The notes under the pieces are model-generated. The model saw only the letters and a list, made by a program, of their open reading frames with translations, did not search any database and had not been told where the DNA came from. A program made the translations under genes and the position numbers. Shown piece by piece: positions 1 through 58,196 of a stretch of DNA of 58,196 nt. The stretch comes from Elusimicrobiota bacterium (GTDB lineage: Bacteria; Elusimicrobiota; Elusimicrobia; UBA1565). The stretch's first letter is position 1; each line of letters starts with the position of its first letter. The DNA is taken from the NCBI GenBank assembly GCA_016218495.1, contig JACRDU010000046.1:1-58196 (forward strand), given 5' to 3'.

Positions 1-135
1 AAGGCCCGGAACGTAATCCGCCGGGCCTATGGCTACCGGGACAAGGACTACATGAAGCTCAAGGTCATCCAGGCTTGTACGCCCTGGATGGCTCAGTTCA
101 AGCCGTGGACGGTAGCCCACAGTATCCCGTCATGA
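1..135 (+). mobile_element. ISL3-like transposase, C-terminal 44 residues (5' end outside window)
   Basis: The frame is open from base 1 to a TGA at 133-135. The peptide contains IRRAYGYRDKDYMKLKV followed by an aromatic and proline-rich tail. A basic RRxYGxR segment followed by a hydrophobic helix is what I recall at the C-terminus of ISL3-family DDE transposases. Nothing catalytic lies inside the window, so the family call rests on this tail only. It ends about 10 bases before the promoter of the next gene, so an insertion element may have landed directly upstream of the exported-protein module. I did not find a terminal inverted repeat. Confidence 0.6.
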
Positions 136-145
136 GCCGAAAATC

Positions 146-179
146 TTGATTGGCGCCTCGCGGCGGATTCCTGCTACGA
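146..179 (+). promoter_or_regulatory. Promoter-like element, N22-spacer class, copy A
   Basis: TTGATT (146-151) and CTACGA (174-179) are separated by 22 bases, with the inner block GCGGATTCCTG at 163-173. The same arrangement recurs at 3477-3510, and with more differences at 9380-9413. Seven bases separate the CTACGA box from an ATG at 187. Confidence 0.5.
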
Positions 180-186
180 CCTGGGC

Positions 187-213
187 ATGGGCCGTGCAGC
201 GAGGCGACAATGA
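187..213 (+). CDS. Possible 8-codon leader peptide
   Basis: An ATG lies exactly 7 bases after the CTACGA box, the same distance as the ATG of the large gene at 3518 from its own copy of the element. The reading frame encodes MGRAARRQ and stops with a TGA at 211-213, which overlaps the ATG of the next gene (210-212) as ATGA. If the transcript starts at 187 this would be a leaderless mini-gene translationally coupled to the 702-residue protein. It is too short to judge by coding statistics. Confidence 0.35.
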   Translation: MGRAARRQ

Positions 214-2318
214 GAACCATCCCCCCGAAGACTCCCGTGCGCCGGCCGACGGCGCATCCGGCCTGCGGCGCATGGCGGACCTGGTCGTCGTTCGTCAGGC
301 GGGAATCGTGGTGCATCGTCGCCGGGCTCGCCGTCTTGATGCTGGTGCCGCTCCTCTCCGACCGCGGCCTGCCCGAGGAACTCGCGGCCGGCTCCGGGAG
401 GCCTTCAGGAAGCCTCCTCACGGAGCTCTTCCTCCCGGAGCCGGGGGTGGACGGCATGTCTCCCGGCGGGCCCATGGACGGGGGCTTCGCGGAGCAGAAG
501 AACCGAGACCCGTTGGCATTGATCCGCGGCCCGCAGCGGGGGAAGGAGGCTCCCTCCGCTGGAAGCGCACCGGGCCGCCAGAAACGTCAGGACGACTGGG
601 GCTCGGCCATCAAGGAAGCTGTGCGGGCAGCCGCCCCATCGGCGGCCCGGAAAGCCGGCCTGCCGCGGCCGAGCCGGAAGCTGGCCGGGGCATTGCGCGG
701 CCTGATGGAGAGGGCCGCCGGAGGCGCGGCCCGCGGAGCCCCGCTGGAACTTCCGCGGCTGGCGGCCCCTTCCAGCCAGGGCCTCTTCAGCGCTCTGCGT
801 CCCCGCGACTCCCTGCCTGCGAGCCGGGAAGCGTCCATCCGGGGCGTTGCGACCCGCGGCGGCGGACCGACGCAGTTGGCCATGCTCTCACCGTTCCCGG
901 GGCGGGGCACCGGCCAGGCCGGCGCGGAGCCGCTGCGCGATGCGATTGCGGCTTCGGGATTCTCCGCGGCGCAGGGCGGCGCGGCGGGAGGTCCGGGGGC
1001 GGCGGAGGCGGGGAGGTTCCCGTCCCCTTCGGGAATCAAGGACGCTCGGACGGCCTCCGAGTCTTTGGCTTACCTCAGAGCCAAGACCGAGATGGAGAAA
1101 GAACTCGACCTGAAATACGCGAAGCGCCGCTACAACGAGCTCGAGCGCGGGCAGATGCTCGACAAGGTCAAGGCGGAGGGTGCCGCCAAGATGGCGGAGA
1201 CCGTCGTCGGAAAGGCCCTCGACGGGCTCTTCGGCCTGGCACAGAACGGCAAGAAGGGGGCGGGGACGCAGGAGGAGGCGCAGCCCGAGGCGGCCGAGGC
1301 GCCGGTGGAGGGCGCTCCGGGCGGCGGCACGGCGGCCACGGCTGTGGGCGCCAATGCGCTGGCAGAAGAGGAGCGCCGGAGGCTCGAGGCGACCCTCGCA
1401 CCCCTGGGCCGGGCGGGAAGCAGGATCGGCGGCACGGCCGAACAGCTCCTGGCCGGCGGGGATACCTTCCTCGCCCCCAAGCTCTCTCCTGCGTTGGCGA
1501 GCTCGGGCGGCAAGCTCGCATCGGCTTCCAGCGCGCTCAAGTCGGCGGACGCCGCTCTGGCCCGGACGAACCGGTCGCTGGCCGACGCGAACGCCGGGCT
1601 GGAGCAGGCCAACATGGAGACGGCCCGGCAAGAGGAGGCGCTCCGGAAGTACGTCTCCGCCGCCGGGCAACGCATCGCCGCGTGGGATATCGAGGGGTTC
1701 TCCCCCGGCGTGCCGGTCGGAGGCGGGCTCGGCGGCGCAGCAGACGCCTCGCGCGCCTTGGGCGCCGCCGAGCGCGGCGTCAGGGCCGCCGGAGAGCAGC
1801 TTGCGGCGGCCGACCAGGCCGCGGCGGCCTCCCCGCGGGACCTCCGGCCCGAGACGTCGAGCCTGCGGCGCGCCATCGAAGACCCGGCGGCGCTTTCACA
1901 GCGGCGCAATTACGGCGCGCTGGCCCGGACGCCCAAGGAGCTGGAGTCGGCCGGCGCCGCGCTCGAGCGGAGCAAGGCCGCCTTCCGCGCCGCGCTGGAG
2001 CGGGCGGCCCAGGCCAAAGAGAAGACCGAGGAATCGAAGGAGGCTGCGGCCGCGGCGGACGCCGCCGCGCTGAAGCTGCGTTCGGAGCTGCGGTCTTTCG
2101 ACGGGGAGCTCGAAAAGGGAGCCGAACAGCTGCAGGACCTGGCAAACCGCTACGCGCAGGTCCGCAACAGGCCCGAGGCCTCGGCAGTCCAGCAGGCGTT
2201 CGAGTCGCTCAAATCCGGGCTGGGGGGAAGCCTGGATGCCGAGGCGGGGAAGGTCCCCGCTATCCGGCAGAAGCTCCGCGACGCCAGGCGCCGCCTGGGC
2301 GCGTCATCGGGAGGCTGA
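210..2318 (+). CDS. Membrane-anchored alanine-rich coiled-coil protein, unknown function
   Basis: This is a 702-residue protein that I do not recognise. The ATG at 210 has GAGG six bases upstream. A basic N-terminus is followed by one hydrophobic segment at about residues 35-50 (CIVAGLAVLMLVPLL), which could be a signal anchor. The rest is rich in Ala, Gly, Glu and Arg. Roughly residues 300-380 and 410-700 look like long heptad-type helices, ending in repeated Ala/Glu/Lys stretches typical of a rod or scaffold. There are no enzyme motifs. The stop is 4 bases before the next gene, so the two are probably co-transcribed. The upstream promoter-like element is shared with the gene at 3518, which suggests joint regulation of the exported-protein module. 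Confidence 0.75.
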   Translation: MRTIPPKTPVRRPTAHPACGAWRTWSSFVRRESWCIVAGLAVLMLVPLLSDRGLPEELAAGSGRPSGSLLTELFLPEPGVDGMSPGGPMDGGFAEQKNRDPLALIRGPQRGKEAPSAGSAPGRQKRQDDWGSAIKEAVRAAAPSAARKAGLPRPSRKLAGALRGLMERAAGGAARGAPLELPRLAAPSSQGLFSALRPRDSLPASREASIRGVATRGGGPTQLAMLSPFPGRGTGQAGAEPLRDAIAASGFSAAQGGAAGGPGAAEAGRFPSPSGIKDARTASESLAYLRAKTEMEKELDLKYAKRRYNELERGQMLDKVKAEGAAKMAETVVGKALDGLFGLAQNGKKGAGTQEEAQPEAAEAPVEGAPGGGTAATAVGANALAEEERRRLEATLAPLGRAGSRIGGTAEQLLAGGDTFLAPKLSPALASSGGKLASASSALKSADAALARTNRSLADANAGLEQANMETARQEEALRKYVSAAGQRIAAWDIEGFSPGVPVGGGLGGAADASRALGAAERGVRAAGEQLAAADQAAAASPRDLRPETSSLRRAIEDPAALSQRRNYGALARTPKELESAGAALERSKAAFRAALERAAQAKEKTEESKEAAAAADAAALKLRSELRSFDGELEKGAEQLQDLANRYAQVRNRPEASAVQQAFESLKSGLGGSLDAEAGKVPAIRQKLRDARRRLGASSGG

Positions 2319-2322
2319 ACCC

Positions 2323-3441
2323 ATGGACTCCTTCCACGACTTCGTCCTGCTCCTCTTCCTCGTCGCCGCGGCCCGGGCCCAGCAGGGTTCCGAGGCCGCC
2401 TGCGCGGCGCCGCGCTATGAGAAGGAGGCGGCGGCCGCCGTGGCCCAGGCGGACCGCCTCGAACCTTCGGCGGCGAGCTCAGCCCTCGAACGCCTGAGCT
2501 CGGCAGGGGGCACGGAGGGGCTCCAGGGGCACCCTGTGATGGGTGCCTTGCTGGCGGTGCGCGGCAAGGGCATCCCGCTCCGGCGGGCCGTCTACTGCGC
2601 GGCCCGGGGCGGGCATTGGATCGGCGTGGAGTCCGCCGACGGGAGGTACTTCCGTCTGCCTATCGGGGACGATTCCACGGTGGACATGTCCCGCCTCGAA
2701 GAAGCGCGCAGGCCCGCCCCGCGGCGGGCCGAGCTCATCCAAGCCGGCGCCGCCTCGCTCGCCGTCTATATGGCCTCTCCCGCCGCCCTGGCTTCGGGAG
2801 ACCCCGTCAGCCTCGTCGGGACGGCCGCGCTCAGGGATGCCCTGGCGGAAGCCCCGGGGCCGTCCTTGCCGGCCGCGGCGTTCGAAGACTACTGCGCCCA
2901 GGCGGGCTGCCGCAGCCGCAAGGCCCGCGCGAGCATCGACACCGACGGTTGGGTGGCGGACCCGGCGCTCCGGGCCTTGGTGCGGAGCCGGGGCTTCGAC
3001 CGCCACCACCGCGACGATACCCACCTGTCCTACGCCGGGGCCAGCCCCAAGGACCCGGCCCGCTACCTCGATGCCACGCGTGTGCCGTATGTGGTCCGGC
3101 ATCGCGACAGCCCCTGGCGGCTGGGAGACATCGTGGTGGTCGAGCACGGGGGGCGGCGCGTTGCGGCCGTGGTGGGGGATTCCGGGAACCGCCGCCGCAT
3201 CAATGAAATCTCCTACGCCGCCGCGCAACGGCTGGACATCGACGCGCACGGCAACCTGGGAGGGACCGAGTCGCCGGTCAAGGTCACTCACCTGGCCGGC
3301 CTCGTCCTTGAGCGCCCCGCCGACGAAGCGCAGCTCCTGTCCGCCTTGGAGCGGGTCCAGTCCTGGCTGGACGGCGGCGCGCAGCGGAGCCAGGGGCTGG
3401 TTCACGGAGGTCTTAAGGGAGGAACGGGGGCACGGAAATGA
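2323..3441 (+). CDS. Secreted GH75 chitosanase-like protein
   Basis: The protein has 372 residues and a signal peptide (MDSFHDFVLLLFLVAAARAQ). I chose the ATG at 2323 because this signal begins there and it lies 4 bases after the preceding stop. The C-terminal half resembles the GH75 chitosanase fold: an IDTDGW segment near residue 205, a PYVVRHR strand, then GDIVVVEHGG and VVGDSGNRRRINEIS. In GH75 the catalytic Asp and Glu lie nine residues apart in a GDxG...E block. Here D286 and E295 keep that spacing exactly. The N-terminal 200 residues are not recognised. The expected activity is hydrolysis of a glucosamine polymer outside the cytoplasm, but substrate is an inference. Other members of the same fold are possible. 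Confidence 0.6.
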   Translation: MDSFHDFVLLLFLVAAARAQQGSEAACAAPRYEKEAAAAVAQADRLEPSAASSALERLSSAGGTEGLQGHPVMGALLAVRGKGIPLRRAVYCAARGGHWIGVESADGRYFRLPIGDDSTVDMSRLEEARRPAPRRAELIQAGAASLAVYMASPAALASGDPVSLVGTAALRDALAEAPGPSLPAAAFEDYCAQAGCRSRKARASIDTDGWVADPALRALVRSRGFDRHHRDDTHLSYAGASPKDPARYLDATRVPYVVRHRDSPWRLGDIVVVEHGGRRVAAVVGDSGNRRRINEISYAAAQRLDIDAHGNLGGTESPVKVTHLAGLVLERPADEAQLLSALERVQSWLDGGAQRSQGLVHGGLKGGTGARK

Positions 3442-3476
3442 CGAGGGAAAATAGAGGTAATCCTCCTAAAGAACTC

Positions 3477-3510
3477 TTGAATGGAACCGCTATGCGGATT
3501 CCTGTTATGA
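3477..3510 (+). promoter_or_regulatory. Promoter-like element, N22-spacer class, copy B
   Basis: TTGAAT (3477-3482), 22 bases, TTATGA (3505-3510), with GCGGATTCCTG at 3494-3504. TTATGA ends 7 bases before the ATG at 3518, so a transcript starting at the usual distance would begin at or next to the start codon. Confidence 0.55.
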
Positions 3511-3517
3511 GCCTGGT

Positions 3518-6500
3518 ATGACCAAGAACATCCGCCGAACCCTGTGTGCAGCCGCCGCGGCCCTGTCCATGACGGCCGCTGTCGGGGCGCAGGAGGACGC
3601 CCGTCAGGACGAGGAGGACCGGGCTCTGCTCGCGGCGTTCAAGCGGGATTGTGCGCCGGGTCCCGATTCCCTCACCCCCGCAGCCACGGCCGAGGCGCCC
3701 GCCGGGGTGGCCGGGAAAGACTGCGGCCAGCTCAAGCTGGACGCCCATGAGGCGGTTCGGCGCAGGCTCACCGCGGTCTACGCGACCGGCGACGCGGAGG
3801 CGTTCCGGGAGGCGGTGGAAGAGCTCGCAGGCCTCCTGGACGCCGAGGAGCGCGTCCGACTCGAACTGGCCCTGTCCCGTCCGCGCCGCCCGGCGGCCAA
3901 GACCGGTGCGCAATCCCTCCCCGCCGAGCGGGAGTGGGACGCCGCGGGGCTCCAGGACGCCGTCGCCGAACCCGGTCTGGGCGGTTTGGGGCGCATGTTC
4001 GATAACGCCGGAGCAGGTCGGACACCTTTCGTCTTGATAGGCGGAATGGAGGCGGGCCCCGAGGACCCGAAAGCTCCGCCGACCCCGCAGGCGGAGGCGG
4101 GAAAGGAGCGGAAGACGAGCGCGCTGGCCCGCTTCTCCTCCGCCAAGGATATCCCGTGGGACGACATCGTAGGCCTCAGCCCTGAGAAAGCGTCGGCTTA
4201 TCGCCGGCTCATGGGAGACCTCTCCGGCCTCAACCCCGGCTTCGGCGACGCATTGGCGAAGGACCGGGTCGGACTCGTGCAGGTCAAGGATGGGCAACTG
4301 ACCGTCGCCTTGAACACCGCCAAGGACGGCGGCTATGACCCGGTGCAGGTGGTGGCCGACCGCGTCGGCGAAGGGCCCAAGGCGCATACCCGGGCCTTCC
4401 TCGTCACCAAGTCCTCGAAATTCATGCTCGACTTCGACGCGGCCGGGGGAGCCGCCACGATGCGGCGCTTCGATGCGGACAGGTCCGCGTCCGAGGGGGT
4501 CAACATCTACCTCCCTTATCGCACCCTGCGGCGCGAGGCGAACGGGTGGCGCGCGGCGGCGTCCGAAGGCGCCCCGGTCGAAGGGGAGAAGACCAACGGC
4601 GGGTTGGCCGCGGACTCGGCGAAGTCGGCGGGGTGGTCGGCGCTCTCCGCCATCGGGACGGCCGGGAAAGTCATCTTCGCTCCGGCGCAGAGCGCGGTCT
4701 CAGGCCTGCAGTCCTTGGGCATGAACTGCGTCAAAGCCGCCTATGCGGCGAGCGACCCGGACAGCTTGAAGACCGCCTGGTGGGAGTTCCAGCAGAACTA
4801 TACGGCCCGGCAGGCCGCCTTGGTCGACATGTTCTCGAACCAGGGGGTGAGCACTCCCGAGGGGGCGCAGCGCGCTTATGAAGCCACGATGTCGCGCCTC
4901 TCCGCGCCGGCGCGGGGCGAGATGGCGCGGTTCCTGGACGCCAAGGTCCGCAAGCAGCGCGAAGAAGACCCGGAAGGGATGCTGTGGCGGAGCACGCCCG
5001 TCACTGAGCAGGAACGCGCCCGCTTCGCCGCGGAATTCTTCGGCGGGCAGCGCCTGCCGGCCCAGGATTTCAAGATCGGGCAGGAATACCTGGAAAATGG
5101 CGACAAGGCTCGGGGTGCCGCCTTCTACGCGTTGGGACTCGGCGATTCCGTCGGGCGGATGGTCTTGGAGGGGGGCGGCGCCCACAAATACCTCGCCTGG
5201 CTGAGGCCCCGCGTGTTGTCGGCTGCGGGCGCGATCACCGCGCAGGAGGCGGAGACGACGACGCAGGTCCTCAACGGCATGAGGGCCGGCCGCGCCGTCT
5301 TCCCTCTCCCCGCCCTCCAGGCCGCGCAGCTCGAGAAGGGCGTGAGGGTCATCAACCGCGCCAATGCCGTGGAGTCGGCGGCGATGATGGCGCCCGTAGC
5401 CGCAGGCGCCGTCCAGAGCGGGCTGACCATGGCGGAGGGGCTGCGCGACGACGACTCCCGCAAGACCTGGAACGGGGTCAACGGCCTGGCCGAGCATGCG
5501 GCCGGCCTCGTGGGCTTGCGCGGCGCGTTGGAATACTACCTCCCCAAGGTTCCCAAGGGCGCTTCGGCGCCGGCCGTGCCTCCTCCCGGGATCGCCGCCA
5601 GCCTGCTCGGCCGCCTGCGCGGGGCCTGGGAGCCCGAAGGCCGCGGCAGCGAGGCGAAGGCGGAAATGGCGAGGGAGCCTGCCCCGGCGCCTGCAGCCAA
5701 GGCTGGGCCGCTCGAACCTACGCCCTCCGCGAAGGCTTTGTCCCGGTTCCGCAGGGGAGAGGCGCTCTCGGAGCAGGAGCCTTCCCTGGTCCTTGGCGAG
5801 CTGGAGCGCTGGGTGGGACTGGCGGAGAAGTGGGGGGCGCCGGAGGACGTCCAAAGGGCTGAGGCGGAGCTCTCCGAAGCAAGGCGCGCCCTCGGCATGG
5901 ATGCGGAGGCGCAATCCCAGGCATCGTCCGGGGGCGTGGGCGCCGCCGAGGCATCGGCCGTCGACCCGGCGATAGCGGCGCACCGCGCGGCGCGGGAGAG
6001 GGCGATGGTCTCCATCCTGCCGGCGAGCCTTTCGGCCTTCGTCGAGCAGCCGCATGTCGGCGAGGCCATCGATTCCGCGCTTGCCCGGGACCACTCCAGT
6101 TCCATGAACCCCGCCGTCCAATCGAGGCTCCTCGCCGGCGAGAAGCCCAGCCGGATCCTGCTCGAGATGCTCGAGGAGACCTTGCGCATCGAGGCCATGC
6201 GAAAAGATGACGCGGGAGACGCCGGCCGGATCATGCGCTTCCAGGAGATGGGGGCCGGGCGGCTGGCGCAGCATTCCCCGAGGAACGGGGAGATCACGCA
6301 CAATTCGCGCTACTCCCTCGAACCCACCGTCGACCACCTGCCGGGCACGCTCCACGAATTCATCCATCGCCTCGGATTCGGCGAATTGCGGGCCCACGCG
6401 CTCGAGACGATCCTCTTCGGCGACGTCCAGGCGAGGCTCAAGACGGCGGGCCTCGCCGCCCCCGGGGCAGTGCTCCAGCGGCACGGCCGGAAGCTCGAGG

Positions 6501-8083
6501 CGGCCTTCAGCGGTGCCGAAGACCTCGCCAGGATGCGCCACCTCGTCGATGTCGGCTACAGCGAGGAGGCGCTGCTGCGCCATCCCGAAGACCGTTTGGG
6601 CTACCTCAACCTCAAACTCAATGACGAGGGCGTCCTTCCCAAGGCGCTCATGTCCCGGTTCCTGGACGAGTCGTTGGCGGTGCTCATGCATCAGCGCGGA
6701 CGGCTGGCCGGCGAACCCGCTTTGGCGAAGAAGACGGCGGCCATCCAAGCGCAGATCCGGGCGCTGACAAAGGAGATGGGCCTCCGGCCCGAGCCCCCCA
6801 CGCCCGCGGCGCTGCGCCGGTATAGGGAGTTCCAGGAGCGCTTCGCCAAAGGCTCCGATGAGACCATGACGCCGGAACTCGGCAACACCATGCGCTGGCA
6901 GCAGAGGAACCCGGGCTTCCAGGGCGACGAGGCAGCCCTATCCCCGTCGGCCGTCAAGCGTTCCATCGGGAGCCTCGTGCAGGAATTCTTCGCCTTGCGG
7001 GCGAAGGGCGGCGGAGGCAAGGTCGACCCAGCCGTCCCTCTATCCCATCTCGAGGAGATCGGGCCGCTGCCCGCATCTTTGCCGGAGCGCGGCCGGCGTC
7101 TGGCCGAATTCACGAAGGGGTACCTGGGCCTCGAGGGGGAGGTGGCGGCGCAGGCTCCCGGCACCGACCCGCTTTCGGGAGAGCAGGTGTTCCTGCTGAT
7201 GAAGGGCGGGGCTCCGGCGGCCGTGGCGAAGGTCTACCGCTCCGAGCGCGCCGCCACCGCCATCGTCAACGAGCTGGGAGCGGCGGAGGCCCTCGGGCGG
7301 CTCGGGCCTGTCCGCTCCCGCGTGGTCGAGACGCGCGGCGCCTTCCTCGCCGGGCCGGGGGAGATGGTCCAGATCATGGAAGCGGCCCCCGGCCGGGACC
7401 TCTACGCCGCGCTTCGGTCCATCGGCCGGGCCAACGGGGCCGACGCCCGCGGCCGGGCCCTGGGGGAGGCGCGCGCCGAGGTCTCGGCGGTCGCGAACGC
7501 CATGGGCGAGGTCCATCGCATCAGCCGCACGGGGGGCGTCTCCCCGGGCGTCGTCGCATGGGATGTGAACTCGGCGCGGGAGATGCTCGGGAAGCTCGAA
7601 GGGCGGATCTCGACGGACCTGCACGCCGAGCTCGGCCGTCGCATCGAGGGGCTCGGGGAGGCCGTCCTTAAGACCGCCGTCCCCGGCGCGGCCACGCACG
7701 GAGACGCGCATCCCGGCAATTTCTTCGTGGGCCCGGCGGGGGTGACGATGATCGACGTCGAAACGGCCATGCACTCCATCGACGTCGCGGGACGCGGGGT
7801 CGGCAACCCGGCGGCTGACGTCGGGCGTTTCGTGGGGGCGATGCGCCTCAACAACGCCTCGAAAGGCCTGCATCTGACGGAGTCGGAGCTCTCGGCGCTG
7901 GAGCGCTCGTTCATCGATGGATATTCGAAGGAGTCGGGGGTCCCGGCCGAGACGCTGGCGGCGGACGTCGATTTCTATCGTCTCCGGCTCGGATTGACCG
8001 CTCTGACCAAGGACGCGGCGAACTCGGAGCACTACGAGGCGGCGCTGCGCTCCATCCTGGCGAAGATGAAAGAGGGGGAATGA
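3518..8083 (+). CDS. Large secreted protein with HExxH motif and C-terminal APH-type kinase-like domain
   Basis: This 1521-residue protein starts with a signal peptide (MTKNIRRTLCAAAAALSMTAAVGA). Residues up to about 850 are unrecognised and mostly helical. Near residue 946 the sequence LHEFIHRLGFGE contains HExxH (H946, E947, H950), the zinc site of gluzincin/metzincin-type peptidases, with several acidic residues downstream as possible third ligands. From about 1200 to 1500 the chain resembles the aminoglycoside-phosphotransferase/choline-kinase fold: a candidate Lys in AAVAKVYRSE, THGDAHPGNFF (D1396 as catalytic base) and MIDVETA (D1413 as metal ligand). A protease-like centre and a kinase-like domain on one exported chain is unusual. 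The stop overlaps the next ATG (ATGA). No substrate can be named. It could be a toxin, a modifier of surface proteins, or an antibiotic-modifying protein. Confidence 0.7.
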   Translation: MTKNIRRTLCAAAAALSMTAAVGAQEDARQDEEDRALLAAFKRDCAPGPDSLTPAATAEAPAGVAGKDCGQLKLDAHEAVRRRLTAVYATGDAEAFREAVEELAGLLDAEERVRLELALSRPRRPAAKTGAQSLPAEREWDAAGLQDAVAEPGLGGLGRMFDNAGAGRTPFVLIGGMEAGPEDPKAPPTPQAEAGKERKTSALARFSSAKDIPWDDIVGLSPEKASAYRRLMGDLSGLNPGFGDALAKDRVGLVQVKDGQLTVALNTAKDGGYDPVQVVADRVGEGPKAHTRAFLVTKSSKFMLDFDAAGGAATMRRFDADRSASEGVNIYLPYRTLRREANGWRAAASEGAPVEGEKTNGGLAADSAKSAGWSALSAIGTAGKVIFAPAQSAVSGLQSLGMNCVKAAYAASDPDSLKTAWWEFQQNYTARQAALVDMFSNQGVSTPEGAQRAYEATMSRLSAPARGEMARFLDAKVRKQREEDPEGMLWRSTPVTEQERARFAAEFFGGQRLPAQDFKIGQEYLENGDKARGAAFYALGLGDSVGRMVLEGGGAHKYLAWLRPRVLSAAGAITAQEAETTTQVLNGMRAGRAVFPLPALQAAQLEKGVRVINRANAVESAAMMAPVAAGAVQSGLTMAEGLRDDDSRKTWNGVNGLAEHAAGLVGLRGALEYYLPKVPKGASAPAVPPPGIAASLLGRLRGAWEPEGRGSEAKAEMAREPAPAPAAKAGPLEPTPSAKALSRFRRGEALSEQEPSLVLGELERWVGLAEKWGAPEDVQRAEAELSEARRALGMDAEAQSQASSGGVGAAEASAVDPAIAAHRAARERAMVSILPASLSAFVEQPHVGEAIDSALARDHSSSMNPAVQSRLLAGEKPSRILLEMLEETLRIEAMRKDDAGDAGRIMRFQEMGAGRLAQHSPRNGEITHNSRYSLEPTVDHLPGTLHEFIHRLGFGELRAHALETILFGDVQARLKTAGLAAPGAVLQRHGRKLEAAFSGAEDLARMRHLVDVGYSEEALLRHPEDRLGYLNLKLNDEGVLPKALMSRFLDESLAVLMHQRGRLAGEPALAKKTAAIQAQIRALTKEMGLRPEPPTPAALRRYREFQERFAKGSDETMTPELGNTMRWQQRNPGFQGDEAALSPSAVKRSIGSLVQEFFALRAKGGGGKVDPAVPLSHLEEIGPLPASLPERGRRLAEFTKGYLGLEGEVAAQAPGTDPLSGEQVFLLMKGGAPAAVAKVYRSERAATAIVNELGAAEALGRLGPVRSRVVETRGAFLAGPGEMVQIMEAAPGRDLYAALRSIGRANGADARGRALGEARAEVSAVANAMGEVHRISRTGGVSPGVVAWDVNSAREMLGKLEGRISTDLHAELGRRIEGLGEAVLKTAVPGAATHGDAHPGNFFVGPAGVTMIDVETAMHSIDVAGRGVGNPAADVGRFVGAMRLNNASKGLHLTESELSALERSFIDGYSKESGVPAETLAADVDFYRLRLGLTALTKDAANSEHYEAALRSILAKMKEGE

Positions 8084-8946
8084 TGAGGGCAGAGCGGCGC
8101 GCCGTCGTCCTGTTCGCGATGGGGGTCTGGGCGGGAGGCGCCGGGGCGGCGAGCGCTTTCGACATCGGCGACATCGCTTGGATGAGGAAGGTGGATTTCG
8201 CGAAGGTCAAGCAGGCGACCGACCGCTGCAAGAAGCTCCGGCGCAGCTGCCTGGCCTTCGGCGAGGAGCCCATCCCCGCAAAGGACTGGTCCTGGATCCT
8301 CGACGGGCTGAGCCCTGAAGAGACCGAGGTGATGCGGCGCCGCTACAGCATCCCTCCCCAGGTCATGACGGAGGTCAACGCGGCCTCGATCCGGCTCGCT
8401 CGGGGACGCCCAGAGGAGCTGCGCGACGCGGTGGGGTCGACGCCGCCGGGTTTCCGTCGGGAGGCGGCCGGGCGGATTGCGCGCATTGCGGGGGGCGCGA
8501 CGCCCCAGCCGGTCCGGGCCGACCCTCCCCGCGTCGTGGAGGCCGCTGCAAAGCCCTCCGGCAGCGGGAGAGGCAAGGCGGCGGCGCCGCCTCCGGCGCC
8601 GGGCACGACGCGGCGCGTCCCGCCCGAGCGGCTTGCACGGCTGAACCGTCCGTTGGCCCGAGCGGCCCAGACCGGGCGCCTCGATGCCGATTCGCTGGCC
8701 AAGGCGCTGGCGTGGGCCAAGGCAAACCCGCCCATGGGCGACGCGGAACGCCGCCTGCGCGAGCGGGCCCAGGGGCTCCGCCGGATGATGGGGAAGAGCC
8801 TGTCGGGAAGCGATGCCGCGGCGGTGCGCGAGCTGGCCCGGGACTCCGGTTTGACGCTGAGCAAGGCTGAGGAGGAGAACCTCATCAGGGCCATCGAGGG
8901 CGGCCTGTCTTGGGGCGAGAAGTTCCGCCTATGGCGAGCGTTCTAG
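8080..8946 (+). CDS. Secreted protein of unknown function
   Basis: The protein has 288 residues. The ATG at 8080 overlaps the stop of the preceding giant gene, implying coupled translation. The N-terminus MMRAERRAVVLFAMGVWAGGAGAASAF is a good Sec signal. Two Cys (in DRCKKLRRSC) lie close together shortly after the cleavage point and could form a disulphide. The middle is a low-complexity Ala/Pro/Gly linker, and the C-terminal 100 residues are helical and charged. I recognise no family. Its position suggests a partner of the HExxH/kinase protein, for example an inhibitor or chaperone, but that is speculation. Its 3' end overlaps the convergent response regulator by 18 bases, with no terminator visible between them. 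Confidence 0.7.
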   Translation: MMRAERRAVVLFAMGVWAGGAGAASAFDIGDIAWMRKVDFAKVKQATDRCKKLRRSCLAFGEEPIPAKDWSWILDGLSPEETEVMRRRYSIPPQVMTEVNAASIRLARGRPEELRDAVGSTPPGFRREAAGRIARIAGGATPQPVRADPPRVVEAAAKPSGSGRGKAAAPPPAPGTTRRVPPERLARLNRPLARAAQTGRLDADSLAKALAWAKANPPMGDAERRLRERAQGLRRMMGKSLSGSDAAAVRELARDSGLTLSKAEEENLIRAIEGGLSWGEKFRLWRAF

Positions 8947-9300
8947 CAGGCCGTCGATGGCCTCGAAAAGGGCGGCCGCAGTGACCGGCTTGCGCAGGAA
9001 GCGCACATCCCGCGCCACTGGGACCCGTCCGACCTGGCGGTTGAGGGGCAGGGAGCTCAGGAACACGACGGGAATCTCGGCCATGGCCGGATGGGCGCGG
9101 AACCTCTCGAAGGCGCCCTCGCCGGCCATGCCCGGCATCTCGAAATCGAGCAGGACGACGTCGGGACGTTCGCTGCGGGCGGTCTCCACGGCTGCCTCTC
9201 CGTTGGAGGCGGTCAGGATGTCGTGGCCGCGGAGCTTCAAATGCTCCTTCAGGATGTCCACGACGGTCGGGTCATCGTCGACGACGAGGATTTTGGCCAT
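8929..9300 (-). CDS. Single-domain response regulator (CheY-like receiver)
   Basis: 123 residues make up one receiver domain: MAKILVVDDDP with the acidic pocket D8-D10, phospho-acceptor D52 in VVLLDFEMPG, a Ser in the VVFLSS strand at the Thr/Ser switch position, and Lys in RFLRKPV. There is no output domain, so it must act through protein contact or phospho-relay. I chose the ATG at 9300 because the receiver fold begins right there. There is no clear ribosome-binding site in front of it, only GGAG about 20 bases away. It is transcribed away from a second receiver protein of equal length (9441-9812), and the two share the 140-base divergent region. Confidence 0.88.
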   Translation of the reverse strand: MAKILVVDDDPTVVDILKEHLKLRGHDILTASNGEAAVETARSERPDVVLLDFEMPGMAGEGAFERFRAHPAMAEIPVVFLSSLPLNRQVGRVPVARDVRFLRKPVTAAALFEAIDGLLERSP

Positions 9301-9379
9301 GGTCTTGAGGGCGATTTGGAGCTCCCCGCCCAATGCTGAAAAATACAACAAAATCATGGGGAATCGCCATAAGAATCTC

Positions 9380-9413
9380 TTGTCTGGCCCGGCGTGGCGC
9401 ATTCCGACTACAT
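9380..9413 (+). promoter_or_regulatory. Promoter-like element, N22-spacer class, copy C
   Basis: TTGTCT (9380-9385), 22 bases, CTACAT (9408-9413), with GGCGCATTCCG in the spacer. The arrangement matches the elements at 146 and 3477. A leader of about 20 bases with GAGGAGG follows before the ATG at 9441. Confidence 0.4.
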
Positions 9414-9440
9414 ATTAGGTGGACGCTGAGGAGGCGAACC

Positions 9441-9812
9441 ATGAAGAGGACTCTGATGATAATCGACGACGACCCGCGCGTGCGCGAGCTCTTCCGGGCG
9501 GCGTTGGCCGATGAATTCGAGGTGGTCTGCGCCGAAGGCGGGCAGGAAGGCCTCGATGCCTGCCGTCGGTCCGTCCCGGACGTCATCCTGCTGGACCTAT
9601 GCATGCCGCGCGTCGACGGCATGCGCGTGCTCATGGAGCTGCGCATGGAGGAGGGCACGAGCGGGGTCCCGGTGGTCGTCTTCAGCTCCGCGCGCCTGGA
9701 CGGCCCCACCCGGGCGGCGCTCGCGCGGCATGCGAACGTCCGCCTCCTCCTCGACAAGGTCGCGGACTTCCGGCGCTTCGGAGATGCCGTGCGCGGGGCG
9801 GTGCTGACGTGA
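9441..9812 (+). CDS. Single-domain response regulator
   Basis: This 123-residue receiver domain has D9-D11 in MIIDDDPR, phospho-acceptor D52 in VILLDLCMP, a Ser switch in VVVFSSARLD and a Lys in LLLDKVADF. The last replaces the usual KP pair by KV. The ATG at 9441 has a strong GAGGAGG eight bases upstream. The stop overlaps the GTG of the HEAT-repeat gene (GTGA), so the two are translationally coupled and may work together. It lies downstream of an N22-class promoter-like element also found before the exported-protein genes. It could therefore be a regulator belonging to that module. Confidence 0.87.
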   Translation: MKRTLMIIDDDPRVRELFRAALADEFEVVCAEGGQEGLDACRRSVPDVILLDLCMPRVDGMRVLMELRMEEGTSGVPVVVFSSARLDGPTRAALARHANVRLLLDKVADFRRFGDAVRGAVLT

Positions 9813-10672
9813 CCGGCGCAGGCTGGATGCTGGGCGCCGTGCTGGCCGCGGCGGCCGCGGGCCAGACCCTTCCGGGACGGGTCCCGGGGGCGGCGGCCCC
9901 CCTGCGCGCCATCCTCTTGGACCGGGGACGCGGATTCGAGGAGAGGGCGGCGGCGGCCGTTTCCCTGCGCCCGTATGGCCGCGGCGACTCAGAGACGGTC
10001 CGAGCCCTGCTCGACGTCCTCGGGGACCGGGGGGAGGAGGGCGCGCTGCGCAAGGAGGCGGCCCTGAGCCTGTCGCTGGCGGGGGGGCTCGCCGAGGTCT
10101 CTTCCGCACTGCTCGCCGCGGCGGGCGACACGCGGGAGGACGACGAGCTGCGTGGGGCGGCTTATCGGGCGCTCTACGCCATGACGAACCGGGCGGAGGT
10201 GGCGCGAGCTTTGATGGAAGCCGCCTCCGACCCGGGCCTCTCCCTTGAAGTCCGCTGTGCGGCCGCGTGGGGAGCGTTCAAGGCGGTCGGCCGCGCGGAT
10301 GTGCGCGCGGCCCTCGTCGACATCCTGGCCGATCCGGCGCAAGAGCCGCGGCTCCGGACCGAGGCCGCCAAGAGCCTCTTCCGGGCGATGAACACCGTCG
10401 AGGCGTCCGAGGCTGTCAAGAAGGTCGCCGCTGACGCGCGTGCGCCGGCCGGCCCGAGGGAGGCTTCGGTCCGCGCCCTGGCCGCGCGGGCCGGCGAGGC
10501 GGAGGTCCGGGCCCTCCTCTCGGACCTGGCGTCCTCGGACGCCGAGCCGGCCGTGCGCCGCGCCGCAGCCAGGGCGCGGACGGGGTTCATCGATGCCGCG
10601 ACGGCGGCGTACTTCCACCTCGACGCGGTCCCGCCTCACGGCTACTGGCGGGACCCGCTGGAGGAGCCGTGA
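9809..10672 (+). CDS. Exported HEAT-repeat protein
   Basis: The 287-residue protein starts at a GTG that overlaps the previous stop. A short hydrophobic N-terminus (GWMLGAVLAAAAAGQT) looks like a signal peptide. From about residue 30 to 270 it consists of repeated two-helix units of roughly 35-40 residues, each with a pattern like LRxEAAxSLxxA, typical of HEAT or PBS-lyase repeats. Such proteins bind other proteins and carry no catalytic residues. The stop overlaps the next ATG by 4 bases. Function is unknown, but coupling to a receiver gene suggests a regulated scaffold. A start at the ATG at 9827 is also possible. Confidence 0.78.
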   Translation: MTGAGWMLGAVLAAAAAGQTLPGRVPGAAAPLRAILLDRGRGFEERAAAAVSLRPYGRGDSETVRALLDVLGDRGEEGALRKEAALSLSLAGGLAEVSSALLAAAGDTREDDELRGAAYRALYAMTNRAEVARALMEAASDPGLSLEVRCAAAWGAFKAVGRADVRAALVDILADPAQEPRLRTEAAKSLFRAMNTVEASEAVKKVAADARAPAGPREASVRALAARAGEAEVRALLSDLASSDAEPAVRRAAARARTGFIDAATAAYFHLDAVPPHGYWRDPLEEP

Positions 10673-11239
10673 GGGCCGCGCTCCTCGTCGCCGCGGGAGC
10701 CGTCCTGGCCTGGGCCGGAGGCCAACCGCTGGAGCTCGCCGTCCGTGCCGAGCCCGGCGCCTTCACGACGCTGCGCTGCGACTCCCCGAAGATATCCCTC
10801 GACGCCTGGCAGGTCTCCGGGCGGGACTATTCATTCCGGGGCAGCGTCGACGGTGCGTCCATCGCCTGGTCGGCGCGGCGCGCCGTGGAGTTCTCCGCGG
10901 ACGAGCGAGTCGAGGTCTACCGGCTCACCGGCGATGGGTTCGAAGCGCGGCTCGAGCCGCTCCATTCGGACCGGGGCGACTTCCGCCTCGTCCTGACGCC
11001 GGCGTCGGGGGGGCGTGCGGCTGTGCGCTTCGACCCGGAGGGGGGCGGCGCCGGGTCGGAGTACATCGTGGGAGGGGGGGGGAATCACGGCCCGAACGCG
11101 GAGCATGGGCGCCCGGTCGCGGCTGACCGGGACGATGGAACCCTCCGTGGCGGACCCCGTGCGCCTGAGCGCGGTCGGGGCCGCCTTGGCCTTGATCAGG
11201 CTGGACCCGCCGCTGAGGCGGCGGGGGCGGGCGCATTGA
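10669..11239 (+). CDS. Unknown secreted or membrane protein, interrupted by a one-base frameshift in a G9 tract
   Basis: It starts with MRAALLVAAGAVLAWAGGQPLEL, a likely signal peptide, overlapping the HEAT gene stop. The first 135 residues are a beta-rich domain. At 11074-11082 there are nine consecutive G. Reading straight on gives a low-complexity frame that runs 104 bases into the next gene and stops at 11379. With one G fewer, the frame continues as ITARTRSMGARSRLTGTMEP and ends in a hydrophobic segment (LSAVGAALALIRLDPPLRRR) with a stop at 11239, just before the next promoter. I believe the second version is the real C-terminus, a membrane anchor. This is either an assembly error, a true lesion or a phase-variable tract. 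Confidence 0.6.
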
Positions 11240-11264
11240 TTTTCAGGGAGGTATTGGATACCAT
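11236..11264 (+). promoter_or_regulatory. Sigma-70-type promoter for the OmpR-type regulator
   Basis: TTGATT (11236-11241), 17 bases, TACCAT (11259-11264). The start would fall about 5 bases before the GTG at 11276, leaving almost no leader. Confidence 0.5.
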
Positions 11265-11275
11265 CAGCTCCCGGA

Positions 11276-11962
11276 GTGGAAGCGGAAAAAACCATCCTTC
11301 TGGTGGAAGACGACGCGCGCATGCGCGCCGTGCTGAGCGAGGGCCTGCGCGGCGCCGGCTACAGGGTCATCGAGGCTGACGGCGTGAAGGTGGGGCTCCA
11401 CCTGTTCCGCACCCACGAGCCGCAGCTGGCCGTCCTCGACATCGACCTGCCCGACGGCAGCGGCCTCGACGTCTGCCGGGGCATCCGCGCGAGCAAGAAC
11501 CTCTCCACGACCCCGGTCATCATGCTGACGGGGAAGGGGGGGCTGGAGGACAAGGGCGCGGGCTTCGAGGCCGGGGCGGACCAATACCTCGTCAAGCCCA
11601 TCGCGCCCCGGGAGCTCATCATGTGGGCCGCCGCCCTTTTGCGCCGGCTGAAGCTCGACACCGGCCCCGGCGAAGAGCTCAAGGCCGGCCCCCTCGTCAT
11701 CGAGCTGGCGGCGCATCTGGTCCGGTATGCGGACCAGGTCGTGTCCAACCTGACCGTGAAAGAGTTCGAGCTGCTCTGCTTCCTGGTCCGCAAACGGCCC
11801 CAGGTCCTGAGCCGCAAGAACATCCTCTCCAACCTCTGGCACACCATCGCCGTCGACAATGTGGTCGATACGCACATCTTCAACCTGCGGCGGAAGCTGC
11901 CGCGCGAGGCGGCCGACCGGATCCAGAGCGTCCCCGGAAAGGGGTTCCGCTACTTCGAATAG
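11276..11962 (+). CDS. OmpR/PhoB-type response regulator
   Basis: The 228-residue protein has an N-terminal receiver (acidic pair in LVEDDARM, phospho-acceptor D55 in AVLDIDLPDG, Thr in VIMLTGKGG, Lys in YLVKPIAP). A C-terminal winged helix follows (LTVKEFELLCFLV, the recognition-helix region VDTHIFNLRRKL, and the GKGFRYF hairpin). It starts at GTG 11276, the first codon that fits both the receiver and the promoter at 11236-11264. It converges on, and overlaps by 13 bases, a sensor kinase on the opposite strand, which is the likely cognate partner. Targets are unknown. Confidence 0.9.
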   Translation: MEAEKTILLVEDDARMRAVLSEGLRGAGYRVIEADGVKVGLHLFRTHEPQLAVLDIDLPDGSGLDVCRGIRASKNLSTTPVIMLTGKGGLEDKGAGFEAGADQYLVKPIAPRELIMWAAALLRRLKLDTGPGEELKAGPLVIELAAHLVRYADQVVSNLTVKEFELLCFLVRKRPQVLSRKNILSNLWHTIAVDNVVDTHIFNLRRKLPREAADRIQSVPGKGFRYFE

Positions 11963-13401
11963 GCCTGCGGCGGCGCCGCGGGCAGCGTGAAGGAGAACGC
12001 GGACCCGCGTTCGTACTCGCTCTCGGCCCAGATGCGTCCGCCGTGGCTTTCGACGATCTCCTTGCAGATGACCAGGCCCAGGCCGGTCCCCTTCGCGAAC
12101 CGCACCTTATGCATCGTCTCTTCGACCTGCACGAACTTCGTGAACAGGCTGGGGATCTTGTCGGCGGGGATGCCGATGCCCGTGTCGCGCACGACGATGC
12201 GGTCCCCCGAGGGCCCGTCGTGGCGCCACTCCACGCTCACCCGCCCGTCCTTCGGGGTGAACTTGAGCGAGTTGGAGACCAGGTTCGTCAACAGGCGCCG
12301 CAGGGCCTGCTCGTCGGCCCAGACGCCCACCGAGTCCGGGACCCCCGTGGCGTCGAGGGCGACGCCGAACTCGGCCGCCTTCGGGCCGAGCAGGTCGAGC
12401 ACCGCCTGGACGGCCGGCCGCAGCGGCACGGCCGAGGGGGTGAAGGCGAGCTTGCCGGCCTCCAGCTTCGTCAGGTCGAGGATGTTGTCGATGAGCTCGG
12501 CCAGGTCGTTGCAGCTCTGGATCACCACGCGCATCGAATCGGCCTGCTTGTCGGTCAGCGGCCCGCGCGTGCCCATCAGCATCAGGTCGGCATGCCCGAT
12601 GACGGCCCCGAGCGGGCTGCGCAGGTCGTGGGTGATCTTGGCCAGGAAGCTGTCCTTGAGCCGCTCGAGCTCCCCCAAGCGGTGGCTCATGGCGTTGAAT
12701 TCCGCCGAAAGCTCCCCCAGCTCGTCCTCCCGCCGCGTGATGACGCGCGCCGAGAAATGCCCCGAGCTCACCTGCTGGGCGCCCTGCATCAGCTTCTTGA
12801 TGGTCCGAGTGAAGCTCCCGGCGAGGAGGTTGGCCCCCGCCAGCCCGAAGCCCAGGCTGGCTATGGCGGCCCAGAGGAAGCGCCTGAGGGTCCCTCCGGC
12901 CGCGGCGGCGACGGCCGCCCGCTCGGCCGACAGGTCGTAGCCGGCGCGCAGGGCGACGGCCCTCGGACGGTCGGCCTCCCCGCCGGAGAGGGAGGCCGAA
13001 GTGGCTTTGAGCGGGACGACCCTCTCCAGCACCCGCGCCTCTGCGAGCGCGTAGGTCGTCTCCCTGGGAGCTCGGTCGGCGAAGGCGGCCCGGACGCCGT
13101 CTTCGTTGAGGGGCTCTTTGACGCCGGCGCGGGCCCGGCGCAGGAGCGTCTTGCCGTCCGAGCGGACCAGGGAGGCGTACAGGGCGGAGCCAGCGGCGGC
13201 GGCCTCGAAAGGAGCGAGGTCGCCCTCGGTCAAGGCGGCTTCAGCGAGGGCGGCCAGGCGAAGGGAGTCGTCGGCGAGCCTGCGCTCCATCTCCCGACCC
13301 AGCGTCCGGCGCTCCGCGGCGTACTGGATGGCCCCGGTGAGGCCCACCACGAGGAAGACCAGCCCCGACGTCAGGGCACCGAGCTTCCCGCGGATGGTCA
13401 T
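11950..13401 (-). CDS. Membrane sensor histidine kinase
   Basis: The 483-residue protein has a transmembrane segment at about residues 8-28, a periplasmic sensor region of about 140 residues, a second transmembrane segment at about 173-195, and HAMP. A HisKA domain follows with H258 in FLAKITHDLRSPLG, then an HATPase domain (N box LLTNLVSNSLKF, G1 DTGIGIP, G2 GTGLGLVI). It is full length for the family. The start codon is 7 bases from an ATAAAT -10 box, so the message is probably leaderless. The convergent OmpR-type regulator is the natural partner. The sensed signal is unknown. Confidence 0.92.
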   Translation of the reverse strand: MTIRGKLGALTSGLVFLVVGLTGAIQYAAERRTLGREMERRLADDSLRLAALAEAALTEGDLAPFEAAAAGSALYASLVRSDGKTLLRRARAGVKEPLNEDGVRAAFADRAPRETTYALAEARVLERVVPLKATSASLSGGEADRPRAVALRAGYDLSAERAAVAAAAGGTLRRFLWAAIASLGFGLAGANLLAGSFTRTIKKLMQGAQQVSSGHFSARVITRREDELGELSAEFNAMSHRLGELERLKDSFLAKITHDLRSPLGAVIGHADLMLMGTRGPLTDKQADSMRVVIQSCNDLAELIDNILDLTKLEAGKLAFTPSAVPLRPAVQAVLDLLGPKAAEFGVALDATGVPDSVGVWADEQALRRLLTNLVSNSLKFTPKDGRVSVEWRHDGPSGDRIVVRDTGIGIPADKIPSLFTKFVQVEETMHKVRFAKGTGLGLVICKEIVESHGGRIWAESEYERGSAFSFTLPAAPPQAYSK

Positions 13402-13408
13402 GCAGGGG

Positions 13409-13437
13409 ATTTATCCATTTCGGCGCCGTCGGGTCAA
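13409..13437 (-). promoter_or_regulatory. Sigma-70-type promoter, leaderless type, for the sensor kinase
   Basis: Read on the minus strand: TTGACC (13437-13432), 17 bases, ATAAAT (13414-13409), then 7 bases to the ATG at 13401. A normal start site coincides with the start codon. Confidence 0.7.
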
Positions 13438-13450
13438 TTCGGGGCGTTCC

Positions 13451-13478
13451 TTGACACCCCGAGGGGGGGCGTTAAACT
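13451..13478 (+). promoter_or_regulatory. Sigma-70-type promoter, leaderless type, for the Ser/Thr kinase
   Basis: TTGACA (13451-13456), 16 bases including a G7 run, TAAACT (13473-13478), then 5 bases to GTG 13484. It is back to back with the sensor kinase promoter, with the two -35 boxes only 13 bases apart. Confidence 0.65.
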
Positions 13479-13483
13479 GTCGC

Positions 13484-15001
13484 GTGGTGCTCGCGCCCGC
13501 CTTCGTCGCATTGCTCGCGGCCGTCTCCGGCGGGGATTCCTTCGCAAACGAGCCCGTCGAGGACGAGAAGACCGTCCGGCAGGCGCGCTTCATCTCCAAC
13601 AAGGAGATCCAGGACGCGCTCCAAAAGCTCGCCCGGCCTTCCGGCGGCCCGGCGCTCGGCGGGGACCCGTTCTCCGCCCAGGAGGACCTGAAGGTCCGCA
13701 TCCAGCGCATCCTTCCGATGCTCGAACGCCTCGAGACGATGAAGGGTGGGTACGCCCACCTCGAATCCTTGGGCCCGGTCGAGGGAGAGCGCGCCGAGGT
13801 GCGCGCGGGCCTGGTGGCCGAGCAGGCGGCCTTTAACGAAGCGAGCCAACGCTTCAACGAGCTGCGCAAGCAGCATCAGACCCGGGAGCTCCAGGACATC
13901 CTGATCAAGGGGAAGTCGGCCGGCGTGCAGGAGAAGATATCGAGGGCGATGGAGCTCGAGCATTTCTCCGACGAGATCAAGGACGTCCGGCTCAAGACCG
14001 CGGCCGTCCTGGCCGACGATGAGGATGCCTTCAAGAAGGCGGCACAGGAGCTCCAGCGCAGGCGGCGGCAGGCGGCCGCCGCGGCGGGGGGCGCCGGCGT
14101 CCTGGGGGCCGCGGCCTTCGGGCTCTGGCTCTGGCGCCGGCGGGGTCCGCGGAAGGCCCCCGCCTCCCCGGCGGCGCCGTCGGGCGCGCTGTCTGCCGGC
14201 GCGCTCGTCGGGCGGAATTTCCGCATCGAGCGCGAGCTCGGGCGGGGCGGGATGGGCCTCGTCTACGAAGCGACGGACCTGGCCCTGCGGCGCAAGGTCG
14301 CGGTCAAGCAGATGCGCTCCGAGCTGCGCGAGAACCCGAAGGACCTCGGACAGTTCATGGAGGAGGCGCGGCTGGTGGCCTCCCTGAAGCATCCTAACGT
14401 GGTCGAGATACATTCCATCGTCGATGAGGGAGGAGAGGTCTATCTGGTCTTCGAGTTCGTCGCCGGGAACACCCTGAATTCCCTCCTCCAGCGTTCCCCG
14501 CGCCTCGCCCTGCCGTCGGCACGGGGCCTGCTGGACCAGATCGGCTCCGCGCTGGACTACGCCCATGGGCAGAAGGTCATCCATCGCGACCTCAAGCCCG
14601 CCAACGTGATGGTCACGGCGCAGGGCGCGGTCAAGGTGATGGATTTCGGGCTGGCCCACCAAGCCCAGCAGACCGTCGCCCGTCAGACCCGGGCAGAGTC
14701 GTGGGGAACCCCGCCGTACATGGCGCCGGAGCAGGAACTGGGCACCGTGTCCAGAGAATCAGACCTCTATTCCCTGGCGGTCCTTTTTTATGAGTCTCTG
14801 ACGGGGAAGCTGCCTTTCCCGGGGCCCAATTACCTGGCTCAGAAGCGGGAGCTGCGGTTCATCCCCGCGTCGCATGCGGCGCCGGGGCTGCCCTCCGGGC
14901 TGGACTCGGTTTTCTCCCGGGCCCTGCATCCGGACCCGGCAAAGCGCTTCCATTCGGCCGCCGAATTCACCGGTGCCGTGGATTTCGCGGCGGGGAGCTA
15001 G
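13484..15001 (+). CDS. Transmembrane Ser/Thr protein kinase (PknB/Hanks type)
   Basis: The 505-residue protein has an N-terminal signal-like segment (VVLAPAFVALLAAVSGG), an extracytoplasmic helical region to about residue 195, one transmembrane segment (GAGVLGAAAFGLWLW) and a cytoplasmic kinase domain from about 240. The motifs are complete: GRGGMGLVYEA (ATP loop), VAVKQM (ATP Lys), HRDLKPANV (catalytic Asp), VMDFGLA (metal Asp) and PPYMAPEQ. The order is inverted relative to typical PknB, which has its kinase at the N-terminus and sensor at the C-terminus. Two tandem GTG codons (13484, 13487) lie 5-8 bases after the -10 box and no ribosome-binding site is visible. The start is therefore inferred from leaderless logic and from the signal sequence. 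The stop is 12 bases from the convergent pelG stop, with no terminator seen. Confidence 0.9.
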   Translation: MVLAPAFVALLAAVSGGDSFANEPVEDEKTVRQARFISNKEIQDALQKLARPSGGPALGGDPFSAQEDLKVRIQRILPMLERLETMKGGYAHLESLGPVEGERAEVRAGLVAEQAAFNEASQRFNELRKQHQTRELQDILIKGKSAGVQEKISRAMELEHFSDEIKDVRLKTAAVLADDEDAFKKAAQELQRRRRQAAAAAGGAGVLGAAAFGLWLWRRRGPRKAPASPAAPSGALSAGALVGRNFRIERELGRGGMGLVYEATDLALRRKVAVKQMRSELRENPKDLGQFMEEARLVASLKHPNVVEIHSIVDEGGEVYLVFEFVAGNTLNSLLQRSPRLALPSARGLLDQIGSALDYAHGQKVIHRDLKPANVMVTAQGAVKVMDFGLAHQAQQTVARQTRAESWGTPPYMAPEQELGTVSRESDLYSLAVLFYESLTGKLPFPGPNYLAQKRELRFIPASHAAPGLPSGLDSVFSRALHPDPAKRFHSAAEFTGAVDFAAGS

Positions 15002-15012
15002 GGAGAAAGCCG

Positions 15013-16422
15013 TCAGATTTCCGAATCCTGCTCGTCCATCACCACGACGGGGTCCGGGAACGGCTGGCGGATGAAGGTCCAGTAGTGCAGGTGATGGACG
15101 CGGTCGATCATGTAATAGGCGGCAAGGCCCATGGCCGCCATGCAGGCCAGGCCGTAGCCGTAGCCGAAGGCCGGCAGGCCGTACTGGACGCTGAGGTTGG
15201 TCAGGACGGCGTTGAGCAGGCAGAAGAGGGCCGTGACCTTCAGGGCCTCGGGCTGGTGGTCGAAATAGAGCAGGATGTTCTGCAGGATGAGCGCCCCCGC
15301 CTGGCAGAACGCGGCGAACAGGCCCAGGCGCAGCACGCTCATCTGCAGCGGGTCCATCCGGACCAAAGTGACGATCCAGGGAACCAGGATGAGCATCGCC
15401 ACGCTGCACATCCCCTGCACGGTCACGACGCGCGAGAGGTTGTAGTTGAGCGAGCGCACGATGCCCTGGCGGCGGCGCTCCAGGACCGCGAGGCCCTCCT
15501 GGTCTTGGATGGCGGAGTAGTAATCGTGGTATTTGAAGAAGAAGTCGGTCTCGATGAGCAGGAAGAAGTAGACCAGCGAGGGGATGATGCTCAGATAGGC
15601 GAAGAACATCGGGGAGTCGTAGATCGGGCAGTAGCGCAGCCGCCCGTCGAGCCAGTCGCCCTCGGGGGAGGCCCAGAAGATGAACTTGTCCACCCAGATG
15701 CCCAGGTTGTAGAAGAATCCGATGCCGGCCAGACGCGGGTAGAGCTTGAAGTAGCGCAGCCAGTTGTGGTCGCGGGGCTCCCAGTAGCCGAACTCCTTGA
15801 GGAGGGTCGCCACCAGGCTCAGGAACACCACCGCCTGGCCCAGCACGAAGCCCAGGAAATAGCCCGGCAGCGACATCTGCCTGCCGAAGAACCAGGAGGC
15901 GAACAGGCTGACCAACAGCCCCCACAGGAAGGCCTTGCTGACGGCCCAGTAGTCGTGGGCGGCCGACAGGAACACCATCGCCAGCCAGATGCCCACGGCC
16001 AGGGCGTAGAGGCAGAAGGCCGCCAAGCGCATCTCCCAGCCCACGCTCAGCCCGCTGAAGTACCAGAACACCCACGGGCCCCAGACCAGGAGGTTCAGCG
16101 TGAAGGCGGAGAAGAACGAGGCGCTGAAGCTCGTGACATGGCCCCGGTAGTACTCGTCGGCCACATAGCGGGTCAGGACCAGGTAGGAGGGGCCCACGGT
16201 GATGAGGGAGAAGGCGAAGCAATAGGTGATGAGGCTCTGGAGGTAGGCGACCCCCAGCTCGGTGAGGTTGTTGCGGGAGACGACCTGGATGAAGATGACG
16301 AGCAGGACCGTTATGAGGAACGGCCCGGCCGTGATGAGGGTCGAGAAGCCGAACGCCTTCACCGAGCTGGTGTAGTCGTCGCCCGTGAGGAGCTTCTGGA
16401 GCTTGAATCCGATTCCGGCCAT
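15013..16422 (-). CDS. pelG: PelG, Pel polysaccharide membrane transporter
   Basis: The 469-residue polytopic protein has about 12 hydrophobic segments. Its N-terminus MAGIGFKLQKLLTGDDYTSS is characteristic of PelG, as are the internal signature segments GIWVDKFIFWAS and LIETDFFFKYHDYY. PelG belongs to the MOP/flippase group and is thought to work with PelD, PelE and PelF in moving nascent Pel across the inner membrane. Its length fits the family (about 456 in Pseudomonas). Its ATG overlaps the pelF stop by one base (TAATG). It is the last gene of the operon. I see no obvious terminator before the convergent kinase gene. Confidence 0.93.
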   Translation of the reverse strand: MAGIGFKLQKLLTGDDYTSSVKAFGFSTLITAGPFLITVLLVIFIQVVSRNNLTELGVAYLQSLITYCFAFSLITVGPSYLVLTRYVADEYYRGHVTSFSASFFSAFTLNLLVWGPWVFWYFSGLSVGWEMRLAAFCLYALAVGIWLAMVFLSAAHDYWAVSKAFLWGLLVSLFASWFFGRQMSLPGYFLGFVLGQAVVFLSLVATLLKEFGYWEPRDHNWLRYFKLYPRLAGIGFFYNLGIWVDKFIFWASPEGDWLDGRLRYCPIYDSPMFFAYLSIIPSLVYFFLLIETDFFFKYHDYYSAIQDQEGLAVLERRRQGIVRSLNYNLSRVVTVQGMCSVAMLILVPWIVTLVRMDPLQMSVLRLGLFAAFCQAGALILQNILLYFDHQPEALKVTALFCLLNAVLTNLSVQYGLPAFGYGYGLACMAAMGLAAYYMIDRVHHLHYWTFIRQPFPDPVVVMDEQDSEI

Positions 16423-17894
16423 TAGCGCATCATGTGTTCGTAGAGGTTCAGGTAGCGGCTGATGAGGTCGTCCTGGTCGTAGAAGCGGCTGGTGCGCGCC
16501 CGGCCGGCTTCCGACATGGCGTTCCAAAGCCCCGGCTCGGAGAGCAGGCGCAGGACGGCATGCGCCGTGTCCTCCGGGGCGGAGACGCCCGTGAGCAGGC
16601 CGCTGGGGCCTATCTCCTTGTCCTCCGGGGCGCGGCCCTCCAGCATCTCGCGGCAGGCCCCGACGTCGGTGGCGACGACGGGGAGGCCGATGGCGTTGGC
16701 CTCCAGGATGACGTAGGGCTGGGCCTCCGAGAGGCTGGTGAGGACCACCAGGTCGATGTCGGGATAGTGCTTGCGCATCTCCACCTTGCCGAGGAAGCGG
16801 ACCACGTCCGTCACCCCGAGCGCCTTGACCAGCTCGCGGCACTCCGCGGTGTAATCGGGCTCCTCGTCGGTCGGCCCGACGACCAGGAACTCCGTGCCCG
16901 GGCGCTTGGACGACACGATCCTGGCGGCGTGGATGAAGGTCTTGACGTCCTTGATGGGGACCACCCGGCCGATGAACGCCACGGTCTTGCGCTCCGAGCC
17001 CTGGGGCTTGAGGGGGATGTCGCGGTAATGCGGGAGGTCGATGCCGTTGGGGATGATGGCTATCTTCTCCGGCGGGGCTCCGGCCAGGATCTGCTTGGTC
17101 CGGTTCCCGTCGTAGAGGGTCAATATCCTGTCCGCGCTCTGGTAGGTCAGGCGTCCCATCACGTCGAAGAAGCCCAGCCAGAAGCGCTTGAAGAAGGAGA
17201 GCTCGCGCTGGACGCGGAAGCGCTCGCGCTGCGGGCTGTAGATCCACGTGGACTGGGAGATCTCGAGCAGGCGCTCGTGCGTGTAGACCCCGTGCTCGGT
17301 CAGGAGCATCCCGGAGTCCATCGTCCGCCGCGCCACGGCGGCCAGGACCCCGGCGTAGCCTGTGGAGACGGTATGGTAGAGGCGCGCCTTGGGAATCGGG
17401 CACTGCAGAGTCTTGAGCAGCGGCAGGTAGATGGAGCGCCAGGTCCAGAAGAAATCGAGGAAGGAGACGCCTTCCCCGTGGCGCTCGTAGGCCCGGGTCA
17501 GGACCTCCCAGGCTTCCGGCGAGCGGAAGAGGTCCGAGAAGCTGAGCACCGGGCCCGCTCCGCGCAGCAGCGGCAGCATCTCGGTGAAGGCCTCCATGCG
17601 ACCCGCGAAGAGCTCCTCCTGGAGCGCTTCAAGGCGGGCGATAGCCTGGCGGCGCCAGCGCCGGGGCGACAGGCCGGGGTCGGCGATGCGCTCGTGGAGG
17701 TAGAGGTCCTGGATGTTGACGACGTTCGACGGCAGCTTGTACTTGTATTCCCTGCGCGGGTTGGGGAACGGGGAGATATGGACGACGGAAAAACGGACGT
17801 CGGACATCGCGGTGACGAGCTGGTGGATCCAGGTCGAGACGCCGCCCGATACGAACGGGTAGGTCCCCTCCAGGATGAGGCAGATGTCGCTCAC
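16422..17894 (-). CDS. pelF: PelF, Pel glycosyltransferase (GT4 family)
   Basis: The protein has 490 residues. The N-terminal half (LEGTYPFVSGGVSTWIHQL, SPFPNPRREYKYKLP) is the PelF-specific domain. The C-terminal half is a GT-B nucleotide-sugar domain with FIGRVVPIKDVKTFI and the E-x7-E retaining-GT motif at E390 and E398. In Pseudomonas, PelF is the cytosolic UDP-dependent polymerase that builds the GalNAc/GlcNAc Pel polymer. Its length is close to the family norm (507). The ATG overlaps the stop of the HEAT-repeat gene (ATGA). Confidence 0.95.
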   Translation of the reverse strand: MSDICLILEGTYPFVSGGVSTWIHQLVTAMSDVRFSVVHISPFPNPRREYKYKLPSNVVNIQDLYLHERIADPGLSPRRWRRQAIARLEALQEELFAGRMEAFTEMLPLLRGAGPVLSFSDLFRSPEAWEVLTRAYERHGEGVSFLDFFWTWRSIYLPLLKTLQCPIPKARLYHTVSTGYAGVLAAVARRTMDSGMLLTEHGVYTHERLLEISQSTWIYSPQRERFRVQRELSFFKRFWLGFFDVMGRLTYQSADRILTLYDGNRTKQILAGAPPEKIAIIPNGIDLPHYRDIPLKPQGSERKTVAFIGRVVPIKDVKTFIHAARIVSSKRPGTEFLVVGPTDEEPDYTAECRELVKALGVTDVVRFLGKVEMRKHYPDIDLVVLTSLSEAQPYVILEANAIGLPVVATDVGACREMLEGRAPEDKEIGPSGLLTGVSAPEDTAHAVLRLLSEPGLWNAMSEAGRARTSRFYDQDDLISRYLNLYEHMMR

Positions 17895-19846
17895 CCGGCC
17901 GCTCCGGTCAAGAGCTCCCTGAGGCGCGCGGCGCCCAGGGCCAGGGCCCCTTCGTGGTCTTCCCGCAGCAGCGCGGCCGCCAGGCTCTCGGCGGCCGCGG
18001 GGGTCTGCTCGGCGGCCATCAGCTCATAGAAGAGCGGGCGCGTCTCGGCGGGCTCCTCCGCGAGGCGCGCGCGGAGGAATTCGAGCGGGAGCGGAGGGAA
18101 ACGCCGCTTCATGGACCGCATCGACGAGTTGAGGAGGCGCACCAGGAGCCGCCGGCGCTCCGCGGTCTCCAGCCTCTCCCATAGGTCCTGGAAGGTCAGC
18201 GCCCCGTAGGCCAGGAGATGCACGCAGACGGCGATATAGGTCTCGGGATGGCGCTCGAGCAGCAAGAGCGGGTCCGCGCGCAGCAGGTTCAGCAGCGGCT
18301 CGACGCGCGAGACGTCCCAGCTCTGGTGGGTGAGCAGGCGCACGGCGTGCCCGAGGAGGCTGGCCCTCTCGGGATGGGCCACCAGCGCCTTGGCCAGGGG
18401 GATGGGGTCGCGGCCCAGGCCCAGCGAAATCTGCTTGGAGATGGTGTTGACGACCTCGGGGTCCGGCTCCTTGTACAGGACGTCGAGCAGGGCCCGGATC
18501 TTGCCGGCCAGCGGATACCAGCCGAGGATCTGCAGGGCGAGGTAGCGGATGTTGATGACTTCGCTGGAGAGGGCCTCGAGGAGGAACGGGAGGAGGTCGT
18601 CCTTGATGGCCTCGTCGGGGCCGCGCTTCGCCCAGTGCGCGAAGAGGGCCTGGCGGACGGTGGGGGAGAGGCCCCCGTCCCTGACCAGGGATATGAGCGC
18701 CGGCCCCGCGCCCGCGCCGCGCATCCGGGCCAGGGCCCCGGCGGCGGAATATGCGACGAGCGGGCTGCGCTTCACGGCGTCGCGCAGCAGGCCGGCGGCA
18801 TCGGCCCCTTCCAGCAGGCGCAGGACCTCGACCAGGTCGACGGCTCCCATGTCGTCGGCCTTGTGCCAGAGCCTCAGGATGGCGCCGCGCACCACGGGGT
18901 CCTCGCCCAGGAAATCGGCCAGGAAGGTCGCAGCCTGCCGGCGGGTGTCCGGCTCGGGGTCCTCGAGCAGCGGCAGGAGGCCGGCGCGCAGGACCTTGGG
19001 GGGAAAAGAGCGCAGGGCGACCTCGCAGGCCAGCTTGAGCCCGGGGGTCGCCGAGTCGGAGGCGAGCAGGGTCAGCGGCCGGACCCACCCCGGAGAGGGG
19101 AAGGACGCCAAGGCGCGGATGGCGCGGTCCCGGGCGCTCTCGGGCTCTTTCTCGTCGAGGGCCTGGTCGAGCAGGAGCTGGGCCACCCGGCGCGACGGGA
19201 ACATGCGCAGCGCCTCGAGCGCGGCGCGCCGGACCCTCTCGGAGTCGTCGCGGGTGAGGCGGACGAAGAAACCGACGTCGAGGGCGCGGGTCCGGACCTG
19301 GAGGTCTGCCAGCACCGAGACGGCCCGGTGGCGGACTTCCTCGTCGGGGGAGGCCGTCAGCGGGACCAAGATCGCGGCCGAGCGCCGGTCCGGCAGGTAG
19401 CGCAGGCCCTCGATCATCTCGAGCCGCACGCCTTCCTCCCGCTCCGGGAGCTCCCGGATGATGAGCGGGAGAATGTCCATGAAGCCGGCCCGGGAGAGCG
19501 TCCTGACCGCGAAGCGGCAGGCACGGGAGTCTTTGGAGAGCACGAGCTGTTTGAGGTGGCGGGCCTTGCCCGGGTAATGGTTGCGCTTGTAGGCGTCCAT
19601 CGCCGCCCGGGAGACGACCTCGTTGCCCCGCTCGATGAGGCGCAGGATGGGCAGGACGGCCTTCTTCTCGGGGAGCTCTTCGAGGTACTGCAGGATGATG
19701 AGGGGGATGAGCGGGTCGTCTGTGGCATAGAGCTCGGCGAGCGATTCGCGGTCGCCTTGCTCCATGGAGTTGTAGAGGCGCATGAAGGTGTCGTAGCGCT
19801 CGAGCTCGGACATGAACGCGAAGTCGGAGAGGGTGACCCTAGGCAT
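17891..19846 (-). CDS. HEAT-repeat protein inserted in the pel operon
   Basis: The 651-residue soluble protein consists almost entirely of helical repeats of 30-40 residues (for example DEEVRHRAVSVLADLQ, DSERVRRAALEALRMF, DPEPDTRRQAATFLADF), matching the HEAT/PBS-lyase class. There is no signal peptide, so it is probably cytoplasmic. It is not one of the canonical Pel proteins. Its start overlaps the pelE-like stop by 8 bases and its stop overlaps the pelF start (ATGA). It is therefore made in step with PelE and PelF and may be a scaffold for the cytosolic face of the synthase. Function is inferred only from position and fold. Confidence 0.85.
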   Translation of the reverse strand: MPRVTLSDFAFMSELERYDTFMRLYNSMEQGDRESLAELYATDDPLIPLIILQYLEELPEKKAVLPILRLIERGNEVVSRAAMDAYKRNHYPGKARHLKQLVLSKDSRACRFAVRTLSRAGFMDILPLIIRELPEREEGVRLEMIEGLRYLPDRRSAAILVPLTASPDEEVRHRAVSVLADLQVRTRALDVGFFVRLTRDDSERVRRAALEALRMFPSRRVAQLLLDQALDEKEPESARDRAIRALASFPSPGWVRPLTLLASDSATPGLKLACEVALRSFPPKVLRAGLLPLLEDPEPDTRRQAATFLADFLGEDPVVRGAILRLWHKADDMGAVDLVEVLRLLEGADAAGLLRDAVKRSPLVAYSAAGALARMRGAGAGPALISLVRDGGLSPTVRQALFAHWAKRGPDEAIKDDLLPFLLEALSSEVINIRYLALQILGWYPLAGKIRALLDVLYKEPDPEVVNTISKQISLGLGRDPIPLAKALVAHPERASLLGHAVRLLTHQSWDVSRVEPLLNLLRADPLLLLERHPETYIAVCVHLLAYGALTFQDLWERLETAERRRLLVRLLNSSMRSMKRRFPPLPLEFLRARLAEEPAETRPLFYELMAAEQTPAAAESLAAALLREDHEGALALGAARLRELLTGAAG

Positions 19847-20873
19847 GGGTCCACCACAGGACGGCCGAGCGCCATTCCGGGTCGCTCCCCGCTTCGGCCA
19901 GGAGAGGCTCCTTGTCCTCGAGCAGGAGCCGGCGCACCTCGGCGTGGCGTCCCAGCCGGAAGCAGAGCTCGGCGCGTTCGCGGACCCAGCGCAGGCGCTT
20001 GCCGGGGTCCAGGCGTTCGAGCCGGTCCAAGGCGCTGAACGACGAGGCCGGGTCGAGCTCCCTTTCGACGAGGAACGCCAGACGGGCCGCGGCCGGGTCG
20101 CGCTCCGCCGAGGCCTGCAGGGCCTTGCGGCTCACGAGCAGGAGGCCCTCCCTGGCGGAGGCGTCGAGCATCCCGGAGACCGCGTATTCGTAGCGCACCC
20201 GCTGAAGGGCGAGCTGGAGCTCGGGGTCTCCGGGCTTGGCGAGGACTTCCCGGGAGGAGGCCTGGATGGCGGCGTCGAAATCGTGGTTCAGCCTGGTGAT
20301 GGCGGTGGTGGCGAAGAAGCGCACCTCGGGGTCGGGGTCGGTCCGGGCGCGCAGGATCCAGCCGACGGAGTCGACGCTTCGAATCCGCGCCAGCGTCTCG
20401 ATGGCTCCGCGCTTGAGGGCGGGGTCGGCGCTGAGCAGGGCGTCGGCCGCGGGCAGGACGTCCAAGGCGTCGGCCAGCTCCTTGCGGATGGCTTCGGGGG
20501 TCCCCAGGGCCGCCAGCGGGTTGGCGTCGTCCGGAGCGTCGTCGTCGAAGCGGTAGGCGGATTTGGCCCGGACGGCCTCCCCGCGCGCCATGACCAGCCA
20601 ACCCGCCATGACCCAGCCCAGGCCCGGCATCAGCAGCGTCGCCAGGCCCAGTCCCTCTCCCCAATGGCGCGAGGGCAGGAACCAGCCCTTCTCCCGGGAC
20701 GGGGCGAAGAAGACCAGGGCGGCGCAGAGGATGTGCCCGAGCGGGACGGCCCAGCCGGGCAGACCCAGGTCGAAGCCGACGAGCAGCGCAAGGACGGGCA
20801 GCTCGCAGAGACCGGCCGCCGCCCAGAGCGCCGCGAAGCGCCTGTCAATGGACGTCTTGGCGGGCGTTGGCAA
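19839..20873 (-). CDS. pelE: PelE-like inner-membrane helical-repeat protein
   Basis: The 344-residue protein has two closely spaced hydrophobic segments (about residues 14-58), a third at about 78-93, and then a helical-repeat (TPR/HEAT-like) cytoplasmic domain. The size and plan match PelE (about 329 residues, transmembrane pair plus TPR), and it sits next to pelD as in known operons. The start is TTG at 20873, 26 bases inside pelD. It is supported by a strong GGAGGAG five bases upstream and by the lack of another ATG/GTG before the first membrane helix. PelE is an inner-membrane partner of PelD and PelG. The family match is by architecture, not by diagnostic residues. Confidence 0.65.
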   Translation of the reverse strand: MPTPAKTSIDRRFAALWAAAGLCELPVLALLVGFDLGLPGWAVPLGHILCAALVFFAPSREKGWFLPSRHWGEGLGLATLLMPGLGWVMAGWLVMARGEAVRAKSAYRFDDDAPDDANPLAALGTPEAIRKELADALDVLPAADALLSADPALKRGAIETLARIRSVDSVGWILRARTDPDPEVRFFATTAITRLNHDFDAAIQASSREVLAKPGDPELQLALQRVRYEYAVSGMLDASAREGLLLVSRKALQASAERDPAAARLAFLVERELDPASSFSALDRLERLDPGKRLRWVRERAELCFRLGRHAEVRRLLLEDKEPLLAEAGSDPEWRSAVLWWTHA

Positions 20874-22227
20874 CGATCTCCTCCGGGTTCTTCATGGTGT
20901 GGGCGAACGATCCGACCCCGTAGCGCGCTCCCTCGGGCAGGCCCAGCTTGACGGTGGACTGCGCGATGCGCATGCGGACCTCCTCGGCCCGCTCCCTGGT
21001 CGCCGTCATCAGGACGATCGCGAACGGGGCGGCGGGGTCTTCGGTCGAGGCGACGAGGTCCCCTTCCCGGACGGAATCCCGCAGGACGCTGCAGAGGGCC
21101 TGGAGATAGGCCTCGCGCCGGGTCTCAGGGACGTCCGGGGACGGCACGACGAGCAGGACGGAGAAGGGCAGGGCGTGGCGCACGCTGCGGCTGAACTCCT
21201 GCTTGAGGCGGCTCTTGAAGTAGCCTGCGCTGTGGGTGGCGAACCTCTCGTCGAGGATGGACCGGGCCCTCAGCTCTTCGACCTGCAGGCATTTGGCGTA
21301 GGCCTCCGAGCCCCAGTCGGCGAGCAGGGTCAGCAGGTTCAGGCTGGCGCTGTTGAAGCGCATGAAGGGCATGGCCTGCACGGCGAAGACGGCCACGGGG
21401 TCTCCGTCCGGCGAGAGCAGCGGGGCGGCCATGATGGCGTCTGCCTTATCCGGCAGCTCGACGCCTTCCCCTATCTCCCCGACCAGCCAGTCCTTGATGC
21501 TGGAAGGCTTCTTGTCCGCGGCCGCCCGGCCGACGATGCCTTGGCCGGCCTCGACGACGGCCGGATATTCGGCGTCATGCGCCCAGCCGATCCTGCGGCT
21601 CAGGACCCAGCGTCCCCCCTCGGGGAGGTACAGGGCGGTCTTGGTGGCCTGCAGCGCCCGGGTGAAGAAGTCGCTGACGGCCGCCATCAGCTCGGCGCGG
21701 TCCAGGGAGGCGAGCTGCCGCGAGCCGTGATAGAGGGTGACGACCGAAGACATCTGGCTCACGACCTGCTGCTCGATGGCGCGCATGGCCTTCTGCTGGA
21801 CCACGATCTGGCTCTGGAGCCCGCGGTTCCGGTCCGTCAGGTCGGCGCTGTCGTCGAGGAGCGTCTGGATGCGGTGGCGAAACGAGTCCGCCGCCGCGCC
21901 CACGGCCGCGCCGACCAGGACGAAGAGCCCTGGGGCGGCGTAGAAGTCGGCGTCCTCGAATCTGAAGGATTCCCCGGACCATTCCACTCCCAGGGCGTGC
22001 AGGCCCGCGGCGACCAGCCCTGAGGCCAGGCCGGCGCCCATCCCGTAGCGCAGGCCGAAGAGGAGCAGGCCCAGCCACAGCGGGCTCGGATTGACCGACA
22101 GGAAAGAGGGGTCGTCGGGCCGGAGGGCGCGCTGCAGGAGGATGAGGGCCAGGTAGAAGACGGGGACCTCGTACATCCAGGCGCGGCTCTGGGCCGGCCG
22201 CGGGACGGGCTGGTTCGTCTCGTTCAT
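20845..22227 (-). CDS. pelD: PelD, inner-membrane c-di-GMP receptor
   Basis: The 460-residue protein has four hydrophobic helices in residues 20-112, a linker helix, a GAF domain (about 165-310) and a degenerate GGDEF domain (about 335-455). The diguanylate cyclase signature is lost (TEDPAAPF stands where GGDEF would be), but the inhibitory-site motif RxxD is kept as R387-E-G-D390. PelD in Pseudomonas (455 residues) binds c-di-GMP through exactly such a site to switch Pel synthesis on. Polymer production here should therefore also depend on c-di-GMP. The ATG at 22227 overlaps the upstream stop (ATGA), which is why I prefer it to the ATG at 22245. Confidence 0.9.
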   Translation of the reverse strand: MNETNQPVPRPAQSRAWMYEVPVFYLALILLQRALRPDDPSFLSVNPSPLWLGLLLFGLRYGMGAGLASGLVAAGLHALGVEWSGESFRFEDADFYAAPGLFVLVGAAVGAAADSFRHRIQTLLDDSADLTDRNRGLQSQIVVQQKAMRAIEQQVVSQMSSVVTLYHGSRQLASLDRAELMAAVSDFFTRALQATKTALYLPEGGRWVLSRRIGWAHDAEYPAVVEAGQGIVGRAAADKKPSSIKDWLVGEIGEGVELPDKADAIMAAPLLSPDGDPVAVFAVQAMPFMRFNSASLNLLTLLADWGSEAYAKCLQVEELRARSILDERFATHSAGYFKSRLKQEFSRSVRHALPFSVLLVVPSPDVPETRREAYLQALCSVLRDSVREGDLVASTEDPAAPFAIVLMTATRERAEEVRMRIAQSTVKLGLPEGARYGVGSFAHTMKNPEEIVANARQDVH

Positions 22228-24050
22228 CGTGGTTCCCACCGCCATAGTATCTGGAGCTTCACCGATTGGCTGCGCCCGCCGACCCCCGAGGCGTCATCGA
22301 GGGAGAGGGACCAGCCGGCGTGGAGCTCGAGCGGGCCCGTCTCGTAGACCGTGTTGACCCCCAGCCCGACCAGGTCGAAGGACGTGAAGTTCCTGCGGTG
22401 CTCGGGGTCATGTCCGTTGAAGGCGTAGCCGTCGGCGCGCAGGCGGCCGGCGAGCCAGTTGCGTCCCGCGGAAAGGGTGCCATATTGGGCGCGCGCCCTG
22501 CGCTGGAGGGGGAGGGCGGCGAAGAACGACGAATCCCCGGAGGCGTCGACGGAGACGAAGCGCCAGGAGGCCGCGCCGTAGAACGGGCGGGTGAGCAGGG
22601 TGACGACTGCTTCGGGCGCCAGCAGGACCTGTTCGGCCTTGCCCCCCGCGCTGACGCTCAGGCGGTCCAGGCGGGCTTGGCCGCCCAGGCTCAAGCGGGG
22701 GAGGACCCGGGCGCGCGCGTCGAATCCGACCTGGTCGGCCTTGGCGCCGGCCGCGGCCGCCTCGGTGGAGTCGTTCCAGGCCCGGCGCAGGGCGGCCGCC
22801 GCCGAGGCTGAAACGGTGGAATCCGGCTTATAGGCCAAGGAGGCGCCCGGCGAGGCCGCGCTGAAGCCGGGCGCCGCGCGGAGGTCGAAGTCGAGCGTCC
22901 GGGTCCAATCCGGCGTCTCCCAGGAGAACGCGGCGGAGGCGCCCGTCTGGGCGCCCCGCGTCCCGCGGGATTTGACGCTCCAGGCCGAGCGGCCGGCGCT
23001 CAGCTCGAGCTTGAGGCCCTCTATGGGATAGCCGAAGTAAAGCAGCCCGGTGTCGAGGGAACGCACGCTCTTGGACTCCCTCCATCGCAGCGTGGGGCCG
23101 ATGTGGTGGTCGGACTTGCGCCGGACCTCGGCCAAGAGCTCGTCGGCCCAGCGCCGCTGCGCGGGACCTTCGCGCGCCGCCCTGAGGCGGCCGCGGGCGG
23201 GCCCCCAGCGGCGGGCCTTGACCTCCGCTTCGCCCAGGGAGAGCAGGAGCTGGCGCTCTTCAGGGAACTCCGCCACCGCCTCAGCGAGGAAGGCGCGGCG
23301 CTGGTCCTCGCGCCCCGTCTGCTTGAGGCGCTCGGCCTCGAGGCGCCGCCAGCGCAGGCGGCGGTCGGGCGCGCGTTCGCGCAGGAGGTCCAAGGGCTCG
23401 TCCGCCTGGGCATGGAGGTCGTGACGGTAGAGGGCGTCCACCCATTCGACCAGGGTCTCCGGCTGGTCCGGGGCATCGTCGAAGAGCCGGCCGAAGTCGT
23501 CGTTGAGGCGGTCGTCGAAGCCGAGCCGCGAGCGCAGCCGCAGGGCGGTCCTGCGCTGGGTGGTCGTCTTAGGGCTGACCAGCCCGTTGAGGGAGGCCTG
23601 TGCGAGCCGGCGTCCTTCGCCGGCGTCCCCCCGCGAGAACGCCAGCTCGGAGAGGAAGTAGGTGATGAGCGGGTCCGAGCTCCTGGCGCGGGCCCGCTCG
23701 AGGTCGCGCCTGGCGGCCGGGAGGTCGTCGGCGGCGAACTCCTCGAGGCCCAGCTGCATCAGGAGCCCGGCGTCCTCCCCCTTCCCGGCCAGGAGGTTCC
23801 GGTAGACCTCGGCGGCATCGGCGTGGCGGCCCTGGCTGGAACGCAGGCGGGCCAGGCGGGTCTGCCAGACGACCTTGTCGTCGTCGTCGCCGATGCGCCG
23901 GCCGATGAACTCCTCGGCTTCGGCATGGCGCCCTTCCTCGATGAGCAGGTCGGTCAGGAACAGGGCGCGGCGGCGCTCCTGGGGGGAGACGCCGGCCGGG
24001 GAGGCCGGGGCGGTCGAAACGGCCGCGGCCAGGAGCAGGGCCGTCATCAT
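22224..24050 (-). CDS. pelB: PelB C-terminal half: TPR plus outer-membrane beta-barrel
   Basis: The 608-residue protein has an N-terminal signal (MMTALLLAAAVSTAPASPA), TPR-like repeats to about residue 300, then alternating hydrophobic/polar strands rich in aromatic girdle residues to the C-terminus (WSLSLDDASG..., ending in VKLQILWRWEPR). This matches the C-terminal region of PelB, the outer-membrane export porin of the Pel system. In Pseudomonas PelB is a single protein of about 1190 residues. Here the TPR scaffold and the barrel are divided over two genes (478 + 608 residues). The ATG overlaps the upstream stop (ATGA). Confidence 0.78.
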   Translation of the reverse strand: MMTALLLAAAVSTAPASPAGVSPQERRRALFLTDLLIEEGRHAEAEEFIGRRIGDDDDKVVWQTRLARLRSSQGRHADAAEVYRNLLAGKGEDAGLLMQLGLEEFAADDLPAARRDLERARARSSDPLITYFLSELAFSRGDAGEGRRLAQASLNGLVSPKTTTQRRTALRLRSRLGFDDRLNDDFGRLFDDAPDQPETLVEWVDALYRHDLHAQADEPLDLLRERAPDRRLRWRRLEAERLKQTGREDQRRAFLAEAVAEFPEERQLLLSLGEAEVKARRWGPARGRLRAAREGPAQRRWADELLAEVRRKSDHHIGPTLRWRESKSVRSLDTGLLYFGYPIEGLKLELSAGRSAWSVKSRGTRGAQTGASAAFSWETPDWTRTLDFDLRAAPGFSAASPGASLAYKPDSTVSASAAAALRRAWNDSTEAAAAGAKADQVGFDARARVLPRLSLGGQARLDRLSVSAGGKAEQVLLAPEAVVTLLTRPFYGAASWRFVSVDASGDSSFFAALPLQRRARAQYGTLSAGRNWLAGRLRADGYAFNGHDPEHRRNFTSFDLVGLGVNTVYETGPLELHAGWSLSLDDASGVGGRSQSVKLQILWRWEPR

Positions 24051-25483
24051 TGGACGGCTCCGGCCGGAGCCGCCGTCGGGGCCTTGAAGAGCCCTTTGAG
24101 GATTTCGATGGCCCTCTTCCTGTCTCCTCGCGCCGCGAGCAGGCCGGCGAGGTCCTCGGCCGCCTTGGGGTCCTCCGGGAAGAGGGCGATGTAGCGCTCG
24201 AGGGTGTCGATGGCGGAGTCGCGGGACCCACGGCTCTCCTCGAGGAAGGCCAGGGCCTTCCAAAGAGCGGCGTCGGCCGGGTCCAATCCGACCAACCTGC
24301 GGTATTCCGCGATGGCCTCAGCGAAGCGTTCCTCTTCCTGGAGCATGTAGGCCAGCTGCCGGCCGCGCCGCCCGTCCGCGGGGGCGGCCCGTACGCGCCG
24401 GGTCAGGAGCGTGATGGCCTTCTCGGTGCGGGCGGCCGACTGGTATTCGTAGAGCAGGGTGTCGAAGACCTTCTCATCGCGCGGCTGGAGCGCGTGCATC
24501 CGTTCGAGGACGCCCGCGGCGTCCCCGTGCCAGCCCTTGTCGGCATAGGCGTAGACGAGGCCCCACCAGCGCCGCATGTCGTCCGGGTCCTGGGCGATCA
24601 GGGCCTCGAGGATCTTCGCTCCGTCCTCGATGCGGCCCTGCTCGAGCATGCAGCGCGCCAGCTCCTGGGGCCAGGCGGGCTCCTTGGGCTGGCGCGCCAT
24701 GAGGAGCTTGAGGTCCGCTTCCGCCCGGGCCCACTGCTTCGCGTCGATCAGCAGAGACGCCCGGTCTCCGAGCAGGGCGGGGTTCCCCGGCAGCGCTTCC
24801 AGGGCGGCCGCGGCCTCCTGGAGGGCTTCCTGGTCCATCTTGCGCAGGCGGTAAAGGCGCACGACGGCCCGGCGGAGCTCGACGTTCTTGGGCTCCTGGA
24901 GCAGGTTCTCGCGCAGCATGGCAAGGGCCTTGTCGAAGCGGCCTCGGACGAGATAGAGGCGCAGGACCTGGTCCCGGTAGCCGGTGTCCTTGCCTCCCAA
25001 GGATGCCAGCGCGCTCAGCGCGCGCAGGGTCCCCTCGTCGTCCTGGGCCGCGGACGCGCGCTGGTAGGCCTCGTAGAGGATGGCCTCGATCTGGCGGCGC
25101 TCGGGGTGGGGCATGTTCCGGAGGTCCCGGACGAGCTCCCATCTGAAGTCGGCGGCCTGCTTCTTCATCGCGCAGCGCTCGTAGAGCCGCACGACGGCCT
25201 GCCCCGATTCGAAGTCCCCGCGGCGGTGGCGGTAGAAGGACAGCAGCACGGGGAGCCCCTCGTCCGGGCGGCCCGCCGCCTCGTAGGCGGCGGCCAGCGC
25301 GATGGTGGCGCCCTTGTGGTACGGGTGGCGTTCGAGGTAATAGCTGAAGAACTCGATGGACTGCGAGCGGTCGCCTTCCTGGCGGTGCATCTGGCCGCGG
25401 AAATACTCGCTGGGATACAGCAGCCAGCCGGCCCCCGAGAGGACGAGGAAGAAGGCCGCCACCTGGCCCCATCGGAAGATCAC
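24047..25483 (-). CDS. pelB: PelB N-terminal half: membrane-anchored TPR protein
   Basis: The protein has 478 residues. One transmembrane segment at residues 7-24 (VAAFFLVLSGAGWLLYPSEY) anchors a periplasmic TPR array of about 12 repeats (for example YHKGATIALAAAYEAAGRPD, AELARCMLEQGRIEDG-type units). This corresponds to the inner-membrane anchored TPR part of PelB, which guides the polymer and binds the deacetylase PelA in Pseudomonas. The start is a GTG overlapping the upstream stop as GTGA. It would have to assemble with the separate barrel protein encoded next. Confidence 0.78.
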   Translation of the reverse strand: MIFRWGQVAAFFLVLSGAGWLLYPSEYFRGQMHRQEGDRSQSIEFFSYYLERHPYHKGATIALAAAYEAAGRPDEGLPVLLSFYRHRRGDFESGQAVVRLYERCAMKKQAADFRWELVRDLRNMPHPERRQIEAILYEAYQRASAAQDDEGTLRALSALASLGGKDTGYRDQVLRLYLVRGRFDKALAMLRENLLQEPKNVELRRAVVRLYRLRKMDQEALQEAAAALEALPGNPALLGDRASLLIDAKQWARAEADLKLLMARQPKEPAWPQELARCMLEQGRIEDGAKILEALIAQDPDDMRRWWGLVYAYADKGWHGDAAGVLERMHALQPRDEKVFDTLLYEYQSAARTEKAITLLTRRVRAAPADGRRGRQLAYMLQEEERFAEAIAEYRRLVGLDPADAALWKALAFLEESRGSRDSAIDTLERYIALFPEDPKAAEDLAGLLAARGDRKRAIEILKGLFKAPTAAPAGAVQ

Positions 25484-27549
25484 CGGAGCGCCTCCACGGT
25501 CGTCTCCCGAGCCTCGCCCCAGCGCTCGGAGTCGGGGAGCGAGAAGCTGATGCGGCCGTCGCTGCCGGCCCGGCCCGTCCATTCCCGGCCGGCGCAGCGG
25601 ACCCGGTAGCCGCGGCCGGGCCTGAGCCCCGCCAAGGTCCCTTCCGCCCTGCCCCATCCGCGCTTGCGAAAGCGCAGGCCTTCGCCGGCGCGGCTCCAGC
25701 CCTCGACCTCGAAGTTCGCCTCCTCGAGCCAAGGGCCAGGTCCCGGCTCGGCGGCGAGCACGACCTCGCGCCGGGCGGACTCGTCGAGGTGGACATAGAG
25801 CGAGCCGGGCTCGCGCTTGAACCCGAGCACGCCCTGGGAGGCCGCCAGGTCGGGCACGCCGGGCTCGTCGTCGAAGCGCACGGTGCGCAGCTCCGGGGCT
25901 CCCTCGAGCATGAAGCGCCGCGGGCCCGTGCGCAGGACGCGCATCTTGAAGAAGTCCCGCGCCGCGCGGGCATAGCGGCCCCCCCAGACCGGGATGAGCG
26001 GTTGGGATTCGGACCAGGCGAGCACCTGCTTGTAGGCCTGCAGCGCGGCGAATTTCTCGGCCGAATAATAATGGACGTAGACGTCGACCGGCTTCAGGCG
26101 CCGGGGAGCCCCCGTCCTGCGGAAGGTCTCGATGGCGTCGCGGTAGCCGTAATAGGGACCCGTCCAGAGGCCGGTGAAGTCGTTCTCGTTGTAGGCCGGC
26201 GCGTAGAGCTGGCGGGCGCTCCCCGCCACGCGCGACATCGGGTAGAGGTACGCGTAGCTGGGGAATTCCGCGTCGAAGCGGCCCCCGCCCCCGTTGATTC
26301 CGAGCAGCCCCGCGCGCTCGGCCAAGAGGAGGTCCGATTCCGAGGGCAGGCAGTCCCCGGTCCATTGGAAGACCGACACTCTCTTGCGGGGGGAGAGGAA
26401 CCTCTCCTCGAGGGTCCGGGCCGAAGCGACGATCTCCCTCTCCGGGTCCATGCGGTAGCGAGGGATGCTCAGGGCCAAGGTGCCCGAGCTCCAGACCAGG
26501 GGGTGGGCGAACCCGTGCGAGCCCGGCTCGACGTTGGGCCGGTTCAGGACCAGGCGGGAGAGCGTGAGGGCCTCCGGGGCGCGGTAGAGGTTCAACTCGT
26601 AATACCCTGAGATCAAGGACAGCGAGAACGGGAGGTCCGGCTTCTTCTCGAGGACCTGGCGCAGGAACACCTCGCCGGAATACTGCCGCCGGCTGATCTC
26701 GGAGCGGTTGAAGAAGCCGTCCCCGTCGACCCGGTACATGACCATGCGGCGGCCGCTCAGCGTGGTGGCATCGGGGCGCGGAAGGCCCTTCATCCGCAGC
26801 GCCGCCCCGAAGAAGGCCAAGGGGTCCACCACCCAGCGGTATTCCATCGGCGTCACTTCGCGGTTCGCATAGAGGAGGAAGGGGTCCAGGGCCAGGGCTC
26901 CCCTGCGGGTCAGGGCCACCGGTACGGAGCGGGGGGCGCCCCCGTCGTTGAAGGCCAGGGTCAGCAGCGCCGTGCCGCCGGGCAGAAGCTCCACCGCCGG
27001 CACCGCGGGGAGCTCGCTGGGGTCGGGCCTGCGTTCGAAGCCGACGACCGCCTGGTCCGCATCCGCGACGGCGACCGACATGGAATCGACGGGACGGGGC
27101 GCGTCCAGCACGACGCCGAGCTTGCGCAAGGCGTCGCCGCAGTCCGGCTCGATGGCGGGGAAGCCGGCGGCCGCCTTCGTGCGCAGGCCGGTGCGGCCTA
27201 AGAGGATCCACGGCAGGCCCGCGTCCATGGCGGAGGAGAGCCAGCGGCAGACCGGCTTGGGGTCGCCGAACGCCGCCTCGTCGGCGAACCACGTCAACAC
27301 CGCCCGCGCCGAGTCCAGGGCGGCCGGGTCGGGGAGGGGCTTTGAGGCATCGAGGTATTCGGCGACGAGGCCCAGGTGGTCGAACCAAACCTCGGCCCGG
27401 GTGTGGAAGGAGAGGCTCTGGGACCCCGGAATCCCGCCGGGCGCGGCGTCGCCCCGATAGAGGACGAAGACCTTGCGCGGGAGTTCGACGGCGACGGGCG
27501 CGGCGGCTGCCGGAGCTCCCAGGAGGAGTGCCAGCGCCGCCCGCCTCAC
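25480..27549 (-). CDS. pelA: PelA deacetylase half (CE18-like)
   Basis: The 689-residue protein starts at a GTG overlapping the upstream stop (GTGA) and has a short signal peptide (ALALLLGAPAAAAP). A Rossmann-like region precedes a polysaccharide-deacetylase domain carrying RVDGDGFFNRSE (D275 and D277) and SHGFAHPLVW (H345, H349). This is the DGD/HxxxH metal site of the PelA deacetylase. A beta-rich C-terminal domain follows from about 560. PelA deacetylates Pel in the periplasm to give the cationic polymer. The hydrolase domain normally fused in front of it is a separate gene here. Confidence 0.85.
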   Translation of the reverse strand: MRRAALALLLGAPAAAAPVAVELPRKVFVLYRGDAAPGGIPGSQSLSFHTRAEVWFDHLGLVAEYLDASKPLPDPAALDSARAVLTWFADEAAFGDPKPVCRWLSSAMDAGLPWILLGRTGLRTKAAAGFPAIEPDCGDALRKLGVVLDAPRPVDSMSVAVADADQAVVGFERRPDPSELPAVPAVELLPGGTALLTLAFNDGGAPRSVPVALTRRGALALDPFLLYANREVTPMEYRWVVDPLAFFGAALRMKGLPRPDATTLSGRRMVMYRVDGDGFFNRSEISRRQYSGEVFLRQVLEKKPDLPFSLSLISGYYELNLYRAPEALTLSRLVLNRPNVEPGSHGFAHPLVWSSGTLALSIPRYRMDPEREIVASARTLEERFLSPRKRVSVFQWTGDCLPSESDLLLAERAGLLGINGGGGRFDAEFPSYAYLYPMSRVAGSARQLYAPAYNENDFTGLWTGPYYGYRDAIETFRRTGAPRRLKPVDVYVHYYSAEKFAALQAYKQVLAWSESQPLIPVWGGRYARAARDFFKMRVLRTGPRRFMLEGAPELRTVRFDDEPGVPDLAASQGVLGFKREPGSLYVHLDESARREVVLAAEPGPGPWLEEANFEVEGWSRAGEGLRFRKRGWGRAEGTLAGLRPGRGYRVRCAGREWTGRAGSDGRISFSLPDSERWGEARETTVEALR

Positions 27550-28400
27550 CTGGACTCCCCCGGGAAGACCGTGCCGAGGCGGTCCAGGCTGGGAGAGGCG
27601 AGGTAGGGGCGGAAGCCGGCCGCGCGCGCCCTTTCGACGGCCTTGCGGACCCAGCGCGCGTCGCGGTCCTTGGCGCGGGAGTAGAGCAGGACGAAGACCG
27701 GTTTCCCGGTCTTCGCGACGAAGGCCTTGAGGACGGCCTCCTTGCTCCGCGCGACCTCTTCGGGGGTCGGCCCGCACGGGCCGGGCTCCGGGTGGCAGCG
27801 CGTATAGAGGTCCTCGATGACCAGGCCGTCGATCGCCCCCGCGATGCCGTCGAGCAGCGCCAGGCCGTTGTTCACGAGGATGAGGGCTCCGGGCCGGCGC
27901 TGCCTGAGGTCCAGCACCAGCCGCACCGCGGCGTCCTTCATCCCGACGAACCTGGCCGGGGCGGAGGACTCGAGGTATTCCGCCACATCCAGGGTGTCCA
28001 GCATCACCCCCGCGTAGCCCTTGGCCAGGGCCGAGGAGACGGTCGTCTCGAGGAGGAGCTCCCGCCATTGCGGGGAACGCATGTCGACCCGGTGCGCGCC
28101 CTTCCAGGCCGGGTTCGGCTCGACGAGGAAATCCTTCCCCTTGGCCAGCGGCCAGGTCCAGCGCGCGGAGTCCGCCTCTCCGGCGCTGACATATGCGAGC
28201 GCGGCCGGGCCGGAGGTCGAGGGGCGCACGAAGCCGTCGGGGTCGACGACCGCCAGGTCGAGGCCGCCCCAAGCCCGCGAGGAGATGTTGTCGCCGTAAA
28301 AGCACGCCCAGCGCCTGGCCTGCGCCAGACGAGGGGGCTCCGCGCGCAGGGGCGCGGCCGCGGCGACGGCCCCGAGGAGGACGGCGGCGGCTCCCGTCAT
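27546..28400 (-). CDS. pelA: PelA glycoside-hydrolase half (GH166-like)
   Basis: The 284-residue protein has a signal peptide (to about residue 20) followed by a TIM-barrel of the GH114/GH166 type: FYGDNISSRAWGGLDLAVVD, AYVSAGEADS, RVDMRSPQWREL, GYAGVMLDTLD and IDGLVIEDLYTR. E196 is in the position of the catalytic Glu of PelA (E218 in Pseudomonas). The enzyme is an endo-acting hydrolase that trims Pel and limits biofilm. In Pseudomonas it is the N-terminal domain of a 948-residue PelA. Here the two activities are separate, coupled genes. The ATG overlaps the upstream stop (ATGA). Confidence 0.85.
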   Translation of the reverse strand: MTGAAAVLLGAVAAAAPLRAEPPRLAQARRWACFYGDNISSRAWGGLDLAVVDPDGFVRPSTSGPAALAYVSAGEADSARWTWPLAKGKDFLVEPNPAWKGAHRVDMRSPQWRELLLETTVSSALAKGYAGVMLDTLDVAEYLESSAPARFVGMKDAAVRLVLDLRQRRPGALILVNNGLALLDGIAGAIDGLVIEDLYTRCHPEPGPCGPTPEEVARSKEAVLKAFVAKTGKPVFVLLYSRAKDRDARWVRKAVERARAAGFRPYLASPSLDRLGTVFPGESR

Positions 28401-29458
28401 TGCGGGCAGCTGGCGGTGGAGATCTGCTCGCGCCTCTTCATGAAGAGCTTGACCCAGTCCTCGACCACGGCGGGGCGCGAGCGGCCCTTTTCGTCCACGA
28501 TGGGATGGTCCAGCTTGCCGAGCGCGTCGAAGCGCGCCCCGGTGAAGAGGTCCCTGATCTGCTTTTCCGAGAGCTTGCCGAGGAGCTCGGACAGCAGCGC
28601 GCGGCCCGCTTCCGAGACCTTGGGGTCCCGCGAACGGCTCGAGGTGGTCTCGAAGTCCGCGAGGCACTGGGACGGGTCCTTCCAGAGGGACTTCTTCTTG
28701 GCCCAGTTCCGATAGGAGGTGAAGTAGCCCTTGCCGCCGAAGGTCCCTCCGGCGTCGGTGATGTAGGCGATGGGCCGCTTGCAGGCTTCGTCTCCCTCGA
28801 GGCAGAGCAGGCGCTGCTGGTTGGCTGTGTTGTCGCCGTGGTTCATGAAGACGGCCAGGAGCTTGAGGGCGTCGGCCTCCGCCGGGCTCGACCCGCCGGC
28901 GGATTCGTCGACGAGGCCGAGCTCATCGAAAGTAAAGCCCTCCTCTTCGGTCTCGGAGACCTCGGTCCCCTTCAGGCGCTTCTGGATGGACACCGGGAAG
29001 AAGGTGCGGGTCGCGCGAGGCGAGTCGGCCGTCGCCGTCCAGGGGTCCGCCGGGCAGTTCTCGCAGACCAGCTTGACCGAGTAAAGCCGCTCGGCGTAGA
29101 ACCCGAGCCCCCAGAGCAGGCGGGACCCCGCCACCTCGCCGAAGACCTCGGGGTTGGCCGAGCCGTCGTATTTGATCTTGAGGCGTTCGCCGTCGGCCGT
29201 CCAGCATGGGAATTTCTTGGAGTGTCCTCCGAGGGGGCGCTTCGGGTCCTTTTCCTCGTATCGGCAGCGCACCTCCGCGTCCGACCCGTAGGCGCCGGGC
29301 CCCTGCGGCCCGTTGAGGAGGTCGCGGGTGGAGGGGTCGATGTCTTCCCGGACATGGGCGCGGCGCAGGACCTCCCTGCGCTCTTCGGGGGAGACCACCT
29401 TGGCTTGCAGGACAGCGGGGAGCAGCGGCAGAAGGGCGGCTATGAGGAATGTAAGCAT
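28397..29458 (-). CDS. Secreted protein resembling an atypical kinase fold, first gene of the pel operon
   Basis: The 353-residue protein has a signal peptide (MLTFLIAALLPLLPAVLQAK). I do not know a named family for it, but three segments look like an atypical (PI3K/HipA/Fam20-like) kinase core. KIKYDGSANPEVFGEVAGSR (about 94-113) would hold an ATP-binding Lys and an Glu. FMNHGDNTANQQRL (204-217) resembles a catalytic loop, and YITDAGGTFG (232-241) resembles the metal-binding DxG/DFG segment. Four Cys (C133, C136, C219, C226) could form disulphides. It leads the operon and its stop overlaps the pelA hydrolase start. A role in modifying Pel or envelope proteins is a guess. Confidence 0.6.
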   Translation of the reverse strand: MLTFLIAALLPLLPAVLQAKVVSPEERREVLRRAHVREDIDPSTRDLLNGPQGPGAYGSDAEVRCRYEEKDPKRPLGGHSKKFPCWTADGERLKIKYDGSANPEVFGEVAGSRLLWGLGFYAERLYSVKLVCENCPADPWTATADSPRATRTFFPVSIQKRLKGTEVSETEEEGFTFDELGLVDESAGGSSPAEADALKLLAVFMNHGDNTANQQRLLCLEGDEACKRPIAYITDAGGTFGGKGYFTSYRNWAKKKSLWKDPSQCLADFETTSSRSRDPKVSEAGRALLSELLGKLSEKQIRDLFTGARFDALGKLDHPIVDEKGRSRPAVVEDWVKLFMKRREQISTASCPQ

Positions 29459-29463
29459 GCGGG

Positions 29464-29469
29464 ATTATA
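29464..29469 (-). promoter_or_regulatory. -10 box (TATAAT) of the pel operon, leaderless type
   Basis: Read on the minus strand, TG-TATAAT is followed by 5 bases and the ATG at 29458. No convincing -35 hexamer is seen 16-18 bases upstream, which may mean activator dependence. The message should start at the start codon. Confidence 0.6.
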
Positions 29470-29512
29470 CATTTAGGCCCTGAATCCCGTCCTGATTCCT
29501 GCCTTTGGGCCC

Positions 29513-29543
29513 TTGACACTTTCAATCGGAGCCGTGCTACAAT
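29513..29543 (+). promoter_or_regulatory. Strong promoter of the pyrimidine-degradation operon
   Basis: TTGACA (29513-29518) and an extended -10 TGCTACAAT (29535-29543). The spacer to TACAAT is 19 bases. The expected start site, near 29550, lies downstream of the ATG at 29542. That codon therefore cannot be the start if this promoter is used. Confidence 0.75.
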
Positions 29544-29556
29544 GCCCATCTCGCCC

Positions 29557-30963
29557 GTGTCGAAGAAAACGCCGAAGACCATAGCCGACTTCCCCGGCCT
29601 GCAGGAGCTGAACCCTGCGATGCGGCCCGAGGAGGCGCGCGTCGAATCGAACCGCTGCCTGACCTGCTTCGACGCGCCGTGCATAGCCGCCTGTCCCACC
29701 CACATCGACATCCCGCTGTTCATCCGCCAGCTCCAGACGGCCGACCCTATGGGGTCGGCCGTGACCATCCTGGAGGCCAACCCGCTGGGGCACTCCTGCG
29801 CCCGGGTCTGCCCCGTGGAGGCGCTCTGCGAGGGCTCCTGCGTCTATCAGCAGTGGCATGAGAAGCCCGTGGAGATCGGCCGCCTGCAGCGCTACGCCAC
29901 CGACCACCTCCATGATGCCCGCGTCCAGCCCTTCTCGGCGGGGAAGGACATCGGCAAGCGCGTCGCCGTGGTGGGGGGAGGCCCGTCGGGCCTTTCGTGC
30001 GCCGCCTACCTGCGCCGCCTGGGCGCCGCCGTCACCGTGTTCGAGGCCAAGCCGATGGCGGGGGGCCTGAACACCTACGGCATCGCCGAGTACAAGCTTT
30101 CGCGCCCCGAAGTCCTCGACGAGGTCGAATTGGTCTTGGACCTGGGGGCCGATGTCCGCTTCGGCAAGCGGGTCGGCAAGGACATCCCGTTTGACCGGGT
30201 GCTGCGCGAATTCGACGCCGTCTACCTGGGCGTCGGGCTGGGCCCCGGACACGACCTCGACGTCCCCGGCGAGCACCTGTCGGGGGTCTATGAGGCCCTG
30301 GCCTTCATCGAGTACATCAAGCATCACGACTTCGGCGCCATCCCGCCGGGCCGGACGACCATCTGCATCGGCGCGGGCAACACCGCCGTCGACGTGGTCA
30401 CCCAGGCCAAGCGCATGGGCACCCCGAAGGTCGTTATGGCCTACCGCCGCGGCCCCGAGGAGATGCCGGCCTACGAGTACGAATACGACCTGGCCAAGGG
30501 CGACGGCGTCGAGTTCCTCTGGCATGTCGTGCCGGTCAAGGTCCTCGGCAAGCGTAGCGTCGAGGGGATGCGCTTCGCCCGGGCGGCCTCGAAGGACGGC
30601 AAGCTCACCGTGGTGAAGGGCTCCGAGTTCGACGTGCCCTGCGACCGGGTGGTGAAGGCCATCGGCCAGCAGGCCCATGGCGCCACCTTGCGCAAGCTCT
30701 CGGGCCTGGACCTCGACGCCAAGGGCCGGGTGGTGGTCGACCCCGCCACGCTCCGGACCTCGAACAAGAAGGTCTGGGCCGGCGGCGACGCCGTAAACGG
30801 CGGCAAGGAGGTCGTCAACGCCGTCGCCGACGGCAAGCGCGCCGCGCTCTCAATCTACCGCGCCGTGACCGGCAAGACGCCGGGCCCCGAGCACGCGTAC
30901 TGGATCTCCACCATCGAGGGACGAGGGAAGGCCCATGGCTCCGCGAAAGCACTCGCATACTAA
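29557..30963 (+). CDS. preT: NAD(P)-dependent dihydropyrimidine dehydrogenase, subunit PreT
   Basis: The 468-residue protein is homologous to the small-subunit (GltD-like) half of mammalian DPD. N-terminal Cys-rich motifs for two Fe-S clusters (CLTCFDAPCIAACP, GHSCARVCPVEALCEGSC) are followed by an FAD fold (VVGGGPSGLSCA) and an NAD(P) fold (CIGAGNTAVDV). It takes electrons from NAD(P)H and passes them to PreA to reduce uracil or thymine to the dihydro form. I start it at GTG 29557 because the promoter -10 overlaps the in-frame ATG at 29542. A start at 29542 would add 5 residues and cannot be fully excluded. The 3' end overlaps preA by 29 bases. Confidence 0.92.
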   Translation: MSKKTPKTIADFPGLQELNPAMRPEEARVESNRCLTCFDAPCIAACPTHIDIPLFIRQLQTADPMGSAVTILEANPLGHSCARVCPVEALCEGSCVYQQWHEKPVEIGRLQRYATDHLHDARVQPFSAGKDIGKRVAVVGGGPSGLSCAAYLRRLGAAVTVFEAKPMAGGLNTYGIAEYKLSRPEVLDEVELVLDLGADVRFGKRVGKDIPFDRVLREFDAVYLGVGLGPGHDLDVPGEHLSGVYEALAFIEYIKHHDFGAIPPGRTTICIGAGNTAVDVVTQAKRMGTPKVVMAYRRGPEEMPAYEYEYDLAKGDGVEFLWHVVPVKVLGKRSVEGMRFARAASKDGKLTVVKGSEFDVPCDRVVKAIGQQAHGATLRKLSGLDLDAKGRVVVDPATLRTSNKKVWAGGDAVNGGKEVVNAVADGKRAALSIYRAVTGKTPGPEHAYWISTIEGRGKAHGSAKALAY

Positions 30964-32317
30964 GAGGAAGCCCCTCAAGAAGCTCGCCCCCGAGCCCGAC
31001 CTCTCCTCGGACTGCGCCGGCATCAAGTCCCCGAACCCCTTCTGGCTGGCCAGCGCCCCGCCCACCAACTCCGGCCCGCAGATCATGCGCGCCTTCGACT
31101 ACGGCTGGGGCGGCGCGGTCTGGAAGACCCTCGGCGAGGACCCCGCCGTCGTGAACGTGACTTCGCGCTACGGCGCCATCGACATCGGCGGGCAGAAGAT
31201 CGCCGGCTTCAACAACATCGAGCTCATCACCGACCGCCCCCTGGCCGACAACCTCAAAGAGATGGCCGAGGTGAAGAAGCGCTACCCCAAGCACGCCGTC
31301 GTCGCCAGCCTGATGGTGCCCTGCGAGCGCAAGAACTGGCACGACATCGTCAAGCGCGTCGAGGACACGGGCTGCGACGGCCTGGAGCTCAACTTCGGCT
31401 GCCCGCACGGGATGTCGGAGCGCGGCATGGGCGCCGCCGTCGGCCAGGTGCCCGAGTACATCAAGATGGTGACCGAATTCGTCAAGGAGGTCGCCCGCAC
31501 CCCCGTTCTCGTCAAGCTGACCCCCAACATAACCGACGTGCGCTTCGCCGCCCGCGCCGCCAAGGCCGGCGGGGCCGACGGGGTGAGCCTCATCAACACC
31601 ATCAACTCCATCATGGGCGTCGACCTCGACACCCTGACCCCCAAGTTCGCCGTCGGCGGCCTGGCCGCCCACGGCGGCTATTGCGGCCCGGCGGTCAAGC
31701 CCATCGCGCTGAACATGATCAGCCAGATCGCCAACGACCCCGAGACCCGCGGCCTGCCCATCTCCGGCATCGGCGGGGTCTCGGCCTGGAACGACGCCGT
31801 CGAGTTCATGCTGCTGGGTTCGGCCAACGTCCAGGTCTGCACGGCCGTCATGCACTACGGCTTCCGCATCGTCGAAGACATGCGGGCGGGGCTGGTCAGC
31901 TGGATGCGCCGCCAGGGCTTCACGAAGCTCGACGATTTCATCGGGCACAGCGCTCCGGCCGTCGTGGAGTGGAAGAACCTGAACCTGCACCATAAGACGG
32001 TGGCGAAGATCGACGCCGATAAGTGCATCGAGTGCGACCTGTGCTACATCGCCTGCCAGGACACCGCCCATCAGTGCATCGTGCGCCCGGTGGATACGGG
32101 CAAGAAGGGTCCGCGTTCCCGCGTGCCCAGCGTCATCGAGGAAGACTGCGTGGGCTGCAACCTCTGCTCTTTGGTCTGCCCCGTCGACCAGTGCATCACG
32201 ATGGCCCCGGTCCCGACCGGCCACAAGCCGCTGACCTGGGAGCAGTACACGAAGAACGGCTTCACGGGATACAAGGAAGTCTACAAGCGCTATCACACGC
32301 CGGAAAAAACCAAGTAG
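30935..32317 (+). CDS. preA: Dihydropyrimidine dehydrogenase, catalytic subunit PreA
   Basis: The 460-residue protein has an FMN TIM barrel of the dihydroorotate-dehydrogenase type with LELNFGCPHGMSERGMG, whose Cys serves as the general acid in DPD, and FMN-binding VKLTPNITD. The C-terminus carries two 4Fe-4S ferredoxin motifs (CIECDLCYIACQ, CVGCNLCSLVCP). With PreT it forms the bacterial equivalent of DPD and reduces uracil/thymine in the cytoplasm. It begins inside the end of preT, so translation is coupled. The basic N-terminal extension (MAPRKHSHTKRKPLKK) is longer than needed for the fold. Confidence 0.94.
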   Translation: MAPRKHSHTKRKPLKKLAPEPDLSSDCAGIKSPNPFWLASAPPTNSGPQIMRAFDYGWGGAVWKTLGEDPAVVNVTSRYGAIDIGGQKIAGFNNIELITDRPLADNLKEMAEVKKRYPKHAVVASLMVPCERKNWHDIVKRVEDTGCDGLELNFGCPHGMSERGMGAAVGQVPEYIKMVTEFVKEVARTPVLVKLTPNITDVRFAARAAKAGGADGVSLINTINSIMGVDLDTLTPKFAVGGLAAHGGYCGPAVKPIALNMISQIANDPETRGLPISGIGGVSAWNDAVEFMLLGSANVQVCTAVMHYGFRIVEDMRAGLVSWMRRQGFTKLDDFIGHSAPAVVEWKNLNLHHKTVAKIDADKCIECDLCYIACQDTAHQCIVRPVDTGKKGPRSRVPSVIEEDCVGCNLCSLVCPVDQCITMAPVPTGHKPLTWEQYTKNGFTGYKEVYKRYHTPEKTK

Positions 32318-32328
32318 GAGACAACCCC

Positions 32329-33203
32329 ATGGCACGAATCGTCCGCTGCGGACTCATCCAGACCACCTGCGACTGGTCGCCCAAGAAGCACAAGCTGGCC
32401 GACATCAAGAAGAAGATGATCGCCAAGCATGTGAAGCTCATCGAGGCGGCCGGCAAGAAGAAGGTCCAGGTCCTGTGCCTGCAGGAGATCTTCTACGGGC
32501 CCTATTTCTGCTGCGAGCAGGACACGCGCTGGTACGACACCGCCGAGCCCATCCCCGGCCCGACCACCAAGCTCATGCAGAAGCTGGCCAAGAAATACAA
32601 GATGGTCATCGTGGTCCCCATCTACGAGACGCCCCAGGCCGGCACCTACTACAACACCGCCGCCGTCATCGACGCCGACGGGACTTTGCTCGGCATCTAC
32701 CGCAAGAACCACATCCCGCACTGCGGCCCGGGCTTCTTCGAGAAGTTCTACTTCAAGCCCGGCAACACCGGCTACCCGGTCTTCAAGACCCGCTACGGCA
32801 TGGTGGGCGTCTACATCTGCTACGACCGGCACTTCCCCGACGGGGCGCGCATCCTCGGCCTCAAGGGCGCGGAGATCGTCTTCAATCCCTCGGCCACCGT
32901 GGCCGGGCTCTCCGAGTACCTGTGGAAGCTCGAGCAGCCGGCCCATGCCGTGGCCAACCAGTACTTCGTCGGCGCCATCAACCGCGTCGGCTGGGAGGAG
33001 CCCTGGAAGTTCGGGGAGTTCTACGGCCAGAGCTACTTCTGCGACCCGCGCGGCCAGATGGTGACCGTGGGCCCGCGCGACAAGGACGCCCTGGTCGTGG
33101 CCGACCTCGACTTCGACAAGATCCTCGAGGTCCGCAAGGTCTGGCAGTTCTTCCGCGACCGCCGGCCCGACTCCTACGGGGAGCTCATCGAGCAGCTTCC
33201 GTA

Positions 33204-33204
<1 letters not shown>
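32329..33204 (+). CDS. pydC: Beta-ureidopropionase (N-carbamoyl-beta-alanine amidohydrolase)
   Basis: The 291-residue nitrilase-superfamily enzyme has the Glu-Lys-Cys triad visible: E53 in LCLQEIFYGPYF, K126 in YRKNHIPH and C164 in VYICYDRHFP. It hydrolyses N-carbamoyl-beta-alanine (or the beta-aminoisobutyrate analogue) to the free beta-amino acid, CO2 and ammonia, the third step of reductive pyrimidine degradation. AGGAG lies 9 bases upstream of the ATG. The TAA overlaps the next ATG (TAATG). The strong neighbourhood makes this substrate much more likely than another carbamoyl amide. Confidence 0.93.
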
Positions 33205-34729
<1,525 letters not shown>

Positions 34730-34733
<4 letters not shown>

Positions 34734-36127
34734 AATTCGACCTGCTCGTGAAAGGCGGGACCGTCGTGACGGCGTCGGACTCCTACAAGGCCGACATCGG
34801 CATCCGCGCCGGCAAGATCGCCGCCGTCGGGGACCTCGAGGCCAAGGAGACCGAGGTCCTGGACGCCAAGGGCATGAGCATCGTCCCCGGCGGCATCGAC
34901 GTGCACACCCACTTCGACATGCCCTTCATGGGGGCCACCACGGCCGACGACTTCGCCTCGGGCTCCCTGGCCGCGGCCTGCGGCGGCACCACCACCGTGG
35001 TCGACTTCGCCATCCAGGAGCGCGGCAAGTCCCTGCTCGACGGCCTGGGCAAGTGGCACAAGAAGGCCCAGGCCAAGTCCATCGTCGACTACGGCTTCCA
35101 CATGATCGTCGTGGACCTGCCCGAGAAGCTCGAGAAGGAGATGGACAAGGTGGTCGACGAGGGCTCGCCCAGCTTCAAGCTCTTCATGGCCTATCCGGGC
35201 ATCTTCATGTCCGACGACGCCACCATCTTCCGGGCGATGCTGCGCACCAAGGAGAACGGCGGCATGATCTGCATGCACGCCGAGAACGGCGGCGTCATCG
35301 ACATCCTGGTGAAGAAGGCCCTGGCCGAGGGCAAGCTCGACCCCAAGTACCACGCATTGACCCGCCCGATGACGGCCGAGGCCGAGGCCACCAACCGGGC
35401 CATCGCCCTCTCCGAGATGGCCGGGGTGCCGCTCTACATCGTCCACCTCTCGGCCGGCGACGCGATGGACCAGGTGCGCGCGGCGCGCCAGCGCGGGCTG
35501 CCCGTGCACGCCGAGACATGCCCTCAGTACCTGTTCCTGTCCTATGACGACTACGAGCGCCCCAACTTCGAAGGCGCCAAGTTCGTCATGTCGCCTCCCC
35601 TGCGCCCCAAGGGCAACGAAGACCGGCTCTGGAACGGCCTTAAGAACGACTGGCTCCAGGTCGTTTCGACCGACCACTGCTCCTTCTGCATGAAGGACGG
35701 CGTGGACGGCAAGCCGGGCAAGATGCTGGGCCGCAAGGACTTCTCGAAGATCCCCAACGGCGCCCCCGGCGTCGAGACGCGGCTCATGCTGCTCTGGGAC
35801 GCGGTGCAGGACGGGAAGATCTCCGAGAACCGCTTCGTCGAGGTGACCTCCACGCGGCCGGCCAAGATCATGGGGCTCTATCCGCGCAAAGGCCTCATCG
35901 CCCCCGGCGCCGACGCCGACCTGGTCCTCATCGACTCCAAGAAGAAGACCGTCATCTCGGCCAAGACCCACCACGCCAAGGCCGACTACAACCCCTACGA
36001 GGGGCGCTCGGTGCGCTGCTCGTTCAAGGACGTCCTCATCCGGGGACGCAAGGTGATCGCGGACTACAAGCCCGTGGCGGTGCCGCCGCACGGGCGCTTC
36101 GTGAAGCGCGACCCGAGGATGAACTAG
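34730..36127 (+). CDS. hydA: Dihydropyrimidinase (hydantoinase)
   Basis: The 465-residue protein is an amidohydrolase-superfamily TIM-barrel enzyme. DVHTHFDMPF (H59, H61) supplies metal ligands, K150 in SFKLFMAYPG is the carboxylated bridging Lys, and further His and Asp ligands lie in MHAENG, YIVHLSAGDA and STDHCSF. It opens dihydrouracil/dihydrothymine to the N-carbamoyl beta-amino acid, between PreTA and the ureidopropionase. The start is ATG 34730, overlapping the permease stop (ATGA). In-frame starts further upstream would lie inside the permease gene. Its length is normal for the family. Confidence 0.94.
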
Positions 36128-36136
36128 GAGAACCCC

Positions 36137-37669
36137 ATGCCCACCGCCACCAAGACCAAGACGCAGGAGAAGCCGGCCCCCAAGTCCGCCCCCGCCGTCC
36201 TAAAGCAGTTCATCGCCGGCAAGTGGGCGGACGGCACCGGCAAGCGCCGGGTCGTCTCCACCAACCCCGCCGACATCCGCGTCGTCGTCGCCGAGGGGCA
36301 GGGGGGCTCCAAGGAAGACGCCCTGGCCGCCCTGGCCGCCGCCCAGGCCGCCTACCCGGGCTGGAAGAAGACCCCCGCCCCGGCCCGCGCGCGCGTGCTC
36401 GACAAGGTGGTCAGGCTGGCCCGCGAGAAGAAGGACGAGCTGGCCCGCATCCTGGCCCGCGAGGAGGGGAAGATCCTCCCCGAGGCGCTGGGCGAGCTGG
36501 AGAAGGGCATCAACCTGCTGGAGTGGTACGCCGGCGAGGGCTTGCGCTTCATGGGCGACTCCGCCCCGTCCGAGCTGCCGCACAACCTGCTCCTGACCGT
36601 GCGCGAGCCCCTGGGCGTGGTCTCCGTCATCACGCCGTGGAACTTCCCCTGGGCCATCCCCTGCTGGAAGATCGCCCCGGCCCTGGTGGCCGGCAACACC
36701 GTCGTCTTCAAGCCCGCCTCCAACACCCCCTGGCTGGCCCAGGAGCTGGTGCGCCTGTTCGAGGAAGCCGGCCTGCCCAAGGGCGTGCTCAACCTGGTCG
36801 TCGGGGCAGGCTCTGAAATCGGGGACATCCTGGTGGAAGACGAGCGCGTGCAGGCCGTCTCCTTCACCGGCTCCAACGAGATCGGCGTGCGCGTGCACAC
36901 CATCGCCGGCCGGCGCGGCATCAAGTGCACGGCCGAGATGGGCGGCAAGAACCCGGCCGTCGTCTGGGAGGACGCGGACCTCGACCTGGCCCTGGCCGGC
37001 GTGGTCAAGGGGGCCTTCGGCTCCACCGGCCAGCGCTGCACGGCCACCAGCCGCCTCATCGTCCACGAGAAGGTCTACGAGCAGTTCGTCGGACGCGTGG
37101 TCGAGGCCGCCAAGTCGATGAAGCTGGGGGACCCCATGGACCCCAAGACCGGCATGGGCCCCGCCGTCGACGAAGGCCAGCTCGAAACCGACCTCTCCGC
37201 CATCGCCATGGCCAAGAAGGAGGGGGCGCGGCTCCTGTGCGGCGGCGAGCGCCCGATGAAGAACGGCCTCCAGCACGGCTGGTTCGTCGAGGCCACCGTG
37301 TTCGACCAGGTCAAGCCCGCGATGAACCTCTGGCGCGAAGAGGTGTTCGGGCCGGTCCTGGCCGTCGTGAAGGTGAAGACCTTCGACGAGGCGGTGAAGG
37401 CGGCCAACGACACCAAGTACGGCCTTACCTGCGCGTTCTACACCCAGGACATCACCTTGGCGATGCGCTATGTCGAAGAGGCCGAGGTGGGCATGGTCCA
37501 CATCAACTCCCCGACCATCGGCGGCGAGGCCCAGGTGCCCTTCGGCGGGGTGAAGGGCTCCGGCGTCGGCGACCGCGAGATGGCCAAGGACGGCATCAAC
37601 TTCTTCTCGAAGCCCAAGACGGTGTTCCTGGACTACACAGGCCAGGCCCGCAAGTCGAACATTTACTAG
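36137..37669 (+). CDS. NAD(P)-dependent aldehyde dehydrogenase
   Basis: The 510-residue ALDH has the oxyanion Asn in TPWNFPW (N169), coenzyme-binding GSNEIGV, general base E267 in CTAEMGGKNP and nucleophile C301 in GSTGQRCTATSR. Between a dihydropyrimidinase and a class III aminotransferase, the expected substrate is malonate semialdehyde (from beta-alanine) or methylmalonate semialdehyde (from beta-aminoisobutyrate). Whether the product is the free acid or an acyl-CoA cannot be read from the sequence. An AGGAG site lies 6 bases before the ATG. The first 20 residues are a Lys/Thr/Ala-rich extension. Confidence 0.9.
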   Translation: MPTATKTKTQEKPAPKSAPAVLKQFIAGKWADGTGKRRVVSTNPADIRVVVAEGQGGSKEDALAALAAAQAAYPGWKKTPAPARARVLDKVVRLAREKKDELARILAREEGKILPEALGELEKGINLLEWYAGEGLRFMGDSAPSELPHNLLLTVREPLGVVSVITPWNFPWAIPCWKIAPALVAGNTVVFKPASNTPWLAQELVRLFEEAGLPKGVLNLVVGAGSEIGDILVEDERVQAVSFTGSNEIGVRVHTIAGRRGIKCTAEMGGKNPAVVWEDADLDLALAGVVKGAFGSTGQRCTATSRLIVHEKVYEQFVGRVVEAAKSMKLGDPMDPKTGMGPAVDEGQLETDLSAIAMAKKEGARLLCGGERPMKNGLQHGWFVEATVFDQVKPAMNLWREEVFGPVLAVVKVKTFDEAVKAANDTKYGLTCAFYTQDITLAMRYVEEAEVGMVHINSPTIGGEAQVPFGGVKGSGVGDREMAKDGINFFSKPKTVFLDYTGQARKSNIY

Positions 37670-37677
37670 GAGGAGCA

Positions 37678-39030
37678 ATGGCGAAGACAGCGACGGCCGT
37701 GAAGACGAACGGACACACCGCGTACGGGGGCCCCTCGGCCGCCGAGACGCTCAAGTGGCGCGAGAAGACCTGCTTCCCGATGATGTCCTACTACAAGGAG
37801 CCCATGCTCGTGGCCCGCGGCTCGATGCAGTACGTGTGGGACGACAAGGGCCGCAAGTACCTGGACGCCTTCGCCGGCGTGGTCACGGTCTCCGTCGGCC
37901 ACTGCCACCCGCTGGTGGTGGAGCGCGCCCAGAAGCAGATGGAGAAGCTCTGGCACACCACGACCCTCTACCTCTACCCCGAGCTGCCCAAGGCCGCCGA
38001 GCACCTGCTCAAGATGGTCAAGCCCGCCAACCCCGCCCTGGACGCGGTGTTCTTCACCAACTCCGGCACCGAGGCGACGGAGCTGGCCACCGTGCTGTGC
38101 AAGGCCTACACGGGCCGCTCCGAGTTCATCGGCCTGCGCCACTCCTTCCACGGGCGCACGATGATGTCGATGACCCTGACCGGGCAGTCCACCTGGCGGC
38201 ACTCGCTGCCCTACCTGCCGGGCGTGAACCTGGCCCCGGCGAACTACACCTACCGCCGCCCGTCGTCCATGACGCCCGAGCAGTACGCCGAGTGGTGCGC
38301 CGACGAGGTGAAGAACATCATCGACCACGCCACCTCCGGCAAGATCGCCGGCTTCATCGGCGAGCCCATCGCCGGCAACGGCGGCTGCATCGTCCCCGAG
38401 CCCAGCTACTTCCCGCGCGTCTACAAGCACGTGAAGGACGCCGGCGGGCTCTACATCACCGACGAGGTGCAGTGCGGCGTCGGCCGGACCGGCGACGACT
38501 TCCTCGGCATCCAGAAGTGGGGGGTCAAGCCCGACATCGTCGACATGGCCAAGGGCCTGGGCAACGGCTTCCCCATCGGGGCCGTCGTCACCACCCGCGA
38601 GGTGGCCGACTCGCTCAAGGGCCGGCTGCACTTCAACACCTTCGGCGGCAACCCCGTGGCTTCGGCCGTCGTGGACGCCGTGCTCGAGGTCATCGAGACC
38701 GAGAAGCTGGCGCACAACTCGAAGGTGGTCGGCGACTACCTCATCGCCAAGCTCAAGAAGATGGCTGCCAAGGACGAGCGCATCGGCGACGTGCGCGGCA
38801 TGGGCCTGATGCTGGGCGTGGAGCTCGTGAAGGACGCCAAGACCAAGGCGCCCGACGCCCAGCTGGCGGCCGAGGTGATGGAGGCCATGCGGGTGGAAGG
38901 CGTCCTCATCGGCAAGGGCGCGCAGGCGGGCAACGTCCTGCGCATCAAGCCGCCCTTGTGCTTCACTAAGGAGAACGCCGACCAGCTCGTCGACGCCCTC
39001 GAGAAGTCCCTCAAGAAGCTGCTCGACTGA
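37678..39030 (+). CDS. Class III aminotransferase, probable beta-alanine transaminase
   Basis: The 450-residue PLP enzyme of fold type I has [10 protein letters not shown] for phosphate binding, SFHGRT, D262 in [14 protein letters not shown] and the Schiff-base Lys K292 in [14 protein letters not shown]. It resembles alanine-glyoxylate and beta-alanine-pyruvate aminotransferases. Following the ureidopropionase, it should convert beta-alanine or beta-aminoisobutyrate to the semialdehyde used by the neighbouring ALDH. AGGAGG lies about 3 bases before the ATG. It is the last gene of the operon and is followed directly by a palindrome and a terminator. Confidence 0.92.
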
Positions 39031-39046
39031 CTCTGTCCGGACAGAG
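39031..39046. repeat. Perfect 16-base palindrome CTCTGTCCGGACAGAG
   Basis: It starts at the first base after the aminotransferase TGA and precedes the terminator by 7 bases. It can form an 8-bp hairpin without a loop in DNA, or act as a symmetric protein-binding site. Its function is unknown. Confidence 0.6.
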
Positions 39047-39053
39047 TCGGGGA

Positions 39054-39087
39054 GGCCGCCCGCGGGAGACCGCGGGCGGCCTTATTT
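39054..39087 (+). terminator. Rho-independent terminator of the pyrimidine operon
   Basis: A perfect 12-bp GC stem (39054-39065 with 39070-39081) closed by a GAGA tetraloop of the GNRA class, followed by TTATTT. It is the clearest terminator in the window. Confidence 0.88.
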
Positions 39088-39390
39088 CGCCCGGGGTTTG
39101 CCGGGTCGGCGGGTTTGGTCCTTGAGGGGGTAGCGGCCGGGATGGACGACCGAGTCCAATTCCAGGTCGACATCGAGCTCCGGCCAGCGCAGGTGCGTTC
39201 CGCGCAGCAGGCGAACGTTCTTCACGGCGGAAGCGTCGGCTCCCGAGAACCATGGGAACTCGGAGAAAGGGAGGAAGAATTCCTCCCCGTTCACCCCGAG
39301 CCATATCCCCGTCGGGACGACGGCCAGGACCTCAGCCCCCGAAGTGGCGGTGCCAGGCGCGGACGGCCTCATCTTGCCTCGTTTCGACAA
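39082..39390 (-). CDS. DUF2442 protein
   Basis: The small protein has up to 102 residues (or 96 from the internal ATG at 39372). The core GIWLGVNGEEFFLPFSEFPWF followed by LRWPELDVDLELDSVVHP is typical of DUF2442. It overlaps the end of the DUF4160 gene by up to 59 bases. The DUF4160/DUF2442 pair occurs widely as a two-gene unit and has been suggested to be toxin-antitoxin-like, but no activity is established to my knowledge. Its stop lies beside the pyrimidine-operon terminator, with the two transcripts converging. Confidence 0.8.
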   Translation of the reverse strand: MSKRGKMRPSAPGTATSGAEVLAVVPTGIWLGVNGEEFFLPFSEFPWFSGADASAVKNVRLLRGTHLRWPELDVDLELDSVVHPGRYPLKDQTRRPGKPRAK

Positions 39391-39571
39391 TCTTCCTCAA
39401 TCGGGCGATCTCGGGTCCGTTGAATCCGTGGGACTGTGCAAGTTCCACGGACGGTTCCAACCAGAATTTCGCCTCCCCATCTGCTCCGGAGACATGGATG
39501 TGCATCCGGGTCTCCTCGCGCGAGAAGAAGTAGAACCGATAGCCCCTGAGACGGAAGACCGTGGGGCTCAC
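39332..39571 (-). CDS. DUF4160 protein
   Basis: The 79-residue protein has YRFYFFSREE, MHIHVSGADGEAKFWLEP and a C-terminal WHRHFGG, the conserved features of DUF4160. It starts at GTG 39571 with GGAGGAG two bases upstream and a good promoter close behind. It is translated together with the overlapping DUF2442 gene. It may be part of a small stress or toxin-antitoxin module. Function is not established. Confidence 0.82.
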   Translation of the reverse strand: MSPTVFRLRGYRFYFFSREETRMHIHVSGADGEAKFWLEPSVELAQSHGFNGPEIARLRKIVETRQDEAVRAWHRHFGG

Positions 39572-39583
39572 TGCTCCTCCATG

Positions 39584-39612
39584 AGTATAACCCGGGCTTC
39601 ATGCAGGGTCAA
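39584..39612 (-). promoter_or_regulatory. Sigma-70-type promoter for the DUF4160/DUF2442 pair
   Basis: Read on the minus strand: TTGACC (39612-39607), 17 bases, TATACT (39589-39584). The start site would fall at the edge of the GGAGGAG site, giving a leader of only about 6-10 bases. Confidence 0.7.
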
Positions 39613-39706
39613 CAAGCCGCCCATGATGCTAGTACGTGCGAGGGGGTGAAATGGTTCCCTTAAACCGAAATATCGCTTGCTCCGATTCCGTAAAGGGGGG
39701 GAAGGC

Positions 39707-40387
39707 ATGACCCCCCGCACGAAGCTCCTGGCACTTGGCGCCGCCGCAGCCTTGGCGGCACTGTTCAGCGTCCGCTTGCGCAACGCGGCCCTCCTGGCGC
39801 GCCTTTCGGGCATCCCGCAGAGCATCCAGCCCCCGCTGTCCCAGAACGATGCACGGGGAGTCCGGGAGCGCATCGTGCGGGAGGCCCGGGCCATGCGCGG
39901 GTTGCCCTACGACCCCTTCAAGGGGCGCTACGGAGACCCTTTGAAGCCCTGGGGGTTCGTTGTCTGCATCGACGTCCCTGTTCGCTCCTACCAAGCCGCC
40001 GGGGTATCGTTGCCGCGGCTGCTTAGCGAGAGCGCCCGGGCCCATCCCGAATGGTTCAGGGCCGGTCCCGGAAACCTCCCCCAGGACCCCTTCTTCCCCC
40101 GGCGCGTGCGGAACTACTACGACCTCTTCACCCACCATCCGGACCTGCAGGCGGCCTCCGAGCCCGCGGCGGGCGACCTGGCCTTCTTCGGGCGCTGGCA
40201 CATCGGCCTGGTCACCGCGGCGGGCCCGGACGGGCGGTGGCGGGCCGTCGAAGCCACGCCGCGCCGCTGGGGCGTGGTCGAGCGGGATGGGGAGGCGTTG
40301 GTGAGGACCTGGGGTCAGCCGCATTTCTTCGGCCGGCTGCGCGAATCGGCACCGCAGGTCAGTACTCGGTCCAGCTCGTCCCTTTAG
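39707..40387 (+). CDS. DUF1287-like secreted or anchored putative peptidase
   Basis: The 226-residue protein has an N-terminal hydrophobic segment (LLALGAAAALAALFSV). The body resembles DUF1287, an NlpC/P60-like group: VVCIDVPVRSYQAAGVSLP contains the candidate nucleophile C87, and GDLAFFGRWHIGLVT the candidate His H165. A hydrolase acting on cell-wall peptides is plausible. The ATG at 39707 is chosen because it begins the signal segment and follows GGGGGGAAGG. Its 3' end overlaps the convergent membrane-protein gene by 29 bases. Confidence 0.7.
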   Translation: MTPRTKLLALGAAAALAALFSVRLRNAALLARLSGIPQSIQPPLSQNDARGVRERIVREARAMRGLPYDPFKGRYGDPLKPWGFVVCIDVPVRSYQAAGVSLPRLLSESARAHPEWFRAGPGNLPQDPFFPRRVRNYYDLFTHHPDLQAASEPAAGDLAFFGRWHIGLVTAAGPDGRWRAVEATPRRWGVVERDGEALVRTWGQPHFFGRLRESAPQVSTRSSSSL

Positions 40388-41093
40388 AGTCGGTGTGGGT
40401 GCAGTTGACGAAGAATCTGAACTGCCCTTGTCTCGCCGAGGCATCATAGCGCCAGCCCCCCGAATCGTCGGGGGCCGCGGCGTTCAAGACGGCATTGGAG
40501 TCCTTGTGGTAGGGGGGGAGCCGGGCCGCCTCCCGCTCCGGGCCGCCGTCGTCGGCGCGCTGGCGCAGCGCGACGAGGCGGGCCTTGGTCGTCCCCTCGT
40601 AGGAGCCCCGCACCAGGGGGCTGTTCCAGGTCCCGGTCTTGATGACGGCGGCGCAGGCGACGAAGTTCATCACGAACAGCCCCACCGCCAGCCGGTGCAG
40701 GCCGAAGCGCGACGCCGCGTAGGCCGCCAGGGAGAATGCGGCGGCGCTCGAGCAGCCCTTCGCCAGCAGGTCGCCGCCCAACATAGGGGCCATGGCGCCG
40801 AGCAGGGCCAGGACTACCTGGACGACGGTCCAGGTGCGGTAGGAGATGCCGTCTGAGGCCGGCCCGTCGGGGGGAGGCTTGAGCATCAGCCCCAGGACGG
40901 GCCCGATGAGCGGCCACAGCCCGGCCAAGCCTCCGATGACCACATAGCGCGTGGAGTGTCCCTTGGCGCGGTGGAACAGGACCAGCCCCGCGCAGGCGAG
41001 CGCCACGCCGACCGCCATCAGGTAGGGGGACACGAACAGGCTCAGCAGCTGCACGGCGCTGCCCGTCCAGACCAAGGCCAATGCCGGCGTCAT
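40359..41093 (-). CDS. Multi-pass membrane protein with type IV pilin-like C-terminal domain
   Basis: The protein has 244 residues and about five hydrophobic helices (residues 8-40, 50-72, 88-106, 115-130, 136-152). The last 80 residues then look like the globular part of a type IV pilin/pseudopilin: EGTTKARLVALRQRAD, PPYHKDSNAV, SGGWRYDASA and NCTHTDSKGTSWTEY. I associate this HxDSxAV...GGWxY...VNCTHTDxKG pattern with abundant pilin-like proteins of Elusimicrobiota. It lacks the prepilin leader (G/A followed by FTLIE) that normally precedes this domain. The ATG overlaps the tfoX-like stop (ATGA). Confidence 0.65.
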   Translation of the reverse strand: MTPALALVWTGSAVQLLSLFVSPYLMAVGVALACAGLVLFHRAKGHSTRYVVIGGLAGLWPLIGPVLGLMLKPPPDGPASDGISYRTWTVVQVVLALLGAMAPMLGGDLLAKGCSSAAAFSLAAYAASRFGLHRLAVGLFVMNFVACAAVIKTGTWNSPLVRGSYEGTTKARLVALRQRADDGGPEREAARLPPYHKDSNAVLNAAAPDDSGGWRYDASARQGQFRFFVNCTHTDSKGTSWTEY

Positions 41094-41422
41094 GCCTTGG
41101 ACTTGAGCGCCAGCGCCGTCTTCACGCCCTTGTCCACCCAGCCCTTGAGGGCGGCCGGCGATTTGTAGCCTGCCGGCGAGACATAGACGAAGCCTTTCAT
41201 GGCTTTGCCGGTGAAGTCGAAGGGGCGCGCATGCGGGAGCTTCAATACGGCGGAGTTCTCCTTAGGGGGGACGCGCACGATGAGGTCCTTGCCGAGCAGG
41301 CCGCAGCACATGTTGCCGCGCAGGGTGAAGCACAGCCCGCCGAACATCTTGACCTCGGCCAGCGCGGGGCGGCGAGCGAGCAGGCGGCGCACCCTCTCGG
41401 CAAGGGGTTCGTCGAAGGCCAT
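41090..41422 (-). CDS. TfoX N-terminal-domain protein
   Basis: The 110-residue protein matches the TfoX/Sxy N-terminal domain: MFGGLCFTLRGNMCCGLLGKDLIVRV and the closing FVYVSPAGYKS...LKGWVDKGV. In gamma-proteobacteria Sxy/TfoX co-activates competence genes with CRP. Isolated N-terminal domains like this are widespread and functionally unclear. It is followed by a protein with a pilin-like tail, which fits loosely with a competence theme. It is the first gene of a two-gene operon with a canonical promoter 6 bases before the ATG. Confidence 0.85.
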   Translation of the reverse strand: MAFDEPLAERVRRLLARRPALAEVKMFGGLCFTLRGNMCCGLLGKDLIVRVPPKENSAVLKLPHARPFDFTGKAMKGFVYVSPAGYKSPAALKGWVDKGVKTALALKSKA

Positions 41423-41428
41423 CGCCCC

Positions 41429-41457
41429 ACTTTACCCCCCGGCGCCCCTCCTGTCAA
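41429..41457 (-). promoter_or_regulatory. Consensus promoter, leaderless type, for the tfoX-like operon
   Basis: Read on the minus strand: TTGACA (41457-41452), 17 bases, TAAAGT (41434-41429), 6 bases, ATG 41422. The -35 box overlaps the -35 region of the divergent lpxA promoter. Confidence 0.78.
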
Positions 41458-41480
41458 CGGGGCCATATTTTTCTTAGACT
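41451..41480 (+). promoter_or_regulatory. Promoter of lpxA, leaderless type
   Basis: CTGTCA (41451-41456), 18 bases, TAGACT (41475-41480), 5 bases, ATG 41486. There is no ribosome-binding site. It shares bases with the divergent promoter, so the two may compete. Confidence 0.55.
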
Positions 41481-41485
41481 CCCTC

Positions 41486-42295
41486 ATGGCCAAGATACAT
41501 CCCCTCGCCGTCGTAGCCCCATCCGCCCAGCTGGCCGACGACGTCGTCGTCGGCCCCGGCGCCGTGGTCGAGGCCGGCGTCGTCATCGGCCCGGGCACCG
41601 TGCTGCGCCCGCACGCCGTCGTGCGCACGGGGACGACCCTGGGCATGCGCAACCTGGTGGACTCCTTCGCCGTCCTGGGCGGCGACCCGCAGGACCTGGG
41701 CTTCGACCCCAGGACCGAGACCTTCCTGAAGGTGGGCGACGACAACACGTTCCGCGAAGGGGTGACCATCTCGCGGGCGACCAAGCCCGGCGGGGCCACG
41801 ACGGTGGGCGATAAGACCCTGTGGATGGCCAACAGCCATGCCGGCCATGACTGCCGCATCGGAAACGGCGTCATCATCGTCAACTCCACCTTGCTCGCGG
41901 GCCATGTCGTCGTCGGCGAGCGCGCCATCCTCTCCGGCGGCACCGCCGTCCACCAGTTCACCTGGATTGGGGAGATGGTGATGACCCAGGGACACTCGGG
42001 CCTGGGCATGCACGTGCCGCCCTTCGTGATGTGCGCCGAGGTCAACCAGGTCGTCGGTCTCAACATCATCGGCCTCAAGCGCAATCCGGCGCTGAGCGAC
42101 GACGACCGCAAGCAGGTCAAGGAAGCCTTCCGCCTCACCTACCGCGCCGGGCTGCCCCGCGCCAAGGCCGTGGAGGCGATGGACGCCTGCCAGTGGGGCC
42201 CGGCGGCCTCCTCCTTCCGCGACTTCGTCAAGCGCGTCCTAGCCGCCGAGAAGCCCCACAACCGCGGCCTGTGCCCCCTGTCCTCGGACTCGTAA
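41486..42295 (+). CDS. lpxA: UDP-N-acetylglucosamine acyltransferase LpxA
   Basis: The 269-residue left-handed beta-helix enzyme has hexapeptide repeats from residue 4 to about 190 (IHPLAVVAPSAQLADDV, VVIGPGTVLRPHAVV). Catalytic-region NSHAGHDCRIGN (H121 aligns with the E. coli active-site His) and SGGTAVHQFTWIGE are present, as is the helical C-terminal domain (GLKRNPALSDDDRKQVKEAFR). It transfers a 3-hydroxyacyl chain from ACP to UDP-GlcNAc, the first step of lipid A synthesis. An LPS-type outer membrane is therefore expected. No other lpx genes lie nearby. The 3' end overlaps the next gene by 25 bases. Confidence 0.94.
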   Translation: MAKIHPLAVVAPSAQLADDVVVGPGAVVEAGVVIGPGTVLRPHAVVRTGTTLGMRNLVDSFAVLGGDPQDLGFDPRTETFLKVGDDNTFREGVTISRATKPGGATTVGDKTLWMANSHAGHDCRIGNGVIIVNSTLLAGHVVVGERAILSGGTAVHQFTWIGEMVMTQGHSGLGMHVPPFVMCAEVNQVVGLNIIGLKRNPALSDDDRKQVKEAFRLTYRAGLPRAKAVEAMDACQWGPAASSFRDFVKRVLAAEKPHNRGLCPLSSDS

Positions 42296-43818
42296 GCCTG
42301 CTGGCGGCCGCCCTCTGGGCGGCGCCGGCCCTGGAGGTGTCGGTGGGGGACGGCCCGTTCCTGCCCGCCTCCGCCGTCTCACCGCTGGCCGGCCAGCGCG
42401 TGCGCCTGCGCGTGGCCGGCGCCGACGGCGCCGCCGTGCGCTGGTTCCAGCTCATCCCGGACGTCGCCACGATGTACAAGAACGCCAACTTCCCGTGGGA
42501 CCCGAACCCTTACAAGTGGGTTGGACAGGCTAGGATACGGATCGACCGTGAGGCGCTGACGAAGCTCTCCGGGGCCGAGGTCGAGCCCTTCCGCCCGGGC
42601 AGACCGGCGGCGAAGGGGGACTGGACCGAGGGCTATTCCTCCCCCATCGTCGAATCCCCGTACTACAACCCCGCTTCGGGCAGCTTCTGGTTCCAGGCCG
42701 AGCTGACGCAGGGCGGGCGCGTGACGCGGGTCCCCAAGGACGGTCTGAGGGTCTCCGTGCGGGATGGGGAAGGCTATCTAGGCTGGCTTTCATCGTATAT
42801 GAACGTGCCCGGAGTATTCGGCTCGGTCACGGCTCAAGCCACCTCGTATCTCGGGGTCGACTGTGCCGACGCCGTCAGCGCCGCCTGGGGCAAATGGACG
42901 GGGCGCGAACTGGCCGAGAACCTGAATGTGGCCGCTTTGGTCACGCGCTGGCCGCATGCCGCCGAGTTCGATTGGGGGGAGAAGGGTTCGACCCGCCCCG
43001 TGCGCTGGGGGGCCGAAGTCCGCCCCGGCGACTTTGTGGCCGTGCGCTATAGAGGGGCGCGGTCTTTCCAGCATGTGGGCGCGCTGGCGGCCGACCGCGA
43101 CGGCGACGGCCTCCTCACCCCGCCGGACCTGGTCTTCCACGCCGGTCCCATGCCGCCGGCCTACGGCACGCTGGAACTGCCGGCGTTCCAGGGGCGCCTG
43201 GTCGTCTTGCGCCCCAAGCCGCCCATCGTCGAGAGGCCCATCTCCTTCTCCCCGAGGCGCCTCAAGGCCACGGCCGACTACATCAGGTCCCATTATGGGG
43301 AGGAGCGCCCGGAGGGCCGCATCTCCCCGCGCATGGTGGTGCTGCACTGGACGGGCTCGGATTCCCTGGAATCGGACTTCAGGACCTTCGACAAGGAAAC
43401 CCTGGCGGGCTCCCGCCCCGAGCTGGCCGGGGCCGGGGAGCTGAATGTGTCGGCCCATTTCCTCGTCGCCAAGGACGGGACCGTCCTGCGCCTGGTGCCG
43501 GAAGACCGCATGGCCCGACATGTCATCGGCCTCAACCTGGCGGCTGTCGGCATCGAGAATGTGGGCGGGACAGGGGACAGGCCGACCTTGACGGAAGCCC
43601 AGGCCGAGGCGGACGCCTGGCTGGTGCGCATGCTCAAGGACCGCTACCCGGACATCCAATACCTCATCGGCCACCACGAGTACCGGCGTTTCGAGGGCTC
43701 GCCGTTATGGAAGGAGGCCGACGCGGGCTACCGCACGGCCAAGTCCGACCCCGGCGACGCCTTCATGGCGAAGGTGCGGTCCAAGGTGGCCGACCTGGGG
43801 CTCAAGGCCGCGCCGTAG
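42271..43818 (+). CDS. Secreted two-domain cell-wall hydrolase: NlpC/P60-like plus N-acetylmuramoyl-L-alanine amidase
   Basis: The protein has 515 residues. GTG 42271 starts a signal peptide (VPPVLGLVSLLAAALWAAPA) inside the end of lpxA. Residues about 190-275 hold a Cys/His pair in NlpC/P60-like context (YLGVDCADAVSAAW with C198, GDFVAVRY, FQHVGAL with H268). Residues 350-500 form an amidase_2 domain (MVVLHWTGS with H359, VSAHFLVAKDGTVLRLV, VGIENVGGTG, YLIGHHEYRRF) that uses zinc to cut the MurNAc-L-Ala bond. Having a putative peptidase and an amidase on one chain would let it attack peptidoglycan stems at two positions. The N-terminal 180 residues are unassigned. The NlpC-like call is weaker than the amidase call. 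Confidence 0.82.
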   Translation: MPPVLGLVSLLAAALWAAPALEVSVGDGPFLPASAVSPLAGQRVRLRVAGADGAAVRWFQLIPDVATMYKNANFPWDPNPYKWVGQARIRIDREALTKLSGAEVEPFRPGRPAAKGDWTEGYSSPIVESPYYNPASGSFWFQAELTQGGRVTRVPKDGLRVSVRDGEGYLGWLSSYMNVPGVFGSVTAQATSYLGVDCADAVSAAWGKWTGRELAENLNVAALVTRWPHAAEFDWGEKGSTRPVRWGAEVRPGDFVAVRYRGARSFQHVGALAADRDGDGLLTPPDLVFHAGPMPPAYGTLELPAFQGRLVVLRPKPPIVERPISFSPRRLKATADYIRSHYGEERPEGRISPRMVVLHWTGSDSLESDFRTFDKETLAGSRPELAGAGELNVSAHFLVAKDGTVLRLVPEDRMARHVIGLNLAAVGIENVGGTGDRPTLTEAQAEADAWLVRMLKDRYPDIQYLIGHHEYRRFEGSPLWKEADAGYRTAKSDPGDAFMAKVRSKVADLGLKAAP

Positions 43819-43831
43819 CCGGGAGGCGGCG

Positions 43832-44191
43832 CTAGCCGCCCAGGGCGTCGGAGAGGAAGCGGCGCAGGCGGTCCCCGTCGAAGGGCTTGGCGATGACGTC
43901 GAGCGCTCCCATGGCCCGGGCGTCGATGCGGGTGTCTTCGTCCACCGTGGCCCCGGTCATCATCAGGACCGGGATGGAGCTGCCCTCGCGGATTTGGCGC
44001 AGGAGTTCCCAGCCGTTCTCCGCCCCGAGCACGACGTCGAGCAGGACGGCGTCCACCGGCCCGGCCTCCAGGGCCGCGCGGGCTTCCCCGATGTCGGCCG
44101 CCGCGCGCACGGCATAGGGCTGGCCCTTGAGCTGGCGCGCCACCAGCCGCCGGATGTCGGGGTCGTCGTCCACGACCAGGAGCCTCTTCAT
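43832..44191 (-). CDS. Single-domain response regulator
   Basis: The 119-residue receiver has MKRLLVVDDDPD, phospho-acceptor D52 in AVLLDVVLG, Thr in VLMMTGAT and Lys in DVIAKPF. There is no output domain. It is transcribed away from a regulator that combines a DNA-binding and a receiver domain (44239-44841), and the two share a 47-base divergent region. A phospho-relay link between them is plausible but unproven. The stop lies 14 bases from the amidase stop, inside a small GGCGGC/GCCGCC inverted repeat. Confidence 0.88.
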   Translation of the reverse strand: MKRLLVVDDDPDIRRLVARQLKGQPYAVRAAADIGEARAALEAGPVDAVLLDVVLGAENGWELLRQIREGSSIPVLMMTGATVDEDTRIDARAMGALDVIAKPFDGDRLRRFLSDALGG

Positions 44192-44199
44192 GGCCTCGA

Positions 44200-44228
44200 T
44201 TGACAGGATAGCTCTGAATGACTAAGAT
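44200..44228 (+). promoter_or_regulatory. Sigma-70-type promoter for the HTH-receiver regulator
   Basis: TTGACA (44200-44205), 17 bases, TAAGAT (44223-44228). The expected start is near 44235, after the ATG at 44218 and just before the ATG at 44239, which decides the start codon. Confidence 0.72.
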
Positions 44229-44238
44229 TACAAGAACT

Positions 44239-44841
44239 ATGACTATTACAAAGCCGCGCGTCTTCACGACCTTCGAAGTGGCCCGCATCTGCGCCGTGTT
44301 CCACACCACCGTCATAAACTGGGCCAACAAGGGCAGGATCAAGGTCCACCACACGCCGGGCGGGCACCGGCGCATCAAGGTGGCCGACCTGGTCGACTTC
44401 ATGCAGCGCCACGACATGCCCATCCCGGCCGACCTGGTCGGGCGGCCCAAGCGCGTGATGGTCGTAGAGGACGACGCGTCCTTCCAGCGCATGCTGCTGC
44501 GCACGCTGCAGGCCCTGCCCGGCGTCTCCCTGCAGCCCTGCACGGGCGGCCTCGACGCACTGATCGAGATCGGCAAAGAAGCCCCGGACCTGGTCATCCT
44601 CGACATCGGCATCCCGCAGGTCAGCGGCGTCGAAGTCTGCCGCGTGCTCAAGGCCAACGAGCACACGCAGCAGATCAAGGTGATCGCCGTCACCGGCCAG
44701 GGCCTGGCCGACGAGGCGGAGGCCTTCCTGCGCGAGAACGCCGACGGGTTCTTCCGCAAGCCGCTGTCCCCGGCGAAGCTGCGCGCACTGGCCGCCGAGC
44801 TCCTCGACCTCGAGGAGGCCGCCGCCGCGGCCGGGCTCTAG
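44239..44841 (+). CDS. Regulator with N-terminal MerR/excisionase-type HTH and C-terminal receiver
   Basis: The protein has 200 residues. Positions 8-55 are a winged-helix HTH of the MerR/BldC/excisionase type (FTTFEVARICAVFHTTVINW, HHTPGGHRRIKVADL). Positions 72-190 are a receiver domain (MVVEDDASFQ, phospho-acceptor D122 in VILDIGIPQ, Thr in VIAVTGQG, Lys in GFFRKPLSP). The usual response-regulator order is reversed. I place the start at ATG 44239 because the promoter -10 lies downstream of the in-frame ATG at 44218. The targets are unknown. The following TPP-enzyme gene, 23 bases downstream, may be co-transcribed. Confidence 0.88.
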   Translation: MTITKPRVFTTFEVARICAVFHTTVINWANKGRIKVHHTPGGHRRIKVADLVDFMQRHDMPIPADLVGRPKRVMVVEDDASFQRMLLRTLQALPGVSLQPCTGGLDALIEIGKEAPDLVILDIGIPQVSGVEVCRVLKANEHTQQIKVIAVTGQGLADEAEAFLRENADGFFRKPLSPAKLRALAAELLDLEEAAAAAGL

Positions 44842-44864
44842 GGGGGCGGGTAGGGAGCGCAGCG

Positions 44865-46592
44865 ATGGGAGCGCCGGAGGGGACGACGACGGTGGTGCGT
44901 CTCCTGCTGCGTTATCTGGAGCAGGAAGGGGTCCGCCACATCTTCGGCATCCCCGGCGGTCCCATCATCTCCCTTTATGAGGCCTTGGCCGAGCGCGGGG
45001 CCATAGCGCCGGTGCTGGCCAAGCACGAGGGCGGGGCGGCCTTCATGGCCGACGCCTATGCCCGCATGTCGCGCGGCATCGGGGTTTGCTGCACGACCAC
45101 CGGCCCCGGGGCCACCAACGCGCTGACCGGCCTGGCCGTGGCCCAGGCCGACCACAGCCCGGTCCTGCTGCTCAGCGCCCAAGTCCCCACCCACCAGTTC
45201 GGGCGGGGGGCCTTCCAGGAGAGCAGCCCAGAGCGCTCCGACATCGTGGCGATGTTCCGCCCGGTGACCAAGTGGAGCACCATGGTCCAGCACCCGGACG
45301 CGGCCGGCGGCGTCATCCGTCAGGCGCTGCGTCTGATGACGACGGGCCGTCCCGGCCCCGTCCACGTGAACCTGCCCTGCAACTTCGCCGCCCAGCCGGT
45401 GCCGGACGCCGTGCTCGAAGCCCGGCGCTTCCACCCGGCGACGCGCCCGGTCGACCGCGCGGCGGTGCAGGACGCGGCGCGCCTGCTGCTGGCGGCCCGC
45501 CGCCCGGTGGTGCTGGCGGGATACGGGGCGGACCTCTCGGGGGCGGCCGGGGCGCTGCGCGAGCTCTGCGAGCGCTTCGCCATCCCGGTGGCCACCACCT
45601 TCAAGGCCAAAGGCCTGCTGCCCGAGGACCATCCGCTGTCCTTGGGCGTCTTCAGCGACTCGGGAGACCCCGCCGTTCGCGACTATGTGGCCGGAGACGC
45701 CAGCGACGCCCTGTTCGTGGTGGGCTCGTCGCTGGGAGAGGCCTCGTCGGCCGGTTGGGACCCGCGCCTGGGGCGCAAGGCCGCCTTCCTGCACTGCGAC
45801 ATCGACCCCTCCGTCATCGGCCGCAACTTCCCGGTGGACGCCGCGCTGGCCGGCGACGCCGCGGCGGTGCTGCGCGAGCTGCGCTTCGCGATGGAGCGGG
45901 AGGCGCAGAGGACCGGCGCCGCGCGCCGGGAGCCCGACCCCGCCCGCCCGCTCCCGCCGGCGCTGGCCCCGGCCGAGCCCTTCGCGCAGGACCCCCGCGG
46001 GGCCCTGCATCCGCGCACCGTGCTGGCCGAACTGCGCCGGGCCCTGCCGCGCGGCGCGGCCCTGTTCGTCGACAACGGCACGATGCGGTCCTGGGCCGGC
46101 CGCTACTTTCCGGCGCTGGCCGAGCACGGCTTCTTCGTCAACATGGGTCTTGCCAGCATGGGGTTCGCGGCCGCCGGCGCGGTCGGCGCCCAGCTCGCCG
46201 CCCCCGGCCGCCCGGTGGTGGCCCTGGTCGGCGACGCGGCCTTCGCCATGAACGGGATGGAGGTGCACACCGCCGTCGAGCACGGCGCCCCTGTCCTGTG
46301 GGTGGTGGTCAACAACGGCGGCCACGGCATGATCCATCACGGCGAGCGCATGCTCTACGGCGGGCGGGTCTCGAGCTCGCTGTTCAAGCGCCGCCTCGAC
46401 GCGGCCGGCCTGGCGCGCGCGCTGGGCGCCGACGCCGTGCGCGTGGAGCGTCCCGGCGGCCTGGCCCCCGCGCTGGACGCCGCACGGCGCAGGGGCGTCC
46501 CGTGCGTGCTCGACGTCGACACGGACATGGCCCCGGCGCCGCCGATGGCGGCCCGCGTCGGCGCCATCCGCCGGGAGTTCGCCGCAGCCTAG
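44865..46592 (+). CDS. Thiamine-diphosphate enzyme of the acetolactate synthase-like family
   Basis: The 575-residue protein has three domains in family order. The PYR domain has catalytic E55 in LAKHEGGAAFMADAYAR. A central Rossmann domain lies at about 205-345. In the PP domain the ThDP/Mg motif begins VGDAAFAMNG near residue 455 and ends NNGGHGM. It probably makes a new C-C bond from a 2-oxo acid, or decarboxylates one. A biosynthetic acetolactate synthase is less likely, because no regulatory subunit or ilvC is adjacent. Instead an O-methyltransferase follows after 10 bases, suggesting a small specialised pathway. The substrate cannot be read from the sequence. Confidence 0.85.
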   Translation: MGAPEGTTTVVRLLLRYLEQEGVRHIFGIPGGPIISLYEALAERGAIAPVLAKHEGGAAFMADAYARMSRGIGVCCTTTGPGATNALTGLAVAQADHSPVLLLSAQVPTHQFGRGAFQESSPERSDIVAMFRPVTKWSTMVQHPDAAGGVIRQALRLMTTGRPGPVHVNLPCNFAAQPVPDAVLEARRFHPATRPVDRAAVQDAARLLLAARRPVVLAGYGADLSGAAGALRELCERFAIPVATTFKAKGLLPEDHPLSLGVFSDSGDPAVRDYVAGDASDALFVVGSSLGEASSAGWDPRLGRKAAFLHCDIDPSVIGRNFPVDAALAGDAAAVLRELRFAMEREAQRTGAARREPDPARPLPPALAPAEPFAQDPRGALHPRTVLAELRRALPRGAALFVDNGTMRSWAGRYFPALAEHGFFVNMGLASMGFAAAGAVGAQLAAPGRPVVALVGDAAFAMNGMEVHTAVEHGAPVLWVVVNNGGHGMIHHGERMLYGGRVSSSLFKRRLDAAGLARALGADAVRVERPGGLAPALDAARRRGVPCVLDVDTDMAPAPPMAARVGAIRREFAAA

Positions 46593-46602
46593 AGGAGACC
46601 GT

Positions 46603-47601
46603 ATGAGCGACCATGACGCGCTGCTGGATACCGTGCTGGCCTACCGCCGCTCCAAGCCGCTGCTGGTGGCCCTGGACTACGACCTTTTCACCTGGGTAGA
46701 GCGGGGCTGGAACACCGCCCCCGCCCTGGCCCGGCGCCTGAAGCTCGACGCCCGGGCCGTGGCCATCCTGCTCGACGCGGTGGCCGCCACGGGGTTCCTC
46801 GCCAAGCACCGGAACCGCTATCGGAATACGCCGCTGGGCAAGGACCTGCTGGTCCAAGACAGCCCCAACTACAGGGGCAGCAACCTCAAGTACCAGGAGG
46901 CCACCTGGCAGGCCTGGTCGGACCTCAAGGGCGTGGTGAAGACCGGGCGCCCGAAGGACGGCCTGCTGCAGTGGATCCACAAGGGCGCGTTCGCCGAGGA
47001 CTATATCAAGGCCATGGGCGACGTGGCCCGCGAGCCGGCCCGGGACCTGGCCGCCAAGCTGGGCCTGGCCGGGACGGCGAAGAGCCTGGACGTGGGTTCG
47101 GGGGCGGGCTCCTACAGCGCGGCTTTGGTGGCGCGAAACCCGGCCCTGGAGGCCACCTTGTTCGACCTGCCCCGCCCGCTGGGGGTGGCCCGCAGGCTGC
47201 TGTCCGAGCATCCCTTCGCCGGGCGCTTCCGGTTCAAGGCGGGGGATTTTCTCAAGGACTCCTTCGGAACCCGGGAGTTCGACCTGGTGCTCATCTCGAA
47301 CGTCACCCATTGCGAGAGCGCGGCCAACAACAGGCTCCTCGTCCAGAAGGCGTTCAAGGCGCTGCGGCCCGGCGGGCGGCTGGTCGTCCACGACTACGTG
47401 TCGGACCGGGGCTTGACTTCCCCGCGCTTCGCGGCGATGCTGGCCGTGCACCTGCTGGTCTTCACCGGGCGGGGGAATGTCTACACTCTGGGGCAATATT
47501 CGGGCTGGCTGCGCGCGGCGGGCTTCCGGGGCCTGCGCCACCGCCGGGTGGCGGCGGGCGGGTCGTATCCGTCGTTGGCCGTCATCGGGACGAAGCCTTA
47601 G
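46603..47601 (+). CDS. SAM-dependent O-methyltransferase (class I, winged-helix dimerisation domain)
   Basis: The 332-residue protein has an N-terminal winged-helix dimerisation domain (LALDYDLFTWVERGWNTAPALARRL-type), then a Rossmann methyltransferase domain with motif I LDVGSGAGSY near residue 165, an acidic residue after the second strand (TLFDLPRP) and LRPGGRLVVHDYV. It resembles small-molecule O-methyltransferases of polyketide or quinone pathways. AGGAGA lies 6 bases upstream. It lies 10 bases after the TPP enzyme and 1 base before the solute-binding protein. It probably modifies the product of the TPP enzyme. Confidence 0.83.
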   Translation: MSDHDALLDTVLAYRRSKPLLVALDYDLFTWVERGWNTAPALARRLKLDARAVAILLDAVAATGFLAKHRNRYRNTPLGKDLLVQDSPNYRGSNLKYQEATWQAWSDLKGVVKTGRPKDGLLQWIHKGAFAEDYIKAMGDVAREPARDLAAKLGLAGTAKSLDVGSGAGSYSAALVARNPALEATLFDLPRPLGVARRLLSEHPFAGRFRFKAGDFLKDSFGTREFDLVLISNVTHCESAANNRLLVQKAFKALRPGGRLVVHDYVSDRGLTSPRFAAMLAVHLLVFTGRGNVYTLGQYSGWLRAAGFRGLRHRRVAAGGSYPSLAVIGTKP

Positions 47602-47602
47602 G

Positions 47603-49072
47603 ATGCTGCTGCCCGCCTTGCTCGCCGTCGGCCTGCTCGCCGCGCCCGTCCGGGCCGGAGGGTCGCTGCGCGTCTGCGACGACGTGGTGGAGCCCATCAG
47701 CCTGGACCCGCTGCGCGAGTTCTCGGAGAAGTACTACACCATCGTGCAGCAGGTCTTCGACAGCCTGGTGCGCTTCGACCCCCAGGGGCGCCTGGAGCCG
47801 GCCCTGGCCGAATCCTGGCGCTGGGTGGACGAAAAGACGGTGGAGTTCAAGCTCCGCCCGGGCGTGGCCTTCCATGACGGAGAGCCGTTCGACGCGGAGG
47901 CGGTGCGCTTCAGCCTGACGGCCTTCCTCGACCCGAAGAACGCCTTCCCGGGCGCCGGGCTGCTGGCCAGCATCGAGGGCGTGGAGGCCGTCGACCCTCT
48001 GACGGTGCGGGTGCGCACCAAGGTCCCGGACGGCATCCTGATCCACCGTCTGGCAGGGCTGGCCCCGATGCTGCCCCCGCGCTACATCGCCGAGAAGGGG
48101 CGGGAGCACTTCGGGCGCCATCCGGTCGGGACGGGGGCGTTCCGCTTCAAGGAGTGGGTGCCCGGCTCGCGCATCGAGCTGGCGGCGAACCGCGGCTATT
48201 GGCTCAAAGGCGCTCCGAAGCTCGACGGCCTGACCTTCCTGTTCCTGCCCACGGAGCGGCAGGTGTCCGGCCTGCTGGACGGCAGCGTGGACGTGGTCAC
48301 CGAGCTGCCCGGGACCAAGACCTTGGCCGTGATGGAGAGCGGGGTGGCGCATGTGGTGAAGAAGGAGTCCTTTTACACGGTGGGCTCCAGCTTGAACACC
48401 AGCACGGGCCCCCTGGCGAAGCTGGCCGTGCGTCGGGCGCTGAACCACGCCATCGACAAGGACGCTCTGGTGCGCTACGACCTGCTGGGAAACGGCAGCC
48501 CCATCGCCACGCTTTCGATGAAGGGGGAGCCCGGGCACGACCCCGGTCTGAAGCCCTACCCGTACGACCCGGAGCAGGCCAGGGCCCTCATCAAGGAGGC
48601 CGGCTACGCGGACGGCTTCCGCCTCAAGGCCTTGGTGAAGGCCCAGGGCGTGCGGACGATGCAGATCATCGCCAAGCAGCTCTCCGCCGTCGGGGTGACG
48701 GTGGACGTGACGACGACGACGGATACCGAGGCCGTGCGCGACATGGCCAAGCGCGACTGGGACTGGGTCTTCGCGGGCTGCCCGGACCCGCTCGCGCACT
48801 CGTTCTTCATCCAGTTCATCTACCTGTCCTCGCTCTCCCCCTTCAGCGTCACCCGGGACCCGGTCTACGACGCCAAGCTGGACGGGATGGTCCGGACCAT
48901 CGACCCGGCCGAGCAGGACGCGTTGGGCCGCAAGCTGGACGGGTATGTCTACGATAACGCCCTGAGCCTATTCACCTACCAGCGGGTCAAGACCTATGGG
49001 GTGCGCAAGGGGGTTTCCTTCATGCCGTCGGTGACCGGGATGCCGTATTTCCACCTCTCTTCCTATGAATGA
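47603..49072 (+). CDS. Extracellular solute-binding protein, family 5 (oligopeptide/dipeptide type)
   Basis: The 489-residue protein has a signal peptide (MLLPALLAVGLLAAPVRAGG) and no lipobox Cys. Family-5 hallmarks are YTIVQQVFDSLVRFDPQGRLEPALAESW, the fingerprint WVDEKTVEFKLRPGVAFHDGEPF, and VRRALNHAIDKDALV. Such proteins deliver peptides, nickel or opines to ABC importers, but no permease or ATPase gene is nearby. It is therefore either a partner of a distant transporter or a stand-alone receptor. It starts 1 base after the methyltransferase stop. Confidence 0.87.
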   Translation: MLLPALLAVGLLAAPVRAGGSLRVCDDVVEPISLDPLREFSEKYYTIVQQVFDSLVRFDPQGRLEPALAESWRWVDEKTVEFKLRPGVAFHDGEPFDAEAVRFSLTAFLDPKNAFPGAGLLASIEGVEAVDPLTVRVRTKVPDGILIHRLAGLAPMLPPRYIAEKGREHFGRHPVGTGAFRFKEWVPGSRIELAANRGYWLKGAPKLDGLTFLFLPTERQVSGLLDGSVDVVTELPGTKTLAVMESGVAHVVKKESFYTVGSSLNTSTGPLAKLAVRRALNHAIDKDALVRYDLLGNGSPIATLSMKGEPGHDPGLKPYPYDPEQARALIKEAGYADGFRLKALVKAQGVRTMQIIAKQLSAVGVTVDVTTTTDTEAVRDMAKRDWDWVFAGCPDPLAHSFFIQFIYLSSLSPFSVTRDPVYDAKLDGMVRTIDPAEQDALGRKLDGYVYDNALSLFTYQRVKTYGVRKGVSFMPSVTGMPYFHLSSYE

Positions 49073-49436
49073 GAAATCGGTGCAGATTAGACGCTTCGCG
49101 GCCCGGAAGGCCCTGCGCTTCGGCGTGCTGCGGGTCAAGGCCCTGCTGGACGGCCCGGGGGGGAAGCGGTTGTCGGTCCAGCACGTCCGGATGGGCCCGC
49201 GGGCGAAGGCCCCGGCGCTCTGTCACCGCAGGACCGACGAGATATTCTTCGTCGTGTCGGGGACCGTGAGCGGAAGAATCGGGGGGAAGAAGGTCTCCTT
49301 GCGCAAAGGCGACTGCGCGTTCCTCCCGGCGGGGACGGTGCACGAGTTCGAGGCGGGGCGCGGCGGGGTGGAGGTGCTGGACGTGTTCTTCCCGGGGTTG
49401 GACCTGAAGCGGCCGGACGTGGAGGCGGCGGGGTGA
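49065..49436 (+). CDS. Small cupin protein
   Basis: The 123-residue single-domain cupin has motif 1 around CHRRTDEIFFVVSGTVSGRIGG and motif 2 around LRKGDCAFLPAGTVHEFEA. Metal-site residues are present in part (H in CHRR, E in DEIFF, H in VHEFE). It may bind a small molecule or catalyse a simple reaction on the product of the cluster. It overlaps the solute-binding protein gene by 8 bases and the sensor kinase gene by 4. Confidence 0.85.
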   Translation: MNEKSVQIRRFAARKALRFGVLRVKALLDGPGGKRLSVQHVRMGPRAKAPALCHRRTDEIFFVVSGTVSGRIGGKKVSLRKGDCAFLPAGTVHEFEAGRGGVEVLDVFFPGLDLKRPDVEAAG

Positions 49437-51587
49437 GCGCCGCCGGGCGCTGCGGGCCGTTCGCCGGGGCCGCCGGCGCCGCGGCCGCTTCGGTAGGCGT
49501 CTCCGTGCTCGTCGGCTGGTGGTCGGGGGTCGGCGTCTTGAAGAGCCTCTTCCCGGGGCTGGTGGCCATGAATCCGGTCACCGCCGTCTGCTTCGTCCTG
49601 ACCGGCCTGGCCCTGCGGCGGCTAGCCGCCCCGGAGCCCCGGACGGGCCTGGCACGAGCCTGCGCCGGAGCCGTGGTCGTGCTGGCCTGCCTGCGGCTGG
49701 CCGGCTGCCTGTTCGGCTGGGACCTCGGGGTGGACCGCCTGCTCTTCACGGCAGCCCTTGACGCCGGGCCCAGCGGCATCCCCAACCGGATGGCCCCGAA
49801 CACGGCGGCGAACTTCCTGCTGCTGGGCTCGGCGCTTCTGCTCCTGGGGGCGCGCTTCCGCCGCGACCTGTGGGCCCAGGCCCTGGCCGTGCTGGTGGCC
49901 GGGGTCTCCTTCCTGGCCCTGCTCGGCTACGCGTACGGCGCCAAGCAACTCTACCGCCTGGCGCTCTTCATGCCCATGGCTGTGAATACGGCCGTCACCT
50001 TTTTCGTCACGGCGGCCGGAGTGGTCTGCGCCACGGCGGAGGTGGGCGTGATGCCCTTGCTGACGGGGGACAGCGCGGCGGGCCATGCGGCGCGGCGCCT
50101 CCTGCCGATGAGCGTCGTGGTCCCGACCCTGTGCGGCTGGCTGACTCTGCGCGGGGCGGCGGCGGGTTTGTTCAGCACGGAGTTCGGGACCAGCCTGCTG
50201 GTGACCGCCATCATCGTGGTCTTCCTGACCGTCATCTATTGGAACGCTGAGACGCTCCACGGGATGGAACTGGCCAAGGACGAGGCCAACGCGGCCCTCA
50301 AGCACGCCCACGACGACCTGGAGGTGCGGGTCCAGGACCGGACGGCCGACCTGCGCCGTGAGATGGGCGAGAAGTCCCGCCTGCAGTCCCAACTGGTCCA
50401 GTCGCAGAAGATGGAGGCGGTGGGGCGCCTGGCCGGCGGTGTGGCGCACGACTTCAACAACATCCTGACGGCCATCGGCGGCTACTGCGGGTTCCTGCTG
50501 GACGGATTGAGACCGGGGGATCCCCGGCACGACGACCTCGACGAGATCCGCAAGGCCGGGGACAGGGCGGCGGCCCTGACGCGCCAGCTCCTGGCCTTCA
50601 GCCGCCGCCAGGTGCTGGCGTCCCAGGTGCTGGACCTGAACGCCCTCATCGCCGACATGGAGAGGATGCTGGGGCGCATCATCGGCGAGGACGTGGAGCT
50701 CAAGACGGCGCTGGCCCCGTCTTTGGGCCGCATCCAGGGCGACCAGGGGCAGGTGGAGCAGGTGCTGCTCAACCTCGTCATCAACGCCTAGGACGCCATG
50801 CCGAAGGGCGGCCTCATCATCGTCGAGACGGCCGACGTGGAGCTCGACGAGGACTACGCGCGGATGCACCTCCAGGTCAAGGCGGGCTCCTACGTGATGA
50901 TGTCGGTGGCCGACACGGGTACGGGGATGGACGAGACGACGCTCTCGCACCTGTTCGAGCCCTTCTTCACCACCAAGGAGCTGGGCAAGGGAACGGGCCT
51001 GGGGGCTGGCCACGGTCTTCGGCATCGTCAAGCAGAGCGGCGGGGGGGTTTACGTCTACAGCGAGCCGGACCACGGCTCGGTCTTCAAGGTCTATTTCCA
51101 GCGCGTGGAGGCCCCCGTGGACGGGGACGCTCCGCGCGCCCCTGCCGCCCGCGCGGCCGGCGGTTCGGAGACGGTCCTGCTCGTCGAAGACGACACGGCG
51201 GTGCGCAAGTTCATCTTCCGCGCGCTGGTGGGGCTGGGCTACAAGGTCCTGGCCGCCGGCGGTCCGGGCGAGGCGGTGGGGTTGAGCCAGGCGCATGAGG
51301 GGAAGATAGACCTGCTGCTCACGGACGTGGTGATGCCGAAGATGCAGGGCCCGGACCTGGCGGGGCGATTATTGGTGGAACGGCCGGGGATGAAGGTCGT
51401 CTTCATGTCCGGCTATACCGACGCCACCGTGGCGCACAAGGACCTGGCGACGGCCGGGGTGCCGTTTTTGCAGAAGCCCATCGGCCCGGAGGTCCTGGCG
51501 CGCAAGGTCAGGGAGGTCTTGGACGGGGGGCAGGGGGCCTCAGAGCGGCCTATTGACGGAAGGGATGCCGGGCGTTATAATTGTTAG
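49433..51587 (+). pseudogene. Hybrid sensor histidine kinase, broken by an amber codon and a frameshift
   Basis: The N-terminus has about eight hydrophobic helices (to residue 275), then a coiled coil, HisKA (GGVAHDFNNILTAIGGY) and the start of HATPase. The frame stops at TAG 50789-50791, exactly where related kinases read NARDAMP (here NA, stop, DAMPKGG), and continues in frame afterwards. At about 51001-51005 a run of five G shifts the frame: GTGLG is followed by AGHG instead of the expected [13 protein letters not shown], which resumes in the +1 frame. A receiver domain ([30 protein letters not shown]) then runs to 51587. The full protein would be about 717 residues. One lesion could be an assembly error, but the amber codon cannot be explained by an indel. 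Confidence 0.85.
51553..51581 (+). promoter_or_regulatory. Near-consensus promoter of the MNT/HEPN pair, with nearby repeats
   Basis: TTGACG (51553-51558), 17 bases, perfect TATAAT (51576-51581). ATTGTTA occurs twice (51580 and 51600), and GTTAACTATGTATAAC, spanning the start codon at 51610, is an imperfect palindrome. The repeats could be an operator for the HTH of the first gene. Confidence 0.75.
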
Positions 51588-51609
51588 GTGTAATGAACGA
51601 TTGTTAACT

Positions 51610-52248
51610 ATGTATAACAAGCAGGCCGCTTCCGGGCACGGAGCACTTCTTCGCGAAGATGCGCAGGTGCGCGTTCTTAGATTCCTTTGGAGCAGCCGGG
51701 CCGAGTGGAGCGGGCGGGAGATTGCGCGGAAGGTCGGCTTGAGCGCGCCCGCGTGTCACGCGACCCTCAAGGGGCTCGACGCCCGAGGGCTCGTGCACTT
51801 TCGGCGGGTGTCGAACGTGCATCTCTACAAGGTAAACCCCGAGAATTATCTCATCGAGAACGTGTTCGCCCGCCTCTTCGAGGCCGAGGCCGCGATGCCT
51901 GAGCAATTGGAAGCGACAATCACGAAGGCGCTGACACGGTCGGCCAAACCCGCGGTCGTCTCGCTTGTGCTCTTCGGCAGCATGGCGCGGGGAACCAAGG
52001 TGCGCGACACCAGCGACTTGGACCTGTTGGTCGTCGTCCCTTCGAAGGGTAGCATCGAGGCCTTGGAGCCTAAGCTGGAGCAGCTCAAGGAGGCGCTGTT
52101 TCGGCGCTTCCATGTGCCTCTCTCGCCCTATGTCAAGACACTTCCAGAATTAAGGCAGAATCACCATCGCAAGCTGCCTTTGATCCGTGAGATACTCAAG
52201 GATGGACGGACTATCTACGGGAAAGAGGTAAAGGAGCTGCTGCCGTGA
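51610..52248 (+). CDS. wHTH-MNT nucleotidyltransferase, antitoxin-like
   Basis: The 212-residue protein has a winged HTH at residues 20-75 (WSGREIARKVGLSAPACHATL) followed by a minimal nucleotidyltransferase domain with LFGSMARGTKVRDTSDLDLLV. G123-S124 and D136, D138 form the GSx11DxD site, one residue longer than the usual GSx10DxD. MNT antitoxins of HEPN/MNT systems adenylylate the HEPN toxin. The HTH would allow self-regulation. I chose ATG 51610 because it lies about 22 bases after the predicted start site. The stop overlaps the HEPN start as GTGA. Base composition is visibly less GC-rich than in neighbouring genes, which hints at transfer. Confidence 0.85.
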   Translation: MYNKQAASGHGALLREDAQVRVLRFLWSSRAEWSGREIARKVGLSAPACHATLKGLDARGLVHFRRVSNVHLYKVNPENYLIENVFARLFEAEAAMPEQLEATITKALTRSAKPAVVSLVLFGSMARGTKVRDTSDLDLLVVVPSKGSIEALEPKLEQLKEALFRRFHVPLSPYVKTLPELRQNHHRKLPLIREILKDGRTIYGKEVKELLP

Positions 52249-52706
52249 CCCCGAAACAGCACAGGACTCGGTCCGTGGCTCGTGAGCGCCACACCACCTA
52301 TCTCAAGAAGGCGCAGGAGTTCCTCCGCGCGGCCGAGTCATCCATGCGGGCCGGAGACTGGGACGCCGTGGGCCTCAATTCGGCGCATTCGGCGATCTCC
52401 GCGGCTGACGCGCTGCTCGTCTATTACGGCGGCGTCCGCTCGACCGGTGAGTCTCATAATGACGTGTCCGGGCTGATCCGGCAGCACGTCAAAGACGACC
52501 AGCTCGGCTCGAAGCTCCTGACGCTCTCGAAAGTCTTGGGCTATAAGAATCTCGCAGCCTATGAGGATCGCGAGGTGACGGAGCCGGAGGCGAGAGACGC
52601 GGCAAACTGGCCCAGCGGTTCTTGGATTGGGCGCAGTCGCGCTTGGCTTGAGAATCGGTCATTACCAGTGAGGAAGACCCTGGAAATCCCCGGCTTCCCG
52701 CCCTAA
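52245..52706 (+). CDS. HEPN-domain protein, toxin-like
   Basis: The 153-residue all-helical protein has HEPN signature segments YLKKAQEFLRAAESSMRAGD, NSAHSAISAADALLVYYGG and VRSTGESHND. R65 and H71 form the Rx4-6H ribonuclease motif. The Tyr found after the His in the HepT RX4HXY motif, the AMPylation target in MntA/HepT systems, is absent. It is coupled to the MNT gene by a GTGA overlap. The C-terminus (WPSGSWIGRSRAWLENRSLP) is unfamiliar. The TAA stop coincides with the -10 box of the next gene. Confidence 0.8.
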   Translation: MTPKQHRTRSVARERHTTYLKKAQEFLRAAESSMRAGDWDAVGLNSAHSAISAADALLVYYGGVRSTGESHNDVSGLIRQHVKDDQLGSKLLTLSKVLGYKNLAAYEDREVTEPEARDAANWPSGSWIGRSRAWLENRSLPVRKTLEIPGFPP

Positions 52707-52709
52707 ACT
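52704..52709 (+). promoter_or_regulatory. -10 box (TAAACT) of the large hybrid kinase, leaderless type
   Basis: TAAACT lies 6 bases before GTG 52716, as in the Ser/Thr kinase promoter at 13473. The -35 region is weak (TGGAAA at 17 bases). Confidence 0.5.
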
Positions 52710-52715
52710 GCCGGG

Positions 52716-55700
52716 GTGCCGGGCTTAAGGTCCCGTTCCCTCTCCACCCGCCTCCTCATCTGGATCGTCCCCATATCCGTCGCCGGCTCCCTGGCCATAA
52801 CCATCCCCAACTACTTCATCGCCCGCTCCGTCATCCTGCAGGAGACCCAGAAGGGCATCGCGGCCGTCACCGACTCCGCCGCCGCCCAGGCCAAGTCCTA
52901 CTTCGAGCAGCGCCAGAACGACATCGTCACCATCTCCCAGTCCCCGCTGTTCAAAGACCACTACATGAACGCCGAGTACGGCCTCACGCAGGAGGCCGAG
53001 GTCTACCGAATGGACATCGAACGCATGCTCGTCGACCTGGAGTGCCGCGCCAAGGCCTACACCGTCCTGTGCTACGTCGACAAGGAGGGCAGGGAGGTCG
53101 TCCGGGTCGAGAGGGGGAGGGCCGTGACGCCCCGGGGGGCCCCGCGGGACATCTCCCAGACCAGGTCCAACAAGCCCTCGGGCATCATGCACGACGGCGG
53201 CGGCCCGCCCTTCGTGCGCTCTACCGTCCCCTTGGGCGACGGAGGCGGGAAGGTGCGCGGCGCCCTGGTATTCGACGCCAGCCTCGGGCCCGTCTACGAC
53301 GCCCTCGGACGCGTCCATCTCGGCGTCAGCGGACGCAGCTTCCTGACCACGCGCCCGAAGGACCCGCTGTACGGGGAGTACGCCGCCAAGGGGCCCGTCC
53401 TCACCGCCGTGGCCCCCATAGCGGGGACCGAATGGTCCGTCGCCACCGCCGTCGAGAGGGCCGACTTCATCGAAAGGCTGGGCTGGGTCAGCACCATGAC
53501 CTTCGTCCTCCTGCTGTCGGCCGGCCTGACCCTCATCTTGGCCCTCACGCGCAAGGTCAGGACCCTGCTGGCGCCGCTCCAGGCCCTGGCCGCCGCCGCG
53601 CAAGCGTACGCGCGCGGCGACCTGGGCGTGCGCGTGCCCGCCGAGGGCTCCGGGGAGGTCGCCGCCCTGTCGGACTCGTTCAACGCCATGGCCGACGCCC
53701 TCAAGGCCCGCACCGAAGACCTGCTCCGGCGCGTGCGCGAGCTGTCGTCCTTGCAGCGCATGAACGACGCCGTCCTGCGCCAGCTCGGCAAAGAGTCCAT
53801 CGGCGCCGCCTGCCTGGACGCCGCGGTCAGCGGCCTGGGATACCAGCGCGGCATGCTGTTCTGGGTGGATGGGCTGCGCAAAGAGGTCGTCGGGGCTGCC
53901 GCGAAGGGCTTCGACGGCCTCGGCCTCACCGACGACGAGCTGCGCGCGCGCCGCGTCCCGTTGGGCGGCGGCGACATCGTCGCCGTGGCGGCGCGCGGAC
54001 GCGAAGCCATCCTCGTGCTCGACCCCGCCGCCGACCCGCGCTGCGACCCGGAGTTCGTGCGGCGCACCGACGCGCGCTCGTTCTGCATCGTGCCCATCGT
54101 CGTGCGCGATAAGACCATCGCCGTGCTCGGGCTCAGCCTGCCGGTGTCCGGGACGCCGATCGGCCTCCCCGAGCTCAAAGGGCTGGCCCTGTTCGCCGGG
54201 GCGGCCGGCCTGGCGCTGGAGAACGCCGAGTTGCTCGACGCCGTCACCGAGTCGGAGGCGCGCTACCGCACCGCGGTGGAGAACTCGCCCTACGCCGTCG
54301 TCGGCCTGGACCGCAACTGCCGCATCACGCTGTGGAACCGCCGGGCCGAGTCCCTGTTCGGCTATTCGGCCCTGGAGGCCGCCGGCCATACCTTGGAGGT
54401 CGTCTTCGGCCCGGCAGTCTACAAGGGCCTGCTGCGCCGGGTGGAGACCGAGGGGGCGCTGCACCAGGAAGAGGCCGCCGGGGCGGCCCGGGACGGCCGC
54501 CCGCTGATGCTGAGCCTGAGCTGGACCGGCCAAAACGCCGGGCCGGGGGGGGAGCGGGAGTGGTTCGTCGTCCTGGAAGACCTGTCCGAGAAGAAGCGCC
54601 TGCAGGCCCAGTTGGTGCGCTCCGAGAAGCTGTCGGCCGTGGGTTCCGTGCTCTCCGGGGTCGCCCATGAGCTCAACAGCCCGCTGGGCGCCGTCACGGG
54701 GCTCGCCGAACTCCTGAAAGACGATCCCGCCGGGTCCGGGGTCAAGGAGGAGCTGCGCCATATCTATGATGCCGCGATGCGCTGCCGGGACATCGTCTCC
54801 GGCCTGCTGCTCTTCGTGCGCAAGCGCAAGCCCGTGCGCGAGCGGGTCACCCTCAACTTCGCCATCCAGTCCACGCTGAGCATGTTCGAGTACCGGTTGA
54901 TAAAGTCCGACGGCATCGTCCTCGAGGTCGACCTCGACCCGTCGGGGCCGACGGTGGCGGGGAGCTTCCATAAGCTCCAGCAGCTGGCCCTGAACCTGCT
55001 GGCCAACGCGCGCGACGCCGTGCGCAGCGGCCTCGGCTCCCGGACGATCCGGGTCCGCACGCGCCGGCGACCGGAGGGCTCGACGCTGGAGGTGGAGGAC
55101 AACGGGCCCGGGGTGCCGCCCGAGCTGCGCAAGACCGTCTTCGAGCCGTTCTTCACGACCAAACCGCTCGGGCAGGGTACGGGGCTGGGGCTGTCGGTAT
55201 GCGCGAAGCTGGTGGAGGACTCGGACGGCCGCATCCGCTGCGAAGAGACGCCCGGCGGCGGCGCCCGCTTCGTCGTGGACTTCCCGCCCTGCCCCGACGG
55301 CCTGCCCGAGCCCGCGGCCGAGCTCAAGCTGCCGCCGTCGATGCCGGGCCGGCGCGTGCTGGTGGCCGACGACGAGCCGGAGCTGCTGCAGGTCATGCTG
55401 CGCCTGCTGGCCGAGGACGGCCTGATCGCCTCGGCGGTCGCCCCCGCGGCGGCCCTGGACAAGGTCCGCCAGGGCGGTTTCGACCTGCTCATCACCGACA
55501 TCGACCTGGGCCCGGTGAAGGGGACCGCTCTGTTGGAAGCCGCCCGCGCCCTGCCGGGGCGGCCGCCCGTCATCCTGGTCTCGGGCGACATCCTCAACGA
55601 GGAGCTCGACCGGGAACTGACCGCCCTGAAGGCTCCCGTGCTGGCCAAGCCGTTCCTGCGCTCGGAGTTTCTCCGCCTGGTCCGGCGGGTCCTCCAGGAC

Positions 55701-55733
55701 AGCTATGCGCCCAGGTTTAGAGGGCGCGCCTGA
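52716..55733 (+). CDS. Hybrid sensor histidine kinase: Cache-HAMP-GAF-PAS-HisKA-HATPase-receiver
   Basis: The protein has 1005 residues. Transmembrane segments at about 13-35 and 258-278 enclose a periplasmic Cache-like sensor. HAMP follows at 280-335, GAF at 345-510 and PAS at 515-625 (NSPYAVVGLDRNCRITLWNR). HisKA has H651 in VLSGVAHELNSPLGAV. HATPase has NLLANARDAV, VEDNGPGVP and QGTGLGLSV. The C-terminal receiver has phospho-acceptor D928 in LLITDIDLGP and Lys in VLAKPFLR. It starts at GTG 52716 by leaderless logic, since no ribosome-binding site precedes it. Unlike the broken kinase upstream, it is intact. The 3' end overlaps the convergent hydrolase by 17 bases. Confidence 0.92.
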   Translation: MPGLRSRSLSTRLLIWIVPISVAGSLAITIPNYFIARSVILQETQKGIAAVTDSAAAQAKSYFEQRQNDIVTISQSPLFKDHYMNAEYGLTQEAEVYRMDIERMLVDLECRAKAYTVLCYVDKEGREVVRVERGRAVTPRGAPRDISQTRSNKPSGIMHDGGGPPFVRSTVPLGDGGGKVRGALVFDASLGPVYDALGRVHLGVSGRSFLTTRPKDPLYGEYAAKGPVLTAVAPIAGTEWSVATAVERADFIERLGWVSTMTFVLLLSAGLTLILALTRKVRTLLAPLQALAAAAQAYARGDLGVRVPAEGSGEVAALSDSFNAMADALKARTEDLLRRVRELSSLQRMNDAVLRQLGKESIGAACLDAAVSGLGYQRGMLFWVDGLRKEVVGAAAKGFDGLGLTDDELRARRVPLGGGDIVAVAARGREAILVLDPAADPRCDPEFVRRTDARSFCIVPIVVRDKTIAVLGLSLPVSGTPIGLPELKGLALFAGAAGLALENAELLDAVTESEARYRTAVENSPYAVVGLDRNCRITLWNRRAESLFGYSALEAAGHTLEVVFGPAVYKGLLRRVETEGALHQEEAAGAARDGRPLMLSLSWTGQNAGPGGEREWFVVLEDLSEKKRLQAQLVRSEKLSAVGSVLSGVAHELNSPLGAVTGLAELLKDDPAGSGVKEELRHIYDAAMRCRDIVSGLLLFVRKRKPVRERVTLNFAIQSTLSMFEYRLIKSDGIVLEVDLDPSGPTVAGSFHKLQQLALNLLANARDAVRSGLGSRTIRVRTRRRPEGSTLEVEDNGPGVPPELRKTVFEPFFTTKPLGQGTGLGLSVCAKLVEDSDGRIRCEETPGGGARFVVDFPPCPDGLPEPAAELKLPPSMPGRRVLVADDEPELLQVMLRLLAEDGLIASAVAPAAALDKVRQGGFDLLITDIDLGPVKGTALLEAARALPGRPPVILVSGDILNEELDRELTALKAPVLAKPFLRSEFLRLVRRVLQDSYAPRFRGRA

Positions 55734-56601
55734 CCGGCTCCGGACATTCGACCTGGGGCAGGTGGCCGCATTCCGGGATCATCTCCAGCGTCGCGGAGGG
55801 GAGCTCCTTCTTGAAGGCCTCGGCCTGGGAGGGGGGGATGACCCGGTCGGACGCCCCCCAGAGGATGTGGACGGGCATCGTCAGCCCCTTCAGGCGGCCT
55901 TCGAGGAAGTGCTCGTCCTTGATGGCCAGGGCGGTGTCGCGGGTATGGCGGGCCTTGAGCAGGCCGGCCATCTGCTCGAAGACCCGGTCGGGCAGGACGC
56001 GCTCTTTGTGGGTGACGCGGCGGTTGAAGGAGCGCAGGTTCCCCGCCGTGGGCTCGCCGATGGTGCGCGCCGTCTGTTCGGAGAGGCCCGAGGCGTCCTT
56101 GAGCCCCGCCGGGTCGAGCAGGACGAGGCGCTCGACGCCTTGCGGCCACTGCAGGGCCAGCGACAGCGATTCCCAGCCGCCCAGGCTGTTTCCGACCACG
56201 GTCCAGCGCGGGCAGAGCGGCTCAAGGGCGGCGCGCAGGGCCGAAGCCTGCTCGGTGACGGCGTAGCCCCCCGGGGCGGGCAGCTCGAAGGCGACCAGAC
56301 GGCGGCCGGAGGGGACGCGGGCGCCTTCCTCGTCCCGGAGCAGACGCCGCCAGGTGGCGGCCGAGTCGCCCAGGCCGTGGAGCAGCGCGATGCAGCGGCA
56401 GGCCGCGCCGGGGCGGCAGGTGTTCCGCTCAAGTCCGCTGAGGCTGCCCGAACGGACGGTCCCGACCCCGCTCCAGCGCAGGAGGAGGGCGACGGAGCGG
56501 TCATGGACCGTCAGGGGATACAGGCTCAGCGCCAAGCCCCCGCCGGTGAGGATGGCGAGGGACAAGGCCACGGCCCCGAACAGGCGGCGCTGGTCCGTCA
56601 A
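55717..56601 (-). CDS. Membrane-anchored alpha/beta hydrolase (lipase/esterase type)
   Basis: The 294-residue protein has an N-terminal hydrophobic anchor or signal (GAVALSLAILTGGGLALSLYPL). The alpha/beta-hydrolase core shows the oxyanion region ALLHGLGDSAATW, the nucleophile elbow VVGNSLGGWES (S139), the acid in LWGASDRVIPP and the catalytic His in PECGHLP. The substrate is unknown. Its start overlaps the CpaB-like gene by 4 bases, so it belongs to the ECF sigma operon. Confidence 0.88.
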   Translation of the reverse strand: MTDQRRLFGAVALSLAILTGGGLALSLYPLTVHDRSVALLLRWSGVGTVRSGSLSGLERNTCRPGAACRCIALLHGLGDSAATWRRLLRDEEGARVPSGRRLVAFELPAPGGYAVTEQASALRAALEPLCPRWTVVGNSLGGWESLSLALQWPQGVERLVLLDPAGLKDASGLSEQTARTIGEPTAGNLRSFNRRVTHKERVLPDRVFEQMAGLLKARHTRDTALAIKDEHFLEGRLKGLTMPVHILWGASDRVIPPSQAEAFKKELPSATLEMIPECGHLPQVECPEPVRRAL

Positions 56602-57050
56602 CGGAACAGCTTGCGCATGGCGGCCATCTCCATGGGATGCATGTCTTTGTCCTGGGGGGGCCGGATGAGGATCTGGATGTCTCCCTGCGCCCGGCTCAGG
56701 GCGAGGTATTGGGATTCATTGGGGTTGAGCTGCAGCACCACGGCCCCCATCTCGTCGATCTTGGCGGGCTTGTAGATGTCGAGCACCTTCACATACTGCA
56801 GCATGGTGGCCGTCACCTTCTCCTTGATGTTCTTCTCCATGGCGGAGTCGAAGGTGGCGAGCAGGTCCACGTAGTCGCCCTTCTTGAGGAACTGGACCTG
56901 GGCCCCGGGCAGGGGGAACGGGACCCCGCGGTAACCGACGGCGACTCCTTCCCCTTCCGGCGCGCGAGGGGACGGGGTGTCCCCGGCGGCGACGGTCAGC
57001 TTGGCCAGGCCTGCGACGACGAACGCGGCGAGCAGCAGACGCATCCTCAT
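56598..57050 (-). CDS. CpaB/RcpC-like exported protein
   Basis: The 150-residue protein has a signal peptide (MRMRLLLAAFVVAGLAKLTVAAG). The remainder resembles the C-terminal RcpC/CpaB region of Flp-pilus assembly proteins: VQFLKKGDYVDLLATFDS, ATMLQYVKVLDI, and AVVLQLNPNESQYLALSRAQGDIQILIRPP. It lacks the usual two SAF repeats and is shorter than CpaB (about 250-300 residues). It may be a trimmed relative with a role at the envelope. The ATG overlaps the upstream stop (ATGA). Confidence 0.65.
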   Translation of the reverse strand: MRMRLLLAAFVVAGLAKLTVAAGDTPSPRAPEGEGVAVGYRGVPFPLPGAQVQFLKKGDYVDLLATFDSAMEKNIKEKVTATMLQYVKVLDIYKPAKIDEMGAVVLQLNPNESQYLALSRAQGDIQILIRPPQDKDMHPMEMAAMRKLFR

Positions 57051-57454
57051 AGACTCCTCCTTTCGAACACGATCACGAAATCCTCTCCTTCAAGGCGCAG
57101 CCCCGTCTTGGTCACGCGCACCGGGGTGGTGACGAAGGGGGAGCGGGTGTCGGCGCCGGGGGTCGGCCCGAAGGTCCCGGAGAGCACAGGCAGGGGCCTG
57201 TCTTCGGTGCCGGCCGCCGTGCTCACGAGCAGGTCCCTGAAGCGCGTTCGCAGGGGGGAGAGCAGGGCCAGGGCCAGCAGGGCCAAAGTGAAGGCCAGGC
57301 GGGCGTGCGGGACTCCCTGCCAGGCCTCCTCGCCGCGCTCTTTGCGCAGCAGGCGCGCCCGGAGGGAGGCCTTCACCCGGCTGGCGGCGCTCAGGTCCAT
57401 GCGCGAGAGGCGGCCGGCCAGCGGCAGGTCTTCGAGGTTCTCTTCTTCGTTCAT
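57047..57454 (-). CDS. Probable anti-sigma factor, single-pass membrane protein
   Basis: The 135-residue protein has an acidic N-terminus (MNEEENLEDLPLAGRLSRMD), a basic helical segment, and one transmembrane helix at about 52-70 (LAFTLALLALALLSPL) followed by an extracytoplasmic tail. No known anti-sigma domain is visible. The assignment rests on the overlap with the sigma factor gene (ATGA) and on the topology. The ATG at 57454 was chosen because of that overlap. Confidence 0.65.
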   Translation of the reverse strand: MNEEENLEDLPLAGRLSRMDLSAASRVKASLRARLLRKERGEEAWQGVPHARLAFTLALLALALLSPLRTRFRDLLVSTAAGTEDRPLPVLSGTFGPTPGADTRSPFVTTPVRVTKTGLRLEGEDFVIVFERRSL

Positions 57455-57963
57455 TTCATGTCCCCGATGAGCGTCTGGAGCTTCTTGACGGCCCGGTAGA
57501 GCAGGACGCCCACGTTGCTCTCCGAGAGGCCGGTCTGAGCGGCGATGTCCCGGTTGGTCATGCCGCCGCCGAACTTGAGCGCCAGCAGCTCGCGTTGGCG
57601 CTCGTCGAGGGCTTCCAGGGCCGCCAGCAGGGCGCGCTGCTCCTCGTCCGCGACGAGGCGCTCCGTCCCCGCGTCCTTGTCGCCGATGAGCGATTCCAGG
57701 AGCTCGAAAGGGGCCCGCCAGCGCCGTTCGCGGAAGTGGTCGCTGACCGCGTTGCGGGCGATGCCGAAGAGCCAAGCGTCGGCCGGCCCGCGGGACGGGT
57801 CGAACGAAGCCAGCCGCTCCAGGGCCTTCTCGAAGACCCGGCTGACCACATCGTCGGCGGCCGCCGGGTCCCCGAGGCGGTAGAGCGCATAGTTGTAGAC
57901 CTTCGGGAAGCTGCGGTCATAGAGTTCGGCGAAGCCGGGGGTCTGGTCGCTGTCGTTGGCCAT
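57451..57963 (-). CDS. ECF-type RNA polymerase sigma factor
   Basis: The 170-residue protein has region 2 (FAELYDRSFPKVYNYALYRL, AADDVVSRVFEKAL, GIARNAVSDHFRERR) and region 4 (ALEALDERQRELLALKFGG, GLSESNVGVLLYRAVKKL). The size and plan are those of group 4 (ECF) sigma factors. With the probable anti-sigma gene directly downstream, it should control an envelope response that includes the CpaB-like protein and the hydrolase. The binding motif cannot be deduced here. Confidence 0.9.
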   Translation of the reverse strand: MANDSDQTPGFAELYDRSFPKVYNYALYRLGDPAAADDVVSRVFEKALERLASFDPSRGPADAWLFGIARNAVSDHFRERRWRAPFELLESLIGDKDAGTERLVADEEQRALLAALEALDERQRELLALKFGGGMTNRDIAAQTGLSESNVGVLLYRAVKKLQTLIGDMK

Positions 57964-57975
57964 CGGTCCGCCGTC

Positions 57976-58029
57976 ATCTTACTACGGGCGAGGGGGGGAT
58001 GTATTACAGCCCGCGGGCCTAGGTCCCAA
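57976..58029 (-). promoter_or_regulatory. Candidate promoters of the sigma operon
   Basis: On the minus strand there are two options: TTGGGA (58029-58024), 17 bases, TAATAC (58006-58001); or a TAAGAT box (57981-57976) that ends 12 bases before the ATG. No ribosome-binding site is visible before the ATG. Confidence 0.4.
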
Positions 58030-58107
58030 GACCCCCCTTCTTTGGCCCTACCGACCCCTAGGAGCCCGTCCGAGTAAAGCCCTTCCGGCCTGAGTGGGTC
58101 GTAAGGA

Positions 58108-58161
58108 GCGCGCGAGCGAAGCTCGCGCGCAACCGGCGGCCGAAGGCCGACGGCTGCCGGT
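58108..58161. repeat. Tandem GC-rich hairpins with GAA loops
   Basis: A perfect 10-bp stem (58108-58117 with 58121-58130) has a GAA loop. Directly after it comes a second hairpin, GGCC-GAA-GGCC (58138-58148), nested inside ACCGGC/GCCGGT (58132-58137 with 58156-58161). No T run follows. The interval 57964-58196 contains no gene I can support, only the sigma promoter region and these hairpins. They could be a repeated intergenic element or the 3' end of something outside the window. Confidence 0.5.
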
Positions 58162-58196
58162 CAATGATCGGGCGCCTGCGGCGTGCTGCTTGCGCT

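Follow-up and report, generated by a model that had tools for sequence, protein, structure and literature searches.

A ten-gene overlapping cluster

The window, by which we mean the whole 58,196-nucleotide stretch analysed here (contig JACRDU010000046.1 of an Elusimicrobiota bacterium), contains between positions 15013 and 29458 ten minus-strand genes that run from 29458 to 15013 and overlap their neighbours at nine of nine junctions:

g1, 28397..29458, minus strand: 353 aa, kinase-fold protein, predicted to be exported, first gene of the operon
g2, 27546..28400, minus strand: 284 aa, PelA-type hydrolase, GH114/GH166-like
g3, 25480..27549, minus strand: 689 aa, PelA-type deacetylase with mixed alpha/beta domain
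g4, 24047..25483, minus strand: 478 aa, TPR protein with apolar N-terminal segment, proposed inner half of a PelB-like bridge
g5, 22224..24050, minus strand: 608 aa, signal-peptide-like start, TPRs and predicted C-terminal beta-barrel, proposed outer half of a PelB-like bridge
g6, 20845..22227, minus strand: 460 aa, PelD-like, with membrane segments, GAF and degenerate GGDEF with RxxD
g7, 19839..20873, minus strand: 344 aa, PelE-like, with membrane segments and helical repeats
g8, 17891..19846, minus strand: 651 aa, HEAT-repeat protein, no membrane segment
g9, 16422..17894, minus strand: 490 aa, PelF glycosyltransferase
g10, 15013..16422, minus strand: 469 aa, PelG exporter

Six junctions are 4-base overlaps, reading ATGA at g1/g2, g4/g5 and g5/g6 and GTGA at g2/g3, g3/g4 and g8/g9; for g6 the start chosen is the ATG at 22227, so that its junction with g5 is also of the usual ATGA kind. 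The g9/g10 junction is a TAATG with a 1-base overlap, and the two longer overlaps measure 29 bases (g6/g7) and 8 bases (g7/g8). A sequence-only reading of this DNA had described a ten-gene overlapping pel-type operon with exactly these kinds of junctions, and all ten genes and all nine overlaps were found. It had further described a HEAT-repeat gene and a kinase-like gene as embedded extras. Two extra genes are indeed there, but the kinase-like one, g1, stands at the head of the operon and not within it, and the additional HEAT protein is g8.

Because a divergent gene starts at 29542 on one side and a convergent gene ends at 15001 on the other, the cluster stands alone. A promoter scan found none, and terminator-like sites occur at chance frequency. 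The convergent gene (13106-15001, plus strand) encodes a protein kinase domain and stops 11 bases from the end of the operon; it adjoins a HAMP sensor histidine kinase gene (11950-13401, minus strand).

Genes for polymer synthesis and inner-membrane transport

Two of the genes are assigned directly by family models: g9 is PelF (NF038011, 506 bits against a cut-off of 100) and g10 is PelG (PF16933, 399.7 bits against a cut-off of 29). Profile comparison aligned g6 to PelD with a probability of 98.3, and PelD was also matched in a PDB sequence search (E 0.005); the Pfam search did not reach the PelD_GGDEF family. All seven g6 members carry RxxD immediately before the degenerate GGDEF. By these comparisons g6 is PelD-like, a putative c-di-GMP receptor with an invariant RxxD site.

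The product of g7, which has three hydrophobic segments, aligned to PelE with a profile probability of 97.7. It also has a HEAT match and was considered as the extra HEAT gene, a candidacy rejected on its PelE-like profile; since g7 is PelE-like, the extra HEAT protein must be g8.

Division of PelA and a PelB-like pair

More specifically for PelA, g2 matches PF03537 (E 7.6e-17) and aligns by profile to PelA residues 81-281 (probability 99.0), and g3 matches PelA residues 372-890 of PDB 9cgy (E 3.7e-76) and aligns by profile to residues 285-919 (probability 100), where both profile ranges follow the numbering of the Paraburkholderia protein. Judged from these alignments, PelA is cut cleanly between the hydrolase (g2) and the start of the mixed alpha/beta domain (g3), as expected from the earlier proposal that hydrolase and deacetylase are encoded separately. 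Catalytic residues were checked against those named in PMC12022489: g2 keeps the Asp and Glu equivalent to D160 and E218, and g3 keeps the equivalents of D528, D530, H600 and H604. At the position of H526 in the deacetylase, the window has Arg and two relatives have Gln. Elsewhere, the Paraburkholderia graminis PelA (L016:3963-6851) lacked the hydrolase Glu in the alignment, and after that operon an endo-polygalactosaminidase is encoded by a gene of its own.

The evidence for a divided PelB is of another kind. The g4 protein is a TPR array with TPR family matches and a weak profile match to the TPRs of PelB. At its N terminus a short run of apolar and aromatic residues precedes a conserved LYPSEY/LYPDEY; the 22 apolar and aromatic N-terminal residues of P. 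aeruginosa PelB have been described as a possible inner-membrane helix (PMC12141448). Because the hydropathy of the g4 segment lies under the 1.6 threshold, N-terminal anchoring in the inner membrane is likely, not certain. An AF2 model of g5 places helices at 23-313 and strands at 316-605 (mean pLDDT 75.6, below 60 in parts of the barrel), and its Foldseek matches are TPR proteins and BcsC. Family and profile searches gave no significant sequence similarity between the g5 barrel and that of PelB, so that we call g4 and g5 PelB-like by layout and position, not by sequence, with the barrel itself a prediction of the model. Accordingly, the suggestion that the PelB scaffold and barrel are separate genes stands for the distribution of functions over two genes, which order and domain layout support, and does not extend to homology of the barrel.

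Recurrence of the layout in related genomes

PelG is present in 8 of the 57 relatives searched. Eight genomes of the order, with protein identities of 32-76%, show the operon layout, which places it far beyond chance. Every relative in which both genes are complete repeats the 29-base g6/g7 overlap, and all but one (G011, where the start is uncertain) keep the 8-base g7/g8 overlap; most other junctions are of 4, 1 or 13 bases. Seven Elusimicrobia loci, which by their coordinates belong to seven of these eight genomes, have g1 at the head followed by g2 to g5 in the same order, the exception being G006 (L028), which lacks g2. The exception suggests that loss of the hydrolase is possible.

The window comes from a draft metagenome-assembled genome, and its genes overlap by only a few bases, as might be expected if the splits were frameshifts or assembly errors in fused pelA and pelB, or if the cluster were decaying. 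Splits and overlaps fall at the same points in other genomes across the 32-76% identity range, the split products start with export or anchor segments of their own, and catalytic residues are kept in them. Because the splits recur in seven related genomes, sequencing error is excluded, and we regard the error or decay explanation as having next to no probability. The separate genes are thus real, as the sequence-only reading had supposed.

Search for PelC

PelC has been described as a hallmark of Gram-negative Pel export and essential to it (PMC12141448). No PelC-like gene was found within the operon, in line with the earlier remark that a PelC-like lipoprotein is missing. A PelC model built from a nine-sequence alignment was searched against the order's eight genomes with PelG and against controls. 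Scores for canonical PelC were 172-250 bits in C. metallidurans, G162 and G193, the last two having also given rows to the alignment and C. metallidurans none; Azospirillum scored 71 bits. Two controls had no match, namely G212, where PelG lies at a contig end, and a Cereibacter plasmid, whose locus carries another export gene. The eight PelG-bearing genomes gave weak off-target matches only, the best being 30.5 bits (G001). Nothing of PelC strength thus appeared outside the operon either, although the same model scores strongly in canonical operons of the same phylum. PelC is thus absent from these eight draft assemblies at the sensitivity reached, and an unrelated analogue may exist elsewhere in the genome.

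In some relatives a gap between g5 and g6 was considered as a hiding place for PelC and rejected. In G003 (L029:17213-19459) and G006 (L028:8445-11222) the space is taken up by a long, charged, probably coiled-coil N-terminal extension of PelD, and in G050 by an inserted receiver-like response regulator gene (L025:17336-17716).

A divergent lipoprotein elsewhere in the genome might do the work of PelC. The top match of the window's genome to the PelC model, at 24.6 bits, is a GNA1162-like gene beside CsgG, and in Azospirillum the PelC position is filled by a GNA1162/CsgG-like gene. That Azospirillum gene, however, is the one that reaches 71 bits, the GNA1162-like gene of the window's genome lacks the PelC motif WxYKxGxDxEP, G162 has both a homologue of it and a true PelC, and the best matches in G003, G011 and G050 reach only 10.5 to 14 bits. 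We consider such a substitution quite unlikely. The GNA1162-like lipoprotein and CsgG genes lie together at L068:2947-4487, and a similar lipoprotein occurs in G162.

With PelC undetected in a conserved lineage that keeps a deacetylase, a hydrolase, a TPR scaffold and a predicted barrel, the role of PelC itself becomes open to study.

The additional genes g1 and g8

Sequence searches of Pfam, NCBIfam and PDB gave no useful match for g1. Its AF2 model (pLDDT 86.7, pTM 0.88) found CtkA, HipT, CotH and HipA as nearest folds in Foldseek (E 1.6e-5 to 7e-4), the best match having TM-scores of 0.46 and 0.56, values that indicate a shared fold, not close kinship. Lys96, Glu108, Asp209, Asp235 and Gly237 are invariant columns with distant relatives included, which argues for nucleotide binding; the catalytic Lys, Asp and DxG were assigned by motif and not from superposed coordinates. 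On the model, g1 has a kinase-like fold with kinase-type residues kept. It thus resembles the HipA/CtkA/CotH group in predicted fold and in the invariant Lys, Glu, catalytic-loop Asp and DxG, and differs from it in having no detectable sequence similarity, in being encoded with pel and in its predicted export, which is suggested by a hydrophobic N terminus.

Among the relatives searched, close g1 orthologues (E 1e-176 or better) are present in 8/8 genomes with PelG and in 0/49 without it. The superfamily extends beyond pel, since distant relatives occur in 18 genomes of another family of the phylum, f9, that lack PelG, and on one Acidobacteria contig. The f9 relatives are of about 420 aa (L059, L061, L062 and other genomes) and have no common neighbourhood; no conserved neighbours were seen in four loci. 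On the Acidobacteria contig two g1-like genes stand in tandem (L031:5580-7672), with no pel genes in the 7.7 kb covered.

ATP is scarce outside the cytoplasm, and the best TM-score of g1 to solved kinases is only 0.56. Both points would fit a pseudokinase-like or binding protein that lacks transfer activity and serves as a structural or polymer-binding part. Even the distant relatives nevertheless keep the Lys, the Glu, the two Asp and the Gly of DxG without exception, and we see this alternative as a serious one that falls somewhat short of an even chance. Since the kinase-fold gene g1 accompanies the operon wherever it occurs, it hints at a step of control or modification that is not known from Pel systems.

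The second additional gene, g8, matches HEAT_2 (E 2.3e-26) and, because it has no membrane segment, is probably cytoplasmic. Full-length g8 was found in seven of the eight PelG-bearing genomes, the PelG contig of the eighth (G002) being broken off; the 49 PelG-negative genomes gave no full-length g8 (0/49), only partial HEAT matches. A reading of g8 as a fragment of PelE or PelB was rejected for want of profile similarity.

Relation to known pel operons

Canonical pelABCDEFG, as in Pseudomonas aeruginosa and in family f9, has in common with the window operon PelF, PelG, PelD, PelE, hydrolase, deacetylase and, by layout, a TPR and barrel route. Canonical operons have fused PelA and PelB and contain PelC, whereas in the window both are split, PelC is missing, and g1 and g8 are added. 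In f9 the operon order is pelC-D-E-F-G-A, followed by a gene of about 250-275 aa and lastly pelB; PelA and PelB are fused proteins there, PelC is clear, and no g1 lies beside the operons. The gene between pelA and pelB lies at L073:375-1202, L074:278-1039, L076:585-1334 and L077:712-1458. In a PelF tree (midpoint root, several long branches) f9 groups with Paraburkholderia and Azonexus, and the window's group falls elsewhere. Because the two fall apart, the two operon types probably entered Elusimicrobiota separately. In one more distant Elusimicrobiota genome (G239; L045 and L063), PelF and PelG precede a patatin and a kinase that has a cyclic-nucleotide domain, after which comes a deacetylase-only PelA relative.

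Each split has a published precedent. A split PelA is known in Gram-positives: the Bacillus cereus pelDEA(DA)FG operon (PMC7112168) likewise has a deacetylase-only PelA, a separate hydrolase and no PelC, but belongs to a Gram-positive, has no barrel/PelB TPR export pair and leaves the hydrolase outside the operon. Fission of pelB with gene gain is described for a clade of aquatic thermophiles (PMC7112194), which the window operon, by its layout, resembles in both features. The pel locus of Azospirillum thermophilum (NZ_CP029356.1) combines a separate hydrolase and deacetylase with separate TPR and TPR-barrel proteins, but keeps a PelC homologue (the 71-bit match) and has neither g1 nor g8. The pel cluster of Cetobacterium, a two-membrane bacterium, includes neither PelB nor PelC. 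For Seep-SRB loci, PMC10553843 lists PelA, PelE, PelF, PelG and a possible PelD equivalent. Our literature search found nothing on pel in Elusimicrobiota, most subscription papers being outside its scope.

The description of the operon as a distinct architecture is therefore only partly right: the two published splits and the Azospirillum locus, which has both, precede it, and the full combination is without precedent in the literature consulted. What is new here is the joining of both splits with loss of PelC, the large HEAT protein g8 and the kinase-fold g1, predicted to be secreted.

A possible mode of operation

Taken together, sequence and structure models support the gene identities except for the g5 barrel, the kept catalytic and RxxD residues, the lack of a detectable PelC, the conservation in eight genomes and the fold of g1. 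We consider it likely, with good though not full confidence, that in this Elusimicrobiota lineage the ten genes form an intact operon for a Pel-type exopolysaccharide and are arranged so that export proceeds without PelC. As predicted from its genes, the cluster very probably serves to produce and export the Pel biofilm sugar.

We hypothesize that PelF (g9) would polymerise GalNAc from UDP-GalNAc, and that PelD (g6), switched by c-di-GMP at RxxD, would pass the chain through the inner membrane with PelE (g7) and PelG (g10), with g8 a probable cytoplasmic scaffold of the PelD/PelE/PelG complex. A divided PelB bridge would then follow, in which g4 sits in the inner membrane and offers its TPRs as a dock for the deacetylase g3, and g5 supplies the outer TPRs and the outer-membrane pore. 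The free hydrolase g2 may trim the polymer, and exported g1 would probably phosphorylate the polymer or an export part, or bind nucleotide to regulate it. The most specific version, Pel export free of a PelC ring in a two-membrane bacterium by way of separate inner and outer TPR proteins, together with a dedicated exported kinase g1 that phosphorylates polymer or exporter, is one to which we give a low probability. The natural cuts suggest that two fusions are dispensable, that of hydrolase with deacetylase and that of the inner- with the outer-membrane half of the bridge.

The product could instead be some other hexosamine polymer related to Pel. PMC7112194 cautions that the composition of the polymer may differ where pel loci have diverged, and the window's PelF shares only about 33-40% identity with the PelF of proteobacteria or of f9. 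This PelF nevertheless lies far above the equivalog cut-off, and hydrolase and deacetylase keep the active sites of the Pel enzymes; we consider a different polymer improbable and retain Pel as the predicted product. The window's genome encodes several GGDEF proteins and one GalE above its cut-off, which makes c-di-GMP control and the usual epimerase for sugar supply plausible in this organism.
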